A DNA stretch of 64,000 nt from NCBI GenBank assembly GCA_012845835.1, contig JABAKD010000005.1:3848155-3912154 (forward strand), read 5' to 3'. This DNA is from Undaria pinnatifida. Its lineage: Eukaryota > Sar > Phaeophyceae > Laminariales > Alariaceae. Under the pieces are notes generated by a model. It ran no database searches and was not told the origin of the DNA. It was given only the letters and a program-made list of their open reading frames with translations. The number at the start of each line of letters is the position of its first letter. Position 1 is the stretch's first letter. Positions 1 to 64,000 of this stretch are shown here, piece by piece. Both the position numbers and the translations under genes were made by a program.

Positions 1-209
1 CGGAACAGTTTTGCAAAATATCATGCTCCAGGGTATAAAAAAATAAAACAGTATGAAATGGGATGGGATGGAATTCCGACTATACTTTTTTCGGTAGGTT
101 ATTAAGGAGTCCCGGAATGCAGAAAATGCGTATTTTGCCAAAAGTGAAGGTATAGAGCTCCTCAATCTAGCAACCACCCACAGAAGGCGAAAAAAATGGC
201 GCACATCTG

Positions 210-790
210 CCGTACGTAGCACGTGTGTGTATGTCCGGTATCATCTGCACCGTCGATGTGACTGTATGCAAGGTGCACGCACGCTCGGAGAAAGCGCACG
301 ATTAATTTTTGCATTCTCTGTGTGGGACATTGTCTCGTCTCGGCTGCTATTATTTGTCCTAGGTCGGAAAGTACGCACGTTGCACATTATGGCGTGTGCG
401 GCATTGATCGCATGTCTTCCGGTATATGTTGTCGGTAAGGTCGGAACACTCGCACACACGTTGCACGTCCGAGTGTTGTGCAGGAATCCTGCACCCGAAG
501 GCTTTCGTATGCAACGTCGGAACACATATATATGTCTTATGGTACCTTGCACGAAACCCAATCCGCACGTGGCACGATTTTTTGTAGGTCGGAACGCACA
601 GGCACACGCACACGTTGTACGGTCTGTTTGCCACAGGCCACATCCCCGGAATTTTGTCTCGAAGGAGTCGGAGTGCGCACACGTTGCATGGATGGCCTGG
701 CCTGCACATGCATGCGGCATATCATCTCCCAGAAAGGTTTTCTAGGCAAGACGTCTCGGGCACCCCGCGCGTGCACACACGTTTAAGCGC
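210..790. repeat. Degenerate 76-bp tandem repeat
   Basis: A motif of the form GGTCGGAA...CGCACACGTTGCAC recurs near 285, 362, 439, 513, 589 and 667, a spacing of 74-81 bp. The repeat is poor in stop codons, so long frames stay open on both strands. None resembles a known protein and I do not call them genes. Confidence 0.6.
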
Positions 791-938
791 ACCGCCACCG
801 CCAGTCGGGACCCCACGGTGTGTCCAGCTGCCCGCGCCCGCTCGTCTCACTCAGACGCGTGCTGTTTATTATACAACGCACAGAACAAGTATAAGCACTC
901 CTTGCTAGGGGTGCAAATAAACACACTCCATAAAAAGT

Positions 939-1275
939 CGACGAGGTATTAGCACTTTTTGGCTGAAAAAAAATCTGAGCGACGGGGTTTTAGAGCCCCC
1001 GAACCCCTCCCTACACTAATTCCAAGTAACTTTTCCTTCCCCCCAGAAGGGGTTTCCAGTTGTAGAAGACGTTGACCCAGAACCATCGGAATTCTCATTC
1101 TCGTTTCCGCAATATGGTTGTTTTGCACACCTGTGCCACGGGTTCTGTTCATCGGATTTTGCGCTCTACAGTTTTTGCTCAAAATCGGTTTTTTGGGAGG
1201 GGGTATAGAAGTCCTCCTTGAGCATCCACCCTCAGAAGGCAAAAAAAGAGCCGGCGCACCTACACCGTGGCGGGT
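939..1275. mobile_element. Diverged MITE-1 copy with TTAA mini-MITE remnant
   Basis: The internal order matches better MITE-1 copies: the GCACTTTTTGGC end, a gacgggg block, an AGAGCCCCCGAACCCC to TTTCCAGTTGT insert (about 991-1061), an ATCGG block, and a GGCGCACCTACACCGTGG end. The terminal inverted repeats are badly eroded. Confidence 0.5.
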
Positions 1276-1434
1276 GGTAAGCAAAACAGCCTGATAAGCT
1301 ATTAAAAAAAATAAAAACAAAATGAAGACCCAAGGAATCAACTGCTGAGAGCACTTAGCAGCGCGGTTAGGCACGATTTCGATGCGAGTCAACGAGGGAA
1401 AAAGAACTAGCCGTAATATTCCCGCGATAAAAAC

Positions 1435-1580
1435 GAAGGCACGTACAAGTATCGTTGTGGGAAAGGGGGGGGGGGGAAGAGCCTGCTTGTACTGACCCCG
1501 GGTCTGAGTTAGGCCTACGGAGCGAGCATGAGAAAGGAGAAAAGTGCGACGATGATGGAAGGTATGAGCGAAACAAACAA
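1435..1580 (+). repeat. Dispersed repeat F, copy 1
   Basis: Shares the words GGCACGTAC, a G-run, AGAGCCTGCT and GGGTCTGAGTTA with copies at 12955-13165 (inverted), 45575-45720 (inverted) and 52565-52880. Useful because its intact GAGTTA junction is the empty site for a TA-targeting element at 52.6 kb. Confidence 0.5.
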
Positions 1581-1674
1581 AACATCCCGTACGGGCTGGC
1601 CTGGGTGTTTTTTGCCGGATTAGTTGCGCGGGTGTGCCCGGCGGCTTGCCGTTTCTCGTTGTACTTTTAAGACT

Positions 1675-2044
1675 GATTCTACGATAGCCCCCCCCCCCCG
1701 AAAAAAAAAAACTATTACGGGGGTCCCTAGTAAATAGGACCTACGGTGGACACAAAAACCTATATATTCATCTATTTTTGCAGACAATATTTGGTCCTGT
1801 TTACTATAGTCCTCCGTAATAAAACCGGCGATTTTCTCAAACAAACGTTTCGTTGCTGCTCGATACGAGGAAGGGTGCTATGAAAAGGACATCTTCACAT
1901 ATTTTCTTCTTTGCGAAGGGCTATCGACTAATGGCGTCGGGTCGGCAAGGAGCACCGTATTTCAGGAGATACGGCCGAGAGCTGGTTTCGAAAACCGACG
2001 ATTTCGTTAAAGAAAAGTTGGGGGGGCTACCGTAGTAAGATTCT
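1675..2044. mobile_element. MITE-2, copy 1 (nested insertion inside)
   Basis: The inverted ends read GATTCT..ACGATAGCCCCCC on the left and, on the opposite strand at the right, GAATCTTACTACGGTAGCCC. The interior (CCGGCGATTTTC, GCTGCTCGA.ACGAGGAA) matches the copies at 8187-8443 and 35714-35958. It is longer than they are because another element sits at 1713-1821. No transposase. Confidence 0.7.
1713..1821. mobile_element. 109-bp TIR element nested in MITE-2
   Basis: Ends are perfect inverted TATTACGG/CCGTAATA, continuing as an imperfect inverted repeat of about 29 bp (GGTCCCTAGTAAATAGGACC against GGTCCTGTTTACTATAG...). It interrupts MITE-2 between its C-run and CCGGCGATTTT, which are nearly adjacent in the copy at 8.2 kb. 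Confidence 0.65.
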
Positions 2045-2537
2045 TAACATTTCAAGAGTTTCCCTCCCCCCCCTTTCAACATGCTATACCCCCCCCCCCT
2101 CGGGATTTAACGCCAACCACATCGGACCCGAATGGGGAAGCTACGAATTTCAACACTTTTATCAAGTAAAAAAAGTCGACAACACGCAACAATGGTAACA
2201 ACAACGTTGAACTATCCCTATTTTCGTTGTTTTCGGCTATTTTCGTTACACGTTTTAGGCCTTGAGTGCGTATGAATAGGTTTTTTCGCATGCATTTCTT
2301 TCTAAACCCAGTTGTAGGGTGAGGTGTAATACGAGTATAAAGCTTATTAACGCCTTTTAACAACTGGAAACCCGTTTTATTGGGGATAAATCACTTGAAA
2401 TTGGTGCAGAGAGATATTTGGGGGGCTCTGCAGGGTTTAAGAGACAAGGTTCTATTTTTTTTTTGTGCCATCGGTACCGTAGCGCACGGTCTCACTCATT
2501 GTGATCGCCGCCCTTATCCCACTGTATCTCCGCCTTG

Positions 2538-2798
2538 GACGAATGCTACGATAGAGGTATACCGTTTTTTGGCTTAAACGTTTTCTGAATGACGGGGCTC
2601 CTTAATTCCAAAATCGTCGGAAATACGCCATTTTTGTTTTGCGCGATTCTTGTTGTGTATCTAGGCCATGGGATTGTTAATCCGGTATATAGCAGTTTTG
2701 ATTTTTCTCTAAATCATTTTTTTGGGAGAGGTCTTAAGTTCCCAAATTGAGGAGCAGAATTAGAAAAAAAATGGTGCACCTCTATCGTAGCACGAGTC
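2538..2798. mobile_element. MITE-1 copy (261 bp)
   Basis: Bounded by GACGAATGCTACGATAGAGG and its inverted partner CCTCTATCGTAGCACGAGTC. Interior blocks in family order: ggggctcctta, AAAATCGTCGG, CTAGGCCATGG, and a block ending in agttcccaaattgaggagc. Non-autonomous; no coding potential. Confidence 0.75.
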
Positions 2799-3142
2799 TT
2801 TAGCCGAACACCAAGGGTACGCTATTAGTAGGGGGGATGTTATGAGGGTGTGATGATGTTATGATGATGTTATGACACCCCCTCGTTTATCACTACCCCG
2901 TTTGAGCCACTCGCACGACCGACTCTGTACCTCACTGACACAAGCGTACCTAAAGATGGTTTCAACGGCGCTGTGTAGCTTACAGTTCCATTGCGGATTT
3001 TATCGCAAAATAAAAACAGCGCGATCGCAATATAAAAACAGCGCGCAAGCCTAAGACCGCCAAGGAACAGGGGGTCAACGCGTGAGAATGACCCCCCCAT
3101 CCACTGCAAAAAATGGCCTCAAAAAGTGAACCTCCTTCCGTA

Positions 3143-3233
3143 GTCTTGGCCTGCGGTCGCGGGGGCTCAGGCGGACGGCGCCGTGAAGGAAAAGCAGCTG
3201 CACGAGGAGTGCAAGCTTCGGGCACCTTCCCAC
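3143..3233 (+). pseudogene. Decayed duplicate of the GAF-gene exon at 4307
   Basis: After an AG at 3141-3142 the frame carries GAQADGAVKEKQLHEEC, close to RAQADGAAKQKQL of the exon at 4307-4411; the nucleotides GGGCTCAGGCGGACGG are identical. No GT donor follows in frame, so I read it as a dead exon copy. It could instead be a real 5' exon with a donor I did not recognise. Confidence 0.45.
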
Positions 3234-3277
3234 ATGTTGGAGACATATAGGCACTCTGATATATATATAACCCTGGC

Positions 3278-3538
3278 GAGTCTTCCCACGGCAGGCGTGC
3301 GGCAGATTCTAAGAAGTTTCTGAGCTCCTAAAGTTGAGGAGCTCAGAAAAATCTCACCGAAAACATGACTTGGAAGGCATTCGTTCGCGCGACCCGACCC
3401 GATGTTTTTCTATGCCCTAGCAATTAACACACAAATTGTACGCGTAAAATCATCGACCTAACCGATAGTTCCACACCTGAGGAGCCAGAAAAAAACGCCT
3501 GCCCCAAAAATTGCCAAACCCATACCGTGGGATGACTC
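3278..3538. mobile_element. MITE-D copy 1 (261 bp)
   Basis: Inverted ends GAGTC(A/T)TCCCACGG / CCGTGGGATGACTC. The interior has GATTCTAAGAA, TTTCTGAGCTCCTAA, ACATGACTTGGAAGGC, TTCGTTCGCGC and GATAGTTCCACACCTGAGGAG. Other copies lie at 5942, 6318, 9549, 31615 and 63870. Confidence 0.7.
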
Positions 3539-3552
3539 TATCTCTTACCCTG

Positions 3553-3821
3553 GACGCGTGCTACGCTAGAGGTATACCTTTTTTTGGCGAACATGGTTTG
3601 TGAACGACAGGAGTCATCAACCCAAAATCGTCGGAAACAGGCCATTTTTTTTTTTTTGGTGCGTGATTCTTGTTGTGTACCTAGGCCGTGGGGTTGTTAA
3701 TCCGGAATGTAGCGGTTTGTATTTCTTCTTTAATCAGTTTTAGGGAGAGAGTTGTCTTAAGCTCCCAAATCGAGGGGTAGTATTAAGAAAAAAGGTGGTG
3801 TACCTCTATCGTAGCTCGCGC
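3553..3821. mobile_element. MITE-1 copy (269 bp)
   Basis: Left end GACGCGTGCTACGCTAGAGG and right end CCTCTATCGTAGCTCGCGCC are inverted partners. Interior AAAATCGTCGG and CTAGGCCGTGG match other copies. Confidence 0.75.
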
Positions 3822-4306
3822 CCCTAACCCTGGCCCTGACCCATAGAAACCCAACCAACCAATGCAGGGAAAATCCCGTTCGTTCCATGCACATTCTGCC
3901 TCAATCATTTTTTGACAATTTAACAAAGTGCTAACCTCTACTGGAGGTGTGGAAATTAGCCACACCTAGGGTTGGGACCATGGCGTCTCCTCCTCCTTTG
4001 ACCGCGCAATAAAAAAACACGAAAGCATGTGCCTGGAGGGGGTAGAAGGGAAGACACCTGTGACCACGGTCTTGCCCAGAAGGTCGTTGAGGCACAAAAC
4101 CTCTTACGGGTTGAGCTGAAGTGTTAAAATTGATTGTTTGACAAAAAAAACTCTACCGAGGTGTGGAAACTGACCGCACCTGTTGGGACCACGGCGTGTC
4201 TTCCTGCCCGCGCCTTCCCTCGCTAAGCTTGCCCGCACCGTTATCGCTGCCCTTGCCGCACCCCCCCCCCCAAACTGCCCTCCCCAACTATCCGTTCTGA
4301 CCGCAG

Positions 4307-4411
4307 TCTCGGGCTCAGGCGGACGGTGCCGCAAAGCAAAAGCAGCTTGGGAGTATCCGGCGCAGAAAATCCAACATCGGGCAGCAACCAGCAGACCTCA
4401 AGCCGCTCAAG
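4307..4411 (+). CDS. GAF gene exon 1 of those seen
   Basis: Acceptor tgaccgcag before 4307 and donor GTGGGT at 4412. The 35 codons begin SRAQADGAAKQKQLGSIRRR: basic and likely helical. Phase 0 at both ends. The true start codon lies upstream and was not found. Confidence 0.6.
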
Positions 4412-7400
4412 GTGGGTGGGACATATATCTATATGTATTCGCAAGGAATGTATTTCCGAACACTGATAGTTCCGTTCTATCACTGTCCTCACGGAGTCCA
4501 CCCAAGAAAAGAGCAAAAATCAAAGAAAGCGAAGCAAAGCAGATTAGAGCAAAGCAAAGCAAAGCAAAGCAGATCAGAGGCAAAGCAAACCAAAGCAAAC
4601 CAAAGCAAACCAAAGCAAACCTAACCTAACCTAACCTAACCTAACCTAACCTAACCTAACCTAACCTAACCTAACCTAACCAAACCAAACCTAACCAAAC
4701 CAAACCAAACCAAACCAAACCAAACCAAACCAAACCGAACCAAACCATACCCAAATCACACCAGACCAAACCAGACCAAACCAGACCAAACCGTCTCCAA
4801 TTCGTATTGAGTCGGTTCCGTTTCCGTTTTTGTTTGCGAAAAATACCTCAAACACGTCAGCTGTGATTTTCGCCGTTTGAGTGGTCAATGCTCAGCGTAC
4901 TATGTATGCCCTTCCCGTTTCACTTCAAATTGTTGTCCCCTTCCCTTCAACCCCGTCATTACTTCCTCAGTCCCTCGATTTCGAGAACAAACGAAAACAC
5001 GTCCTCGTAAACCGATCCAATCTCGTTTCCTTCGCCGTGCTCGCTAAAGTCGCAGTGAATCATCACCGAGTTTGACTCTAGTGCCTCTTTGTTTCAGCTG
5101 TTTCGTTTCATCTGTTCCGTTTACAACGTACTTTCTATATTTTCTTCCCTTCACTTTCCTTCCCTTCCCTTCCCTTCCCTTCCTTTCCGTTCCCCTTCTC
5201 CCGCCGTCGATTACTAGCCCATCGATTTCGAGTACGAGCCTACCTTGGAGGACGGCAACTTATCACAAGGAGGAAGTTATGACAGTTCTGTGAGTACTCC
5301 CCCCGCCCCCAACGGCTGCCCACTCTTCATGCCACTCGGCGAAAACCACAAGGCGCGAAGCGCTTGGTGCGCGGCGATGTTTGCCTGGTCGGTGAAAACT
5401 CGAGGTGCTCCGTCCCGGCACTGTAACGATACGAAGGTCTTTGGTCTTTAGCCTACGAGTTTGCGGTAAATGAGTACCCCCCCCTCCCCTTCCCCCCGGG
5501 CCGCTGTTAAGCAGCCATATTTTAGTTTTTTCCGGAGCTAAGTGCGATAGTTTTTTCTCCGAGAGAGGGAAACCGTGTGCAGCATAATTTTTTACGTTTT
5601 TTTTTCCTGCGGCGTCTTACTGAGGAGGCTATATACCCCACACGAAAACTGCTTTGATGAAAAAATGGCGCAGCTCAGTAGACTGGTTTCTACCGACTGT
5701 AGGCCTAGAAATCGGCAAAGGGAAGCTGTCGTTCCGTCTCGTGTGCTCTGCTGTACTCGCCCGGGCTATCCATGCACGTGAGACGCCTGAAGCCTCGAGA
5801 GCGAGTGATCATCACTCCCCCCCGTGCATCCGATCCTAAACGGCCAACCGTCGGTAGGATCCCCCCCCCAGTATCGTATTCATTGGTATTTTAATTCATC
5901 AGTTTTGAAACAAAATTGACATTTCGAAAAAGCATGTTGCTGAGTCATCCCACGGTAGGGTTGCGGGCGAAAGTCCCCGAGCTCCTCACATGAGGTAGGA
6001 ACTCAATATCTCACCCGAAAAATGCTTTCGAAGGCATTCGGTCGCACAACCCGACCAAGCTTCTACGCGTTAGCCCAGAAAAAAAAAAACGTACTCGTGA
6101 AATTACCTCATTGACCGGCAGTTCCCCACACGAGGAACTCCATCGCCCGGGGACGCTTTGGCCCAAACAATGCAACCCCTACCGTGGGATGACTCTGCTT
6201 CCCGAGAGAAAGCGTGTGCAGTCACACGCGAAGGTAAAGGTAAAAGACGTCTACCGTTTTTTTTTCTGTGGCTTCTCACTGAGGGTTCTTACCTCCACCC
6301 GAAAAAACGATTTTGGGGAGTCATCCCACGCTAGGTGGCGCAGCAGATTCTAAGGATTTTCTGAGCTCCTACCATGAGGATATCTGTCAATATCAACATC
6401 ATCACCCCAACGCGACTTCGAAGACGTTTGTTCCGAGCAAACCCGATCAACAGTCGCCCAAAACACGACTTCGAAGACGTTTGTTCCGCGCAAACCCGAC
6501 GAACAGTCGCCCGAAACATGACTTCAAAGCCGTTTGTTCCGCGCAAACCCGATCAACAGTCGCCCAAAACACGGCTTCGAAGACGTTTGTTCCGCGCAAA
6601 CCCGACGAACAGTCGCCCGAAACATGACTTCGAAGGCATTTGTTCCGCGCAAACCCGATCAACAGTCGCCCAAAACACGGCTTCGAAGACGTTTGTTTCG
6701 CGCAAACCCGACGAACAGTCGCCCGAAACATGACTTCGAAGACATTTGTTCCGCGCAAACTCAACCAGCAGTCAACCGAAACATGACTTCGAAGACATTG
6801 GTTCCGATCAAACCCGACCAACATCAGTTCTCCGCAGAAAGTCCTAAAACAGAAATATGAGCGAAACAAGTTGCGATGCTAATCGATAGTGCCACAATTT
6901 TGAAGCTCAACCCGGTCAGGAACGTTTGCCCCCCCCCCCCAAAAAGCGGGTGTTCTATGTATGATACATTATTGTGTTTTATCATAGTGGACGAAACTAG
7001 TCCTAACCCTAACCCTGGCCCTAGCCCATACGAGATATACCGATGAAGACCCCCTAGTGACGTCAACTGGAGTGAAATGGTTGAAAATACACAAATAATG
7101 TGTATCTGTGCAAAAAAGCGCAAGCCCTTACCCTATACTAACCGAAAGTTGCCACCACCTTAAGGAGCTCGAAACCGGCCAGGAACGCTCTGCGCGAAAC
7201 AGTGCAGCTAATGCAACCGACCTGAAACTTTTGGCGCGAACAGTACAGACCCTCTACCGCGCAGAGGCGAAAAAGACGCGTGCTACGATAGAGGTGCACC
7301 ACTTTGTTTTTTCTGAGGTCCCCCTCACTCTGGGAGGTTAAGACACCTTTCCCAAAAACACCGTTTTTTTGGAGAAAAAGTAAAACTGCACTACCGGATC

Positions 7401-9110
7401 AAAAATCTTATGGCCTCCTTAAGCACACAACAACAATCACGCCATAAAATCGCCTGTTTCCGACGATTTTGGGTCAAGGAGCCCCCGTCAGTCAGAAACT
7501 ATTAACGCCAAAAAACGGTATACCTCTAGCGTAGCACGTGAAGCGTGCTGCGATAAGAGGTACACCCCTTTGTTTTCTTTCAGGTTCCTCAATTTGGGAG
7601 CTTGAGACAACCCTCTCCCCAAAAACTGACTTGGAGTAAAAAATAAAAACTGCTACAAGCACCGGACGAAAAAAATTCCCATGGGGCCAAGATACACCAA
7701 CGAAAATCATGCAAGAAAAATGGCCTATTATTTTTTTTTTCCGACGATAGTATTAATAGGTTAAGGAGCCCCGTCATTCAGAAACCATTTTCGCCAAAAA
7801 AAGGTATACCTCTATCGTACCATGCGTCAGAAGCCGTGTAGAACCGCACCATTTGTCTTACTGAGGGCCCGCACTTGAGGAGGTTTGTACCCTACGCGAA
7901 AACTGATTTGGAGAGCAAAAACAAAAGTGATATCGTACCCCCCCCCCCCCCCCCCTTCCGATGAACGATCTCATGACGCAAAAATATCGCCAAAAAAATA
8001 AGGATTATCTCGAAATTTCCGACGACTTTGGGTTATGAGGAGGGTTCCCCTTCCCCGTCATTTCCAAAAACGTGAACGCTCTCATGGGTCTAGGTAAGGT
8101 ATACGAGGCAACCATATTGCCCCCCCCCAAAAAAGAAAAACTTGATAGTAAAAATTTCCGACGATTTTGGGGTGGTATAACCTCTGACTGATTCTTACTA
8201 CGATAGCCCCCCCCCCCCCCGAACCAGCGATTTTCTTTTAACGAACGCTGCATGGCTGCTCGAGACGAGGAAATATGCCACGAAGAAAGTATCTTCATGT
8301 ATTTCCTTGGTTCGCAAAGGATTGTATCGAATGATGACATCGGGGTTGAAAGGGGCACAGCGTATCTCGGGAGACACCACCGGGAGCTGGTTTTCAAAAC
8401 CGGCGATTTTGTTGAAGAAAAGTTGGGGGGGCTAACGTAGTAAGACTCCTCTCCCTATACAAATTCCACTTAGTTTTGCACCTAAAACGGGTCAAGGAGG
8501 GGGTTAAGGAGCGACGTCGTTCAGAAAACGTTGCAGAAAAGAAATTGCTGCCTCCATCGCCGCATGCGTCGGTCATTTTCCTTGCCGTAGGTGGTATGGA
8601 GTAGCTGTGGCAACTACGTGGGCTTAGTGAGACGGGATAATGTCTTTAGCAGCGATTTACAGTCACGGCAACCACGCCACCGCCAGCACCACCACCACCA
8701 CCACCACCACCACCGCCAACCCCGCCAACACCACACCGCCGCCGTCCGCAATGTTTTCGGCAGGGTGGGAAAGGGGGGTCGGGGCGGCAGTCGATGTCGA
8801 TCCACAACCCCGACCCGGCGAGGCAGGCCCGGATAGAAGCCGCCAAGGCGAAGCGTCAGCGGGCGATCGAGTACGGGAACAGCGCGCTGAAGGCTACGGT
8901 TCGCGAGGGAAATTTGAAGGATCTCAAGAAGCAGGTGCGCGTGTACAAAACAGAACGACTGCTGTTTTGGCTGGATGCAAATTTTGTTTTTGGTCCCTTT
9001 TTGTGGTGCCACGCACTGGGAGCCGAATCGCGTAAGGGCGGGCCGGCTTGTCTAGGGTGTCCTTGGACAGAACTGCCGCTGGGTAGCGGTAGCTGGGGGG
9101 GCGAGGGCTT

Positions 9111-9147
<37 letters not shown>

Positions 9148-12100
9148 GGTTGTGGTTGTTGTTGTTGTTGTTGTTGTGGTTGTTGTTGTTGTTATTGTGG
9201 TTGTTGTTGTTGTTGCTGTTGTTGTTGCTTGCCTTGGTCATTTGAACATCGACCGCGCATCTTTTTCAAGACAGAGCACCGTTCCTACTCCTTACAGAGA
9301 CACCCCCGACATTTTGGGCTTTCAACACGATCCTTAACTTTTATCTCCTTGCTGCTTCGTGTTGCCGGGGGGGGGGGGGGTGTACGAAATTAGCGCATCA
9401 TGGCCGTAGTCGTACGGGTGGGGAGGGGAGGGGGGTATTAGATTGGTGCTCACAAGCCTCGCGAACAACTGCCGCATTCCACTGATGAAGCACCCTTGAC
9501 CACAACAGCTATACCCCCCCCCCCCCCCCCCCCCTTCCCCCTCCGCCCTCTCGCGCTGGGTGGTGCGCCAGAATTTTCTGAGCTCCTAGCGTTGAGGAGC
9601 TCAATATCTCGCCCGGAACACGATTTCGAAGGCATTCGTTCGCGCAAGCCCGACCAACCCTGCCATGATCTAGTCCCGAAACAAATTCTGCTCGTAAAAC
9701 TATCATGCTAGCCTATAGTTCACACACTGACGCGTGCTTACGATGATAGAGGCGAACCACTTTTTTTTTTTTCTGAGGTTCCTTAATTCGGGGGAGCTTC
9801 AAGACGCTTTTTCTTTTTGGAGCAAAGCACAACTGCTACCTGATGAAAACAAAAATCCCATGGCCTAGGTACGCAACGAGAATCACTAAAAAAAAAGAAA
9901 AACAAATGGCCCATTCTTTTTTTTTCTCCGACGAGTTTGGGTCAAAGAGCTCCGTCATGCAGAAAACATTTACGCCAAAAAAAGGTATACCTCTACCGGT
10001 CCGAAACCTTTGCCCCCCCCCAAAAAAATATTCCAACCCTTGCCCCGGGATGACTCACTAGCAGAACCTTATTGATATTGGGGTCCTTGGTCAAAACCGC
10101 TGACATAGTACGCCTCCGCCTTCTTCCGTCGCCGTCCGGGCTTACGCCGTGTTTGGCCTCTTCCCTTCCCTGCCCACCCACCCACTCATCCACCCACCCA
10201 CCCAGCCCGTCCCACCAGGCGGCCTCCCGCCCCGTCCTGAAACAACGGAATATTAGTCCGTCGCTTCGTCCCTCGTATACAGCCCCCCTCGAAGATGGAT
10301 TTATTTTTTCTATTGTAAGTCCTCGAGTCATTAATAGTACCAGTGTGAGCTAATGAATGGTTTCGCCCCCCCCCCCTCCCCCCCTCCCCCCTCCCTCTTT
10401 TTTTTTTTTTTATTCCCTGAGTTGTTAATAGTGCCAGTGTGAGTTAAGGAATGGTTTCAACCCCTTGGACTTGTACTCTTTCTTTCGTTTGGATAAAAAA
10501 AATACACACACATTGTTTTTTTTTTGGCAGATTTTGGCGGACTTCGTGAGCACGATCGGGTGCGACCGAGCGACCCTCATGTTTGTGGACACGCCTAACC
10601 AGGTGGGTGAGGGCAAAAAGGGTTTCCAATCGTCCGGGGGGAGGGGGTGAAGGAAGAGGGGGATGAGGGGGGGAAGGGGAGGAGGGGGAGCGGAGAGGGG
10701 GGAGAAAAGAGAGAGGAGGGGGGCAAGGCGACGGGGGAGGGAAAAGGTGGAGGAGGGAGGAGGGGGGATGCGTAAGGCGGGGGGGGGGGGGGTGGAGGGG
10801 GGCAGGGGGGTAGAGGAGGAAGAGGAGGAGGGAGGGTGGAAGGGGCCCCTGTGTTGCTTCGCACACAAGAAGTATTTTTTGTAGCTGGATCTACGATGGA
10901 AACCACACGTGGAATCACCTCTACCTCGTTTTTTTGTTGTGCCAGATTTCACTATTCTGCCCTAACTCCAGCCTCACCCACTTAATCAAAAAGTGCACCA
11001 CCCTGCGATGGACCTTTTGATTCTCTCACTTCAGAGTGGCAAAAAAAGTGGCAGCAGTTTGCGTGCCCGCTAAGGACCGTGGCAAGTGTCGCCGAAGTTA
11101 CAAAGTGTGGTTCCAGGTCGTTGGATTTTCTCTTTCTCATGCTGGTGGCCAAGTCATTTTTACTGGTGTAGCTCTATAAGCACTCCCCGTGTCGTCGGAC
11201 GTACGAGTATTTTTTTTCTCATACGGTTAGTTGTTTTGTGATCTAGCGCTACCACACTACAACGCAGTGGTTTTCGTCCAATAGGTATTTGTATTTTGAA
11301 GGCGCACACGTCTTAAGCCGATTGCAGCGTCGGTGACAAAAACAAAAAAGACCACCCCCACCCTGCAATAGCTTCCTTGCCTGTATACACGAGCATACGG
11401 CGAATCTTACGCGGTAACAAACAAGGATCCCACCCCCCCTTCCCTCCCACTCCACTCCCTATCCGCCCTGTTGACGCCCGCTTATTTTAGGAACTGTTTT
11501 TCTTTGACGGAAACACGAGAATTTCGTTCCCGCTTCGGAAAGGAATAGCCGGACATTGCGCGGCGACTGGCGTCGGCTTGATCGTTAACGATCCCTACTC
11601 GAATGAACACTTCAACGCCCAGGTGAGAAAGGGCGCCACGTGGGCGAATTCTACGCTAGAGACACATAACCACACTTTTTTCCCGACGCTTCCCCTCGAA
11701 GTGCCAAAGTTGTAACCTTTTTGGGAGTTGATTATATCTTGATTTTATTATAGCGACCACAGAAAAACGACGATTGCGACGTTTTTCGAAGAGTATACGA
11801 GTAGTAGCGCGAGCGCGCGCGCAAGCTGTACGAGTAGGACCATGCTCCCTGCACCCGTCCCGTACGAGTCAGTCTTTGCGTTGTTGTCGCCGTTCCGACG
11901 CGAGTTTTTTCCATCGCCATCCAGCAGCGGCTGATGCCGTAATCGTCAATTTTTCCCTCTGAGGGTCTCGGAGGGTTTATTAGCCCCTTCACGACTGAAA
12001 GCGAGTTATAACCCCTTCACGGCTTAAACCCCGTTCACGACTGGAAGGGGTTATAACCCCATTCACGGCTGAAAGCGAGTTATAACCCCTTCACGGCTTA

Positions 12101-15100
12101 AACCCCATTCACGACTGGAAGGGGTTATAACCCCATTCACGACTGAAAGCGAGTTATAACCCCTTCACGGCTTAAACCCCATCCACGACTGGAAGGGGTT
12201 ATAACCTCATTCACGACTGGAGAGCCCCCTTTTTTGTGGGACAATTTACGTGGAATTAGTATAGGGACAGATTTTGGGGCTCTAAAGGGGTTAAGCCGAT
12301 AGCACATGCATGCTACGGTAAAGGCACTCCTCCTGACTTGAAGATCTCACGGGTCCCCAAAAAATTGTTCTCGAGCAAAACGGAAGGCAAGAGCTACCCG
12401 ATGACCCAAGCCCATGGCCTATAGGTAGACAACGCAAAACGTGCGGAAAAAAAACCAAAAAAATCAGACGATTGCGGGTAAAGGTGGGCCGGCTACCTGT
12501 CATGCTCGCGAAACAGTTTTGACCAAAAAGGGCTGCATCGCTACTACGAATCGTAGCACGAGTTTGATAGCTGCAACTGGCGACACATTCTCTACGTCAT
12601 AGAGGTGCAGCATTTTTTTTTCGTTGTGTCACGTGAGGACAGGAGGTTTTATGATCGAGACTCCTCCAAGAAAACCGAATTGGAGAAGAAAAGTAGAACT
12701 TGCGACCGGATTGAAAGATATTCATGGCCTAGGCAGACAACGAAAATCGTGCAGAAAAGGACCAAAATTCCGACGATTTCGGGCTAAGGTCTCTCCCTAT
12801 ACTAACTTCAAGTAATTTTTTCCCCAGAAGGGTTTCCGGTTGTGAAGGCGTTAAGGAGCCCCCCGTCATTCAGAAACCGCTTTACGCCAAAAAAAGGTAT
12901 ACCTCTATTGCAGCCCGCGTCAGGGGTGCGGCAGTTGACCATGGACGTAGGGTATGTGGCAGGGAGCTGAGGCAGTGTGCGACGCTCCAGCACGGAGCAT
13001 CACCTTTCCATTTTTCTGCCTGCTTTCGCGCATCCCTTCTATAATCTTCGCACTTTTTCTTTCTTTTACTACTCCCTCCCTGGACGTAACTCAGATCCGG
13101 GGTCACCAAGCAGGCTCTTCTCTCCCCCCCCCCCTCCCCACTACTGCACGCGCCTTCATTTTTTTATCGCCTGTGTTCCCGACCGACTACGAGAGCCTTG
13201 ACAGACGCGTGCTATGATAAGAGGTAGCAGTTTTTCGGTATTTTGTTTTTTTTTAAGTGACGGGCATGGGCTCCTTAACCCCTTTAGAGCCCCCGAACCC
13301 CTCCCTATACTAAAGCCAAGTAAATTTGTCCCCAAAAACGGGTTTCCAGTTGTAAAGGCGTTAACCCGTCTTAACCCTCCTTAACCCAAAATCGTCGGAA
13401 CGAATTCCATTCTTGTTTTCCAATACGCCTTTTTTATTGTATGCCTGTAGGCCGTATCGTACATATGTGGTTTTGTTTCATCGGGTTGAACTTTCAGGTC
13501 TACTTGAAAAAAAAAAAAAGTTTTTTTGGGTAGATGTATACTGTTAACAGTATAGAACTCCTCATCAGGTCAGAGAACTCAGAAAAAGAAAAAAACCATG
13601 GTTGGTGCGCACACCTACCGTTAGCATGTGTCGACATGGCGTATTGTTACCGTTCATGAGAGAACTGACAACAATATGTCATCTCTACGGCATGGCTCTT
13701 GTCGATAGCTTCCTCGTCCGCGTAGAGCACTCCACCACACCGACCCATCCCCCCGTTTGGCTGCCACGCCCCTATTTCGCCGACACAACACCAACGCGTC
13801 TGACACCCAACGTATTGTACGTCATTCCTGCCCCCGCTTTCTCCTGCTGCTTTCTGTGCTTTCCCGTGCGACAGATCGACAAGGACACCGGCTTCTTGAC
13901 GAAGAACATGCTCTGCGCACCCATCAAGGTACCCCCCCCCCCCCCCTCCCCCTCCCCCCGCCCTCTCGGGATGCCTGCCTGGTCGATGAAAACCCGACGT
14001 GCTCCGTCCGTCCCGAGATTGTAGGGGATGCGAGGGTCTATGGTCATACGACTGCGACTATGCATGAAATGAGTACCCACTCCTGCAATAGAAGCGTTTT
14101 CATTCCCGGCAAGAGTTGCCGTAAGTCATCCCCAGCTCATGATCTAGAGAGTTAGGGGCGGACAGATTGTTGAGTTATACTATTTATTTATTTATTTATT
14201 TATTTTTTTTTCATCCTCCGGCGGATGGGGAAAAATAAAGCTTTAGCTCACCACACTTCCACGTATTTTCATACGCGTCGTGTGTCGATTTAACTCAGTT
14301 GCTTTCGCAGCCCAACGCTAGCTGGCGCACCCTTCGGGTATACTATTGAATAAAAATATTTGTAACGACGTCAGCTGTGGGTGAATTCGACGACTTATCT
14401 AGATAGTTAGGGGCGGACAGATTGTTGAGCTATACTATTTGATGAAAATATTTGTAACGACGTCAGCTGTGAGTGAATTCGACGACTTAGGGTCGATACT
14501 CATCTCTGCAAGCTGCGTACTGAATCGATCGCCCGTCTTTAGTAAGCTTCATAAGTCAAAACCCAACACAAGATTACGTTGGATTTTGTTACCTATCATG
14601 TATAACTAATTGGCATACTATTATTTGTACGACCCACAGATGGTATTTTTTTCCGAGCGAGATCTCTGTGACACGGCTCGCTCCTGCGCACATGTTTAGC
14701 CACCGATGAGATCTGTGCGGTACGGCTCTTTACACAATGTTTCGTGGCGGAAGATGTAGGATCTATATGGTCTATTTACGGAGCTCCATCGTTCGCAGGA
14801 TGAAGTCGCACAAAAAGGAAAGCATCGCCACCTTTCAGGAGAGCGATCCTGCGCTATGACGACTGTGTTCGATTGAGGCTCTGTATACCTGGTAAAACCG
14901 GCTAACAAAATAATATTGAGTCAAAACGACATCAAACAAAGGTGGGTGCTGTTTTTTGCCCTCCTTTTTCTTCTTTTGATGATTCATCCAGCTACCAGTG
15001 GACCTCTGTAATATATCATGCTTTGTCGAATGGCATCTGAATGTCACGGCTCCTGCTCACAGGGCTTCTTTCAGGATGGGATCTGTAGGATCTATCTGCA

Positions 15101-18100
15101 CGATATCATACGGCTCTTGCACAACACCTCATTGAAGGAAAATTTTCTGTAAATATCATCTGTAGATGATCTGTCCGTTGTATGTGGCATGTGATCAAGG
15201 CTACGGCACGGGGATACCTCCCTTGTTCAACCTCCGCCATGACCACTTTTCACGAGTGACTGTGTCTCACTGACAACAAACACTCCAGGCGATGTGGTGG
15301 CGCAGCGCAGCTTACCATCCCATTTGCGGATTCACATGGCAAATTTTTTTCCACAACGCGAACATCACGAAAGCGTAAGGTCTTAAAAAGGGACACGGGG
15401 TTCACTCGTTCACTCGCGCGAGCCACCCCGAGCCACCGTAAAACTTTTCCCCAAAAGTGACCCCCCCCCCCTGCCGCGGTCTTGTTGGTGTTCGCGGGCC
15501 GCCCCAGTGACAGCGGCTGCAATGCGCGGCGGGACGCAAGCATCGAACGAAGAAAATATTGGCACCTGACGGCCGCTCGCGCGCGGAAACAACCCCGGGA
15601 TGATGCCCTCCCAACCCTCGCGACCCGACCCCCAACCCCTCCCCCCAAACCCCCATTCCTCTATAGGAGTAAGAATGGCGCTCCGCCTGGAAAGGAATGC
15701 GTGGTCAATGGTCGAATGACTAAGGCAATCAACGAATGAATAGCAACAAAAGGGTACCCCCCCCCCCGCCCTCCCAACCTCCAACCCCGCCTCCCCCTCC
15801 CCGTCATCAGACTACGGCCATGCAAGAACATCGAGTACACCCTCCCCCCTCCCCGCACACCCACCACCCCGCTCTAACCTCCAATTCACATCTCCCAATA
15901 CCCAACCCTACCCCACCGATCAGCTACCTTCCCCCCAATCAGAAAGAAGATGGTAGAAGCAAAACAGTTTGTATGTGGTATATGGAAGAAGCGTAATGGC
16001 CGCCCAAATGTTGGAGGTGTCTCTGTTGGTAGCAAAAACGCTGCTTCGTTCCCAATGGGATGGGTCCTCAATGGCCAAAGGGCTAAGGCAAGCAACAAAT
16101 GAGCACCCCCTCCCCCCGTCCCGTCTTCCCTTCCCTCAACCCCCTCCCCCGCCCGCCCCCCCCTCGAATCTTCGACCCCTCCCCCTGCAATGCAATGATG
16201 TCCGTCTTCCCCCCAACCACCCTTTTCAACTCCCTCCGCGCGTGCGTCGCCACACAAACAAAAAACAGTCGCGGAGAGGCGGCAACGTTGTGGCTGTCCT
16301 GCAGATGATAAACAAGAAGGGCGATAAGGACTTCACTGAACAGGCAAGCTTTTCAGCACTCTTTTTTGGTATGGTTTTGTGTTTTTTTGGTGCGTTTGAG
16401 TGCTTTTCTGGTATGATTTTTTTTTTTTTTCTTGTGGGTTTGAGTGCTTTTCCGGGCGCGTTGGTATTTAAAGTTTTGTCCGTTTTTTGGTGTGTCGTTG
16501 TTGTTTTCGTCGGTTTAGTGTAGATTTGTGTGAGGTAAGGTTGTGGCTGTCCTGAAGATGGTAGAAAACAAAGGGGATGAGGATTTCGCTAAACAAGCCA
16601 GCGTTATTCTGTGATTTTGTGCATTTTTGTCGATTTTTGTGCGTTTTTGAGCAATTTTGTGTGTTTTGTTTAATTTTTGTACGTTTTTTTGTGTATTTTT
16701 GGGTGGGTTTCCGTTTTGGGGGTTTACGGTTCGAGGTGGTGACATTGCAGCTGCCCTCCGGTTGGTAAACACGAAGAGGGGTCACTATACTACCGAACAG
16801 GTGATTTTGGAGTTATTTTCGGTATGATTTTGTGCGTTTTCGTGTGTTTTTGTACGTTTTGATGCGCTTTTTGTTTGGGTGCATCTTTGTTATTTTTCGT
16901 TTTCGTTTTCATCGTCGTTTTCCTTTCAAGGTGGTACCGTTGTGGCTATTGTGCAGATGGTGAAGGTTGTTGTGCAGAAGGTAAATGAGAAGGGGTATCA
17001 AGGAAGGATTTCACCAAACAGACGGGGTCTTGAGTGATGGTTCGTACGGTAGTGAGAGCTTTTGTGCATTTTTGGACAGGTTTTGGTGCGTTTAGTGGGC
17101 GCGTTCTCGGGTGTATCTTCGTTATTCCCGGTTTTTCTTCTTTCCTTTCGCCTTCATGTCGAGGTGGCATCGACGTGGCTAATCCTGCAGATGGCAAAAA
17201 AAAAAGAGATGAATCGGGCCTTCACCGAGCAGGCGACTTCGTGTTAGGTCCATATGCAGCAGCAGGAGGAGGAGTTGGTATTGTCCCGAGGGGCTTTAAA
17301 CCCACAATCGTCGGGTTTTCGTTCCTTTTTTTGTGGTTACAGCTTTTTGTTCTATATCTGCTACTAGGTCATGGGATGAGTTTCGTTGATTACCTACGAT
17401 TAATAGCAGGCCATGGGATATTGTAATGTTCATCTGGTGGCAGTTTTATTTTGCCCCCATTTCAGTTTTTCGGAGGCATCCGAAACTCCTTAAGTGAAGA
17501 GGGCGTACGAAAAAAAGATGGCGCGCCTCTACCGTGGCATGCGTCTGAGGAGCCTCAGAACAACGGCCTCGGAAAAACAGCTTCAGAAAAAGAGCCTCAG
17601 AGAAACAGCCTCAGAAAAACCGCCTCAGAAAACAGTCTCAGAAAAAAAGCCTCAGAAAAGTGGGTTTAGAAAAAATCCTAAAAAAATTGGCTTCCGAAAA
17701 ACAGCCTCAGGAAAGCAGCCTCAGAAAAACGACTTCAGAAAAACAGCCTCGGAGAAACAGCCTCAGAGAAGCCGCCTCAGAAAACGGCTGCAGAAAAAGG
17801 CTTCAGAAAAAAGCCTCCGAAAAATGGCTCAAGAAAAACAATCTCAGAAAACAGTTTCAGAAAAACAGCCTCAGAGAAACCGCCTCAGAAAACAGTCTCA
17901 GAAAAAAAGTCTCAGAAAAACAGCCTCAGAAAACGCCTCAGAAAACAGTCTCAGAAAATCAGCCTCCGAAAAACAGCCGCAGAGAAACCTCCTCAGAAAA
18001 CAGTCTCAGAAAACAGCCTCAGAAAAACAGACTCAGAGAAACCGCCTCAGAAAAACGACCTCAGGAAAAAATCCTCAGAAAAAGAAAAATAGCTTCAGAA

Positions 18101-19432
18101 AAAAATCGTGAGAAAAACATTGGTGCATCCCTTGCCCTAACTTGCTGCTGTAAATTCAGGATGCTGATGTGATGGAGATGTGCAACGTAAAGGTGGCTCA
18201 CGCGCTGGACACCACCTTCTCCGCGCTAGTAGCAGCCGAAAACGACTGGGCAAAAACCGCGGGTCGCCGTAAAAGCGTCGGTGGTGGCAGCGGTAGCAAC
18301 GACGGTAGCGGCGGCGGCGGTGGTGTTGACGCTGGTGGAGGCGTGCCTGCGGCAGACACAGCAGCAGCAACAGCGATAGCCGGCGGAGAAGTTGGGGATG
18401 TTATTGCTGCTGCTGCTGATAAGGGGGGGGGGGCGGGGGCGGCGGAGGGGAGGAGGGAGAGTTACCGGATCCGCAGGATGTCATCGACGGAAGGAGGGGG
18501 CGGGGGCACTTCTTTTGAGGTGTGTATGGTGTGGACGGGGGGGGGGGTAGGGGGGGGGAGGGGGGGGGGGCGGGGGGGGGGCGGGGGGGGTGGGGGTGTT
18601 GGTTCTGGTGGTGGTGGTGGTAGAGTGATGGTAGGGTGGTGATGCTGGTGGTGGCGGTGGCGGCGGTGGTGGTGAAGTGGTGGTGGTGGTGGTGGTGGTG
18701 ACCGACTCGGTGGCAAGAGAGCAAGGGGTGCTTGCTACACATGTAAAACTGAAAATGTACGCTAACGGACCACGCGTGTTTCCACAGGGGCTGCACCTTT
18801 TGGCCGAACACATCTGACATACGAGGCTACCCAGTATCACTAGAACGCACGTTTGTGACAGACACAACTTGCGCGTTCTTCCCAATCAACCAAATGTTTA
18901 CGACCAGTCCTCTTCGCCGCGTACACAGACAGCGTGCGTCAACCATGTAGTCGTGTCGAATATGTGGTGAGGTCTGTTGCCTCCCGCGGGAATTCGGTTC
19001 GGGGGTCCATGTGATGCCATCATCTCCCTCCTCTTCAAATCCACGATCTTCCTCCGACGGATAACTGACATGATATCTTCTTCTTCTTCCCCCCCCTCCC
19101 CCCCCCGCTCTCCCCCCTCCCCTCCTCCCCCCCTTTCCTCTCCCCCCCCCGCCCCCCCCCTCCCCCCCCCCTCCTTTCCCCACGCTTCCTACCGCGTCAC
19201 CGTACGCCTTCCGCGGGGGCTTCAATTCTCGGACGCATACCATTCTTTCCCATCGACGATAACGAAAACCGTCACCCTCATGTTGTCGATGGCGACAATT
19301 CTTCCACCGAACCGCGGCTTATTTTTTTCGCCGACGGGAGAGAAGGGCCAGCAGATCTCCAACCGGAGGGGGAGCGGCGCGTCGAGGGCGGACCTGGAGA
19401 AGCTTAAGCGCAGGACCGACTACGGGAAGGAG
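4307..19432 (+). CDS. GAF-domain signalling protein, multi-exon, 5' and 3' ends not found
   Basis: Nine exons (4307-4411, 5218-5289, 8791-8934, 10531-10602, 11491-11622, 13875-13928, 16269-16343, 18160-18519, 19355-19432) join in phase 0 to give 364 codons with no stop. Joined, exons 3-8 form a full GAF domain: helix LKDLKKQILADFVSTIGC, strand DRATLMFVD, core RKGIAGHCAATG and VNDPYSNEHFN, then FLTKNMLCAPIK and VVAVLQMINKKG. An NK...F...D signature like that of cyclic-nucleotide-binding GAF domains is present (NKKGDKDFTEQD), with Ala where the family usually has Glu. Before it lies a basic, helical N-terminal part; after it a Gly/Ala-rich low-complexity linker. No catalytic domain is visible, so phosphodiesterase, cyclase or pure sensor cannot be told apart. 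Cytoplasmic location is inferred from the absence of signal or membrane segments. Confidence 0.75.
4530..4795. repeat. Mosaic pentamer satellite (AAAGC, AAACC, CTAAC)
   Basis: Blocks of AAAGC, then AAACC, then about 13 uninterrupted CTAAC units (about 4619-4680), then AAACC again. The CTAAC block looks telomere-like but has a 5-bp period and lies inside an intron, so it is an interstitial satellite. Confidence 0.85.
4957..4990 (+). repeat. Decayed copy of an exon acceptor edge
   Basis: A pyrimidine tract, cag, then TCCCTCGATTTCGAG mirrors the true acceptor edge at 5217 (tag, CCCATCGATTTCGAG) 250 bp downstream. The frame after it does not match the exon. Confidence 0.5.
5155..5195. repeat. 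TTCCC pentamer tract
   Basis: About seven TTCCC units form the pyrimidine tract in front of the 5218 exon acceptor. Confidence 0.7.
5218..5289 (+). CDS. GAF gene exon
   Basis: Acceptor ttactag and a consensus donor GTGAGT at 5290. Encodes PIDFEYEPTLEDGNLSQGGS and four more residues: acidic and probably disordered. Phase 0 at both ends. Confidence 0.6.
5316..5450 (+). repeat. Dispersed repeat R, partial copy
   Basis: Contains GCCTGGTCGGTGAAAAC and GTGCTCCGTCCCGGCA, shared with 13965-14060, 23320-23600 and an inverted copy at 24610-24905. Origin unknown. Confidence 0.5.
5942..6195. mobile_element. MITE-D copy 2 (254 bp), best preserved
   Basis: Left GAGTCATCCCACGGTAGGG and right CCCTACCGTGGGATGACTC are near-perfect inverted repeats. 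TGCT stands on both sides and may be a target duplication. Interior as in the other D copies. Confidence 0.75.
6318..6416 (+). mobile_element. MITE-D copy 3, left part only
   Basis: Starts GAGTCATCCCACGCTAGG and runs through TCTGAGCTCCTACCATGAGG, then passes directly into the 53-bp array that begins at 6417. No right end is seen. Confidence 0.6.
6417..6833. repeat. 53-bp minisatellite with an A-B dimer structure
   Basis: Eight units start at 6417, 6470, 6523, 6576, 6629, 6682, 6735 and 6788. Odd units read GATCAACAGTCGCCCAAAACAC and even units GACGAACAGTCGCCCGAAACAT for the first six, giving a 106-bp higher-order repeat. The unit is an expanded piece of MITE-D (ACTTCGAAGGCATTCGTTCG region). 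Since 53 is not a multiple of 3, the open frames across it are not genes. Confidence 0.85.
7275..7540. mobile_element. MITE-1 copy (266 bp), abutting the next
   Basis: Starts GACGCGTGCTACGATAGAGG and ends CCTCTAGCGTAGCACGTG. Interior GGCCTCCTTAAGCA, TTCCGACGATTTTGGGTCAA and CCCGTCAGTCAGAAAC. Opposite orientation to the copy at 2538. Confidence 0.8.
7541..7828. mobile_element. MITE-1 copy (288 bp), tandem with the previous
   Basis: Starts AAGCGTGCTGCGATAAGAGG with no gap after the previous copy and ends CCTCTATCGTACCATGCGTC. One internal block is replaced by AGTATTAATAG where relatives read TTTTGGG. Confidence 0.8.
7830..8573. mobile_element. Composite MITE-1-like debris around a MITE-2
   Basis: Eroded MITE-1 words (cttgaggaggtt, ACTGATTTGGAGAGCAAAA, TTCCGACGA, and a final GTCGTTCAGAAAACG to CATGCGTCGG) flank an 18-C run at 7938-7955 and the MITE-2 copy at 8187-8443. 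Confidence 0.45.
8187..8443. mobile_element. MITE-2, copy 2 (about 257 bp)
   Basis: Left GATTCTTACTACGATAGCCC and right GGGGGGCTAACGTAGTAAGAC are inverted partners; the inner AACCAGCGATTTTC and AAAACCGGCGATTTTG arms extend the inverted repeat past 40 bp. This copy lacks the insertion seen in copy 1. Confidence 0.75.
8685..8735. repeat. (CAC)n trinucleotide tract
   Basis: About a dozen CAC/CCG units just upstream of the GAF exon at 8791; reads as poly-Thr or poly-His and is not taken as coding. Confidence 0.6.
8791..8934 (+). CDS. GAF gene exon, N-terminal helix
   Basis: Acceptor ggggcggcag and donor GTGCGC at 8935. The 48 codons run SMSIHNPDPARQARIEAAKA, then KRQRAIEYGNSALKATVREG, then NLKDLKKQ: charged and strongly helical, the helix that leads into the GAF fold. 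If ATG 8794 is a start codon, this could be the first coding exon and the two earlier exons would belong elsewhere. Confidence 0.75.
9113..9235. repeat. (TTG)n trinucleotide tract
   Basis: About 40 TTG units with GTG, ATT and CTG interruptions. Poly-Cys and poly-Val frames across it are artefacts. Confidence 0.85.
9549..9728. mobile_element. MITE-D copy 4, right side interrupted
   Basis: Carries GAATTTTCTGAGCTCCTAGC, CTCAATATCTCGCCC, CGATTTCGAAGGCATTCG and CTATAGTTCACACACTG, then is broken by the MITE-1 at 9729. A 21-C run lies just upstream (9514-9534). Confidence 0.6.
9729..9999. mobile_element. MITE-1 copy inserted into MITE-D
   Basis: Starts GACGCGTGCTTACGATGATAG. Interior CCCATGGCCTAGGTACGCAA and CCGACGAGTTTGGGTCAAAG are family blocks. 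The right end is truncated after GGTATACCTCTACC. Confidence 0.7.
10315..10462 (+). repeat. Short direct duplication about 100 bp apart
   Basis: CATTAATAGTACCAGTGTG with AATGGTTTC at 10331-10362 recurs as TTAATAGTGCCAGTGTG with AATGGTTTC at 10425-10459, separated by C and T tracts. It lies just upstream of the exon at 10531. Confidence 0.5.
10531..10602 (+). CDS. GAF gene exon, first GAF strand
   Basis: A T-rich tract and tttggcag acceptor; donor GTGGGT at 10603. Encodes ILADFVSTIGCDRATLMFVD and TPNQ: the opening helix and first beta strand of the GAF fold (the D-R-A-(S/T)-(L/I)-F-(L/V)-V-D pattern is typical). Phase 0 at both ends. Confidence 0.85.
10615..10850. repeat. Purine-rich low-complexity tract
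   Basis: G-rich GGGGAGG/GAGGAGG sequence with runs up to 13 G. Poly-Pro frames on the minus strand come from this and are not called. Confidence 0.7.
11491..11622 (+). CDS. GAF gene exon, GAF core
   Basis: Acceptor cttattttag and donor GTGAGA at 11623. Its 44 codons include ELFFFDGNTRISFPLRKGIA, GHCAATGVGLIVNDPYSNEH and FNAQ. The R-K-G-I-A-G-x-x-A-x-T-G and N-D-P-Y-x(3)-F pattern is the most diagnostic GAF segment in the window. Phase 0 at both ends. Confidence 0.9.
11985..12220. repeat. 74-bp minisatellite, about three units
   Basis: Unit: GACTGAAAGCGAGTTATAAC, CCCTTCACGGCTTAAACCCC, ATTCACGACTGGAAGGGG and so on; starts near 11993, 12067 and 12141. It passes straight into a TTAA mini-MITE whose left arm has the same words (ACCCCATTCACGACTGG). 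Confidence 0.75.
12205..12294 (-). mobile_element. TTAA mini-MITE, left end merged with an array
   Basis: Reads ACGACTGGAGAGCCCC, TAGTATAGGGACAGATTTTG and GCTCTAAAGGGGTTAA, the reverse orientation of the family. The right TTAA is at 12291-12294; the left arm is part of the 74-bp array. Confidence 0.6.
12300..12566. mobile_element. Diverged MITE-1 copy
   Basis: Blocks CATGCATGCTACGGTAAAGG, CCCATGGCCTATAGGTAGAC, CAGACGATTGCGGGTAA and a final GAATCGTAGCACGAG follow family order with much divergence. Confidence 0.5.
12583..12928. mobile_element. MITE-1 copy with mini-MITE remnant
   Basis: Blocks TCATAGAGGTGCAGC, TTCATGGCCTAGGCAGACAA, CCGACGATTTCGGGCTAAGG and CCCGTCATTCAGAAACCG, and the end GGTATACCTCTATTGCAGC. 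Between them is a partial TTAA mini-MITE (12792-12853, CTATACTAACTTCAAGTAAT). Confidence 0.65.
12955..13165 (-). repeat. Dispersed repeat F, copy 2 (empty site)
   Basis: Read on the minus strand: AGAGCCTGCTTGGTGACCCC, GGATCTGAGTTACGTCCAGG, GAGGGAGTAGTAAAAGAAAG. GAGTTACGTCCAGGGAGG is unbroken here, whereas in the copy at 52.6 kb a 182-bp element sits at that TA. Confidence 0.6.
13204..13632. mobile_element. MITE-1 copy (429 bp) with an intact mini-MITE
   Basis: Starts GACGCGTGCTATGATAAGAG and ends CACCTACCGTTAGCATGTGTC. The TTAA mini-MITE at 13279-13360 explains part of the extra length; an A-rich block explains more. Confidence 0.75.
13279..13360 (+). mobile_element. TTAA mini-MITE (82 bp) inside MITE-1
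   Basis: Flanked by TTAA at 13275-13278 and 13361-13364. Starts CCCCTTTAGAGCCCCCGAAC and ends GGGTTTCCAGTTGTAAAGGC. Uninterrupted MITE-1 copies read GGCTCCTTAACCCAAAATCG at this place. Confidence 0.75.
13875..13928 (+). CDS. GAF gene exon (18 codons)
   Basis: A pyrimidine-rich tract then gtgcgacag acceptor; donor GTACCC at 13929. Encodes IDKDTGFLTKNMLCAPIK, the GAF strand before the last hairpin ((T/S)-x-(N/S)-(M/L)-L-C-x-P-(I/V)). Phase 0 at both ends. Confidence 0.85.
13965..14075 (+). repeat. Dispersed repeat R, partial copy
   Basis: GCCTGCCTGGTCGATGAAAA, CCCGACGTGCTCCGTCCG, GATGCGAGGGTCTATGGTCA: close to 23515-23605. Confidence 0.55.
14147..14480. repeat. Direct duplication around an inserted block
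   Basis: GAGTTAGGGGCGGACAGATT and GTTGAGTTATACTATTT (14151-14186) recur at 14406-14442, each leading to AAAATATTTGTAACGACGTC. The first copy is interrupted by a block (about 14190-14340, CGGATGGGGAAAAATAAAGC) that also occurs at 59195-59310. Confidence 0.55.
14772..15012. mobile_element. MITE-E copy 1 (about 240 bp)
   Basis: Words TACGGAGCTCCATCG, AAAGCATCGCCACCTTTCAG, TTCGATTGAGGCTCTG, CAAAGGTGGGTGCTG and TTGATGATTCATCCAGC align in order with the copy nested at 19851-20095. The ends are weakly inverted. Confidence 0.55.
15020..15655. other. No recognisable gene
   Basis: Mixed sequence with a C-run (about 15462-15472) and open minus-strand frames caused by C-rich composition. I see no splice-flanked coding block and no inverted repeats. 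Confidence 0.4.
15660..15745 (+). pseudogene. LINE 3' end fragment
   Basis: Encodes SKNGAPPGKECVVNGRMTKA, matching the extreme C-terminus of the LINE fragment at 23080-23149 (SRNGASSRKGCVVNGQITKA). Truncated on its 5' side. Confidence 0.65.
15740..15940. repeat. C-rich low-complexity tract
   Basis: CCCCNCCCTCCCAACC-type sequence between two LINE tails. Poly-Pro frames are not called. Confidence 0.6.
15945..16103 (+). pseudogene. LINE 3' end fragment, frameshifted
   Basis: TATATGGAAGAAGCGTAATG, GCCGCCCAAATGTTGGAGGT and GGCTAAGGCAAGCAACAAAT match 23028-23149 at the nucleotide level, but the frame is broken. Confidence 0.65.
16269..16343 (+). CDS. GAF gene exon with a GC donor
   Basis: Acceptor aaaaaacag. 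The 25 codons SRRGGNVVAVLQMINKKGDK and DFTEQ are the last GAF hairpin and the NK...F part of the NKFD motif. The donor is GCAAGC: AG|GCAAG fits the known GC-AG class rather than GT-AG. Phase 0 at both ends. Four decayed copies follow in the intron. Confidence 0.85.
16527..17235 (+). pseudogene. Four tandem decayed copies of the GAF exon
   Basis: Copies end near 16595, 16802, 17022 and 17233. Copy 1 reads GKVVAVLKMVENKGDEDFAK and copy 2 GGDIAAALRLVNTKRGHYTT, both in open frames. Copy 3 has an internal GTTGTTGTGCAGAAGG-type duplication. Copy 4 keeps ILQMAKKKEMNRAFTEQ after a one-base shift. Between them runs shared TTTTGTGCGTTTTTG-type intron sequence, so the duplicated unit is exon plus flank (about 200-250 bp). 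Copies 1 and 2 could still be alternative exons. Confidence 0.75.
17270..17549. mobile_element. MITE-1 right half
   Basis: ACCCACAATCGTCGGGTTTT, GGCCATGGGATATTG, CGAAACTCCTTAAGTGAAGA and CCTCTACCGTGGCATGCGTC follow MITE-1 order; the left end is lost. Confidence 0.55.
17549..18115. repeat. GCCTCAGAAAAACA minisatellite
   Basis: Irregular 10-24 bp units of CTCAGAAAA(A)CAGCCT begin at the very edge of the MITE-1 terminus and continue for 560 bp. The unit resembles a MITE-1 subterminal block (ctcagaaagg). The Lys/Ser/Glu/Gln-rich frames across it are not genes. Confidence 0.8.
18160..18519 (+). CDS. GAF gene exon: end of GAF and Gly-rich linker
   Basis: Acceptor taaattcag and donor GTGTGT at 18520. 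Starts DADVMEMCNVKVAHALDTTF, the closing GAF helix (D-A completes NKFD as D, then A not E), followed by SALVAAENDWAKTAGRRKSV and a long Gly/Ser/Ala-rich stretch. Phase 0 at both ends if the donor is right; the GGGGG tract makes the 3' end uncertain. Confidence 0.7.
18530..18720. repeat. Poly-G and GGT tracts
   Basis: G runs of up to ten interrupted by C, A or T, then GGTGGTGGT. Open frames here are compositional. Confidence 0.8.
19085..19190. repeat. Poly-C tract
   Basis: CCCCCCTCCCC sequence upstream of the last GAF exon, with several runs of nine to ten C. Confidence 0.8.
19355..19432 (+). CDS. GAF gene exon (26 codons), last one seen
   Basis: Acceptor gccagcag; the 26 codons begin ISNRRGSGASRADLEKLKRR and end TDYGKE. 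The apparent donor GTACTG at 19433 is the first base of a MITE-like end (GTACTGTGAGGTTCTCCCTA), so either a transposon supplied the donor or the exon was truncated by it. Confidence 0.55.
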
Positions 19433-19458
19433 GTACTGTGAGGTTCTCCCTATAGCGC

Positions 19459-19818
19459 CGGTTGAATAGTGCATGTTTTCCGGAATAGTGCCGGTTGAAC
19501 AGTGCATATTTTCTGTATAATGCAGGTTGAATAGTGCATATTTCCTTTATGGTGCCTGTTGAATAGTGCATGTTTCCGGCATAGTGCCGGTTGAACAGTG
19601 CATGTTTCATGTATAGAAGCCGGTTGAACGGCAGTGCATATTTCCGGTAGTGCCGGTTGAACAGTACATGTTTCCGGTATAGTGCCGATTGAATAGTGCA
19701 TATCAAGGGTATAGCGCCGGTTGAACAGTGCATGTTTCCGGTATAGTGCCGATTAAATAGTGCATATTAAGGGTATAGCGCCGGTTGAACAGTGCATGTT
19801 TCCGGTATAGTGCCGGTA
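19459..19818. repeat. 32-bp minisatellite, about 11 units
   Basis: Unit GGTTGAACAGTGCATGTTTC plus CGGTATAGTGCC. The last units alternate with GATTGAATAGTGCATATCAA plus GGGTATAGCGCC, giving a 64-bp dimer. The unit shares TATAGTGCCGGTTGA with the TIR of the TA element at 23792-24043. Confidence 0.8.
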
Positions 19819-19850
19819 AAAGACGCGTGCTACGATAGAGGTACTCGTGC

Positions 19851-20095
19851 TACGGAGGCCCACCGTTAACAGGATGAAACTACACACAGAAAAAAGAGAA
19901 AGCATTGCCACCTTCCAGGCTGGCCCTCGTACGCTACGACTGCTGTGGCCGATTGAGGCTCTGCGCACCTGGTAAGACCAGCCACTAAAATATAACTCGA
20001 GTCAAGCGCTATTAAACAAAGGAGGGTGCTTTTTTTCGTTTTTTTGCCCGTTTTTGTTTTTTTGATTCATCCTCTGCTAGCAGCGGATCTCCGTT
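19851..20095. mobile_element. MITE-E copy 2 nested in MITE-1
   Basis: Starts TACGGAGGCCCACCGTTAAC and ends AGCAGCGGATCTCCGTTA; the ends are imperfectly inverted. It interrupts MITE-1 inside the word that relatives read as GTAGCACTTTTTGGC. Confidence 0.65.
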
Positions 20096-20144
20096 ATAGC
20101 ACTTTTTGGCCCAAAATATTTTTCTCACTGACGGGGATCCTTAA

Positions 20145-20228
20145 CCCCTTTAGAGCCCCCAAAATCCCTCCCGAAACTAAACTCAAGTAAATTTGTAAAA
20201 AAAAAATGGGTTTCCAGTTGTAATGGCG
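20145..20228 (+). mobile_element. TTAA mini-MITE (84 bp) in MITE-1
   Basis: TTAA at 20141-20144 and 20229-20232. Starts CCCCTTTAGAGCCCCC and ends GGGTTTCCAGTTGTAATGGC. Confidence 0.7.
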
Positions 20229-20929
20229 TTAAGCCGTCTTAGCCCTCCTTGACCCAAAATCGTCGAAATGTTGTGTTTGTATACAGCAGTACCTGGTCCA
20301 CATTTTTTTTTTTTCATCGTGTCACACTTTTTCGGTTTTGCTCAAAAACGTTTTTTTTTTGGATGAGAGATCCTTCAGCGAGAAAGCTCCAGAAAAATAA
20401 ATATGCTATTTCACGTCTACCGTAGCATGGGTTGGCCTATTAAGGCCTACATACTGCCGGTATATAGTCTAGCGCCAGTGAAATTACAGGGCCTATTGCC
20501 CGTACAGTGCCGGTGAAATCGCTTGGCACGACCGAAACCCGCTATACTATCAACAGTGTTACCTATACCCAATCGTGCGGGTGTTCGATATATTGCCGGT
20601 AATGTTGGCTGGGACGTACTTGTAGTACACTAGTAGTACTATATATGGAGACCGACGGGAAACCTGTCGGCGCTGCAGCAGCAGTAGATCATACCTGGTA
20701 TGCGATAGCTGGCGCTGAGCAGAGATTGAGATAGAGCAAACACAGAGTGAAAATAATCTCTCACAGCACAGGCGTCGAAGCTGCCTGTACTGACGGTTTT
20801 GCACCCTAGTAAACCGCCTTTCCAACTAGTACAAAGCCCAAACATCTTATTGAAAGTCATTCGTGGACTACAGATATCGTGACAGAAAACCACCACTGCA
20901 CGCGTTGGGCTGGGGTGCCCTTTTCTTTA

Positions 20930-21222
20930 ACACACGACACACGCAACGGTGTGTTCAGGCGCACGTTTTTTTTTTCCCTGCAAGGTTCTTGGCTTGAGGA
21001 GCTCCATATATCATCCCAAGAAGACTGATTCCGAGCAAAAACTGAGAGGACAACCCGATGGGCACAACCCGTGGCCTAGCCATGCACAATGAAATCGTTT
21101 TGCCAAAATAAAAAATCGAAGAAATTTCGACAAGGTTGGGTTAAGGAGTACCCTGTCATCCATCCGCAAAACGTTCCGGCCGAAAAGTGCTACGTAACTC
21201 TACCTATCGTGGTACGCGTCAA
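20930..21222. mobile_element. MITE-1 copy, opposite orientation, diverged
   Basis: GTTCTTGGCTTGAGGAGCTC, GACTGATTCCGAGCAAAAAC, CCCGTGGCCTAGCCATGCAC, GGTTGGGTTAAGGAGTACCC and the end CTCTACCTATCGTGGTACGC. Confidence 0.55.
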
Positions 21223-21236
21223 AACTTGCCCGTTTT

Positions 21237-21804
21237 CCCCGGGTCACGACCCGGCTCGAAAACTCGCGGGTCGAGTCGGGTAGGGTAAGGAGGAGATGTT
21301 CGAAATCTCACGGGACGGGTCGGGCCGGATCGGGTCAGGATTTTTTTTCAAAAAATAACTGGTCGGGTCGGGTCTGATCGGATCGGGTCGGGTCGGGTCG
21401 GGTTGGGTCGGGTCGGGTCGGGTCGGGTCGGGTCGGGTCGGGTCGGGTCGGGTCGGGTCGGGTCGGGTCGGGTCGGGTCGGGTCGGGTCGGGTCGGGTCG
21501 GGTCGGGTCGGGTCGGGTCGGGTCGGGTCGGGTCGGGTCGGGTCGGGTCGGGTCGGGTCGGGTCGGGTCGGGTCGGGTCGGGTCGGGTCGGGTCGGGTCG
21601 GGTCGGGTCGGGTCGGGTCGGGTCGGGTCGGGTCGGGTCGGGTCGGGTCGGGTCGGGTCGGATCGGGTCGGGTCGGGTCGGATCGGGTCGGGTCGGGTCG
21701 GGTCGGGTCGGGTCGGGTCGGGTCGGGTCGGGTCGGGTCGGGTCATTCTGGCCCGATCCGACGACTCGCGAGAAGAGATTCGATCCGTGAAAAGCCCTGT
21801 TTTT
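21237..21804. mobile_element. MITE-G copy 1 with a giant GGGTC expansion
   Basis: Left arm CGGGTCACGACCCGGCTCG, right arm GATCCGTGAAAAGCCCTG, plus TTCGAAATCTCACGGG: the same order as copies at 24095, 39612 and 60945. The interior is replaced by the satellite at 21361-21744. Confidence 0.65.
21361..21744. repeat. (GGGTC)n satellite, about 77 units
   Basis: Nearly pure GGGTC with rare GATCG and TTGGG variants. It can be read open on both strands (RVGSG or DPTRP repeats); neither is a protein gene. Confidence 0.95.
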
Positions 21805-22302
21805 TTTTCCCCGACAGCACGGCGGGCCTGGCTGGCATGTGGGCTCGTGTATGAACGATTTTGTACGTGTTGCTGGGTGTGCACACAGCCTTAGCCCTAG
21901 TTGTCACACGCACTCTTCCCTCCCCCCCCTTTCCCTGTTTTTTTTCTGTGGCAAAAGGGGTTCAGCGCCCCCCTCCCAACCTCACCCTCCCTTCCCTCCT
22001 CCTCGCCTCCCTTCCTTCCCGCATTCCGACCGGAAAATTTGGTTCGAAATAGTTCAGTCGGTCCTCTGTTGGAGACGAAAACAACATACCTGGTAGAATT
22101 TCTGAGATTCTTTTTTTTTGTGGCAAACGGGTGAGAGCACATCCCTCCAACCCTATCCCCCTCCCGCCGCTTCCCTTCCTTCCCGCATTCCGACGAGTTA
22201 AGTTCGTAATATGTAGCTCGGTGGTTCTTTCCGGGACAAAAACAACCCAGAATTTGTGTGCTTTTTTTCTGTGGCGAAACGGATCCCGCCCCCCCCCAAC
22301 CC

Positions 22303-23149
22303 TCGAACTAGGAATTTACCCATTTAAAACAAATAGAGACGCGAGAAAGTTGAAATGGCAATATAAAGTAAGGAATATGCCAGAAACAAGGTTGCCAGCC
22401 ATAGTTGATAGGGTTGTACGGGAGAAAATAACAAAAGGACGAGCTGGAATAAGATGGGATAATGTGGTCGAGAAAATATTGAAGGAGTTGGGAAGAGACC
22501 AAGAAGATATACCATCCATAGAGAAGTCTGGTGGGTACAAGACAGAATTAAAAGAAATAATATTAATAGAAGAAAGGGAAAGGTTAGCGCTAAGAAAATA
22601 AGGTAGACAAGGAGAAGGACCTAGAGATATACGGGGGAGTTGAGGGAAGATACTGGAATGGAAACGCATTTGCACGGTCCAATGGACTACGCGAAAACGC
22701 CGAAATTGCGATGTCGTGTAGGGGACCTGGACCTACCAAAAAGAAGAAAGAGATATACCAGTAGTCGGGAGGAGAAGGATGTGGATGCACATATGTGCCC
22801 GTGTGGCATAACAGAGAGTAAGGCTTGCATAGCGGGAGAATGTGAAATATGCAAGGAGGAACGGGATGCGCTGGAGGAGGAGGTGAGGAAATTACACGAA
22901 CGTGACATGGAAGAGTTTGATAGAATAGAGAGTAGCGAGAAAACGATCGCTATCCTAGGAGATAGATGGTGGCCGCAGACGGCGAAACAGGACGTGGGTA
23001 GGATACGCAAACAGTTTCTGTGTAATATATGGAAAAAGCGTAATGAGCGCCCAAACGTTGGAGATGTCTCTATTAGGAGTAGGAACGGTGCTTCGTCTCG
23101 AAAGGGATGCGTGGTCAATGGTCAAATCACTAAGGCAAGCAACAAATGA
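22303..23149 (+). pseudogene. LINE-type retrotransposon, 3' end of the pol ORF
   Basis: First frame GIYPFKTNRDARKLKWQYKV, RNMPETRLPAIVDRVVREKI; second frame (from 22640) MDYAKTPKLRCRVGDLDLPK and a Cys knuckle CPCGITESKACIAGECEIC, then GDRWWPQTAKQDVGRIRKQF and a C-terminus ending KASNK. This is the region after reverse transcriptase in LINE-type elements. The element is 5' truncated (palm absent) and frameshifted near 22600. It is the longest member of a family with tails at 15660, 15945, 25297 (minus) and 35370-36318; the palm region occurs at 33165. Confidence 0.75.
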
Positions 23150-23319
23150 GTACGCTACCCCTCCCCCCCCCAACCCTTTGTTTTGTTTTGGCGATCACCA
23201 TGATGGATATCGAGTTAGGTCATATTTTGCGGGGTGGAGAACCCTATCTCCGCACAAGGAGAATGATCGCATCACGTAGTGTGAACATGGCAAGGCACCC
23301 ACGAGGCAGTTACATAGTA

Positions 23320-23605
23320 ATTATACCCATCGCTGTCTCTGGAGTGGCCACACCAGAAAACAAAGTAACCCATTGGCGCTGTCATCCACAATGCAATAAA
23401 AATGGGCACACGATGCCGAATTCCGTCTTACAGCGGTTCTTGGAAGGATGCAGTTCACCCTTCATGCGACTCGCCGACCACCTCACGGCGCTTCCTTCGC
23501 GCTTGGTGCAAGCAATGCCTGCCTGGTTGGTGAAAACCCGACGTGCTCCGTCCCGGCGTAGTAGGGATGCGAGGGTCTATGGTCATACGACTACGGTCAT
23601 GCACA
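23320..23605 (+). repeat. Dispersed repeat R, longest copy
   Basis: CTGGAGTGGCCACACCAGAA, TTCTTGGAAGGATGCAG, TTCCTTCGCGCTTGGTGCAA, GCCTGCCTGGTTGGTGAAAA. An inverted homologue spans 24610-24905. An open frame of 175 codons crosses it but its borders coincide with repeats. Confidence 0.6.
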
Positions 23606-23791
23606 AACTGAGTACACCCCCCCACCCCCTCCCGTCTCCCTTCCTTCCTTCCCGTATTCCGACGGGAAAATAGGTTCGCGATAGCTCGGTCGGTCTTCTG
23701 TGAGGGACCAAGGGCTGCCAACGACGACTTCACAAGACCTGCTATACTTGGTCTGCACCCACTGTTTTGAAACACGAACTGCGTGGAACTA

Positions 23792-24043
23792 CAGCAGTCC
23801 TGGTCCCCCTATAGTACACTTTTGTGATGGAACTACGGCAGTAATGGTCCCTCTATAGTGCCGGTTAGTGCCAGCTGGAAATACCAATATGCCAGGTATA
23901 TCTATGGCGGCAAACCGGCACTAGTTTGTATGGTGCCACTATATTTGTTGCGTTCCCCCCATCTGTGCCAAGCGATTGCATAGGCACTATTAGCGGGAAG
24001 CCGGCACTACTCAACCGGCACTATATAGGGACCTACACTGCTG
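23792..24043. mobile_element. TA-flanked TIR element (252 bp)
   Basis: Flanked by TA (23790-23791, 24044-24045). Ends CAGCAGTCCTGGTCCC and, inverted, CAGCAGTGTAGGTCCC, then CTATAGT-type sequence. TA duplication and a CAG...CTG terminus fit Tc1/mariner-pogo type MITEs; no transposase. Confidence 0.7.
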
Positions 24044-24094
24044 TAGGGTGGGTTAAATTCGAAGTTCCAGAAGAGTGTTTTATGCCGTTTTTCC

Positions 24095-24315
24095 AGGGCT
24101 TTTTTTTCTTTTTTTCGCGGGTCACGATCCAGCCCGCTGGTCGAGTCAGGCAGTTTTCAAAATCTCGCGGGTTGGGTTGGGTCGGGTCGGGTCGGGTCGG
24201 GTCGGGTTGGGTCTGGTCGGGTCGGGTCAGGAGGTGGTCGAACTCTCACGGGACGGGTCGGATCATCATGCCTCGACCCGACCCGCGAGTAGTGACCTGA
24301 CCCGTGAACAGCCCT
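24095..24315. mobile_element. MITE-G copy 2 (221 bp)
   Basis: AGGGCT at 24095 and AGCCCT at 24310 are inverted. The left arm is CGCGGGTCACGATCCAGCC and the right arm ACCTGACCCGTGAACAGCCC. A small GGGTC array of about 10 units lies within. Confidence 0.7.
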
Positions 24316-24609
24316 GCTTTTTATCCGCTGCGAGAACTATGCTACTCTAATTTCAACTTACTATCAACACGCACCCCCATAAGGAGGGGGGGGTGATCCT
24401 CCGAGCTGATACTAGCTGCCAGATTCACTCCGGTGCTTGTCTTGTCGCTGCATCAGCCTAGCTCGCTGATCCACTCTTTTTTCTCACCAGCAGATTCTTG
24501 ACACGTGCAACCACCCACTCAACCGCCCGTGCACGGCAAGGCACGAGAGGGGGGAGGGGGAGGTGTACTCTTTTCATGCATAGCCGTAGTTTCGGACGGC
24601 CGTTGACCC

Positions 24610-24905
24610 TAGCATCCTTACAAATGTAGGACCATTGACCTTCGCATCTCTGCAAATTTGTAACATCGTTGACCCTCGCACCCCGACAATACCGGGACGG
24701 AGCGTGTCGGGTTTCCATCGCCCACGCAGGCATCGCGTGCAACAAGCGCGAAGCGCCGGGAGTTATCAGTGTAGCTACATGGAGAGCGAGCTGCATCCTA
24801 CCAAGAACCCCGTGCGAGGCGGACTACCGCACCTTGAGCTATACTTTGTTGGATATCCGACGACAGCGTCGAATGCATTTGTTTCGATTTCTGGCGTGGC
24901 CACTT
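24610..24905 (-). repeat. Dispersed repeat R, inverted copy
   Basis: On the minus strand: TCTGGAAGTGGCCACGCCAG, TTCTTGGTAGGATGCAG, GGCGCTTCGCGCTTGTTGCA, GGAAACCCGACACGCTCCGT. About 70 bp of extra sequence compared with the plus copy. Confidence 0.55.
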
Positions 24906-25024
24906 CCAGAGACAATAATGGGGGACTCTATGCAACAGCCTCGCGGGTGCCCCCTTGCCTGTGGTCAAGGTTGTCCACTCCATTCAATGCGATTTAACTC
25001 GAGTTCCATCTCGGTTGCCGTCAA

Positions 25025-25128
25025 AACATCAAAACGAGATGAAAAAAAAAAACGATACCCTGGTGGTCTAGCTCAAAACATCAAAAACGAGGAGAAAAAA
25101 AAACGATACCCTGGTGGTCTAGCTCACT
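25025..25128. repeat. Two-copy direct repeat (about 52 bp)
   Basis: AAAACGATACCCTGGTGGTC and TAGCTCA follow A-tracts at 25048-25075 and again at 25100-25127. Confidence 0.7.
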
Positions 25129-25207
25129 TAGTCTACATAGTGAGAGGCGTCTTTTTACAGAGTCTTCGCCAACCGACGCCAACCCCAGAAGCGCGCGCGC
25201 GCTGGAA

Positions 25208-25228
25208 GGGGGGGGGGGGGGGGGGGGG
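25208..25228. repeat. Run of 21 G
   Basis: Uninterrupted G homopolymer; the longest G-run on the plus strand together with the 21-C run at 9514. Confidence 0.95.
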
Positions 25229-25296
25229 CAGTCATCATGCACTGCCGTATTCCTGAGGAACACAGGACGAGAGCGGGGGGCGGGGCGGCACTCACG

Positions 25297-25345
25297 CGTT
25301 CTTGCCGCAGTGATTTGACCATTGACCACACATCCCTTTAGAGAA
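25297..25345 (-). pseudogene. LINE 3' end fragment
   Basis: Minus strand GGGATGTGTGGTCAATGGTC then AAATCAC matches the LINE tail word at 23100-23130. Confidence 0.5.
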
Positions 25346-25349
25346 TGAA

Positions 25350-26550
25350 CATCGGAGGGGGGAGAGATCCACAGACAAGGACACGGTAAAAATAGGCGGG
25401 TGCTGCATAAGATACGACGCTCACGGTGATCGTTTTACCGTCGCCACCGATAACGTTGGTTATTTTTTCACAACGAGGGGCGACGCCCTCCCATACACGC
25501 CGTGCGCGTCGTCCGTAGCTGCGTCGACCGTAAACGATCCAAAGTTAGATGGCGATAATTTGTGAAAAAAAACTCAACCACGCTGAAATGAAACGGAACG
25601 GAACGCAATCAGCGAGCACGGCCGTTTCCCTGCCCTTTCCTCTGATCATCGGGGTGGAGTGATCGCAGCAACGCACTCAACGCACCGGCAAAGACAACCC
25701 ACCCCCCAGAGTTTTTGGAGTTTGCAAAGAATCCGAAGATTTCCCAGCCATCGTGGGAGAAACGGTCCCGTCCGGTAAACGCAGTATCTTCTTCTATAGA
25801 CCGTGACACGTGTTCCTGAGTGCCATCAACATGCCCCCTCGTCATTATACACGACGAGTATCATTCAGCATCCCGCCCAACCATTTTACACGACAACCGA
25901 TGCTAATATCCCCCCCTGCTCTGTGCAGGACAAGGTACGACATCGCAGGGTTGATACATTGCAATATCAGAATAGACTCACACCAAACTTAGAAACCAAG
26001 CTCAAAAACCAAAAACGTGAATGAAAACTCAAAGTCCTCCAATCAAAAACCAATCTCTCAAAGCGAATCCTCAGAGTCTCAAACAAAGTAACAGCAGCCT
26101 CATGCTGGAAACATCAACCACCTCTCGAAAGCCATTGTCTGGAAAAAACGGCATCATCCTCAAAATTAGCCAGGAAAAACGACTTTTTCTCCGGATTCAT
26201 AAGTAACAAGAACTCCAATTTTTTGCATATCTTTCGAATTGCGTTGTTTGTTATCATTTTCTTTGGCTTGGGAGGGAGAGTTAGTTGCCGACATATCGAT
26301 CGCAGCATGCACTTCTGTGGCATGCCCACTCATCTTTGCCCATAATCACGCATCTCCCTCCCTTCACTGTCAGGGTATTGGCACAGAAATCACGAATGCC
26401 ACAGTCTGTTCGCGTGTTCTACCAGTCTGTCAACACCGTCCCGAGCTGTATTATCCACTTGGTACTGTCACTGACGCCATCAACCAAACGCCGCCATGCT
26501 GCTGCAATCAATGTTAGTTCTTCAACCATACAACATGAACCAAAACGCCT
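25350..26550. other. No recognisable gene
   Basis: Mixed composition. A minus-strand frame at 25609-25845 is open but has no recognisable domain or splice signals; it might be remote copia debris. I see no inverted repeats here. Confidence 0.35.
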
Positions 26551-26551
26551 A

Positions 26552-27312
26552 CAGGTTGATTCACGTTAAAACCCCCAATTTTATTCCCCGGCGACCGACG
26601 AATGTCCACGCCGCTTTTTTGATTCATACCGTGAATTTTTCACACGTCTTCTATGTGCCATTGCGAAGACCTCACCTTTTTTTTTTGTTTTTTGCCGGAT
26701 TTTTCGTCAGTTAAGATTTTCGGAAAAGTAGACCACCTTAGCCCAAATATTTCGGTCGAAAAAAAACAAGAAAGGAACAAAAAAATTGGAGGTCAGACCT
26801 CGGGATGGGCATGTAGAACACGCGTGCAAAATTTCAGGGTCTATTTCATCAAAAACGGCGAGGACACGTATACTTTTGTGCGTAAAAATGGGTAAGATAC
26901 GTGATTTCCTCCAAAAGACTTGGCTTTGGTGTAGGATCCAGTTTTTCGCTAGATTCTGCCTAATGTTGAACACAGGCAGGTCAGATGTTCGATTTTTTGC
27001 GCGAAAATTTCCACAGACATGCCGTGGAGTACGTCCAACCGGATCGTGCAAAATGCGCCGCAATTTGTTTCTCGCCCCCACTTAGAAAAAGCCTGAATAT
27101 CATTGAAAAATATGATGGCCTGTCATTGATTGGTCGACATGAGTTTCGCTCATAGAGACAGCCCGAGGCCGCTAAAAAACAAAACTGGCCCTGTCACCCT
27201 CTTCCACTGCCCGTGGGGGCCAGTATGATACCAAATATTCACTATTTGACTAGATATTGCGAGCGGCATTCGTGGGGGAGAGAATTTGTTTTTCTTTACT
27301 TGAACCAGCCCA
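26552..27312 (+). mobile_element. TA-flanked DNA element, copy 1 (761 bp)
   Basis: Starts CAGGTTGATTCACGTTAAAA after TA and ends CTTGAACCAGCCCA before TA. The whole body aligns with 40687-41434 in reverse orientation (AGACCTCGGGATGGGCATGT, GAACACAGGCAGGTCAG). No transposase reading frame; non-autonomous. Confidence 0.7.
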
Positions 27313-27314
27313 TA

Positions 27315-27790
27315 CGTAATTCTCTCTCGCAAACAAAGACATGCTCACTTTTTCTTTGTTCGGTTCCCGAACTCTAACAATTTTTCCATTACTCCCGATT
27401 TCCTCGAGACACCAGTCCCCAGTACGGGACCTAGCTGAACCAGGAAAATAGAACGAAACTCCGTACTATACCGAAACGCAACCAACCGCAGAAATTCGAT
27501 GTACTTGTATGTATTCCGCACGCTGTACGATGAAATGTGCAACATGTAGCGGCAGGACATTGAGCTGCTCAAAAACTCGAAACAAACAACAAATAGCTAC
27601 GGGTACTGATATAAGTATACTGATAAAAGTTTACCAGGTGCCGAAGTCTCCTGAAAATTGCATTATCTCTGCTGGCATACAGGAGGGCATGTCTGTCGAA
27701 ACAGACTAAATCTCGAACAACAGACAATTAATAGCTCCCCAAAAAACTGACGAACAACACCCTCGCTCTAAAACCAAGATACAACTACCG
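27315..27790. other. Unassigned sequence beside the copia relic
   Basis: Lies on the 3' side of the minus-strand copia element, where a 3' LTR would be expected, but I could not find its partner at the other side. Confidence 0.3.
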
Positions 27791-27799
27791 CCATCCCAA

Positions 27800-28500
27800 A
27801 AAAGCGCATGGGATATCCATCAGAAAGCCCCGGTTACAGGAAAAAGTCGTGTACATCAGTTGAGCGGGTTTGTCAAGAAATCTGCATGCTGATCGCCTGA
27901 CGCTACATTGAGTAATGACAAAACTGCCCCTTAAAAAGAAGCTCCCGCAAAAAGCGGTGTCGCGCATCGATGTGCTTCGAGTTCTGCATGCACACTGGGT
28001 TTTTGCGCCAGGTGCTTTGCGCCCTCGTTATCCTCGAAAGCCGCAATGCACGTCGCACGAAACTCCGGGTAAACAAAATAGAACACACAAATAAAACAAA
28101 AATAAATAAATAATACATTTTGTACAGTAAAATACACACATACCGCATGAATATTGCCTCCTTGATGGTGTCGTGCCAGTCCTGAATACTCGGCCCCAGT
28201 CGTCGAGAGCGTGACGCATATATCTATTCTCGGAAGCCAGCACACTCATTCCCCCGCACACATTATAGCACCACCTGAAACCGAACCCCTGTCAGTTGGC
28301 TTTTCTGGCATGGTCAGCATCTGCAAACGCTACCAGCTCAACTCTACTGACCCTTCTGGAAAGTAACGCCGAATCTCTCGTAGAAAACTCCTACTCTAAA
28401 AGACCAAGCGCTGCCCTCCAGTGTACCTTCCTCGGCTGATTCGCGTACCTTGCTACCGCTCTCACCTTTTTTTCTTTTGAATATCCGGTCGTGTTTACTT
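27800..28500 (-). pseudogene. Copia RNase H remnant with an intron-like insert
   Basis: Pieces in three frames: VRAVARYANQPRKVHWRAAL, LSTTGAEYSGLARH, FEDNEGAKHLAQ and NPVCMQNSKHIDARHRFLRE. Between MRYV and FRAT lies an AT-rich insert of about 80 bases (28068-28148) beginning GTATGTGTG on the coding strand. Confidence 0.7.
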
Positions 28501-28506
28501 CACGAG

Positions 28507-29420
28507 TCACATCAAGCACCCGACCAACTCGCGAAAAGACCAATCACCCACAGGTTCGTTCTTGTCGAACACCTCGAGCTTCAGACCAGTCGAAAGCGGG
28601 GTACTCCTCCCAGAACTGACATCAAACCTCGCCGCGGTGTTTTCAGCGAAAGCTTGTTGCGAAAACGTCAAAGTACCAGCACCCCAATCCCCCGCAAAAC
28701 GACGACCAGCACACCACCGCAACTCGCCCAGATTGTTGATCGGGACAAGGCGTTGAAGGTCTTCACATAACTGATCGCACCTAGCCTCAAGTCCTGCTGC
28801 AAATATATCATCCACATGAACTACTGTTACAATGGAAACAGAGCCCAAGTCGATCAGTCGCAAGACACGCATCAGCGTAGCACTGGGCAAATTCAAGAAG
28901 GTGTGGGTGAGTAGATGGTTGTGCCACGACCCCGACGCGTGTTTCAAGCCGCAGAGACTGCGGTTCAACCTGACTACCTTACTTACCAAACGTTTCGCCG
29001 CAATCATGGGGTAGTCGCCAAGAAACATGTTCTGCAGACTCCACTGGACGAACGCTTTCTCGGCGTCAAAATGACACAAGTCCAAGCCCAACTCGCACGC
29101 AATAGCACCCAGCAAACGAAAAAAAGACGCCGAAGGCGTCGGGGGGCAAATACCTCAAAGAAGTCAATACCCTCACACTGCTTAAAAGCTCGTGTCACCA
29201 GTCTTGCTTTCGCCCGGACCACAGAGCCATGCTCGTTGAATTTCCAGGCGAATGCCGACTTCGCCGAGATGACGTTCAGGCCGCCCGGTTGCTATGTTTC
29301 CCCGAACGCACCCGCGCTCACCAGCCCACGGCACTCCTTGTCCATCCTCTGCCTCCAGATGACCGAATACTCGTCCACACACGCTTCAGCATACGACTTC
29401 GGCGTTGAAAGGTCGCTCAC
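28507..29420 (-). pseudogene. Copia reverse transcriptase remnant
   Basis: KSYAEACVDEYSVIWRQRMD (start), then VVRAKARLVTRAFKQCEGID and FFEVFAP, then a shift to LDLCHFDAEKAFVQWSL, LCGLKHASGSWHN and VHVDDIFAAGL. The catalytic box usually reads Y-x-D-D; here it is H-V-D-D. The end is TPLSTGLKLEVFDKNEPVGD and RELVGCLM. Confidence 0.8.
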
Positions 29421-29939
29421 CGGGCGTGTGGGAAGGGGGGGGCATTCGTGCGGTGAGGCCTGGTGGACAAGTATATGACCTACACTATACCCTCCCGCGT
29501 TGCCAACAACGACCGCAGCCCATGTCCCGCAGCCTCTCGGTAACGCGCAGTCTCCCGCCTGGTCTTGCCTCTCATGCACATCGTCATCCTCTGGGTCCGT
29601 GTTATCATTACCCAGCTCCCGGGCAGCACGCTGTGGAAGCTGTGGCTGCGGTGACTGTATCGGCGGCGGCAGCGGCGACGATGGCGGCGGCGGTAACGAT
29701 GGCGGTGGCAGCAGCGGTGATGGTAACGGTGGCAGCGACGGCGGTGGTGACGGCGGTGGGGGTGGCAGCGGAGGCGGAGGCGGCGATGATGACGGCGGTT
29801 GCGACGGCAACAGTGGGGTAGGCGACGGCGGCTCGGACCATCCTCTGGGATCTCCCAGAGGCTCCGGGGTACCCGGGGACGGCGGTGGTGACGGTGGTGG
29901 CGGAGGGCTCTCCTCCTCCGGAGGCGGTAACCTCAAGAA

Positions 29940-30760
29940 CAGTTGCCTCGGGTTCTCCCAAAGAACGTCGCGGGAGTACGACTTCCGTCCAGACCGGCAG
30001 GATCTTGCAACAGTCTGCCAAGTGGTGTTTTCCGCCATTCAGGTAGAAACAAGCCTCTACCTTGGGCCCCGACTTCACGGTCCAATACCGGTTTCAAGAA
30101 CATGAGTAGCCGCGCACACGTCGCTCTTCCGTGGAACTTCTGGTATGACGAGTGCATGTCCAGCTTGTCCCTGGCCCTTGCCGCCGCCGTGTTGATCACT
30201 TCGCTGGCGTACTTGCACGCCTCAGTCCATAGGGGCTGCGTCGGCGGCATCTCCGAACAGAACGGGGGCCTCCAGGCGGGACGCCGTCGCAAGCTCCAGC
30301 GTCATGGCTATGCGCCGCTTGACCACGCCGTCATGCTTCGGAGCACCAACAGGCGTGCACTCGCAGAGGATGCCACGCTCGTTGAGCATTGCCACGAACT
30401 CCGGGTTGACGAACTCGGTACCGTTGTCCGAGCGAACACACTCCCACGATGGACGGGACACCCTTGGCAACGATGTCCGCCAGAAAACCAGCAAAGACCA
30501 TCGGAACGTCGGACTTCCGTTCCAAGAAATACGGCCATCCCATCCGCGAGTAGTCGTCGACGATCGTCATCAAGTACTGAGCACGACCGGCAGACGTAGG
30601 TTGTTGCCCCGACAGATTCACGAAAAGACGCTCCAGAGGCCTGGTGGAGCGGCGCTCGGTCGTCCACGGCACCATCATCCTCCTCCCGTTCGCCGCAAAA
30701 CACCCAGCACAGGAAACCAACGCTCCGAAAATCTTAGTGCCCATTTGGCGCGCCATCTCA
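29940..30760 (-). pseudogene. Copia integrase remnant
   Basis: First frame (30756-30450): C-x2-C remnant VSCAGCFAANGRR, then core LMTIVDDYSRMGWPYFLERK with the first Asp. After a frameshift: RSDNGTEFVNPEFVAMLNER (second Asp) and GAPKHDGVVKRR. Another shift gives EACKYASEVINTAAARARDK and SYQKFHGR. The D,D-35-E order is visible, but the final Glu appears replaced (VVKRR where relatives carry VVER). Confidence 0.8.
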
Positions 30761-30769
30761 CGTTATCGA

Positions 30770-31165
30770 AGCCAATTCCAGATCCTCCCTTCGTCTTCCC
30801 TCTCTTCGGAAGCTCCTCATATAACCCCTCCCTTCTCTCCTTCAACCCGGAACGTCCCTCCCCCAGGCAGCTACATCAACTCCACTTCCCCTTTCACCTC
30901 CTTCTCTGCGAAAGGTCCTTAACCCCCCCCTCCCCCCCCTGAATGAGAGCATCCCTCCCCCCCTTCCCGCGAACGCCTACTCCATTCCCCAGGCATTAAA
31001 ACTCCCCTAGTTCATCGACCCTCGGGACGGCCCTCCGGCTGCCGCCCCCTCCTTCCTCCATCGTCGCCCAAAGACAAACACCACCTCCACAGCGTGAGCT
31101 CCCGCAGAGCCCTCATGTCTCGACCCTACCACCCCAAAAGCTCATCAAAATTTCCCTCAGCCCCC
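30770..31165. other. C-rich sequence, no gene seen
   Basis: CCCCTCCC-type low complexity; upstream side of the copia relic where a 5' LTR or gag would be expected, neither recognised. Confidence 0.4.
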
Positions 31166-31168
31166 CCC

Positions 31169-31529
31169 GACACATGCTGCCGTAGAGGGGGCGCACCATT
31201 TTATTTCTCTGAGGTTCCTCGCTTGAGGATCTCTGCACCGTCTCAACCCAAGCAATCTGACTTGGGGACGAAACAAAGGTGCTGCCCGATGAGCTGTCCC
31301 ATGGGTGGCCTCTGGGTATGCAACAAAAGTCTAGAAAAACAAAAAATTAACGAAATTCCGTCGATTTCGGTTTGTCAACGCCTTAACACCTGGAAACCCT
31401 TTTTGGGGACAAACTTGCTTGAAGTTAGTATAGGGAGGGATTTGGGGTCTCTAAAGCGGTTAAGGAGCGCCCGTCGTTCAGAAAACGTTTTATCAGCAAA
31501 AACGTGCTATCTCTATCGTAGCATGCGTC
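31169..31529. mobile_element. MITE-1 copy with an inverted TTAA mini-MITE
   Basis: Starts GACACATGCTGCCGTAGAGG and ends ATCTCTATCGTAGCATGCGTC. The mini-MITE occupies 31387-31459. Confidence 0.75.
31387..31459 (-). mobile_element. TTAA mini-MITE (73 bp)
   Basis: TTAA at 31383-31386 and 31460-31463. Reads CACCTGGAAACCCTTTTTGG, AAGTTAGTATAGGGAGGG and GGGGTCTCTAAAGCGG. Confidence 0.7.
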
Positions 31530-31614
31530 CCCCCTGCCAGTAGACCCCCCCACAACTGAGTGCATCCCCCCCCCCCTCCCCCCCCTCCCCGCCAGAAAAC
31601 GCCTCCCCCCCTCC

Positions 31615-32163
31615 GAGTCGTCCCACGCTAGGGGTGCAGCGGATTCTAAGTATTTTCTGAGCTGCTAACATGAGGGGCAGCTCGATATCTAACCCGAGAC
31701 ATGGCATTCGTTCGCGCAACCCGGCCAGCATTTCTACGCGCCAGTTGAAAAGTCAACCATTGTACTCGTCCTACGATAGAGGTGTGCACCACTTTTTTTT
31801 CTCTTTTGAGGTTCCTGAATTTGGGAGCTTAAGACAACCCTCTCCCAGAAAAAAACCGACTTGGAGAAAAACGAAACCGCCCTGAAAACCGGACGAACAA
31901 TCCAAAAAATGACCTATTAATAGGTAAAACAGCGAGAATCATTGCAAAAAAACGGGGAAAAAAAAAAAGGCCTCTGTTTCCGACAATTTTGGGGTCAAAG
32001 AAGCCGTCATCCAGAAACGATTTAGGCCAAAAATAATACCATGGTATACACCTCTATCGTAGCATGCGTCCATAAAAACTCGTAAACTCATCATACTAAC
32101 AGACAGCTCAAGCGGTCATTACATTTTGGCCCAAAAAGCGCAACCCCTACCGTTGGTCGACTC
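31615..32163. mobile_element. MITE-D copy 5 split by a MITE-1
   Basis: Left GAGTCGTCCCACGCTAGGGG and right CCCCTACCGTTGGTCGACTC, with D interior on both sides (ATTTTCTGAGCTGCTAAC; CATACTAACAGACAGCTC). MITE-1 sits at 31763-32070. Confidence 0.7.
31763..32070. mobile_element. MITE-1 copy (about 308 bp) nested in MITE-D
   Basis: Starts ACTCGTCCTACGATAGAGG and ends CACCTCTATCGTAGCATGCG. CCTATTAATAGG replaces the CCTAGG found in relatives. Confidence 0.75.
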
Positions 32164-33160
32164 CCGGAATCCCTTCCCCCAAGCGCTACAATACGTCTAT
32201 TCGTTCTTCGACCTGGGGGATGGCTCCCATCCCCGCCGCCCCGCCCCGTCGCCCCCCCTCGACGGAACGCCTTCTCTCTCCGGAACGCCCCCGTCCCTCC
32301 CCGCCAAGGCTCTACAACTCTTTAGTTTTCGATCCTTCGGACGGCTGTCGCGCAGGTGCCGTCGCCACCTCCCCTTCCCCCTTCTTCAGCCGTTGTTGTC
32401 GCCGTTCAGATACGGCCGGCGTCTCCAGTGCGTTAGTCCCTGCAGAGCCCTGCCCTTTCGACAGGCAACTGGCGGAGGGGTACGCGTACCTGGTGGTTGT
32501 GCGCCGCCGCATCGTTTCGACAGGCGGTTCGCCAATCGAGGCGGGCGTGCTTGCTGGCGGTGTCGATGACCGGGTCGACACAACGCTCGACCCCCCCCCC
32601 CGTCCCCCCCCTTCCTTCACTAACTTATATTCCTCCTCCTTCAGCTTGTCCTCCCCTCCCTGCTCCATGTCGAGAAGGGAATCAACCGGTGGGCAGAAGC
32701 GGTTTCAGATGCACGAGGAAGGGAAGACATCAGCAATGGCCCAGAAGGACTGCAGAGAAGTTTAACGAGAGAAAATGTGAAAAAAGTGCGTAGCTAAACT
32801 TTAAGAACAGAGACGCAGCAGGGGCAGACCAAACCGTGAGCGGATGTGTGAAAGAACGGGGGAGGAGGGATGTTCACCGTGGTGGACATTTTTATAAAAA
32901 TTGGAAAAGGTCAGCTGTGAGTACGACCGATTGAATGGTTGACACTCAACTTTGCAAGCTGCGTGGTACATCTATGTTTCGCTAATGTACAGCAGTAGTT
33001 GCACAAAATTTATGGAAGGTCGTTCGCGCGTGTTATATAGTTGATCCTCATGAAAGAAAGATATAGGTCGTTGACTCCCCTGGAGGTTGTCAGGGTCAAC
33101 AGGTAGGATTGAATTTCGAAAAATGAGTGCGCAACGAAGAGGCGGAGAGAAAGAGAAGTA
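32164..33160. other. C-rich sequence then possible LINE upstream region
   Basis: One plus frame holds QLAEGYAYLVVVRRRIVSTG and GSPIEAGVLAGGVDDRVDTT (about 32465-32590), which looks coding-like but lacks clear splice edges. From about 32690 the sequence leads toward the LINE palm at 33165 and may be its degraded upstream part. Confidence 0.3.
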
Positions 33161-33164
33161 GCAA

Positions 33165-33620
33165 ACGTATTCAAGAACGGAAACAAGGCCGACCCTGGGA
33201 ACTACAGAGGCCTAACGCTATTAATCACCTAAGGAAAAACGTTCTGTAATATTTATTTTGAACGATGCAATGGGAACAATTGTGGAGAAGGAAAAAAAAT
33301 GCAAGAGGAAGGCAAGCAGAGTTGGAGGCCAAACCGTCGCAGCTGCGTAGACCATTGTGTGCACGTTAGATAAGATTATTCAAGGTAGGAAAGACGCGGG
33401 GCTAACACCATGTTGTTTCTTTCTGGGTGACACAGTGTGTAGAAAAAAGTTGCGGAAGCAGCAGTGGACAACTGGAATCAGAGGAAACATGTGGAAAATG
33501 ATGAAAAAATATTACGGAACGTGCTCGAAGTGTTGTGATGCTGGACGAGAAAATATCGAACTGTGTTGACAGCTTGCACGGAGTGACACAGGGGTCCTTC
33601 GCCCATTCTACGACCTCTGT
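33165..33620 (+). pseudogene. LINE reverse-transcriptase palm fragment
   Basis: Frames in turn give NVFKNGNKADPGNYRGLTLL (the P-x-N-Y-R-G-(I/L)-(T/S)-L-L motif of LINE polymerases), then CTLDKIIQGRKDAGLTPCCF and GIRGNMWKMMKKYYGTCSKC, then SNCVDSLHGVTQGS (the G-(V/x)-x-Q-G strand). The catalytic F-A-D-D box is missing. Frameshifts throughout. Confidence 0.7.
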
Positions 33621-33696
33621 CGTGCCCCTCATTTCCCTTTGTGCTACCAGAAAGGTGTCTTATGCCGCAGATTTTTTGCTCCAAAATTATTTTATG

Positions 33697-33836
33697 CTTG
33701 TATCAATACCACAAAAAGGCATTTTGTTCCTCGCTATGCTCCCCACCACGCCGGAATAGCTATTTGTATGCTATCAATACCACAAAAGGGTATTTTATTC
33801 CTCGCTATGCTCCCCACCACGCCGAAATAGCTGTGA
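33697..33836. repeat. Two-copy 70-bp direct repeat
   Basis: TATCAATACCACAAAA(A)GG followed by CCTCGCTATGCTCCCCACCA occurs at 33698-33766 and 33768-33833. Confidence 0.8.
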
Positions 33837-34237
33837 GTTGGCAATGCTTGACGACTAAAAACTAACCGGTAGGTGTTGTGAGCCAACTAACTGAACTTAG
33901 TCGGAAAGTCTGCGGGTGAAGCCAACTGATGACCAACCGACTTGACGACTTACGTCAGGCGAGCGAAGCGAGCGAAATCAGCTCCCACCGGGCGTTAGGG
34001 ACCCCGCACATGAAAAAAAAAAGTGCATCCCGTACTAGAAAATCCTTCTCGCAAGTGCGGCAACTCAATAAGCCGGATGGTCCCGCACATGAAAAAAAAG
34101 TGCATCCCGTACTAGAAAATCCTTCTCGCAAGTGCGGCAACTCAATAAGTCGGATAGTCGGCACCTGCGGAAAGCGACTAACTATTAGTCATGCTAATAA
34201 CAAATTGGTGACTGTTAAGTCGGGCCGACTCACAGCT
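33829..34237. mobile_element. Possible TIR element (409 bp)
   Basis: AGCTGTGAGTTGGC at 33829 and GCCGACTCACAGCT ending 34237 are inverted. Inside is a 69-bp direct repeat (34007-34158). No target duplication is clear. Confidence 0.45.
34007..34158. repeat. Two-copy 69-bp direct repeat
   Basis: CCCGCACATGAAAAAAA, AGTGCATCCCGTACTAGAAA and TCGCAAGTGCGGCAACTCAA are repeated almost exactly, with only A-run and single-base differences. Confidence 0.85.
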
Positions 34238-34239
34238 CT

Positions 34240-35360
34240 ACGAAAAAAATATGCTCGTCACAGGTCATTCCCGTGGTATCTACAACCGAATTTTTTGCGA
34301 TATAATATGGTGTGATGTAAGCCGTCACTGACAACAATGCAGAGCGTGCGCTTTGTACGCAATTTACACGCAACGTTTTCGTAATTTTTTTGGGGGAAGT
34401 TCCTACAGAGAGCGTCAAAATACTCGGCAACGTATGCTAATTCGTGCAAAAAATCAACAAAGTGTGCTAGACCTTATGTTGGCACAAAGAGGACTCAAGC
34501 CCACTCACATGCCCTGTGACATTGCAACGCGCGGCGGGAGATCCACACGCACACACACGCAAACATGGCGGGACAACATGTGCAGCTGACGTTCTTCCGA
34601 CAAAGAGTCTGACTCTACGCCGTACTATATCTGTGGGTCCGTCCATCGAGCAGCTTCCTCGTGTCATGCTGTATCTTCTCACATGATGGTTCTCTTGCTG
34701 TTTTGCGAAAACGCCTTGTCTTTTCGTATGACAGTGGAAGGTATGACAGATGCCCTACGAGGTGCCGTTTTCATCGACGCGCGCATTTCGCGCAAGGTTG
34801 GGAGAGACGTTCATAAACGGTCGACCCAACCGAGGGACCTAAGGCCTTTACTTCTGGGCATGATTTAGGCGCCGCTATTAATAGCTCCGTCTTAAGTTCG
34901 CCGTGTCGGTCGTGTATCCACATGGGGTAATATTGCGACCAAAACAATTCCACTGTCGCGGTTGTCTAGTCCGGGGCAGAACTACCGGCCACCTTTTTCG
35001 TACGTATCGTTTTCCGTATTTTTCTTGAGTAAGCCGAAGACGTTTGTGTCGTGTTGAAACCTATGGGAATCTACTGCACGTCATATTTGTTACGCTTTTC
35101 TCGTTTAAAATGAAAGCCAAACAGAGATTTCTTGCCTCCGGCGGCGCCTTCACCGGGTTCCCCCGGTGGGCCCTCTGGAGGTGCCCTCAGCGGGAGCTCC
35201 TCGGCCGGGGGGGGGGGGGGGTTGCTCCGCTACGCTTGCCATACTTCAGTCGGCACGTCAGCTGGTTTTTTACGACTAAAGTCAGCTAGTCGACTTGCCG
35301 ACTAGCGGCTAGTTACTAGTCGTGAAGTGCTTCCGCGTCACAGCCTACGAATACTGATAT
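34240..35360. other. No recognisable gene
   Basis: No splice-flanked coding block seen. Contains a 13-G run near 35210 and AGTCG-rich sequence at 35250-35330 similar in flavour to the element at 33829. Confidence 0.35.
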
Positions 35361-35369
35361 TGCTGTATG

Positions 35370-36318
35370 GAGGAGTGTAACGAAAGGCCGCGCTGGAAGA
35401 AGGTGGGATAACGTAGTCGAAAAAGCACGGAGTGACCCAGGAGGAAACCAAGAAGAAATACTGTCCATAGAGAATTTTGGGGGGCACAAAGGATGGAAGC
35501 AAGGGAAGGGCTAACGCTAAGAAGGAAGCTGAACGAGGAAGGACATTTAGAGAGATAAACGGGAGGTTAAAATGAGAGATAGGAGCGAAAACGGGTCTGC
35601 ACAGCCCAATGGACTACGCGAAAACGCTGAACCCGCATTAGAGGGCCTGGACCTGGCAGAAAGAAGAAAGAGGTATGCCAGAAGTCGGGGGGAGGAGGAA
35701 GAAGGTGCCGTTGTTGCGTCGTTCTACGGTAGCCCCCCAATTTTTGTTTAACGAAATCGCCAGTTTCAAAACCAGCTTCCGGTCGTCTCCTGAGATACGG
35801 TGTTCCTCGACACCCCGACGTCATCGATCGATAGACCTTTGCGCTCAAGAAAATATATGGGTACTGCTTTTTCAACAGTATCCTTCCTTGTGTCCAGCAG
35901 CCATGAAATGTCCGTTAAACAAAACCGTTGGTTTTGGGGGGGGCTATCGTAGAATCAGCCTGATGGCGACGCAGACGAGAGTAGAACCCACATCGTGGGA
36001 GAATGTGAACCGTACTAAGGAGGGACGGAATGTGTTCGAGGATGAGACGAGGAAAATAGACGGATGCGGCACGTAGAAGTTCGGGGCATTAGATAGTAGC
36101 AAGAAAACGATAGCTAGCAGAGGAGATAGATGGTAGCCACAGCCGGTCAAAGAAGAAAAGAGGTAGGATAAGCAAAACGTGTCAACGCAATATATGAAAG
36201 AAACGCAAAGAGCGCCGCAAAAATGTTGGACGTGTCTCTGGTAGGAGTAGAAACGGCACTTCATCTCCAAAGGGATGCGTGGTCAACGGTCAAATGACTA
36301 AGGCCAGCAAAAAATGAG
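35370..36318 (+). pseudogene. LINE 3' end, split by a MITE-2
   Basis: GGCCGCGCTGGAAGAAGGTG, CCCAATGGACTACGCGAAAA and GGCCTGGACCTGGCAGAAAG match the LINE fragment at 22.4-22.8 kb; after the MITE-2 the match resumes with ATCGTGGGAGAATGTGAACC and GGGATGCGTGGTCAACGGTC. Multiple frameshifts. Confidence 0.7.
35714..35958. mobile_element. MITE-2, copy 3 (about 245 bp) nested in LINE
   Basis: Left TTCTACGGTAGCCCCCCAAT and right GGGGGGCTATCGTAGAATC are inverted; interior GATACGGTGTTCCTCGACAC and TCATCGATCGATAGACC match copies 1 and 2. Confidence 0.75.
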
Positions 36319-36470
36319 TGCGCCCTCTCCCCCTCCCCTGCTCCTTCTCCTCAACCCCAACATCATGGCCCGTCGCTCTCCCTCCTAGCCTTACCAGTAG
36401 TGAGTCTTCTCTTTCCCCACCGCCGGCGTCAACAGGATGGGATGCACTGGCGCCGTGTGGGTTTCTAAAG

Positions 36471-36529
36471 GTGACGCTGGACATGTACGACTGCCACGCC
36501 ACTTGGACCATGCTCGAGAAGGAGGGCCG
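36471..36529 (+). CDS. Candidate exon, unknown protein
   Basis: VTLDMYDCHATWTMLEKEG then a split Arg codon, with a consensus donor GTAGGT at 36530 and AG before 36471 (an alternative acceptor lies at 36435). A phase-0 start would follow the last GAF-gene exon; this is only compatible, not shown. Function unknown. Confidence 0.3.
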
Positions 36530-36769
36530 GTAGGTGGATGGGATAAACCTGCGCGCATACGATACAGCAGCAGGCGTCAGAAAATCCCCAGACATCCCCG
36601 ATAAAGGGTACCGAAGCGCTACGGTTTTCTGGGGCTACTCCCTTGAGGAGCTCTCGACCTCCCGAACACTCTTGACTTGGAGAAAAATGAAAGCGTAAGA
36701 ACCAAAGGCTTCGGTAGTGGGGGGCGGTCGCTTCTGGATTTTTTTTTGCAGTAGATCGGGGTTACTTCG

Positions 36770-36935
36770 CGCGAGTTTCGACTCCCCCTGTCCCTTTGCG
36801 GCTGTGTTAAGCTTTCGTGCGGTTGTTGTTTTTTCTGCGATAGGAAGCCGAGTTTTGACTCGCCCTGTCCCTTTGCGGCTGTGTTAAGCTTTCGTGCGTT
36901 TGTTGTTTTTTCTGCCATAGGAAGCCGCGAAAAGG
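36770..36935. repeat. Two-copy direct repeat (about 80 bp)
   Basis: CGACTCCCCCTGTCCCTTTG then CGGCTGTGTTAAGCTTTCGT recurs at 36858-36898 as GACTCGCCCTGTCCCTTTG and the same tail, each ending TTGTTGTTTTTTCTG. Confidence 0.75.
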
Positions 36936-37501
36936 GATGGTTTAGCTACGCTGCGCCGAAACAAATCGCCTGAAGTCGTTTTTTTTAATTGAAGGTACAG
37001 CGTCACTCGGGCGAGTACCTCAGATCCAGTAGCTCTGTGTCAGTGCACCCCTTTTTGAACTGCGCCGTCAGCAACATCGTGGGAGAAAAAGCAGAGCTTG
37101 CTCGAGAGAAGGGGTCAGATCTGAGCGCTTGACTGGATTTTGTTCTAGAGGTAGGGATGCTTGCGCGGCGCGCGGACGAGTTAGCCTGTTCCACGACCCA
37201 GAAATCTGGCGACCACTCTCCCCTCTTCCAACAGGCACCGCCGTACAGCACCACCTATAGATGGGTGGAAATAACAGTGCAATGTGAAGAGCGCACACCA
37301 CATTCCAAACGACTGCACAACCACGACATAGAGCACATACTTTCGACAACCACAGTTACTTTCTCCGATCTCGCCCCTCCGCCCGTCGCCATCCCCACCC
37401 TCTCCCTCTCCCCTTCTATCCCCCCCCCCCCTCTCTCTCTCTCTCTCTCTTCCCAATCCCTCCTCACCCCCTAAAAACGCCTCACCTCTCCACTTTTGGC
37501 A

Positions 37502-37560
37502 GTCGTCACCTGAACATAACGAGGATGGCAGCGGGCCAGACTTTCCAATTCATAATCCAG
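37502..37560 (+). CDS. Candidate exon, unknown protein
   Basis: Acceptor ttttggcag. T completes a split Arg codon from the exon ending 36529, then RHLNITRMAAGQTFQFIIQ and GTGGAC. A similar block at 37779-37850 reads RHLNMMKLEAGQTFQSMSHV. Which is real is unclear. Confidence 0.25.
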
Positions 37561-37778
37561 GTGGACAAAATATGATAATCGACCCTACATTCGTCGAGAT
37601 CACAGCTGACGTACTTGGAACAATTTTGCAAAATAGTGTCTTCCGTAATTCTCCCTCCCCTGCCCCCGCCCACCCCCCACCCATTCCCCTCCCTAACAAC
37701 GCCTCATTATACAAATTACCGTTCCCAACGTCTCAGGTACCCGTTACCAACGTCTCAGGTACCCATTACTGGTCGTCA

Positions 37779-37850
37779 CCTGAACATGATGAAGTTGGAA
37801 GCGGGCCAGACCTTCCAGTCCATGAGCCACGTGGACACGAACGTTTCTCG
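37779..37850 (+). repeat. Second copy of the candidate exon at 37502
   Basis: TCGTCACCTGAACAT, GCGGGCCAGAC and GTGGAC are shared with 37502-37566. It has no AG directly before the homologous start, so it is probably not spliced in the same way. Confidence 0.5.
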
Positions 37851-37853
37851 TAG

Positions 37854-38108
37854 GTTTTGCACGGTTTCTTTGGCTATCTCTTCGACACCGTCCCCCTTAA
37901 GAAAGGCAGCGTAGCCGGTGAAGCTGAAGATAGAGAAAGGCGCGTAGACCATCTGATCGACAAAGCACTTGATAAGGAGGAGACGAAGTCGCGTCCTGAA
38001 GGAGGAAACAACGAAGAGTTAACGAGGAGAAACGAAGCGAAAAACAAAACTGAACGAAGGGCAACTAAACGAGCGGAACCAAACGAAATTCAAAATTGCA
38101 CGGGATGA
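37854..38108 (+). CDS. Candidate terminal exon running into satellite
   Basis: After tctcgtag: VLHGFFGYLFDTVPLKKGSV, AGEAEDRERRVDHLIDKALD, KEETKSRPEGGNNEELTRRN, then Lys/Asn/Arg-rich sequence that is the start of the CGAAC satellite, and TGA at 38106. It looks coding in its first half. Function unknown. Confidence 0.3.
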   Translation, partial: VLHGFFGYLFDTVPLKKGSVAGEAEDRERRVDHLIDKALDKEETKSRPEGGNNEELTRRNEAKNKTERRATKRAEPNEIQNCTG

Positions 38109-38545
38109 AACGAAACAAAAACGAACGAAACGAAACGAAACGAAATGAAACGAGACGACACGACACGACCCGATCCGACCCGAGCCGAATCAAACCAAAA
38201 CGAACCGAACCGAACCGAACCGAACCGAACCGAACCGAACCGAACCGAACCAAACCGACTCGACCCGACCCGAACCGAACCGAACCGACCCGACCCGACC
38301 CGACCCGACCCGACCCGACCCGACCCGAGCCGAGCCGAGCCGAGCCGAGCCGAGCCGAGCCGAGCCGAGCCGAACCGACCCGAACCGAACCGAACCGAAC
38401 CGAACCGAACCGAACCGAACCGAACCGAACCGAACCGAACCGAACCGAACCGAACCGAACCGAACCGAACCGAACCGAACCGAACCGAACCGAACCGAAC
38501 CGAACCGAACCGAACCGAGCCGAGCCGAGCCGAATCAAACCGAAT
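38095..38545. repeat. CGAAC/CGACC/CGAGC pentamer satellite
   Basis: Successive blocks of CGAAA, CGACA, CGACC, CGAAC, CGACC, CGAGC and finally about 30 CGAAC units. Open on both strands (NRTEP, SVRFG repeats) but not coding. Confidence 0.95.
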
Positions 38546-38638
38546 CGGAGTGAAGCACAAATCGTATCAAAGCGGAACAAACACAAACGGTATGGGGGCG
38601 GAACGAACCAAAACGGAAAGCAACGAGCGAAGCGCTTT

Positions 38639-39355
38639 GGACGCGTGCTACGATCGATACAGGTAGCAATTTTCGGCCAAAGCAATTTCTGAATGACGGG
38701 CCGGGCTCCTCAACCCAAAATGGTTGGAATGACACTATCGTTTTTCGCGAAACGAAACGAAACGAACCGACACTGATCGAAGCGGATCGAAGCGGATCGA
38801 AACGGAGTGAAACACAAATTTTAGCACGGAAAAGCGACGAGCGAAACACTCGGGACGCGTGCTACGATCGATACGGGTGGCAATTTTCGGCCAGAGCAAT
38901 TTCTGAATGACGGGCGGGGCTTCCTAACCCAAAATTGTCGGAATGACATTGTTTTTTTTTAGCGAAATGAAATGAAACGAAACGAAGCGAAACGACACTG
39001 ATTGAAACGCATCGAAACGGAGTGAAGCAGAACTCTTGACACGGAAAGCAACGAGCACAGCACTTTGGACTCGTGTGGTACGATCGATAGAGGTAGCAAA
39101 TGTCGGCGAACGCATTTTTTTTCCGAATGACGGGCGGGGCTCCTTAACCCAAGATTGTCGGAATGAATTGTCATTCTTGGTTCGCAATATGGATACCAAT
39201 TATGCCTAGGTCATGGGTTTTGGTCAGCAAGTTTCACTTTAATTTTGCTCAAAATCAGTCTTTGGGTGAGGTATACAAGTAGAGCTGTTCAAGTGGTTAG
39301 GAATCTCAGAAGGCAAAAAAAGAGCCAGTGCACCCCTACCGTGGCGTGCGTCTCG
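38639..39355. mobile_element. Three tandem MITE-1 left ends, last copy complete
   Basis: GACGCGTGCTACGATCGATA (38640, 38855) and GACTCGTGTGGTACGATCGA (39069) are spaced about 214 bp. The first two break off after the AAATGGTTGG/AAATTGTCGG block and pass into CGAAACG repeats; the third continues to GGCGTGCGTC at 39355. A tandem array of satellite plus MITE end. Confidence 0.65.
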
Positions 39356-39611
39356 AAGGACAAAAAAAAGTACACGTTGGCAAAAGAAAAAAAAAAGACG
39401 AAGCGATGTGTTTGCGACGTACCAACTTTGGTCGGGTAGGAGCTGGGTCTACCTAGGAAAATATACAATAATAGTATTGAAGCCGTCGAAACGTCAAGTT
39501 GGGTAGGACTTGGGTAGGGAAATATCCAACAATAGTATTGAAACCCTCGAACCTCACAATCCAAGGCCAACCACACCCACGAAAAATCAGCGTATGCCGG
39601 GCGTTCCACGA

Positions 39612-39775
39612 GTCAGATTACGTCTTGCGGGTCGGGCCGGGTCAAGGTGACCCGGCCCCACCCGGAACATATTAGAAAACTTCCTGACCTGACCCGACCC
39701 CACGCGACGAGGTAAGATTTTCAACACCTCCTGACCCGATCCGCGGCCCGGGTCACGACCCGTGAAAAACTCTGA
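39612..39775. mobile_element. MITE-G copy 3, partial
   Basis: TTGCGGGTCGGGCCGGGTC, CACCTCCTGACCCGATCCGC and CCGGGTCACGACCCGTG. One terminus is eroded. Confidence 0.5.
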
Positions 39776-39921
39776 AAGAAATGGGCGAGAAACACGTTTT
39801 CCTGTGTACCAGGTACCTTTTTTTTCAACATCTCACCTATTTTTTTCGTGGGTTGATTCGCCTTAGTCTTTTTTGCGTCTTTTTCCAACCCAACATATGT
39901 TGGAAATCGCAAACACCGTAA

Positions 39922-40623
39922 GACCAACTACTATGGAAAATATTTTGAGCGGTTATTTCTCTTTAACCGGGATCTCCGACGCCAAAAATAAAAACCATCC
40001 ACCATGGGACCAGAAATCATCGTTATTTCTGGGTTCACAAATAATCGAAGCCAGAAATCAGCGGATCTGGTGATTTTTGGGCCCAGAAATGACAGCTCTT
40101 CCAATCTCTCAGAACTGGGATTATTTGACTTTTGGATACTACCTCGTACCAAGTATCACATGTCACATGTCACCACTGCCTACTCTGTACCTGGTATGAT
40201 ACCTGTATGCTGTACACGTGCCCCATCACCCACAACAAGGAGTCACAAAACACACATACTACAGCACACCGCGCTTGTTGTGTGCGAGACAGAGCTTCGT
40301 CCTCACACAAACGCGACAGCAGCAGCACCACCATCAAAACCACCACAGCAGCACCACACCAGCACCACACCAGCAGCACAGCAGCAGAGACAGCAGCAGA
40401 GGCGGCGGTGGCCTGACGTCGCCGGCGACAATGTACGTGCCAGATTTTCAAAAATAAAGGCAAACCGCAAAACAAGACCCACCAATTCAAAATAAACCAT
40501 TTTCCAAAAATCAGAAGCCATAATGGACGCCCCTTATTTCTCTTGCAGTTATTTCTGGAGCCTCAAAACTAGAAAAATAGTCGCCAGAAATAATCGCTCA
40601 AATTTTTTCCATAATAGTAGGCC
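39922..40623. mobile_element. TAA-flanked TIR element (702 bp)
   Basis: TAA stands on both sides (39919-39921, 40624-40626). The inverted ends are imperfect over about 40 bp: ACTATGGAAAATATTTTGAG / CTCAAATTTTTTCCATAATA. A 3-bp TAA duplication and a GGCC-type end suggest a PIF/Harbinger-like MITE. The interior has CAG/CAC-rich sequence and no transposase. Confidence 0.6.
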
Positions 40624-40686
40624 TAATGACATAAAAAAGGAAAAAAGAAAAAAATCTTGTCCAAGAGCAACGAAGCGGAACGACCA

Positions 40687-41434
40687 CAGGCTGGTTCAAG
40701 TGAAGAAAAACATATTCTGTCCCCACGACTGTCGCTCGCAGTATCTAGTCAAAGAGCGAATATTTGATATCATGCTGACCCCCCAGGCCAGTGGAAGAGG
40801 GTGACATGTCCAGCTTCTTTTAACGACCTCGGGCGGTCTCTAGGAGTGAAACTCGTATCGACCAATGACAGGCCTTCATTTTTTTCAAAAATATTTCGGG
40901 CATGTTCCAAGCGGAGGCGAGTAAAAATACTGCGCCGTATTGTGCACGAACCGGTTGGAGGTACTCCAAGGCATGTCTGTAGATTTTTTCGCGCAAAAAA
41001 TCGAAGACCTGACCTGCCTGTGTTCGACATGAAGCATAATCTAGCGAAAAAAACGGATCCTGCCCTAAAGCCAAGTCATTTGAAGCAAATAACGTATCCA
41101 ACTCCTTTTACGCATACCAGTCCAAATGTCCACGCCGTTTATCAGAGATAGACCCTGAAATTTAAAACACGTGTTCTACATGCCCATCCCGAGGTCTGAC
41201 CATCGATTTTTTTTCTTTCTTGATTTTTCTCGCCGAAAATATTAGGGCTAAGGTGGTCCACTTTTTTCGAAAAATCTCAACTGATAACAAATCAGGCAAA
41301 AAAAAAATCGATAGGTGAGGTCTTCGCAATGACACATAGAAGATGTGCGTGCAAAATTTCACGGTCTGAATCGAAAAAACGGCGTGGACATTCGCCAGGG
41401 AATAAATTTGGGGGTTTTAACGTCAACCAGCCTG
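40687..41434 (-). mobile_element. TA-flanked DNA element, copy 2 (748 bp)
   Basis: CAGGCTGGTTCAAG at the left and AACCAGCCTG followed by TA at the right are inverted. It aligns end to end with 26552-27312 on the other strand. Confidence 0.7.
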
Positions 41435-41990
41435 TATGAACGGACCGAAGCGAAGCAGCATATATGGAGTGAACGGTAACGAAACCGAGCTGACACGAAA
41501 CACATTAAAGCGGCGCGAACCGCACCGAAGAGCAACCAACGAAGCACGTGGCGAGGAGGGGTCGCATTCGCGTCCTGATTGAAAATAAGACAGACTGGAA
41601 AAACGAAGGTAAGACATATCAAAGCGGAACAACACGAAACGGAACGGAACGAAACTGAATGGACCGCTAAAAACAGCAACGTAAAACGAAATTAAGTGTA
41701 CACCACCATCCCCCACAGGCTTACACTGGCATTCCATGACATTTTTTTTGTGGGGTTCAAACGTTTGGTTGTTGGAGTTCCACCTAGTTGGCGAGGCGTT
41801 ACAATCAAAGATTAAACTAAAAACTAAAAAATATGTTGATGCTTTTCACGAATACCTGTCCGCCCCGATGTGTTTGTCGAGGAGGCGATACCATGCCCCA
41901 AGAAAAACCCCGTTGAGCACGACACCCAGTAGCCCCACCTTAACACTTCGCGTGTAATCCACGCTCTTCGTCCTGCATACACCACGACGG
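41435..41990. other. No recognisable gene
   Basis: CGAA-rich sequence (41435-41690) continuing the satellite flavour, then mixed sequence. No splice-flanked block recognised. Confidence 0.35.
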
Positions 41991-41997
41991 GCGCATG

Positions 41998-42665
41998 TTA
42001 GCAGACGGGTGGGATGGGATGATATGGGATGGAATGGAATGGGATGGAATAGGATGGGATGGGATGGGATGGGGTGAGGTGGTATGGGATGGTATGGGAT
42101 GGGATGGGATCGGATGGGGTGGGATGATAACGTACGGGATGTGATGGGATGTAATGGGATGGAATGGGATGGAATGGTATGGTTTGGTATGGTATGGTAC
42201 CGTACGGTACGGTACGGTATGGTATGGTATGGATTGATACGGTACGGTATGATATGGTATGGTATTGTATGAGGTATGGTATGGTATGGTTTGTTGTGGT
42301 ATGGTGTGGTTCGGGACGGGATAGGATGGGATCGTAATAGAGTATAGGGTGGAATGGAATGGGCTGGGATGGGACGGGGTGGGACGGGACGGGGTGGGAT
42401 GGATTATGATGGGATGGGGTGGAAGGAGATGGAATCGGAAGGGATAGGATGGGATGGGATGGGATGGGATGGGATGGGATGGGATGGGATGTATGGGATG
42501 GGGTGGGATGATAACGTATGGGATGGGGTGGGATGATAACGTACGGGATGTGATGGGATGTAATGGGATGGGATGGGATGGAATGGGGTGGGGTGGGGTG
42601 GGATGGGATGGGATGGGATGGGATGGGATGGGATGGGATGGGATTGGATGGGACTGGATGATATG
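41998..42665. repeat. (GGGAT)n satellite with variants
   Basis: GGGAT units with blocks of GGTAT, GGTAC, GGGGT and GGAAT. A segment GGGATGATAACGTA(T/C)GGGAT occurs at 42120, 42505 and 42530, showing internal segment duplication. Confidence 0.95.
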
Positions 42666-43310
42666 GTTGAAACGGGAGTATAACGTGTCGGATATATCTT
42701 ACAGGGGTCGGGCTTTTGACGCACGCAGTGCATTACAGCAGTAGAGGACACGTACAATGAAAAAATAAGGTAACAGGAGAAGCAGGCTGACGCTTACAGG
42801 GATAACATATGTCCGGGAGCCGTCACACTGAAGCTAGCGTAGAACGCACCATCTCCCCACTCCGCAATCAGCCTGCGTGGGTTAATATTTACGTGGTACG
42901 TTTCTTGTTAGGTGTCCTGCATTATTGTATTTTGCGTTTTATTAATAGGAGGCACTTCCTGGTGGGGTAAACGTACGGGCGCAGATGCGACTCCCTCACT
43001 GTTGTATCCTTAGGAAAGCTTCCTGTATTATTCTTGTGTCACGGAAACACTGGGCGCTATTAACCACGCTACAAACCCGTAGAAAAAGCAATTGCATGCT
43101 CAACTTTTCCCTGTACGTACACGCCTTCAAAGACATGTGAAACCCTTTTATCCACATACATACCCAACGTTCTCGGTCCTAAGCCTTTGCTAGGCTCCCA
43201 GGACAAAATATCATAAATATCTCCGTTCCCCTCGCCGCCTCGGCAAGGCATGCTGCGAGGCATGCCTTATCAGGCTTGTAACGAGCTGGGTAGTTATCGA
43301 TATAGATCCA
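42666..43310. other. No recognisable gene
   Basis: Unique-looking sequence without recognised domains or inverted repeats. Confidence 0.35.
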
Positions 43311-43311
43311 T

Positions 43312-43400
43312 AGACGCGTTCCACGATAGAGGTCCGTAGCACTTTTTGAGGCGTTTTTCATGGGTGACGGGGGCTCCTTAGCCCAAAGTTTCGGAATGTG
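43312..43400. mobile_element. MITE-1 left-end fragment
   Basis: GACGCGTTCCACGATAGAGG, GTAGCACTTTTTGAGGCG and GGGGGCTCCTTAGCCCAAAG; the rest is lost. Confidence 0.55.
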
Positions 43401-44219
43401 TTCGTGCTGCTGCGGTTTCAGTTACTGGTCTGCAGATATTTGGTCTTTCGCAGTACATGCGGAAGCGTTATCGATATCTACAAGGGCTCCGCATGGGTCC
43501 CGGCGATTCGGGTGGGGCAGGGCAGCACTTCGAACTGTTAGATTCAACACTTGATAGAGTAAAAAAAGGCACCCCACACACAATCATAGTCTACGCGTAC
43601 AGTATGTAAGGTAATGCCAAGAGTTCGATATAGACTAACAATCATGACAATGTACTACTATTAATAGCTACCGTTTTTTAAGTGAATCTGATTGCGAGCT
43701 TCATCAGATTTCGATCGGATAAATCGGAGCACACGCCGACTGACCCTTTAGCCTGGCGACGAAACGTGTCGAGTGCGTTTCTTATATGATCTTTGGACTC
43801 AATCAAGCATCCGGGGCCAGCAAGGTGACTGACCACGTCTGCTGCGTGTTCTCTTTGTAGCCACTGAGAGGCGCGCACTGAGCCAACCTCTGAAAAATAC
43901 CATGCATGATAGAATAGTATAATCTAGATCCAAGCCTCCCAGATAGACTGTCTGTGTGTTCTCTGATCGTGGAAAGACGTGCTGACGGTTTCCAGGAGCC
44001 AAACACGGTGGTATCGCTTCCTTCGTCATTCAACTCCTCGAATGCTGTTGAAATTCTGCTGCGTGTTGCTCGCTGTAGATCGCTCACTTCTTGTAGATGC
44101 AGTACACGACTACAGCGCTTACGGTTTTGACAGTTACGAATTTCAGGCTCGACTTTTTTTTAGACGAAAACAAAAAATATGTAATTTTTGTCTGATCATA
44201 TATTGGCCAGGATTCATAC

Positions 44220-45400
44220 ACAAAGTACGCGTCACCCGGACACGACAGGGTCACATCCCGGGATCGGAATCCATCTACACATCTACAACTCCGACAACCC
44301 GGGGACGAAAGCGGATATCTTCCGGGTTGATACCTCCTCACACGGTGTGGAAATCTCAACCCCACCGGCCGATCCCTGATTGGCGGGGGTTCGTATGTTG
44401 AGCCAGCTCCACCTCGGGAGGATAGGGTCCCATCCCCGGTCCAGAGATCCTTCCATATCTCCAAAAATTCGACCGACTTGGGAAGAACACCGAGCTTTCT
44501 CGGGTCGACACCGCCCCGCACGGAGGAAACGTCCATCCCGGTGGCTAATCACTCATTGGTTCGAGCTCCACAGCGTTGTCCTAGGCGGATAGAGGCCCAT
44601 CAACGGGGGGCATTTCCGTCGCACACGGGGAAGATAGGGTCTCATCCCCGTTTCACAACCTCCCCGAATCTCTACGGCTCCAAAAACGCGGGAACAATAA
44701 CGATGACCTCCCGTATCGACACCGCCCCGCGGGGCGTGAAGCGCCAACTATATTGGCTTGCCGCTGATTGGCTGGGGCTCGGACATAAGGGCAGCGCCAC
44801 CACGGGAGGATAAAGTCCCAAGCCTGTTTCAGAAATACTGGCAAACCGGAGACGATAACCAATTTCTCCCGCGGGTCGACACAGTAGCTCCGCATGATGC
44901 TGTGACAACCATCTATTCACATTGGCTAATCGTTGGTTGGCTGTGCAGCGCGTAGAGCCAGAGACACCCGGGGAGGGTATAGGCCAGCCAATGGGGGGGG
45001 GCGTTCCGACGCGCCCAGCGAGGACAGGGCTCTATCCCCGTTCCAGGAATCCTTCCATACCCCATCAACCCCAACAAACCGGGGACGAAAACCGACTTCT
45101 CCCGGGTCGACACCACACCGCACGGTGTGGAATCCCTAGCTAGATGAGTGAGGTTCGTATACAACGCTAGCACCACAGAAAAGGGTCCAACCCCCGGTTC
45201 AGAAATCCTTCGAGGTATTTACAACTAGCAAAAAATGGGGCAACTCGCACTGCTGAATTTTTATTCGTATTGCCCCAACCCCGGCACGCGGACATTTCAT
45301 TCGACCCCCTGCCTCGATACCGCCCTGCACAGTGTAGCCCAACCCCCGGGTATTCGATTGATCGGCTCGGCTGGGGTTCGCGGATAGAGGAAACCGCCAC
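44220..45400. repeat. Diverged tandem repeat, unit about 200 bp
   Basis: The word TCGACACCGCCCCGC, or close variants, recurs near 44327, 44501, 44712, 44871, 45099 and 45307, each followed by GATTGGCTGGGGTTCG-like sequence and preceded by CCATCCCCGGTTCAGAAATC-like sequence. Spacing varies from 159 to 228 bp. I do not call its open frames. Confidence 0.65.
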
Positions 45401-45574
45401 TCACCAAGAAGTTCAGCAAGTTCAAAGACTATCATCTCATACTGGCCTGTGATTAGAGAAGATATACATGGACCAATTGCATACTTCAGTCCAGAACGAG
45501 TCCGAGATCGGTGCAATGTGCTTGGGTATCGTATCATATAGCAGCAGTAATAAAGCCACTTCACTTTTTTTCGT

Positions 45575-45720
45575 CCCCGTACCATTTATTGTCCTCGCAC
45601 TACTCTCGCCCTCCCTCCCAGTAGTATAATTCAGATCTGGGGTCACAGCGATAGCGGGCCTTCCTCCCCCCTTCCCACTACGGTACATGCCTTAACTTTG
45701 ATCGCGAGAATAATTCAGCG
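45575..45720 (-). repeat. Dispersed repeat F, copy 3
   Basis: Minus strand: GTAGTGGGAAGGGGGGAGGA, CTGTGACCCCAGATCTGAAT and GGGAGGGAGGGCGAGAGTAG. Diverged. Confidence 0.45.
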
Positions 45721-45824
45721 TTTTCTTCCCTCGTCGATTCGCGTCGAATTGTACCTACCCACGCTGCTAGGCGTTCTCAGCAGTTAGTTGATCCTTTTTT
45801 TGCATTTCTGCAAAAAAAGACAAA

Positions 45825-45899
45825 CGCCACAACGGTGGGAATTGAACTCAAGGATCAACGCTAGTTGTGTTCGAGGTTAACCATTAGATCACCGGGGCG
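45825..45899 (-). tRNA. tRNA-like remnant (75 nt), not functional
   Basis: On the minus strand: CGCCCCG at the 5' end can pair with TGTGGCG at the 3' end at six of seven positions. It has an A-box-like TGATCTAATGG and a B-box-like GAGTTCAATTCC. The D, anticodon and T stems pair poorly, so this is a decayed tRNA gene or the head of a tRNA-derived SINE. Amino acid not assignable. Confidence 0.35.
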
Positions 45900-46734
45900 A
45901 CCAGCTCTATATAACACACTAGATCTGAGAGATGATCAATCAGCAATCAGCAGCAAGGAGCACATCAAGTAGGAAGCAGCACAAGATTATTTGTCAGTTA
46001 CGTACCAACACGACCGCTTCCAGTTGACCGGCAAACGACCACAGCAACGGAGACAGGCACCACGGCAACAACAAAGCACGCCACACCGCCTATACTTCTC
46101 CAAATAGTCTTATCGGGAAAAATAAACACCAAACGATGCGATACCGGGGCGAATGTGTGCCACTGGTTTTTCCCGTGGATACCGTCTACTACTGCGACCT
46201 TCGCGTGGCGCAGCTTAACAACAGGAGCAATTTTTCCCTTGTTTTTTGTGTCGAAAGTTATGACCTGTTTTTTAGTACACCCTCCCCATGCCATAAGTCA
46301 GATATAAAGCGTGTGTGTAATAGAGCATCAGTGTGCGTGCTCTCACTCGTACCTATGTTACTTGCACGAGTACACACTATGCCGATGTGCTCGAACTCGT
46401 ATAATAATGCCACCTTCGAGGCCGGGGACGCAGCCACTCGCAATGCTGCTGTGTGGCTTTTTCTGACGCAGTAATCGTAATCACCACCTCCTCGATTTAG
46501 TCATTCGTGCGCTTGCCACGTCTATCCATGTACATACGTACCTACCGAAATGCAATAATAAATGCACCACTATGATACCTGCCGCGGTACCATGGGGATT
46601 TTTTTTCATAAATATTATTTGCTTTGGGACAAAATATGGCGCCAATTTGGAAATAATGTCTTGCCAAGTTTTTTTTTTATCAGGCTCTCCATACATCAAG
46701 ATCCGAAGAATAACTGGAGAGTACCGTTCAACAT

Positions 46735-46926
46735 ACAAAAAACTTGCGCACTTCTCGCTTGTCTCGTTCAGCCCCCATCCGCGTTGACGTCGTCGAGGTG
46801 CGGAACGGATAAGGCAGGGTGAGGGGCATTGGAGCCACCCCTCGAAGACGGCGCTCGAACGAAGCGGTTTGACCGAGAAACGCTAGTTTCGAGAATCCCA
46901 TACTGAGGCCGAGACGAACAAAACTC
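46735..46926 (-). CDS. Possible second exon of the minus-strand gene
   Basis: After the minus-strand acceptor ttggtcag, G completes the split AG codon from 47359 and the frame continues SFVRLGLSMGFSKLAFLGQT, then ASFERRLRGVAPMP. The downstream donor is uncertain (GTATGT near 46740). Confidence 0.25.
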
Positions 46927-47358
46927 CTGACCAAATCCCTGTCCTCCCAAAAACACGAATCATTATATATATTGGTATATATACCTATATCCTTAATGAG
47001 GACACACAACTCGTAATGCGCGCGATCGGAGTATCACACACAGCTTGCAAAGATGAGCTTCGACGAAATCTTCGATCTCACAGCTGGAGTGTATTTTCAT
47101 TTTTTATAATATATTGGTCGATCTTACCGCTGAAGTGTATTTTTTCACTTTGTTAGTGGAGATATTTGAGTATCATAGGGACGCTTGAAAGTATCTGGAA
47201 AATGTCGCGCTACCAGACTACTTGCATTGCACCACCAGCCTACTCCTCGTGTTTTTGATCGCTATACACGGGCCCCCAAAGGGCTAACAGATGATCTGCA
47301 GGTAGATCATGATCTGTGTATCTACCTGTTGTACGGAGGTTTCCGCAGCGAAACGCAC

Positions 47359-47558
47359 CTCTGCATGAACTGATGCTTCCATGACGGTTCCGCTGCAACC
47401 TCCTGGCCAACCGACACCGGCACCGACACCGGTAGCGGATGCCGAGCCCCCTGCGACAGCGCGTCGCCGATGGCAAAGGTGGAGAACCCCACTCCTCCGT
47501 TGACCAGCACATGTCGCTGTCTACACGCCACGGCTGCTATCGCGCTGATCACTTTCAT
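47359..47558 (-). CDS. Possible Mpv17/PMP22-like protein, first exon
   Basis: From ATG at 47558 (minus strand) the frame gives MKVISAIAAVACRQRHVLVN, GGVGFSTFAIGDALSQGARH and a tail ending EPSWKHQFMQ, with GTGCGT as donor. The pattern R-x-x-x-L-x-N-x-x-x-G-x(6)-G-D-x-(L/I)-x-Q resembles the N-terminal membrane helix of the Mpv17/PMP22 family of organelle inner-membrane proteins, and W-x-x-x-(F/R)-x-x-R fits the next segment. Only one exon is reasonably clear, so family membership is tentative. It faces the transporter gene head to head. Confidence 0.35.
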
Positions 47559-48555
47559 TGTTCCTGTCCACAGATTTTGGCGGAATTATAAGGAGCTTTT
47601 TTATATTACTTTTGATATAAACAAATCCTTATATTGACGTAGAAGTTATACTGGCTGATGTACACGTAGACGGAAATGTAGATACCGTTTTGCCATTCAT
47701 GTGAAAATCACACGGTTACTGTGTTGAAGTCCAACTTGGCCGGGTATAGCAGCGGTAAGCAGTGGTACTGCTGCTGTACAGGTGTAAGTCTGCTGATAGA
47801 CTGGTACTGTTTTCTCGGACCCTGGTAGTTAGTGCACGTGTTGACGAGGCTGGTTACGCTTGGTGGCTGCTGTGAGGCGTAGCTCGTAGCTCGGCGCTAC
47901 GGCTCACGGGTAACGGAAGGTCCAGCTCTGGCACCCTACACACGTCAGACCGACAAATCGGCGACAATCGATGATCAATCTTCGCCGTCGTAGTTCGCCG
48001 GTCGTAGTTGGTCTTAGCTATTTTCGGCCAATCAAAATCGACAGAAAATCATAATCCCGCCGCATTTTTTGTAGGCATGACAGAGTAGTAAAAGATAACA
48101 GCGTGCCCGAGCGAGCTCCATCCATGCGGCCGTAGCATTGCACACACCCTCTCTCCGCCTACCATACACCCCTCCCCTCCAACCGCCTTTGCATCAAGAA
48201 CCGCTTCTGGTGCCCTACTTGCGCTTATTCCCTGTAGTGGGTTAGAGCTAGGCACGGTCGAGCGCGGCAAAACGCCGCCCTGCAACTCGAAAGCGGAAAG
48301 TTTGATTGCTTTTGGTCAGCTCGCTTTGGTACACAACAGCCGCTGCTACTGCTGTGTCCCTGCCTTGCTATTGCTCCGATCCCCTCGGAGAGAGAGAGGG
48401 CATCCCCGCCTTTGCTCAGTGCCCTGGGGGAAACGCACCGTACGCGTGATCCAGCCTGCTTCCTCCTCTTGCAGACGGATTGCATCGAGAGTTGTGATAC
48501 TGGTCTGCTGTGCGCTGCTGCTGCTGTGCGATTTGAGTGACGGCTTTGGCTCCTC
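47559..48555. promoter_or_regulatory. Intergenic region between divergent genes
   Basis: About 1 kb between two apparent start codons on opposite strands; any core promoters and 5' UTRs must lie here. I see no clear TATA box. CTG/CAG-rich sequence (48340-48530) precedes the transporter start. Confidence 0.35.
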
Positions 48556-48719
48556 ATGGAGACCTCTCCGCTTCTCAAAGGACAGAGAGCAGCGGGCTCG
48601 GATGGTGGCCTCGAAGACCACGATGGCTTGCGGTCAAGGTCCAATATGGCCCCACCATACTCCGGCGCGGCTGTATTCGCCGTCTTCTTCTTCCCTGCGC
48701 TCGGGGGGCTGCTGTTCGG
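48556..48719 (+). CDS. Transporter exon 1
   Basis: ATG in a good context (ctcATGG). Starts METSPLLKGQRAAGSDGGLE, cytosolic and charged; ends SGAAVFAVFFFPALGGLLFG in TM1 with the last Gly codon split. Donor GTGAGA at 48720. Intron 1 is 5.4 kb and full of elements. Confidence 0.8.
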
Positions 48720-51700
48720 GTGAGAGAGAAAGCAGGCAGTAAATAGCGACCAGTACCTGTGCTGGCTGCATCAGTAATTATTTTTGGTACAAGAAACACT
48801 AAATTTTAGTCTTTGGGTTTGATCCGTGATCGGTCACGGGTTTTCATATTCGAGTTTGATGCACGGAACGCGCAGCACGTCTCTAGCGCAGCACACGTGT
48901 CTGTCTATCCATCATAGGACAGGAACAAGGAGCATGCAGCTGCCAGTCCAAGTGCACCGGCAGCATGCCGCGCGCGTGTCGTATTGCTGCATATACCCCC
49001 CCCACGATGCGCCTAGGGCAAATCTCCTCCCCCTGTTATCACCCTGCTTCATGTGACTTGATGCTGTACTATTTACAGTCAAACCCCGCTTAAAGACGCA
49101 CTTCTTAAGTCAACTCCCCGCTATAAAGACGAAAAAAAAATCTGAACCAGGGTGCCCCGCAGATGTACAAGTTTAAGGGGGGGTGTATTGTTTACGCTGC
49201 GGGGCCCCCCAAAAAATGGTGCAGCACACCTGTAGACTGCCAGAGAGCGGTCTGCTGCTGCTGCTGCTGCTGCTGCTGCGTGGACATGGATAGATTCCTT
49301 TCGTCTGCTGACGGTCCGTCTGCCTCCCACACGAAAGCGTGTGGTGAACCAACATGCAAGATGAAATCTGTCCCGGTCTCAGCGATTCACCAGTGCCCTT
49401 GCGGGCGAGCCATGCATGGGCTTTGTGGTGTGGGCATCGGAGACGAAGGCTACGGGCAGCAGAGAATGTGCACAGACTGCCAGAAGAGAGCAGGTGGAGA
49501 TAAGACCGGCAGCAGTGGGAGTCCCATGGAAGTGGATGACGATGACGATGACAGCAGCAGCAGGTGAATTTATTTGTGATCCCCCGTGTAGACCACTGCT
49601 GTACATTTTTTTGTGATCAGTGCACAGCAGCAGCAGTGCACAGCCGACGGGCTCTCTGATCGTGTAAATTCACTGCTGTACAGTACATATGTCCATCGTG
49701 CCACTCTTCTGCACAAAAAAGTAGTGGTGGAGCACGCATACAGCAGTGCCCAATTAAATGGCCATTTTTTTGTGCGACAAAGTGTGTGCTACGCTGTGTC
49801 ACACGAAGACGCTGCAGCCCATTTTTGTTTGTTTGTTTTATTCGGATTAGTACAGCAGTACAGTACTACATTGTTGCTGCATGTTGCTTCTCCCCGCATA
49901 TTGCTTCGTTCCCTGCGAGAAAATTTCTGGTGGCAGTGATTGATGTCGGTTGCAGCAGACAGCAATGTGTCTAACCTCATGCCCACACTTTGAATTTCCA
50001 CTTTTTTTGTTGTACCACGCGACAGTACGCAGCCTGTTCGAGGAAAGGGAAAGCGGCCTGCTGCGGCTACCGCAGGCGCGAGCGGCAGCACAGGGAAACG
50101 GCCTGCCTATCGGCGAGGTTTCCAACATGAGGACGAGAAGATAATAAGAAAAACACAGTCGACACCAACCGAGAGAGAGAGTTCACTGCAGTCATAATAA
50201 CCTTCATCCTGCAACATTGAACCCACTTCTCGGAGCATTTTATTTCGGGCGGTGGGGTGCGGCAACTACTGTATAAACTTGGTTTTTAAGTACATTCCAC
50301 TTTCAACCACGGCAACGTTGTGACTGTCAGATTTGTGGATTCTCGTTTCGTTATAGTATACCTGCTGCAACGGCGCGTCTTTTGATGTATGTTATGCCGC
50401 CATCGGCCCCGGGGATGGTGCGTTATCGTCCCCGGAATCTTAAAGACGATTCCCCGCGTTAAAGACGCCTTGAAAAAAAGTACCGATATGCGTCTTTAAG
50501 CGGGGTTTGATACCATTAATAGGTACACCAGAGGTATTTTTCTCTGGTGGCGGGTAGAAATCAGGGTAAATCGTCATTTTTTCATTTTTTCCGCACGGTA
50601 CGTACTTGTAGGTACCAGGTATTTCGTTTTGATACACCCACGCGCAACACCCGAGCAATACACCAAGCTGCTGCCGTGCTCGTCTTCGGCAGCAAGTACG
50701 TAGTACGTAGTGTCGAGCCGATCGGCTATCATAGCAGGCATGTACAACGAGTGCTGTCGTCTGCAAGCTGACTAAACACTGACAGTTTCCAGCTTGCGGA
50801 ACAACCAGATGACATCACGTTTATACATATACCTGTGCGGGGTTCGTTTGTTTTTCATGCACGCGACAACGGCACACAAACCAAACCACGAAACGCCAGC
50901 CTCATTGACATGTTGACGGACGTTAGCACGTTCTGCCCCAGCAGTATGATAAGAGCTACCTCAGGTCTGCGACAGGCTGGCCGGCAAGCAGATACACACA
51001 GATGTACAGCAGCAGAGGTCCGCCCACAAGAAAGTGCCCAAGAGTGAATACTGAAGTGATGCTCAACTTTAGGCGGGCGCTAATATTGGACTCGAGAAAT
51101 CGTGCTGAGCGGCGCGCTACGCTAAATCCTACTTCGTATATACCGTGGTTGTCTTGAGAAAAGTGATGGTCAGTCAGCTTTAGGCGGACGCTAAGAAATT
51201 TGGACCAAGAAATCGTGCTCGGCGGCGAGCGCTACACTAAATCCTATATACTTGTTTTAAGGGTTGTGTCACAAAAGTAAGAATCTGAGGCTCACTCCAA
51301 ATAGAAAATTCTTGCTGCCGGGCTTATACTGCTTTAATGTACTACTGCTGTGTTCGACGCACACAAGGGGTGTCGTCAGCTTCTAGCACGCCTAAAAGCG
51401 AAAGACATCACGTGGTGTTCGTATCATTTTGGTGCGCGCACATGGCAAGCTAGATCATGCGAGAAACTTCATCCGGCCACGGCCTCAATTCATGACCGCT
51501 CCTGTGCATGTCTAAACGACCATGGGGCTAATCAATCCACAAGAGGCAGGTAGCAGGCAGGCAGGCTGGTAAGCAGGCACGCTCAAGGAGTGCTGTCAGT
51601 TTGAAACCTGCAGAAAAGCAAAGGATGGTCAAACAGAAGTAGACTGCTGTTAAAGCAGAGGACACCTACAGAGGGGGAAAAAACAGGACTTTAAACGATG

Positions 51701-54700
51701 GATTTGGACCACAGGTGTTTATTTGCCAGGCTGGCACTAATATGGCACTGCACTGACTATTAATTTCATTATTAGATTATTAGTATTAAGACTTGTACGT
51801 AGTCGTTGTGGTCAAATATGCCAGGAGACGGCACTTTCGCACCTGGACGGACGCTGTCATGGGAAATGCCGTGACAAGACTCTGACACCCGGGAACACGA
51901 AACAAACACCCCGTTCTCGGGAACGCCGTACCATATTGTTGAAAAATTGCCGTAAAAGGGTTTGCACACATCTCCATGGAGTTTTTTCTGCCAGGGGGAT
52001 GAGGGGATAATCCGTCTTATTTGAGATGGAAACGCCTTGACAGGCAGCCTTGGCTGGCTGACTGACCGCTTGGCTCCTGGCATCTTCGGTTGGTGTGGTT
52101 TTCACCTTCGTGAGTTGTTTGACGAAAATGCTGGATATCACAGCTCGTATTGATTCGTGTCTTGTTTGTGGGTATAATGCATTCCGGTAGGTCTGAGAGA
52201 CGTCAGAGACAGGGACAATGGGATCGCACGCATCACTCTTGCTGTGTGCGATGTTCCACAAAAACACACCCGCATTGCGTTACGCCCATCGCAAGATCCA
52301 TACTTCATACACGTAGGAAACCGGGGGACGTGCCCAAGATGTTTCCTGTGGACCACACGTTTTCCACGTCGTCACGGACGGGTGTAATACGATATCTTCT
52401 TTATTCGTAACTCAGTTGCAGTGAACTCTGTACCTGTAATTTCTAATACATAGTACCCCTTTCGGGCTGCCGAAGAAGAAAAACTATGAAGAAAAAAAAT
52501 CCAAGAAGTTTACGATTTCCCCGCAATTCGCTGCGACCCGACGAGGGAAGGACGGGCTCAAGTATGTTTCGTTAAAAATAAAGGCACGTACCCCAGTGGG
52601 GAAGGGGGAGGAGAGCCTGCTGGGTGACCCTGGGTCTGAGTTACAGTGGGAACCCCGATTCGAGAGCGCACCGTGACAAGCCGAAACATGCGCTCTTAAT
52701 TACAAGGCGCGCTTGTCTGCAGTGGGAAATATATGGCCTTTAGTGTGGCGGGACATGCCGAGTTGGCCGCTCTTGATCCCCTAATGGTCTTAACTCGGAT
52801 GCTCTTAAATCGGGGTACCCACTGTACGTCGAGGGAGGGAGAAGGATAGATAAAAGGGCGAAGGTAATAATACAGGTCTCTTAATGCCCGATTGGTCTTA
52901 ACTCGGATGCTCTTAACCCCTTTACAACTGGAAACCCGTTTTTGGGGACAAAATTACTTGGATCTAGTATAGAGGGGTTCGGGGGCTCCAAAGGGGTTAA
53001 ATCGGGGTACCCACTGTACGTCTAGGGAGGGAGAAAAGATAGATAAATGTGCGAAAATAATAAATACAGGTAGATGAGATGAGAGAACAAAACACAAAGA
53101 ACTGCATCGACCGCACGAGGCAAAGGAGGCTTAGGGTCGTCCCCAAAAGCCCTAACGGGAAGAAAAAACACGTTTCCTGACAAAGTATCACGATTCTCGA
53201 CAGTCTGAAGTTCTGAAATGTCGGTACCAAGAAAAGAAATCAGTTGTTTTGTCAAGAATCCTGGCATCAGTTGTTATAGTTTTGTTCAAAACCATTTCGA
53301 AGACAGGATTCCTGACAAATGTAACGTCACGATTGGTTAAAATGTCACGTTTTTTCGTCACCATTCCTGAGAAGTCTTTTTCTTCGTTAAGAATGACCCT
53401 CAACCCCATCAGAGCCCCAAAACCCCCTTCTCTACTGGTTCCAAGTAATTTGGTCCCGAAAAGTTTTTTTTTCTTCTAGTTTTTAAGGCGTTAAGGGGTA
53501 GTTAGTTCTCGTTCTGAACTATGTACAGTTCAAGGAGGTGTACTACCAGCGCGCGGCATGACACCGCCGTGCATCCTGCTGCGTGCTCACACTATTAATA
53601 GACGGTTGATATGGCCCCACACCTCGATTGTTTTTTATGCGGTATTCGGGATCCAACAGGATTTAGATTCCCTATCGATCCGCTAACCCCAGGTTTCCTA
53701 CGTTAACAACGTGTCCCCTAAACAAACACGCCTCCTGTAAACTACAGTAAGGTTCAATGCAGCTATGGAAACCCCGGGGTTCCGACGTTCAATTTATCAC
53801 ATGTTGGAGAGGTCACGAACTGCGGTCGACCACCTGGCTCCTACATCGTGCAACCATTCGTCATGAATGCACGCCGTTGTGCGCAAGACCTAGATCCTAA
53901 GTTATACCTCCCGACACCCAGAACACGTGTAGATTATTCAGATGATATAGAGCCAGCTCCTACATCTGCCTTTCGTCATGGATACTCGTTGTGCACAACA
54001 GCTCAATCACTCTTCCGACATCGAGAAAACTTATCACATGACGCAGATTATGCAGATCGTATCGGTCGGGATCTGTATGCCTGACAGATCTGGGTCATGA
54101 CACGTTGATTTTTCCGGTGCGTGCGACATTGTGTACCTGTTTTTGTTTTGCACAGGTACGACATTGGAGCAACTTCTTCCGTCCTAACTCAGCTGGAGTC
54201 GTCGACGTACTCAGACGTATCGTGGTACACCATCGTGAAGGAGAGCACCCTCCTACAGGGAGTTATTACGAGCAACGGCGTTCTCGGTGAGGGGGCTTTT
54301 TATGGTTGTCGTGCGTCCTTAATATTGTCACCCAGGTCTGTTCGGGACAACCTGACCTGGACGTTCGTGCCTGATATGTTTTGTAGTACTGTCAATACCG
54401 GTGGGTTAACTCCTTTCTTCCGTACGTAAGAAGTGAAGCTGACGTTTTTTTAGACAAGTGACGAGAAATTTGTATCATGAAGGGATCAGCTTTTGTAGCT
54501 CTTAATTTGGTCAAGAAGTAAGTGATGGTGCAGCAACGAAGCACCCGGCTGCAGGCAGCTATCACCAGCAGCGGCGGTCTTGTTGTGGAGACCATTGCCC
54601 ATATACTCAGTACTGCCCCCTTCTCCTCCCTCGCCCCTCCCTTGAGCCTGAAGCCTACACCCCCCCTAACCCTATCCCCCCCCTCCAACCCCCCCCCCCC

Positions 54701-57700
54701 CCTATGCCTCCCAAGGTGCAATTATCGGATCCCTGATCTGCTTCAAGGTCGGTGACTACCTGGGTAGACGCCGAGAGCTGCTCATCTCGGCCGTGCTTTT
54801 CTTCTTCGGCTCTGTCGTTGAAGCTTTGTCGGGGTCGTCGTACTGGTCGGGAAGCTGGGGTCTGGTTGTGCTCATGATCGGACGCGTCTTTTATGGCATC
54901 GGCTGTGGGTTCGCCATGCACGGGGTAAGTTAGGAAGGCGTTTTTTTTGTGTGTTCGGGGAGGCTGGGGGTGGGGGGAGGGAAGATGGAAGAGGGGTAGG
55001 GGGTAGTGTTGGGTGACTTGGTGTAAGGTGTCGGGGCTGGTTGTGCTCATGGTCGCACGAGTGTTCCTACGGCATCTGCTGTGGGTTTGCAATGTGTACG
55101 GGGGTGAGTTGGTGTAAGGTGTCGGGGCTGGTTGTGCTCATGGTCGCACGAGTGTTCCTACGGCATCTGCTGTGGGTTTGCAATGTGTACGGTGCGAGCT
55201 TGGGAGGCGTTTGGGAGAGGTGCGGGGGTTAGTGTAAGGTAAGGTAGTGTACGAATATGCGGTAAGGTGCGATTCGGGTGAGTATTTTATGGGATCTGCT
55301 GTGGCTTCGCCATATCCGGGGTGAGTTATGGAGGCGTTTTGGGGGAGGATAAGGGGGGGGAGGAGGGGTGGGGGGGCTGGCGTAGAGTAAAGCGGTGTAC
55401 GACATACGGTAATGTGCGATTCGGGCGAGTATTTTGTGGGATCGGTTGTGGGTTCGCCATGCACGGATTGAGTTTGAGAGGCGTTTGGGGGAGGGGGTGG
55501 GAGGTGGGGGGGTTAGTGTTGGGTAAGTTTGTGCGCGATATACGGTAAGGTACGATGCGATAGAAGCAACGAGGCGGGAGGTTATGTTTGTGGACTAGGC
55601 GGTCTAGACTTACTGTAGTATACTAGTGTTAGTGCTCCGCCTAAATCGGTCGATGGAGGCGAGGGCGGAGCTCCTAAGGGTATCTCAGTAATTGATACTT
55701 GTTCACCGCGGTAGAGTGGGTACTCTCAAGTCGCTGCTGGAGTATCCTGATGATCTGCTGCGGCGGCCTTGGCGGCATCGGTGGCGCCATCGGAGGTCCC
55801 CCTCGCGATATAGGGTTCGGTGGTGCTCCTCTTGGGGCTGCCTGTGGACCCCATCGTCCTCCGATTCCGAAGGGTGACGGTAGGGAGGGAGGGGACATCT
55901 GATTGTACCCGCGTCCCGCTCCTACAGGATTTGCCGGTCCTGCTGCCCCTCGTCCTGTACCGCCCTGTGGGCCCCATCCAACCTGACCGCCCTGTGGTGA
56001 GCCTCCAGCCTGGCCGTTCTGTGGCGGGCCACCCTGTGGTGGGCCTCCTCTCGGGTAAGGTGCACCAAAAGGTCCCCAAAAAGGTTCCCCTCTTCCTGCC
56101 ATGGCCGTTTGGTGACCCGGTTGAGTTTTTCCCTCCAATCACTCCTCCCCCCCCTTCCCCGGGAAACGTCGGCTGAGGACGATGGGGTCCACAGGCAGCC
56201 CCAAGAGGAGCACCACCGAACCCTATATCGCGAGGAGGACCTCCGATGGCGCCACCGATGCCGCCAAGGCCGCCGCAGCAACAACAGCCAGGGTATGCTA
56301 GCCAACACCAGCCAGGGTTCGCTGGCCAACAACAGCCAGGGTTTGCTGGCCAACAGCGAACCCTGGCTGATGGTCTATCTAGCACGTATATGCGAATGTA
56401 GTATACTAGTGTTGGTGCTCCGCCTAAATCAATCGGTGGGGGCGAGGAGAGAGCTCCTACGGGTATCTCAGTAATTGGTGCTTCTTCACCGCCGTAGAGG
56501 CGGTATTCTCAAGTCGCTGCTGGGGTATCCTGATGATCTCTCTATTAATAGCACATACATGTAATATGCGCGATCGGTGTATCACACACAGCTTGCAAAG
56601 ATGAGTTTCGACAAAATCTTCGATCTCACATCTGGAGTGTATTTTTCGGTGTTCGTGTTTTTGTTATATATGCGTCCGGTGTTTGGATCTGTCCTCGCCA
56701 TATACAGATCCTGTACACCATGTCATAATGTGAGCTACAGGATCTACTTTAGATTTTCTGTATGATCTAGATGATCTAGATGATCTAGATGATCTAGATG
56801 ATTTATATTATCTATTGCTGTCATGGTGGTGACGAGTCCAGCGATCCCTGTCTTATTGCGCGTAAGTCGATCCAGGGACAGGTGCCGCATAGTAGTATGA
56901 AGTTTACACGAGAGTAAATATCTTAAACCAGCCTTCAGCGAATTCTCATATCAAAATAATGATAACGCCGCCCGAAACTGTCCTCTCCTGGCATGTTTGT
57001 TTGGAAGGCTCCGGCGTACATCGGCGAAATGTCTCCGTCAGCTGTTAGGGGTGTCCTGGTTTCCATGAAGGAAGCGATGATCGTAGTGGGGATGCTGCTG
57101 GGGTACTCTTTGGGGTGGGTGCTTGACGACACCGCTGGCGGGTGGAGGTGGACGTACGGTGTGGCTTCGGTCCCGGCGGTGGCGATGCTTGTGGGGATGT
57201 ACGGCATGCCTCCCTCGGCTAGGTAAGATATTGGTTGGTTGATTGGGGTTTTTAGATGGATTTGAGTTGGCTTTTTGTTTTTTGGAGAAATATATTCTCG
57301 TTGATTCTGAGTTGGTTTGAATTTTCTCTTGAGTTGGTTTTTGATGATTTTTCATAATATTGTTGGGATAGTGATTGTTGACGATTTTGCTGTTTTGTTT
57401 ACTCATTGCTGGGCAGTGTACGGCTCGCTCTCCTCGGCCAGGTGATAATCTGGACTTGGTGTAGTTGGATTTGGTTAGGACTTGATTTTATTTCACAATG
57501 GGTTTATAGTTTTTGTTTTTTGTTGTTTGTTGGTGTTGGTGTTGGCGTTGTTGGCGTTGGCGTTGCGGCTGTTGTTGACGTTGTTGGCGTGGCGTTGCTG
57601 CTGCTGCTGTAGTTTTGCCGATTCTTGCTGTTTTTATTTTCTTCTGCTCGCTGTGTGACAGGTGGCTGGTGTTCTCGGGACGGATAGACGCCGCGCGCAA

Positions 57701-60700
57701 ATCGCTGCAGTTTGTCACGCCGGGAATATCGGAGCTGGCCGTCGCTGAGATTCAGGTATGTACAAGCAAGGTCATGATAGCATGACGCAACCCTCCTGCT
57801 GAGTAGGGTGTGTGTTCGACGTGCATCGTTGTCTTATGATAGGTGGATAATACTAACCAAAATGGTTTCATCGTTAGTGCGTATTTTGTTTGTGTACTGC
57901 ATGTTGCTAATATTTCTTTCTAAGGCGGTCTTGACCCCTATGCGTCATTTTTTTTTTTGCATGTTTTTCCTCTGTGGAATTGTGGAATTTTCTCCGGATT
58001 ATTTCGCGGCCGGTCGGGGGGTGGGGGTCGTTTTTTTGGTGAACACGCCTCCTCGATATATGTCCTGCTGCTTGCACGCGGTGAGTTTTACGCTAGAGCG
58101 ACCCCCCTCCCCCCTCCCCCGCCCAAATGTCCTCGAAAATAGCCAATAATCCATTAATGATGTGTGTGTGTTTTTTAAGCTCTGAACGAACAATTACAGC
58201 ATGCCAGCATGTTTGCTGTGGTGTTGGTTTTAAGGTTAGTTGGAAGTGCGAGCGGATAAATATCTTCCTGTCGACCTGTATGCTATCACTATGTTATGGT
58301 ATCCTCTCTACAGTGGGGCGTTATGATTAATGGAAGCTGTCCCCTTTATAGCTGGCAGGCGTTATCGCCTGCCTGAACGAGCGGCTCCGCCCCCCCTTCT
58401 GTCAGAAGGTGTGAGGGGGACAGCATGCAACTAGTACCAGGGGTGTGACATCCAAGCAACCCTCGTGTGAAGCGACCATTACAAAGCCACAGGCATCCCT
58501 GCATATCAGAGGTCGGCCCCTAGGTCCATACTACCTCATACATGTCTGGAACCATAAGGGCCGGTTGTTAATTTGTATCATGTGTATGAATACCTAACAT
58601 GGCCATTGCTTTTCCGGGCAGGGTGGTGCCTGGTTTTATTTGTCATCCTTCTCAGCGTGTATCTGTCTCCACGCTCCACGTACATGGCTTGCATTGTAGT
58701 ATGCTCAGCTTTAACAAACTTGTCTGTCTGTCTGTCTGTCTGCCTGTCTGTCTGCCTGTCTGTCTGCCTGCCTGCCTGTCTGCCTGTCTGTCTGCCTGTC
58801 TGTCTGCCTGTCTGTCTGCCTGTCTGTTCGCCGGTCTCTCTGCCTGTCTGTCTTTTTCTGTCGGTCTGCTCGTCTGTCCGCTTTTCTGTCTGTCTGTGTG
58901 TGGTGTGCATGTGCGTGGGTTTCAACTTGTCCTGCCAGGCGTCTGCCGAAAAGACTCAAGGGCAGGAGGCCGGTTTCGATGTGCTGATGGGGCCGACGTG
59001 CAAGAACGCGCTTATTGTCGGACTCGGGCTGGTCACGCTGCAGCAGGTGACTCAACATTCGGCATCCTCATGTTGACCTACTGTTGCCCTGCTTGCTGTT
59101 GCTGGTCTTGTTGGGAGGTGGTGGTGACTGAACACACTAGCTCTTGTGCTGTTGGTGTGGATATTATTGCTGTTTTTGCTAGTGCAAACAAACAATCCTA
59201 CGGTGGATGGGGAAAAACAAAGCTTAAGATCACCACACTTCCACGATTTTTCATAGATGCCGTGTGTCAAGTCAATGTAACTCGTTTGCGTTCGCAATCC
59301 AGCTGGTTTTCTGGCGTGTCCTCGGTTCTCGTGTGATAGCGACAGCGTGAGCTGTCCCTCCCGGCGGTCCCCGTTGCTACTCCGGCAGCGCGAGCTGCCG
59401 TTGTATACGGATGCGTGAGTATGTTGAACCGACCTGAACCCTGGGGGTCAGATGCGGTGGAGATAGCCACCCGGAACGGCATCATTCCGGGCAGTGTGGG
59501 ATTTGCGCAAGCTCACCCACTAAAGGCCGTTCTTATCGGAGATGTGAATTTTCTAAATTTCCTCTTTTTTTTCCAGGATCACCATGAAAGATCGTCTGCA
59601 TTATTATCGAGCGCGGAGTTGTTTTGTCTTTTTTTTCCCCTGGTTTTTGAAAGCCGGGCCTTGAAAAGAGACCGCCACCACCCACACCAGCAGTCACGTG
59701 CGTCGTCACACAGCAAGCATGAGCGAACATCCCGGAAGACCGCAGAGGAAAGCGCCCAGGCCAAGTAGATTCGTGGAATCCGGCGACAGCAGCCCCTCCC
59801 TGGTGTCACGAACGTGCCGAGCACGACGAGGACACCAGCGATATAGCCTTCTTCATGTTTCTGCGCCTCGTGTCTGGATAATTGGGAAGGCTGAATCGTT
59901 GTTTCGTCCGACCCGAGGATGAGTCCTCCGGAGGCCCAGGCCGCTTCCTTACATCGGCCATAAGGTTGGACCAACCTGGTCAACGTTCAAAGCTACCCGG
60001 TGGTCCCAGCGTTGAGCCACGGCGCTTGTCGGAGCACTGCCTCTGAAATATGGAAATCGACGACAGGATTTCCTGACTCATGACTGTTAACTTTTCCATA
60101 TTTTTTGGGGCTGAAGAATTTCACAAATTATGACAGAACACCTCCGTACTTTAAGACACATGTCACAAATGTGGAAACTTGAGAAAGTTAGGAAATTTAA
60201 GACAGAAAAAGGTCTCCGATAAGAACGGCCCTAACAAAAAAAAACCGGCCACGAGAAAACAGCCTGACGCCGGACTTGGTCCAGTTACGATCCACACTAC
60301 CCATTTCAGGCGTTGGTCGTCTTTTTGCTAACTCGTTGTTGTTGTTGTTGTTGTCACGACGACGTTGCCCTACGTTTTTCGGCCGTTCGTTTTATGCGGT
60401 CCCCTACAAACTCTTGTCGCTGATTGCCTTTTTCTTTCGTCTGTCTGTTTGTCTGTTCCCGTACGATTTGTGAACCGTCTCCGAATGTTTTCCGGAATGG
60501 TACGGGACGCGAGCAGATCACCGGACAACCTAGCGTCCTATACTACGCCGACACGATCTTCGAGGACGTGGGTCTGTCCAGCAGCTCTTCGGTCCTTGTT
60601 GCCGCGTTCAAGCTGCTCGCTACGCTTTGCGCCGTGTTCACCGTCGACAAGCACGGCAGGTGACTACTATTTGTATGCATCAGCTATGATATACTATGCG

Positions 60701-63700
60701 TGTGTATGTATATTCCACATTTTTTTTTTCTTTCTTTCCTGGGGTATTCTTCCACTCCAGAGTGACTGGAGCTTGTCCTGTGACCAACGAACGTGGGTTA
60801 TGCGGGTTAATGTTCCGATATCACCCGCTACCGGGTAACCGTCCCCACTAGCAAGATATGACGGCGTTTTCATTGCGGGTGTTCCGAACCCCCCCCCCCC
60901 CCCAGTTAGTTGACGAAGCGTCGACAGCTAATGTATACTTTTTCAGGGCTTTTCATGGATCATGACCCGGCCCATGGGCCAGCTCAGGACGTTATCAAAC
61001 TCTCGCGATCCGGTCGGGTCGGGCCTTGAGGTGTTCGAAATCTCACAGGTCGAGTCAGCGGCGGGTCAGGAGGTGGTAAAACATCACGGGTCGGGTCGGA
61101 CCACCTTGACCCGACCCGACCCGCGAGAAACGACCCGACCCGTGAACAGCCCCGACATTTTTATATGACAAACATGAACAACAGCAACGTATGTACAAGG
61201 TTCCACACGTCGGGCGGATCATCGATTCCCAGTTGATGATCTAGATCGTTCAGGAAGATTTGCATGGTCTGGCAGCTCATGTTGCCGGGTGGGAGCCGTA
61301 CGATCTGAGTGATCTATCTAGCACATGTATGCGTCCGATGTTTGGATCTGTCCTGGCCATATACAGATCCTGTATACCATCTCAAAACGTGAGCTACACT
61401 GTAGATTATCTGTATTATCTCTATGATCTATATCGTGATTTGTCCGAGGTGTGAAATGTTTTCGGGGTTGGATCTGTACTCTACAGATCCAGATCCTGCA
61501 CAATATCTCATCGTAACGGCAGATATAGGATCTACCGTACATGATCTGTGTTATCTATATGATCTGTATGATCTAGATGATCTGTCCGAGGTGTGCAATG
61601 TTTTCGGGGTTGGATCTGTACTCTACAGATCCGGATCCTGCACAATATCTCATAACGGCAGGTACATGATCTATATGATCTAGATCGTGATCTGTCCGTC
61701 CGACGTATGCAAGGTTTCCCTTCGGATTTGGCGTTGCGTTGCAGTCGCGGGGGTTGTCGCAAGTTGAAAAGGGAGAGCACAAACAGGAGTTCGTTCCTCC
61801 TGGTACTCGTCGTGGCCAACGGGCGAGAACGAAGAACTAAAAAATACAAAACGACGCCAAGCGTGGGACTGTAGTCCCGTGGCAGGTTTCTCTTTAGCAT
61901 GGGGAGGTGTGGAGACACACCGAGGTGGGTTGTGTGCGTAACCGCATGCTCGAGGGTCAGCGATGAGGGAACACCTCGGAATGCCCCTGAGAAGCCAGGA
62001 TGGTCTTGAAGGATTATAGTGATAACGAGGCGGTACGATCCAGGGGATGGGGCTTGATATTCACAAACGCCACGGGGTGAATGACTGGGCAGCAAGCAAC
62101 ACCGACCAGCCCAAACGAGTTCATGGTTTCTTCTATGTAGCTTGTACTCAGTGCAGATGGCATATGGTATGATAGGCTGAGCGGTAACTCGTTGGGCTGG
62201 TCGGTGATGCTTGTCCGGTCAATTGCGCGGTGGGTGATTGTTGTTTGTTCAGCTTTTCAGGGCTTTCTGCGTTTTTTTCTTGGCTTTTTTGCTCGTAGAA
62301 CAGAACGCCTGTGATTTCCTTTTTCGACTCGCTTTGTTAACCCCCACAAGTTGAAGCCAACGGGAGACGTTAGCGATTAAACTTGTCTTCATGTCACATT
62401 GTAATACAGTAGGTGGCCCCATATAGTGCGGGTATGTGTCACGAAAATTTACCCGCACTATACCGGGCACCCGCACTATATAAAAACCGGCCACTATAGA
62501 GGGGTCTATATTGTGCCAAACGATTTCACTCGCACAATATCGGACACCCGCACTATGTGACCCGCACTATATAGGGCCACCTACTGTACCAGGTATCCTG
62601 TTACGGTGAAGATTGAAATTTCCGACGAATCCCCCCCCCCCCCCGGTTGCTGTCCTGGTCGCCTTTTTATATCGTGAACTCCTTTTGTGCTGCAGAGTGA
62701 AGTTGCTGACGATCGGGTGCTCCCTGATGTTCGTGGCGCTGCTTATCCTCACGGTGTCCTTCATGTTCGACTACGTGTCCGAGGAAGACTGCAACGATTA
62801 CACGCTACAGAGTTCCTGCAGCGCTTACTCCGACAAATGTGAATGGTAAGGAGCCGTATTTGGCTTTGCGTGGCTTTGCGTGGCTTTGCTTTGCTCCTCC
62901 CTCGCCGTGTTTGTATTTGTCTCTCTGGTCAGCTCCCATTATAGGGTAAACTGGACCCGCCCTCACCTCCACCTCACCCCCCCCCTCCACTTGTCACCCC
63001 ACCCCTCACCCCCGTCGCCTCCACCCCCCGTCCCCCATCCCCCGCCTTCACCGCCTCCCTACACCCCCCCACACGCCCCCGCATCCACCTTAATCCCCAA
63101 CCCCTACCTCACCTCCACCCCCGCTTTCACCCCCGCCCCTACCCCCACCCTCCGCCGCACCCCACCCCAACCCCCAACCCCCACCCCAACCCCACCTCCG
63201 CCCTACCCCCCCCCCCCCCACCGCCAGCACCCGCTCCACCTGAGTTCCACGCATCCCAACCCCCACCCCAACCACCACCAAATATGCAGGTCTTCGTCTT
63301 TAATATATCCCCCCACCCGATCCCCACCTCCTCCTTCACCCCATGGCTCCCCACCAGGGACATTGGTTGCTCCTGCATGACCCCCGCCACCCCACCGCCC
63401 ACCCCACCCCACCCCCACCTCCTCTTTCACTCCATAGACTCCCGCCAGGGACACTGGTTGCTCCTGCATGACCCCTGCCACCCCACCGCCGCTCCCACAC
63501 CTGCACCCCACCCGTGCCCCCCCCCCCCCCCCCCCAACCAAACGTTTTAGTAGTCGTAGTAAATGTATTCACCCACCCGCACCTTCACCCCCTCCACCGC
63601 TATCCCCGCTACCCTCCACCTCCACCACCGCCTCAACCCCCAAGTGTTTTTTTGATGATCTGAAATGCGATTCCCCCCCCCCCCACCCCTATGTTTTCTC

Positions 63701-63847
63701 TTCAGGGACACTGGTTGCTCCTGCTCGAGCAGTTCTGGCTCGGACACGTCGTCAAGCAGCGCTTGCACCTGCTGCGGTGTTACCGGCCTCGACCTGCAGA
63801 AAGGCTGCATTTTGGGCGCTATGTTCCTTTACATCGGTGGTTACCAG
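48556..63847 (+). CDS. Sugar-porter (MFS) transporter, H+/myo-inositol symporter-like, 3' truncated by the window
   Basis: Nine exons (48556-48719, 54156-54286, 54716-54924, 57008-57222, 57662-57755, 58939-59046, 60517-60659, 62696-62845, 63706-63847) join in frame to 452 codons. Family signatures in order: FFPALGGLLFGYDIGATSSV in TM1; GDYLGRRREL between TM2 and TM3; GRVFYGIGCGF in TM4; PAYIGEMSPSAVRG after TM4; WRW in TM6; PPSAR where the family has PESPR; QQITGQPSVLYYA in TM7; DKHGR between TM8 and TM9. A Cys-rich segment (12 Cys, residues about 380-435) follows TM9, as in animal HMIT and plant INT-type inositol transporters, where this loop is extracellular. TM10-12 must lie beyond the right edge. 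The substrate is inferred only. Confidence 0.85.
49076..50510. mobile_element. Pogo-like TIR element (1.44 kb) in transporter intron 1
   Basis: Preceded by TA; left end CAGTCAAACCCCGC then TTAAAGACGCA. The right end is the inverted TGCGTCTTTAAGCGGGGTTT then GA and TA. Subterminal TAAAGACG words repeat at both ends. CAGT...ACTG-type ends with TA suggest the Tc1/mariner-pogo group. It carries a 134-codon open frame (49163-49567). Confidence 0.65.
49163..49567 (+). CDS. Cys/His zinc-finger peptide inside the pogo-like element
   Basis: Open frame of 134 codons. After a CTG-encoded Cys run comes MDRFLSSADGPSASHTKACG, then EPTCKMKSVPVSAIHQCPCG, RAMHGLCGVGIGDEGYGQQR and MCTDCQKRAG, ending in SPMEVDDDDDDSSSR. 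The spacing C-x4-C, C-x-C, H-x2-C, C-x2-C is that of a cross-brace zinc domain. It may be the 3' end of a lost transposase or a captured host exon. No DDE catalytic residues seen. The Cys run may be intronic. Confidence 0.4.
   Translation: MYKFKGGCIVYAAGPPKKWCSTPVDCQRAVCCCCCCCCCVDMDRFLSSADGPSASHTKACGEPTCKMKSVPVSAIHQCPCGRAMHGLCGVGIGDEGYGQQRMCTDCQKRAGGDKTGSSGSPMEVDDDDDDSSSR
50520..52560. other. Intron 1 remainder; one tandem duplication
   Basis: AACTTTAGGCGGGCGCTAAT with AGAAATCGTGCTGAGCGGCG (51066-51116) recurs at 51177-51232 (CAGCTTTAGGCGGACGCTAA; AAGAAATCGTGCTCGGCGGC). The rest shows nothing recognisable. Confidence 0.45.
52565..52880 (+). repeat. Dispersed repeat F, copy 4, split by a TA element
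   Basis: GGCACGTACCCCAGTGGGG, AGAGCCTGCTGGGTGACCC and GGGTCTGAGTTA, then the element at 52643-52824, then TACGTCGAGGGAGGGAG and GATAGATAAAAGGGCGAAGG. Confidence 0.6.
52643..52824. mobile_element. TA-flanked TIR element (182 bp)
   Basis: TA at 52641-52642 and 52825-52826. Ends CAGTGGGAACCCCGATTCGA and, inverted, CAGTGGGTACCCCGATTTAA. The uninterrupted F copy at 13085 provides the empty site. Confidence 0.75.
52890..53085 (+). repeat. Tandem duplicate of 52785-52880
   Basis: TTGGTCTTAACTCGGATGCT, AATCGGGGTACCCACTGTAC, GAGGGAGGGAGAA and AATAATAAATACAGG repeat the preceding segment, except that an 84-bp TTAA element now lies inside. Confidence 0.8.
52917..52996 (-). mobile_element. TTAA mini-MITE (80 bp) with an in-window empty site
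   Basis: TTAA at 52913-52916 and 52997-53000. Starts CCCCTTTACAACTGGAAACC and ends GGGGCTCCAAAGGGG. The duplicate at 52799-52818 reads ATGCTCTTAAATCGGGG with a single TTAA. Confidence 0.85.
53404..53490 (+). mobile_element. TTAA mini-MITE, diverged
   Basis: CCCCATCAGAGCCCCAAAAC, CTACTGGTTCCAAGTAAT and TCTAGTTTTTAAGGCG, followed by TTAA (53491); the left site reads TCAA. Confidence 0.65.
53500..54155. other. Last part of transporter intron 1
   Basis: No element or exon recognised; CTATTAATAG at 53592. Confidence 0.4.
54156..54286 (+). CDS. Transporter exon 2
   Basis: Acceptor ttgcacag; G completes the split Gly codon of exon 1. Encodes YDIGATSSVLTQLESSTYSD, VSWYTIVKESTLLQGVITSN and GVL plus one base. 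Donor GTGAGG at 54287. Covers the end of TM1 and the first loop, plus the start of TM2. Confidence 0.85.
54520..54600 (+). pseudogene. Decayed copy of the end of exon 2
   Basis: AGCACCCGGCTGCAGGCAGC then TATCACCAGCAGCGGCGGTC reads STRLQAAITSSGGL, against STLLQGVITSNGVL in exon 2. The donor has been lost (TCTTGTTGTGG). Confidence 0.55.
54716..54924 (+). CDS. Transporter exon 3 (TM2-TM4)
   Basis: A C-rich tract then cccaag acceptor and consensus donor GTAAGT at 54925. Encodes AIIGSLICFKVGDYLGRRRE, LLISAVLFFFGSVVEALSGS, and ends LMIGRVFYGIGCGFAMHG. Carries the GRRR loop and the TM4 G-R-V motif. Confidence 0.9.
55025..55485 (+). pseudogene. Four tandem decayed copies of the exon 3 end
   Basis: GGCTGGTTGTGCTCATGGTC, GCACGAGTGTTCCTACGGCA and TCTGCTGTGGGTTTGCAATG occur at 55036-55103 and 55125-55191; shorter copies (GGGATCTGCTGTGGCTTCGC; GGGTTCGCCATGCACGG) at 55290-55320 and 55438-55468. 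Each is followed by a GTGAGT-like word and GGAGGCGTTT, the start of intron 3. Confidence 0.75.
55611..56545. mobile_element. Foldback structure with captured P/G/Q-rich coding sequence
   Basis: Direct repeats of about 148 bp (55613-55760, 56398-56545; GTAGTATACTAGTGTT, GTGCTCCGCCTAAATC) enclose inverted repeats of about 105 bp (55764-55868 and 56174-56278, nearly identical). Plus-strand reading of the right arm gives GPQAAPRGAPPNPISRGGPP, MAPPMPPRPPQQQQPGYASQ and HQPGFAGQQQPGFAGQQ. The minus strand reads a related peptide from the left arm. It sits in transporter intron 3. No transposase. Confidence 0.6.
56560..56660 (+). repeat. Dispersed repeat, also at 47015-47110
   Basis: GCGCGATCGGTGTATCACAC, ACAGCTTGCAAAGATGAG and AATCTTCGATCTCACA match 47022-47095 with few changes. 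Confidence 0.65.
56762..56805. repeat. (ATGATCTAG)n tract
   Basis: Four to five ATGATCTAG units; similar GATC-rich repeats lie at 61330-61700. Confidence 0.85.
57008..57222 (+). CDS. Transporter exon 4 (TM5-TM6)
   Basis: Acceptor gtttggaag and donor GTAAGA at 57223. APAYIGEMSPSAVRGVLVSM, KEAMIVVGMLLGYSLGWVLD, DTAGGWRWTYGVASVPAVAM, LVGMYGMPPSA plus a split Arg. The E-x-S/A-P-x-x-x-R-G and WRW signatures are intact; PESPR has become PPSAR. Confidence 0.92.
57522..57612. repeat. GTTGGC-type hexamer tract
   Basis: GTTGTTGGTGTTGGCGTTGT-like repeats in intron 4. Confidence 0.7.
57662..57755 (+). CDS. Transporter exon 5 (cytosolic loop start)
   Basis: Acceptor gtgtgacag; G completes Arg. WLVFSGRIDAARKSLQFVTP and GISELAVAEIQ, then donor GTATGT. 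The R-W-L-V-x-x-G-R-x-x-A-R pattern is the usual start of the TM6-TM7 loop. Confidence 0.9.
57760..58700. other. Intron 5, first part, with a hairpin
   Basis: A perfect hairpin GGCAGGCGTTATCGCCTGCC at 58354-58373. No element ends recognised. Confidence 0.4.
58718..58880. repeat. (CTGT/CTGC)n tetranucleotide tract
   Basis: About 38 tetramers alternating CTGT and CTGC, 60 bp before the exon 6 acceptor. Confidence 0.95.
58939..59046 (+). CDS. Transporter exon 6 (loop to TM7)
   Basis: Acceptor tcctgccag and donor GTGACT. ASAEKTQGQEAGFDVLMGPT and CKNALIVGLGLVTLQQ: the end of the cytosolic loop and the start of TM7, with the QQ of Q-Q-x-x-G. Confidence 0.9.
59525..60230. mobile_element. TAA-flanked TIR element (about 706 bp) in intron 6
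   Basis: GGCCGTTCTTATCGGAGA at 59525 and its perfect inverse ending 60230, with weaker inverted similarity further in. TAA lies just outside on both sides (one or two bases off), suggesting a PIF/Harbinger-like MITE. Minus-strand open frames inside have no recognised domain. Confidence 0.6.
60517..60659 (+). CDS. Transporter exon 7 (TM7-TM8)
   Basis: Acceptor gcgagcag. ITGQPSVLYYADTIFEDVGL, SSSSSVLVAAFKLLATLCAV and FTVDKHG plus a split Arg; donor GTGACT at 60660. G-Q-P/N-x-x-x-Y-Y is the substrate-site TM7 motif. Confidence 0.9.
60945..61153. mobile_element. MITE-G copy 4 (209 bp) in intron 7
   Basis: AGGGCTTTTCATGGATCATG at the left, CGACCCGTGAACAGCCCC at the right. The centre has two short GGGTC runs only, so this is the least expanded full copy. 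Confidence 0.65.
61330..61700. repeat. GATC-rich tandem repeat, about 145-bp unit
   Basis: GGATCTGT....ACAGATCC hairpins at 61340, 61470 and 61612, each followed by GATCCTG-CA-ATATCTCA and CGG-AGATA; the second and third units share GTCCGAGGTGTG and ATGTTTTCGGGGTTGG. A related unit is at 56685-56760. Confidence 0.75.
62407..62586. mobile_element. TA-flanked TIR element (180 bp) in intron 7
   Basis: TA at 62405-62406 and 62587-62588. Ends CAGTAGGTGGCCCCATATAG and, inverted, CAGTAGGTGGCCCTATATAG; ACCCGCACTATA words recur inside. Tc1/mariner-pogo type MITE. Confidence 0.8.
62696..62845 (+). CDS. Transporter exon 8 (TM9 and start of the Cys loop)
   Basis: Acceptor gtgctgcag and donor GTAAGG at 62846. 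VKLLTIGCSLMFVALLILTV, SFMFDYVSEEDCNDYTLQSS, CSAYSDKCE plus a split Trp. The C-x7-C-x6-C-x-W spacing recalls PSI-like Cys modules. Confidence 0.88.
62930..63700. repeat. C-rich intron 8
   Basis: CCCCACCCC-type low complexity with runs of C up to 17; contains two copies of the exon 9 acceptor edge (63352-63382, 63444-63474). Confidence 0.75.
63352..63474 (+). pseudogene. Two decoy copies of the exon 9 acceptor edge
   Basis: CACCAGGGACATTGGTTGCT (63352) and CGCCAGGGACACTGGTTGCT (63444), each followed by CCTGCATGACCCC, copy the true edge TTCAGGGACACTGGTTGCTC (63702). Each keeps an AG at the same place. Confidence 0.75.
63706..63847 (+). CDS. Transporter exon 9 (Cys loop to TM10)
   Basis: Acceptor tctcttcag and donor GTATGG at 63848. 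DTGCSCSSSSGSDTSSSSAC, TCCGVTGLDLQKGCILGAMF and LYIGGYQ. The Ser/Cys-rich stretch extends the exofacial loop; the Gly-rich end starts TM10. Confidence 0.88.
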
Positions 63848-63869
63848 GTATGGCTTACGGTAGGCCTAG

Positions 63870-64000
63870 AGGCATCCCATCGCGCGCCAGGAGTGCAGCA
63901 GATTCCAAGAAGTTTTTGAGCTCAATGTCTCACCCAAAACATGACTTGGAAGGCGTTATTCGCTCGCGCAAGCCGACCAACTCTCATATGCGCTAGTTCT
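63870..64000 (+). mobile_element. MITE-D copy 6, cut by the window edge
   Basis: GCATCCCATCGCGCGCCAGG, GATTCCAAGAAGTTTTTGAG and CCAAAACATGACTTGGAAGG follow D order. It sits in transporter intron 9. Confidence 0.6.

Follow-up and report, generated by a model that had tools for sequence, protein, structure and literature searches.

Four tandem copies of a GAF-domain exon, probably decayed, within one intron of Undaria pinnatifida

Four diverged direct copies of a 75-nt GAF-domain exon (16269–16343) were found in the intron on its 3′ side, in a 64,000-nt stretch of Undaria pinnatifida DNA (contig JABAKD010000005.1), referred to here as the window. Judged from the letters of the DNA, these copies are very probably (at about 0.86) the remains of a tandem exon duplication that has decayed, drifting inside the intron and being removed with it. 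The first-pass annotation had offered two readings of the array, a tandem duplication now decaying and a young set of alternative exons. The former is supported by an acceptor that is present in none of the four copies (0/4), by the loss of reading phase in 3/4 and by pooled substitutions that look neutral. The latter is not, since copies 1–3 cannot be spliced in frame from their common AG and the open frames on which it leaned are weak evidence.

Host gene and its GAF exons

The window looks eukaryotic and carries a plus-strand gene broken into short exons with AG/../GT (or GC) borders (the slash marks an exon edge). The protein spliced from the five exons of Table 1, the last taken from 18160 onward, matched the Pfam GAF family PF01590 at 45.4 bits (cut-off 22.4, E 1.5e-11), and its PDB matches (21 distinct sequences, E up to 0.001) were to the GAF domains of PDE2A, PDE5, PDE6, PDE10A and adenylate cyclase (1ykd). 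According to the reading frames, all four introns between the five exons are phase 0, and the third exon, by ending in phase 0, sets the entry frame of the exon that follows it. An upstream exon ending at 8934 (MSIHNPD...LKKQ), for which no Pfam family match was found, may be part of the same gene.

The PDB alignment places the GAF hairpin in the real exon. The exon also supplies N, K and F to the NKFDE motif; the D is encoded by the opening codon of the exon after it, and the place of the E, inspected by eye, is taken by A. NKFDE is described in the available part of PMC11977230 as a mark of cyclic-nucleotide-binding GAF domains, and alanine changes in it abolish binding in PDE2 GAF-B and lower binding in PDE5. 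The earlier remark that the copies would vary the edge of the ligand pocket therefore calls for caution, because the motif residues held by this exon make no contact with the ligand and yet are needed for its binding (PMC11977230, same part).

Table 1. Exons of the GAF-domain region and cores of the intronic exon copies (positions in the window).
Feature	Position	Strand	Identity to real core, insertions excluded (%)	Remarks
GAF exon ILADFVSTIGCDRATLMFVDTPNQ	10531–10602	+		phase 0-0; AG/../GT borders, in-frame GAF match
GAF exon (ELFFFDGN...FNAQ)	11491–11622	+		phase 0-0; AG/../GT borders, in-frame GAF match
GAF exon IDKDTGFLTKNMLCAPIK	13875–13928	+		phase 0-0; AG/../GT borders, in-frame GAF match
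Real exon, 75 nt, SRRGGNVVAVLQMINKKGDKDFTEQ	16269–16343	+		phase 0-0; alignment spans the PDE GAF hairpin
Intron stretch with copies 1–3 and T/G-rich filler	16344–17161	+		filler similarity
Copy 1 core	16534–16596	+	77.8	open; 62 nt from the common AG, phase lost; read from an AG farther in (start 16540), 57 or 63 nt and in phase
Copy 2 core	16738–16800	+	65.1	open; GT donor; at 65 nt from its AG, out of phase
Copy 3 core	16933–17021	+	79.4	21-nt internal near-duplication and 5-nt insertion; 91 nt from its AG; CAG end without GT/GC (CAG/ACGG)
Copy 4 core	17166–17232	+	77.4	indels; 69 nt from its AG (start 17164), phase 0-0, open; GC donor CAG/GCGACT
Next GAF exon (DADVMEMCNVKVAHALDTTF...)	18160–18270	+		phase 0 entry; AG border, in-frame GAF match; 18270 marks only the end of the stretch used in comparisons

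Homology and layout of the copies

Counted from the core of the real exon, which starts at 16281, the cores of copies 1–4 follow at intervals of 253, 204, 195 and 233 nt. Alignment of the real exon with the four copies gave scores of 59, 28, 32 and 40, respectively, none of which was equalled in 1000 dinucleotide shuffles (0/1000 for each), and homology to the original exon thus extends to 4/4 copies. The real exon with four tandem copies at roughly 200–250 bp, as first described, was confirmed by these intervals and shuffles. Copies 1, 3 and 4 also resemble one another beyond all 1000 shuffles. Copy 2 does not resemble these three significantly (235, 106 and 21 of 1000 shuffles were equally good against copies 1, 3 and 4, respectively) and is tied to the array via the real exon.

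The fillers after copies 1, 2 and 3 are alike, with at most 1/300 dinucleotide shuffles as good. The filler after the real exon matches the others weakly (72, 22 and 13 of 300 shuffles as good), and such likeness as it has may reflect in part a common T/G-rich composition. The shared intron filler noted earlier therefore stands for the fillers after the three copies among themselves and is weak for the one that follows the real exon.

Unit borders and splice sites

With standard scoring, copies 1–4 begin to align with the real exon at 16281, 16276, 16277 and 16276, which is 7–12 nt inside the exon, and lenient gaps can extend the alignments to 16269, 16272, 16277 and 16266. At the ungapped acceptor position, AG was found in none of the four copies, which read GT, TT, TT and CT. 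At least copy 4 may once have held the acceptor, of which its CATG, in place of CAG, may be the remnant. All copies do carry an AG directly before GT; the matching AG of the real exon is internal (GAGAGGCGG) and out of phase, and in the copies it is probably better read as inherited sequence than as evidence of a splice site. The AG/GTGG of the copies was also considered as the ancestral acceptor and rejected: it would need entry after the first codon base, but the upstream exon ends in phase 0, and the hairpin loop would shrink to about 3 residues (by eye), against five to six in PDE2A and PDE5.

The real exon has a GC donor (CAG/GCAAGC) that agrees with the consensus at 7/9 positions, and an A-rich acceptor; its own sites being weak, weak sites alone would not exclude a copy. 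GC donors are present on copies 1 and 4 as well, with 5/9 matching positions for both donors of copy 1 and 7/9 for that of copy 4. The GT donor reported at the end of copy 2 is indeed there (CAG/GTGATT) and matches at 8/9 positions; because the real exon and copies 1 and 4 all have GC, this GT is probably a later change. The sequence before the AG is pyrimidine-rich in copies 3 and 4 and G-rich in copy 2. Measured by the rule that splice sites be conserved with the original exon (Pillmann 2011), the array falls short, with the acceptor AG in 0/4 copies and neither GT nor GC at the CAG end of copy 3, and a looser rule, accepting any AG with any GT or GC, passes copies 1 and 4.

Reading phase and open frames

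From the common AG to the CAG (or CAA) end, copies 1–4 measure 62, 65, 91 and 69 nt, and the frame is broken in 3/4, so copies 1–3 cannot replace or join a phase 0-0 exon without a frameshift. When they are entered in phase 0 from the AG, a stop is reached at codon 7, 11 and 11, respectively (after VRLWLS, VVTLQLPSGW and VVPLWLLCRW). Copy 4 is in phase through its indels. To be in phase, copy 1 has to be read from an AG deeper in the unit (start 16540, or 16558 in a short form), with the hairpin loop lost, and no in-phase acceptor was found for the GT donor end of copy 2. Phase does exclude copy 1 (from its usual AG), copy 2 and copy 3. Signs of decay are also seen in the indels of copies 3 and 4 and in the lost donor of copy 3, along with the 3/4 copies out of phase.

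The open frames that had been quoted for copies 1 and 2, VVAVLKMVENKG and IAAALRLVNTKRG, are present as given, and in-frame stops are absent from all four copy cores (0/4). Such frames are weak evidence, because random mutants often stay open: simulated mutants with 13, 14 and 22 differences did so in 69, 68 and 58% of runs, copies 1 and 2 differing from the real exon at 14 and 22 sites, respectively, and a stop is expected from 3.2% of random changes.

Substitution pattern

Changes were polarised against a plurality ancestor of the five sequences on an assumed star tree, over 63 sites with one ambiguous site set aside and insertions dropped. The branch of the real exon carries 5 changes, 4 of them silent and one a V to I replacement (silent share P=0.015). 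The branches of copies 1–4 carry 10, 16, 8 and 13 changes, of which 3, 3, 2 and 7 are silent. Pooled, the copies have 15 silent and 32 replacement changes (15/47), against a neutral expectation of 24.6% silent (two-sided P=0.24); the silent share is 8/34 when copy 4 is left out, and it differs between the real exon and the copies at Fisher P=0.054. By codon position, the pooled changes fall 16/12/19 (P=0.46). Least-squares branch lengths on the star are 0.059 for the real exon and 0.179, 0.432, 0.158 and 0.237 for copies 1–4, the real branch being 2.7–7.3 times shorter than those of the copies and copy 2 changing fastest. Comparing the copies by codon position had been proposed at the outset as a check, and its outcome favors decay, in that the pooled changes ignore position and have a neutral silent share, with copy 1 as the exception.

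In copy 1, second codon positions are unchanged. Its differences from the real exon are distributed 6/0/8 (0/14 at second positions, P=0.0034) and the changes on its own branch 4/0/6 (0/10, P=0.017), copy 1 being in both cases one of four copies tested. Replacements make up 7/10 of its changes, however, and purifying selection does not leave such a pattern. Besides copy 1, the silent changes of copy 4 (7/13) and the absence of in-frame stops from the cores also speak against neutral decay. Within NKFDE, copy 1 has N to E and K to N, with an NK pair one residue later, and copy 2 has K to T and F to T; these changes may be read as further drift. With copy 1 as the exception, neutral copies thus lie beside a real exon that has stayed constrained.

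Alternative-exon filter and domain scores

The marks of mutually exclusive exons are homology, comparable length, and conservation of both the splice sites and the frame, as stated in the available parts of PMC3228551 and PMC5740500. A WebScipio-like filter was re-implemented, with a minimum of 15 aa, a tolerance of 20 aa and a score threshold of 15% of the self score (Pillmann 2011). Two copies pass it, copy 1 at 0.468 and copy 4 at 0.206; copies 2 and 3 fail, the best score of copy 2 lying below zero and copy 3 yielding no candidate. A length in threes with the frame kept, at a score of at least 0.15, is hence found in 2/4 copies, a result that neutral runs often reach too. Neutral decay was simulated in 1500 runs from an inherited unit, with hand-chosen numbers of indels: at least two of the four units passed in 32.7% (0.327), and at least one scored at least 0.45 in 16.1%. 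Since neutral decay passes the filter so often, passing is uninformative here. Shuffling the downstream intron 200 times gave a best filter score of 0.183, and the filter is loose enough to give 0.188, for the neighboring exon, to a 12-residue stretch that is unrelated by DNA and under the 15-residue minimum.

Domain scores were compared after swapping the copies into the protein. Against GAF_2 (cut-off 28.6), the protein with the real exon scored 33.8 bits, the forms with copy 1 (two forms), copy 2 or copy 4 scored 21.4–26.4, and the form with the exon omitted scored 16.6, each swap thus beating omission. Against PF01590, the real form at 45.4 and the form with the exon omitted at 25.6 both exceed the cut-off of 22.4, and the four swapped forms are absent from the listing, the swap test being a rough one.

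Origin of the array and competing explanations

The copies lie in tandem with the real exon and are homologous to it, as expected of a decaying duplication. We propose that tandem duplication, in several rounds, would have multiplied most of the GAF exon together with its donor and part of the T/G-rich intron, the left break probably falling among the opening bases of the exon or close to where it starts. No copy has a functional equivalent of the true 3′ splice site, and the copies, sitting in one intron (16344–18159), would be spliced out with it and drift without coding constraint, with the constraint remaining on the real exon. Tandem duplication is common in the window, in view of its 108 tandem-repeat rows, some of which overlap.

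Low-complexity sequence could in principle produce such resemblance by chance, and the fillers are T/G-rich and of low complexity. However, 0/1000 shuffles reach any exon–copy score, and among 25 exon–intron comparisons (five exons by five introns) this exon against its own 3′ intron is the sole outlier, at 59 versus a shuffle maximum of 27, with no such score in the other 24; chance similarity is ruled out on these two grounds and has a negligible share of the probability. A use of the homologous copies as exons deserves more weight and is still improbable. Copy 4 (17164–17232), copy 1 (16540–16596 or 16602) or both might be mutually exclusive alternatives that would alter the beta hairpin and the NKFDE region, as both are open, in phase 0-0 and above the 15% threshold, at 0.206 and 0.468, with a shuffle best of 0.183. 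Copy 1 further lacks second-position changes, and copy 4 has a donor equal to that of the real exon (7/9) and a pyrimidine-rich acceptor. However, neutrally decaying homologous units pass the filter about equally often, the same loose filter gave an unrelated 12-residue stretch 0.188, and both copies fall under the GAF_2 cut-off; moreover, copy 1 would need an AG 5 nt past a nearer AG, would lose the interstrand loop, has donors of 5/9 and shows replacements in 7/10 of its changes. Just as doubtful is the narrower proposal that copy 4, and perhaps copy 1, may be a low-use alternative exon of a cyclic-nucleotide-type GAF, rephased by indels, such that a partly decayed array would have been re-used to vary or switch off ligand binding.

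The copies might also act as poison exons, whose inclusion after the real exon would lead to an early stop and a message lowered by decay, which we regard as less probable again. In phase 0, copies 1, 2 and 3 do run into a stop at codon 7, 11 and 11, and the GT donor of copy 2 matches at 8/9 positions, but an early stop is usual for any out-of-frame fragment. The donor of copy 1 is weak, that of copy 3 is absent at the CAG end, the AG of copy 2 is preceded by G-rich sequence, and copy 2, the fastest changing of the four, bears no sign of constraint.

Decay of a tandem duplication, the preferred reading, would place the array in a kind that is already known: the available part of Pillmann et al. 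(2011, PMC3228551) lists pseudo-exons from tandem exon duplication among the false positives that exon-duplication searches produce. Like the pseudo-exons described there, the copies are homologous to a neighboring exon, intronic and lacking correct splice sites, and copies 3 and 4 carry frameshifting indels; unlike them, they number four and their cores are all without an in-frame stop. With the mutually exclusive exons presented in the available parts of PMC5740500 and PMC9013439 they share an arrangement in which homologous exon-like units follow one another in tandem between one pair of constitutive exons, but here copies 2 and 3 are below the threshold, substitution is neutral overall and the acceptor has no counterpart. 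Tandem exon units in one gene are also seen in the phase-2 LRR exon arrays of brown algal ROCO genes (available part of PMC11378527), where the exons are 72 bp, uniform in phase and reported as spliced, whereas the GAF copies are not uniform in phase. The present array is unreported in the titles and abstract openings of the best-ranked literature matches listed, and a report in print is not to be expected.

Open frames and a GT beside exon copies can mimic an array of alternative exons, and the filter built on published criteria accepts 2/4 copies here, as the neutral simulation often does. Phase, the missing acceptor and polarized substitution counts separate debris from function better than this filter. 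If a copy were spliced, the array would be one caught between decay and re-use.

Relatives, rejected matches and neighboring repeats

Neither the GAF protein nor the repeat ORF at 22625–23146 brought up any relative when searched against viral contigs, and the genome contigs searched yielded one distant bacterial GAF (37%, L001), of no use for intron comparison. No tRNA was found in the window, and Rfam gave no match at the gathering score. Two further stretches were considered as exon copies and rejected. At 15380–15415, a frame (RDTGF, filter score 0.188) resembling the exon at 13875–13928 has only a 13-nt DNA match to it, and the best score of that exon against the intron was equalled by 133/200 shuffles. 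At 50310–50328, a 19-nt near match to the start of the real exon (94.7%, E=0.003), in a frame with nearby stops, is probably due to chance.

Repeats of other kinds surround the array. The intron of the exon copies also contains, ahead of the 18160 exon, a minisatellite with a 14-bp unit (AGCCTCAGAAAAAC) at 17551–18083, past copy 4, with 75% matches over about 39 copies. Upstream, 15659–15742 and 15962–16117 are 85 and 80% identical to 23068–23152 and 23009–23168, respectively, with a C-rich tract after each; they resemble truncated relics of one repeat, the second of which ends about 150 nt before the real exon. Retrotransposon remnants, which we take to be Copia-type, lie on the minus strand at 28510–29154 and 30225–30566, with an RVT_2 match of 41.4 bits and a sub-threshold integrase match of 16.6 bits (cut-off 32.6). 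An almost perfect GGTCG array (about 77 copies, 97% matches) is located at 21361–21744, and at 6409–6823 there is a 53-bp array (86% matches over about 8 copies) in which several frames have long open stretches.
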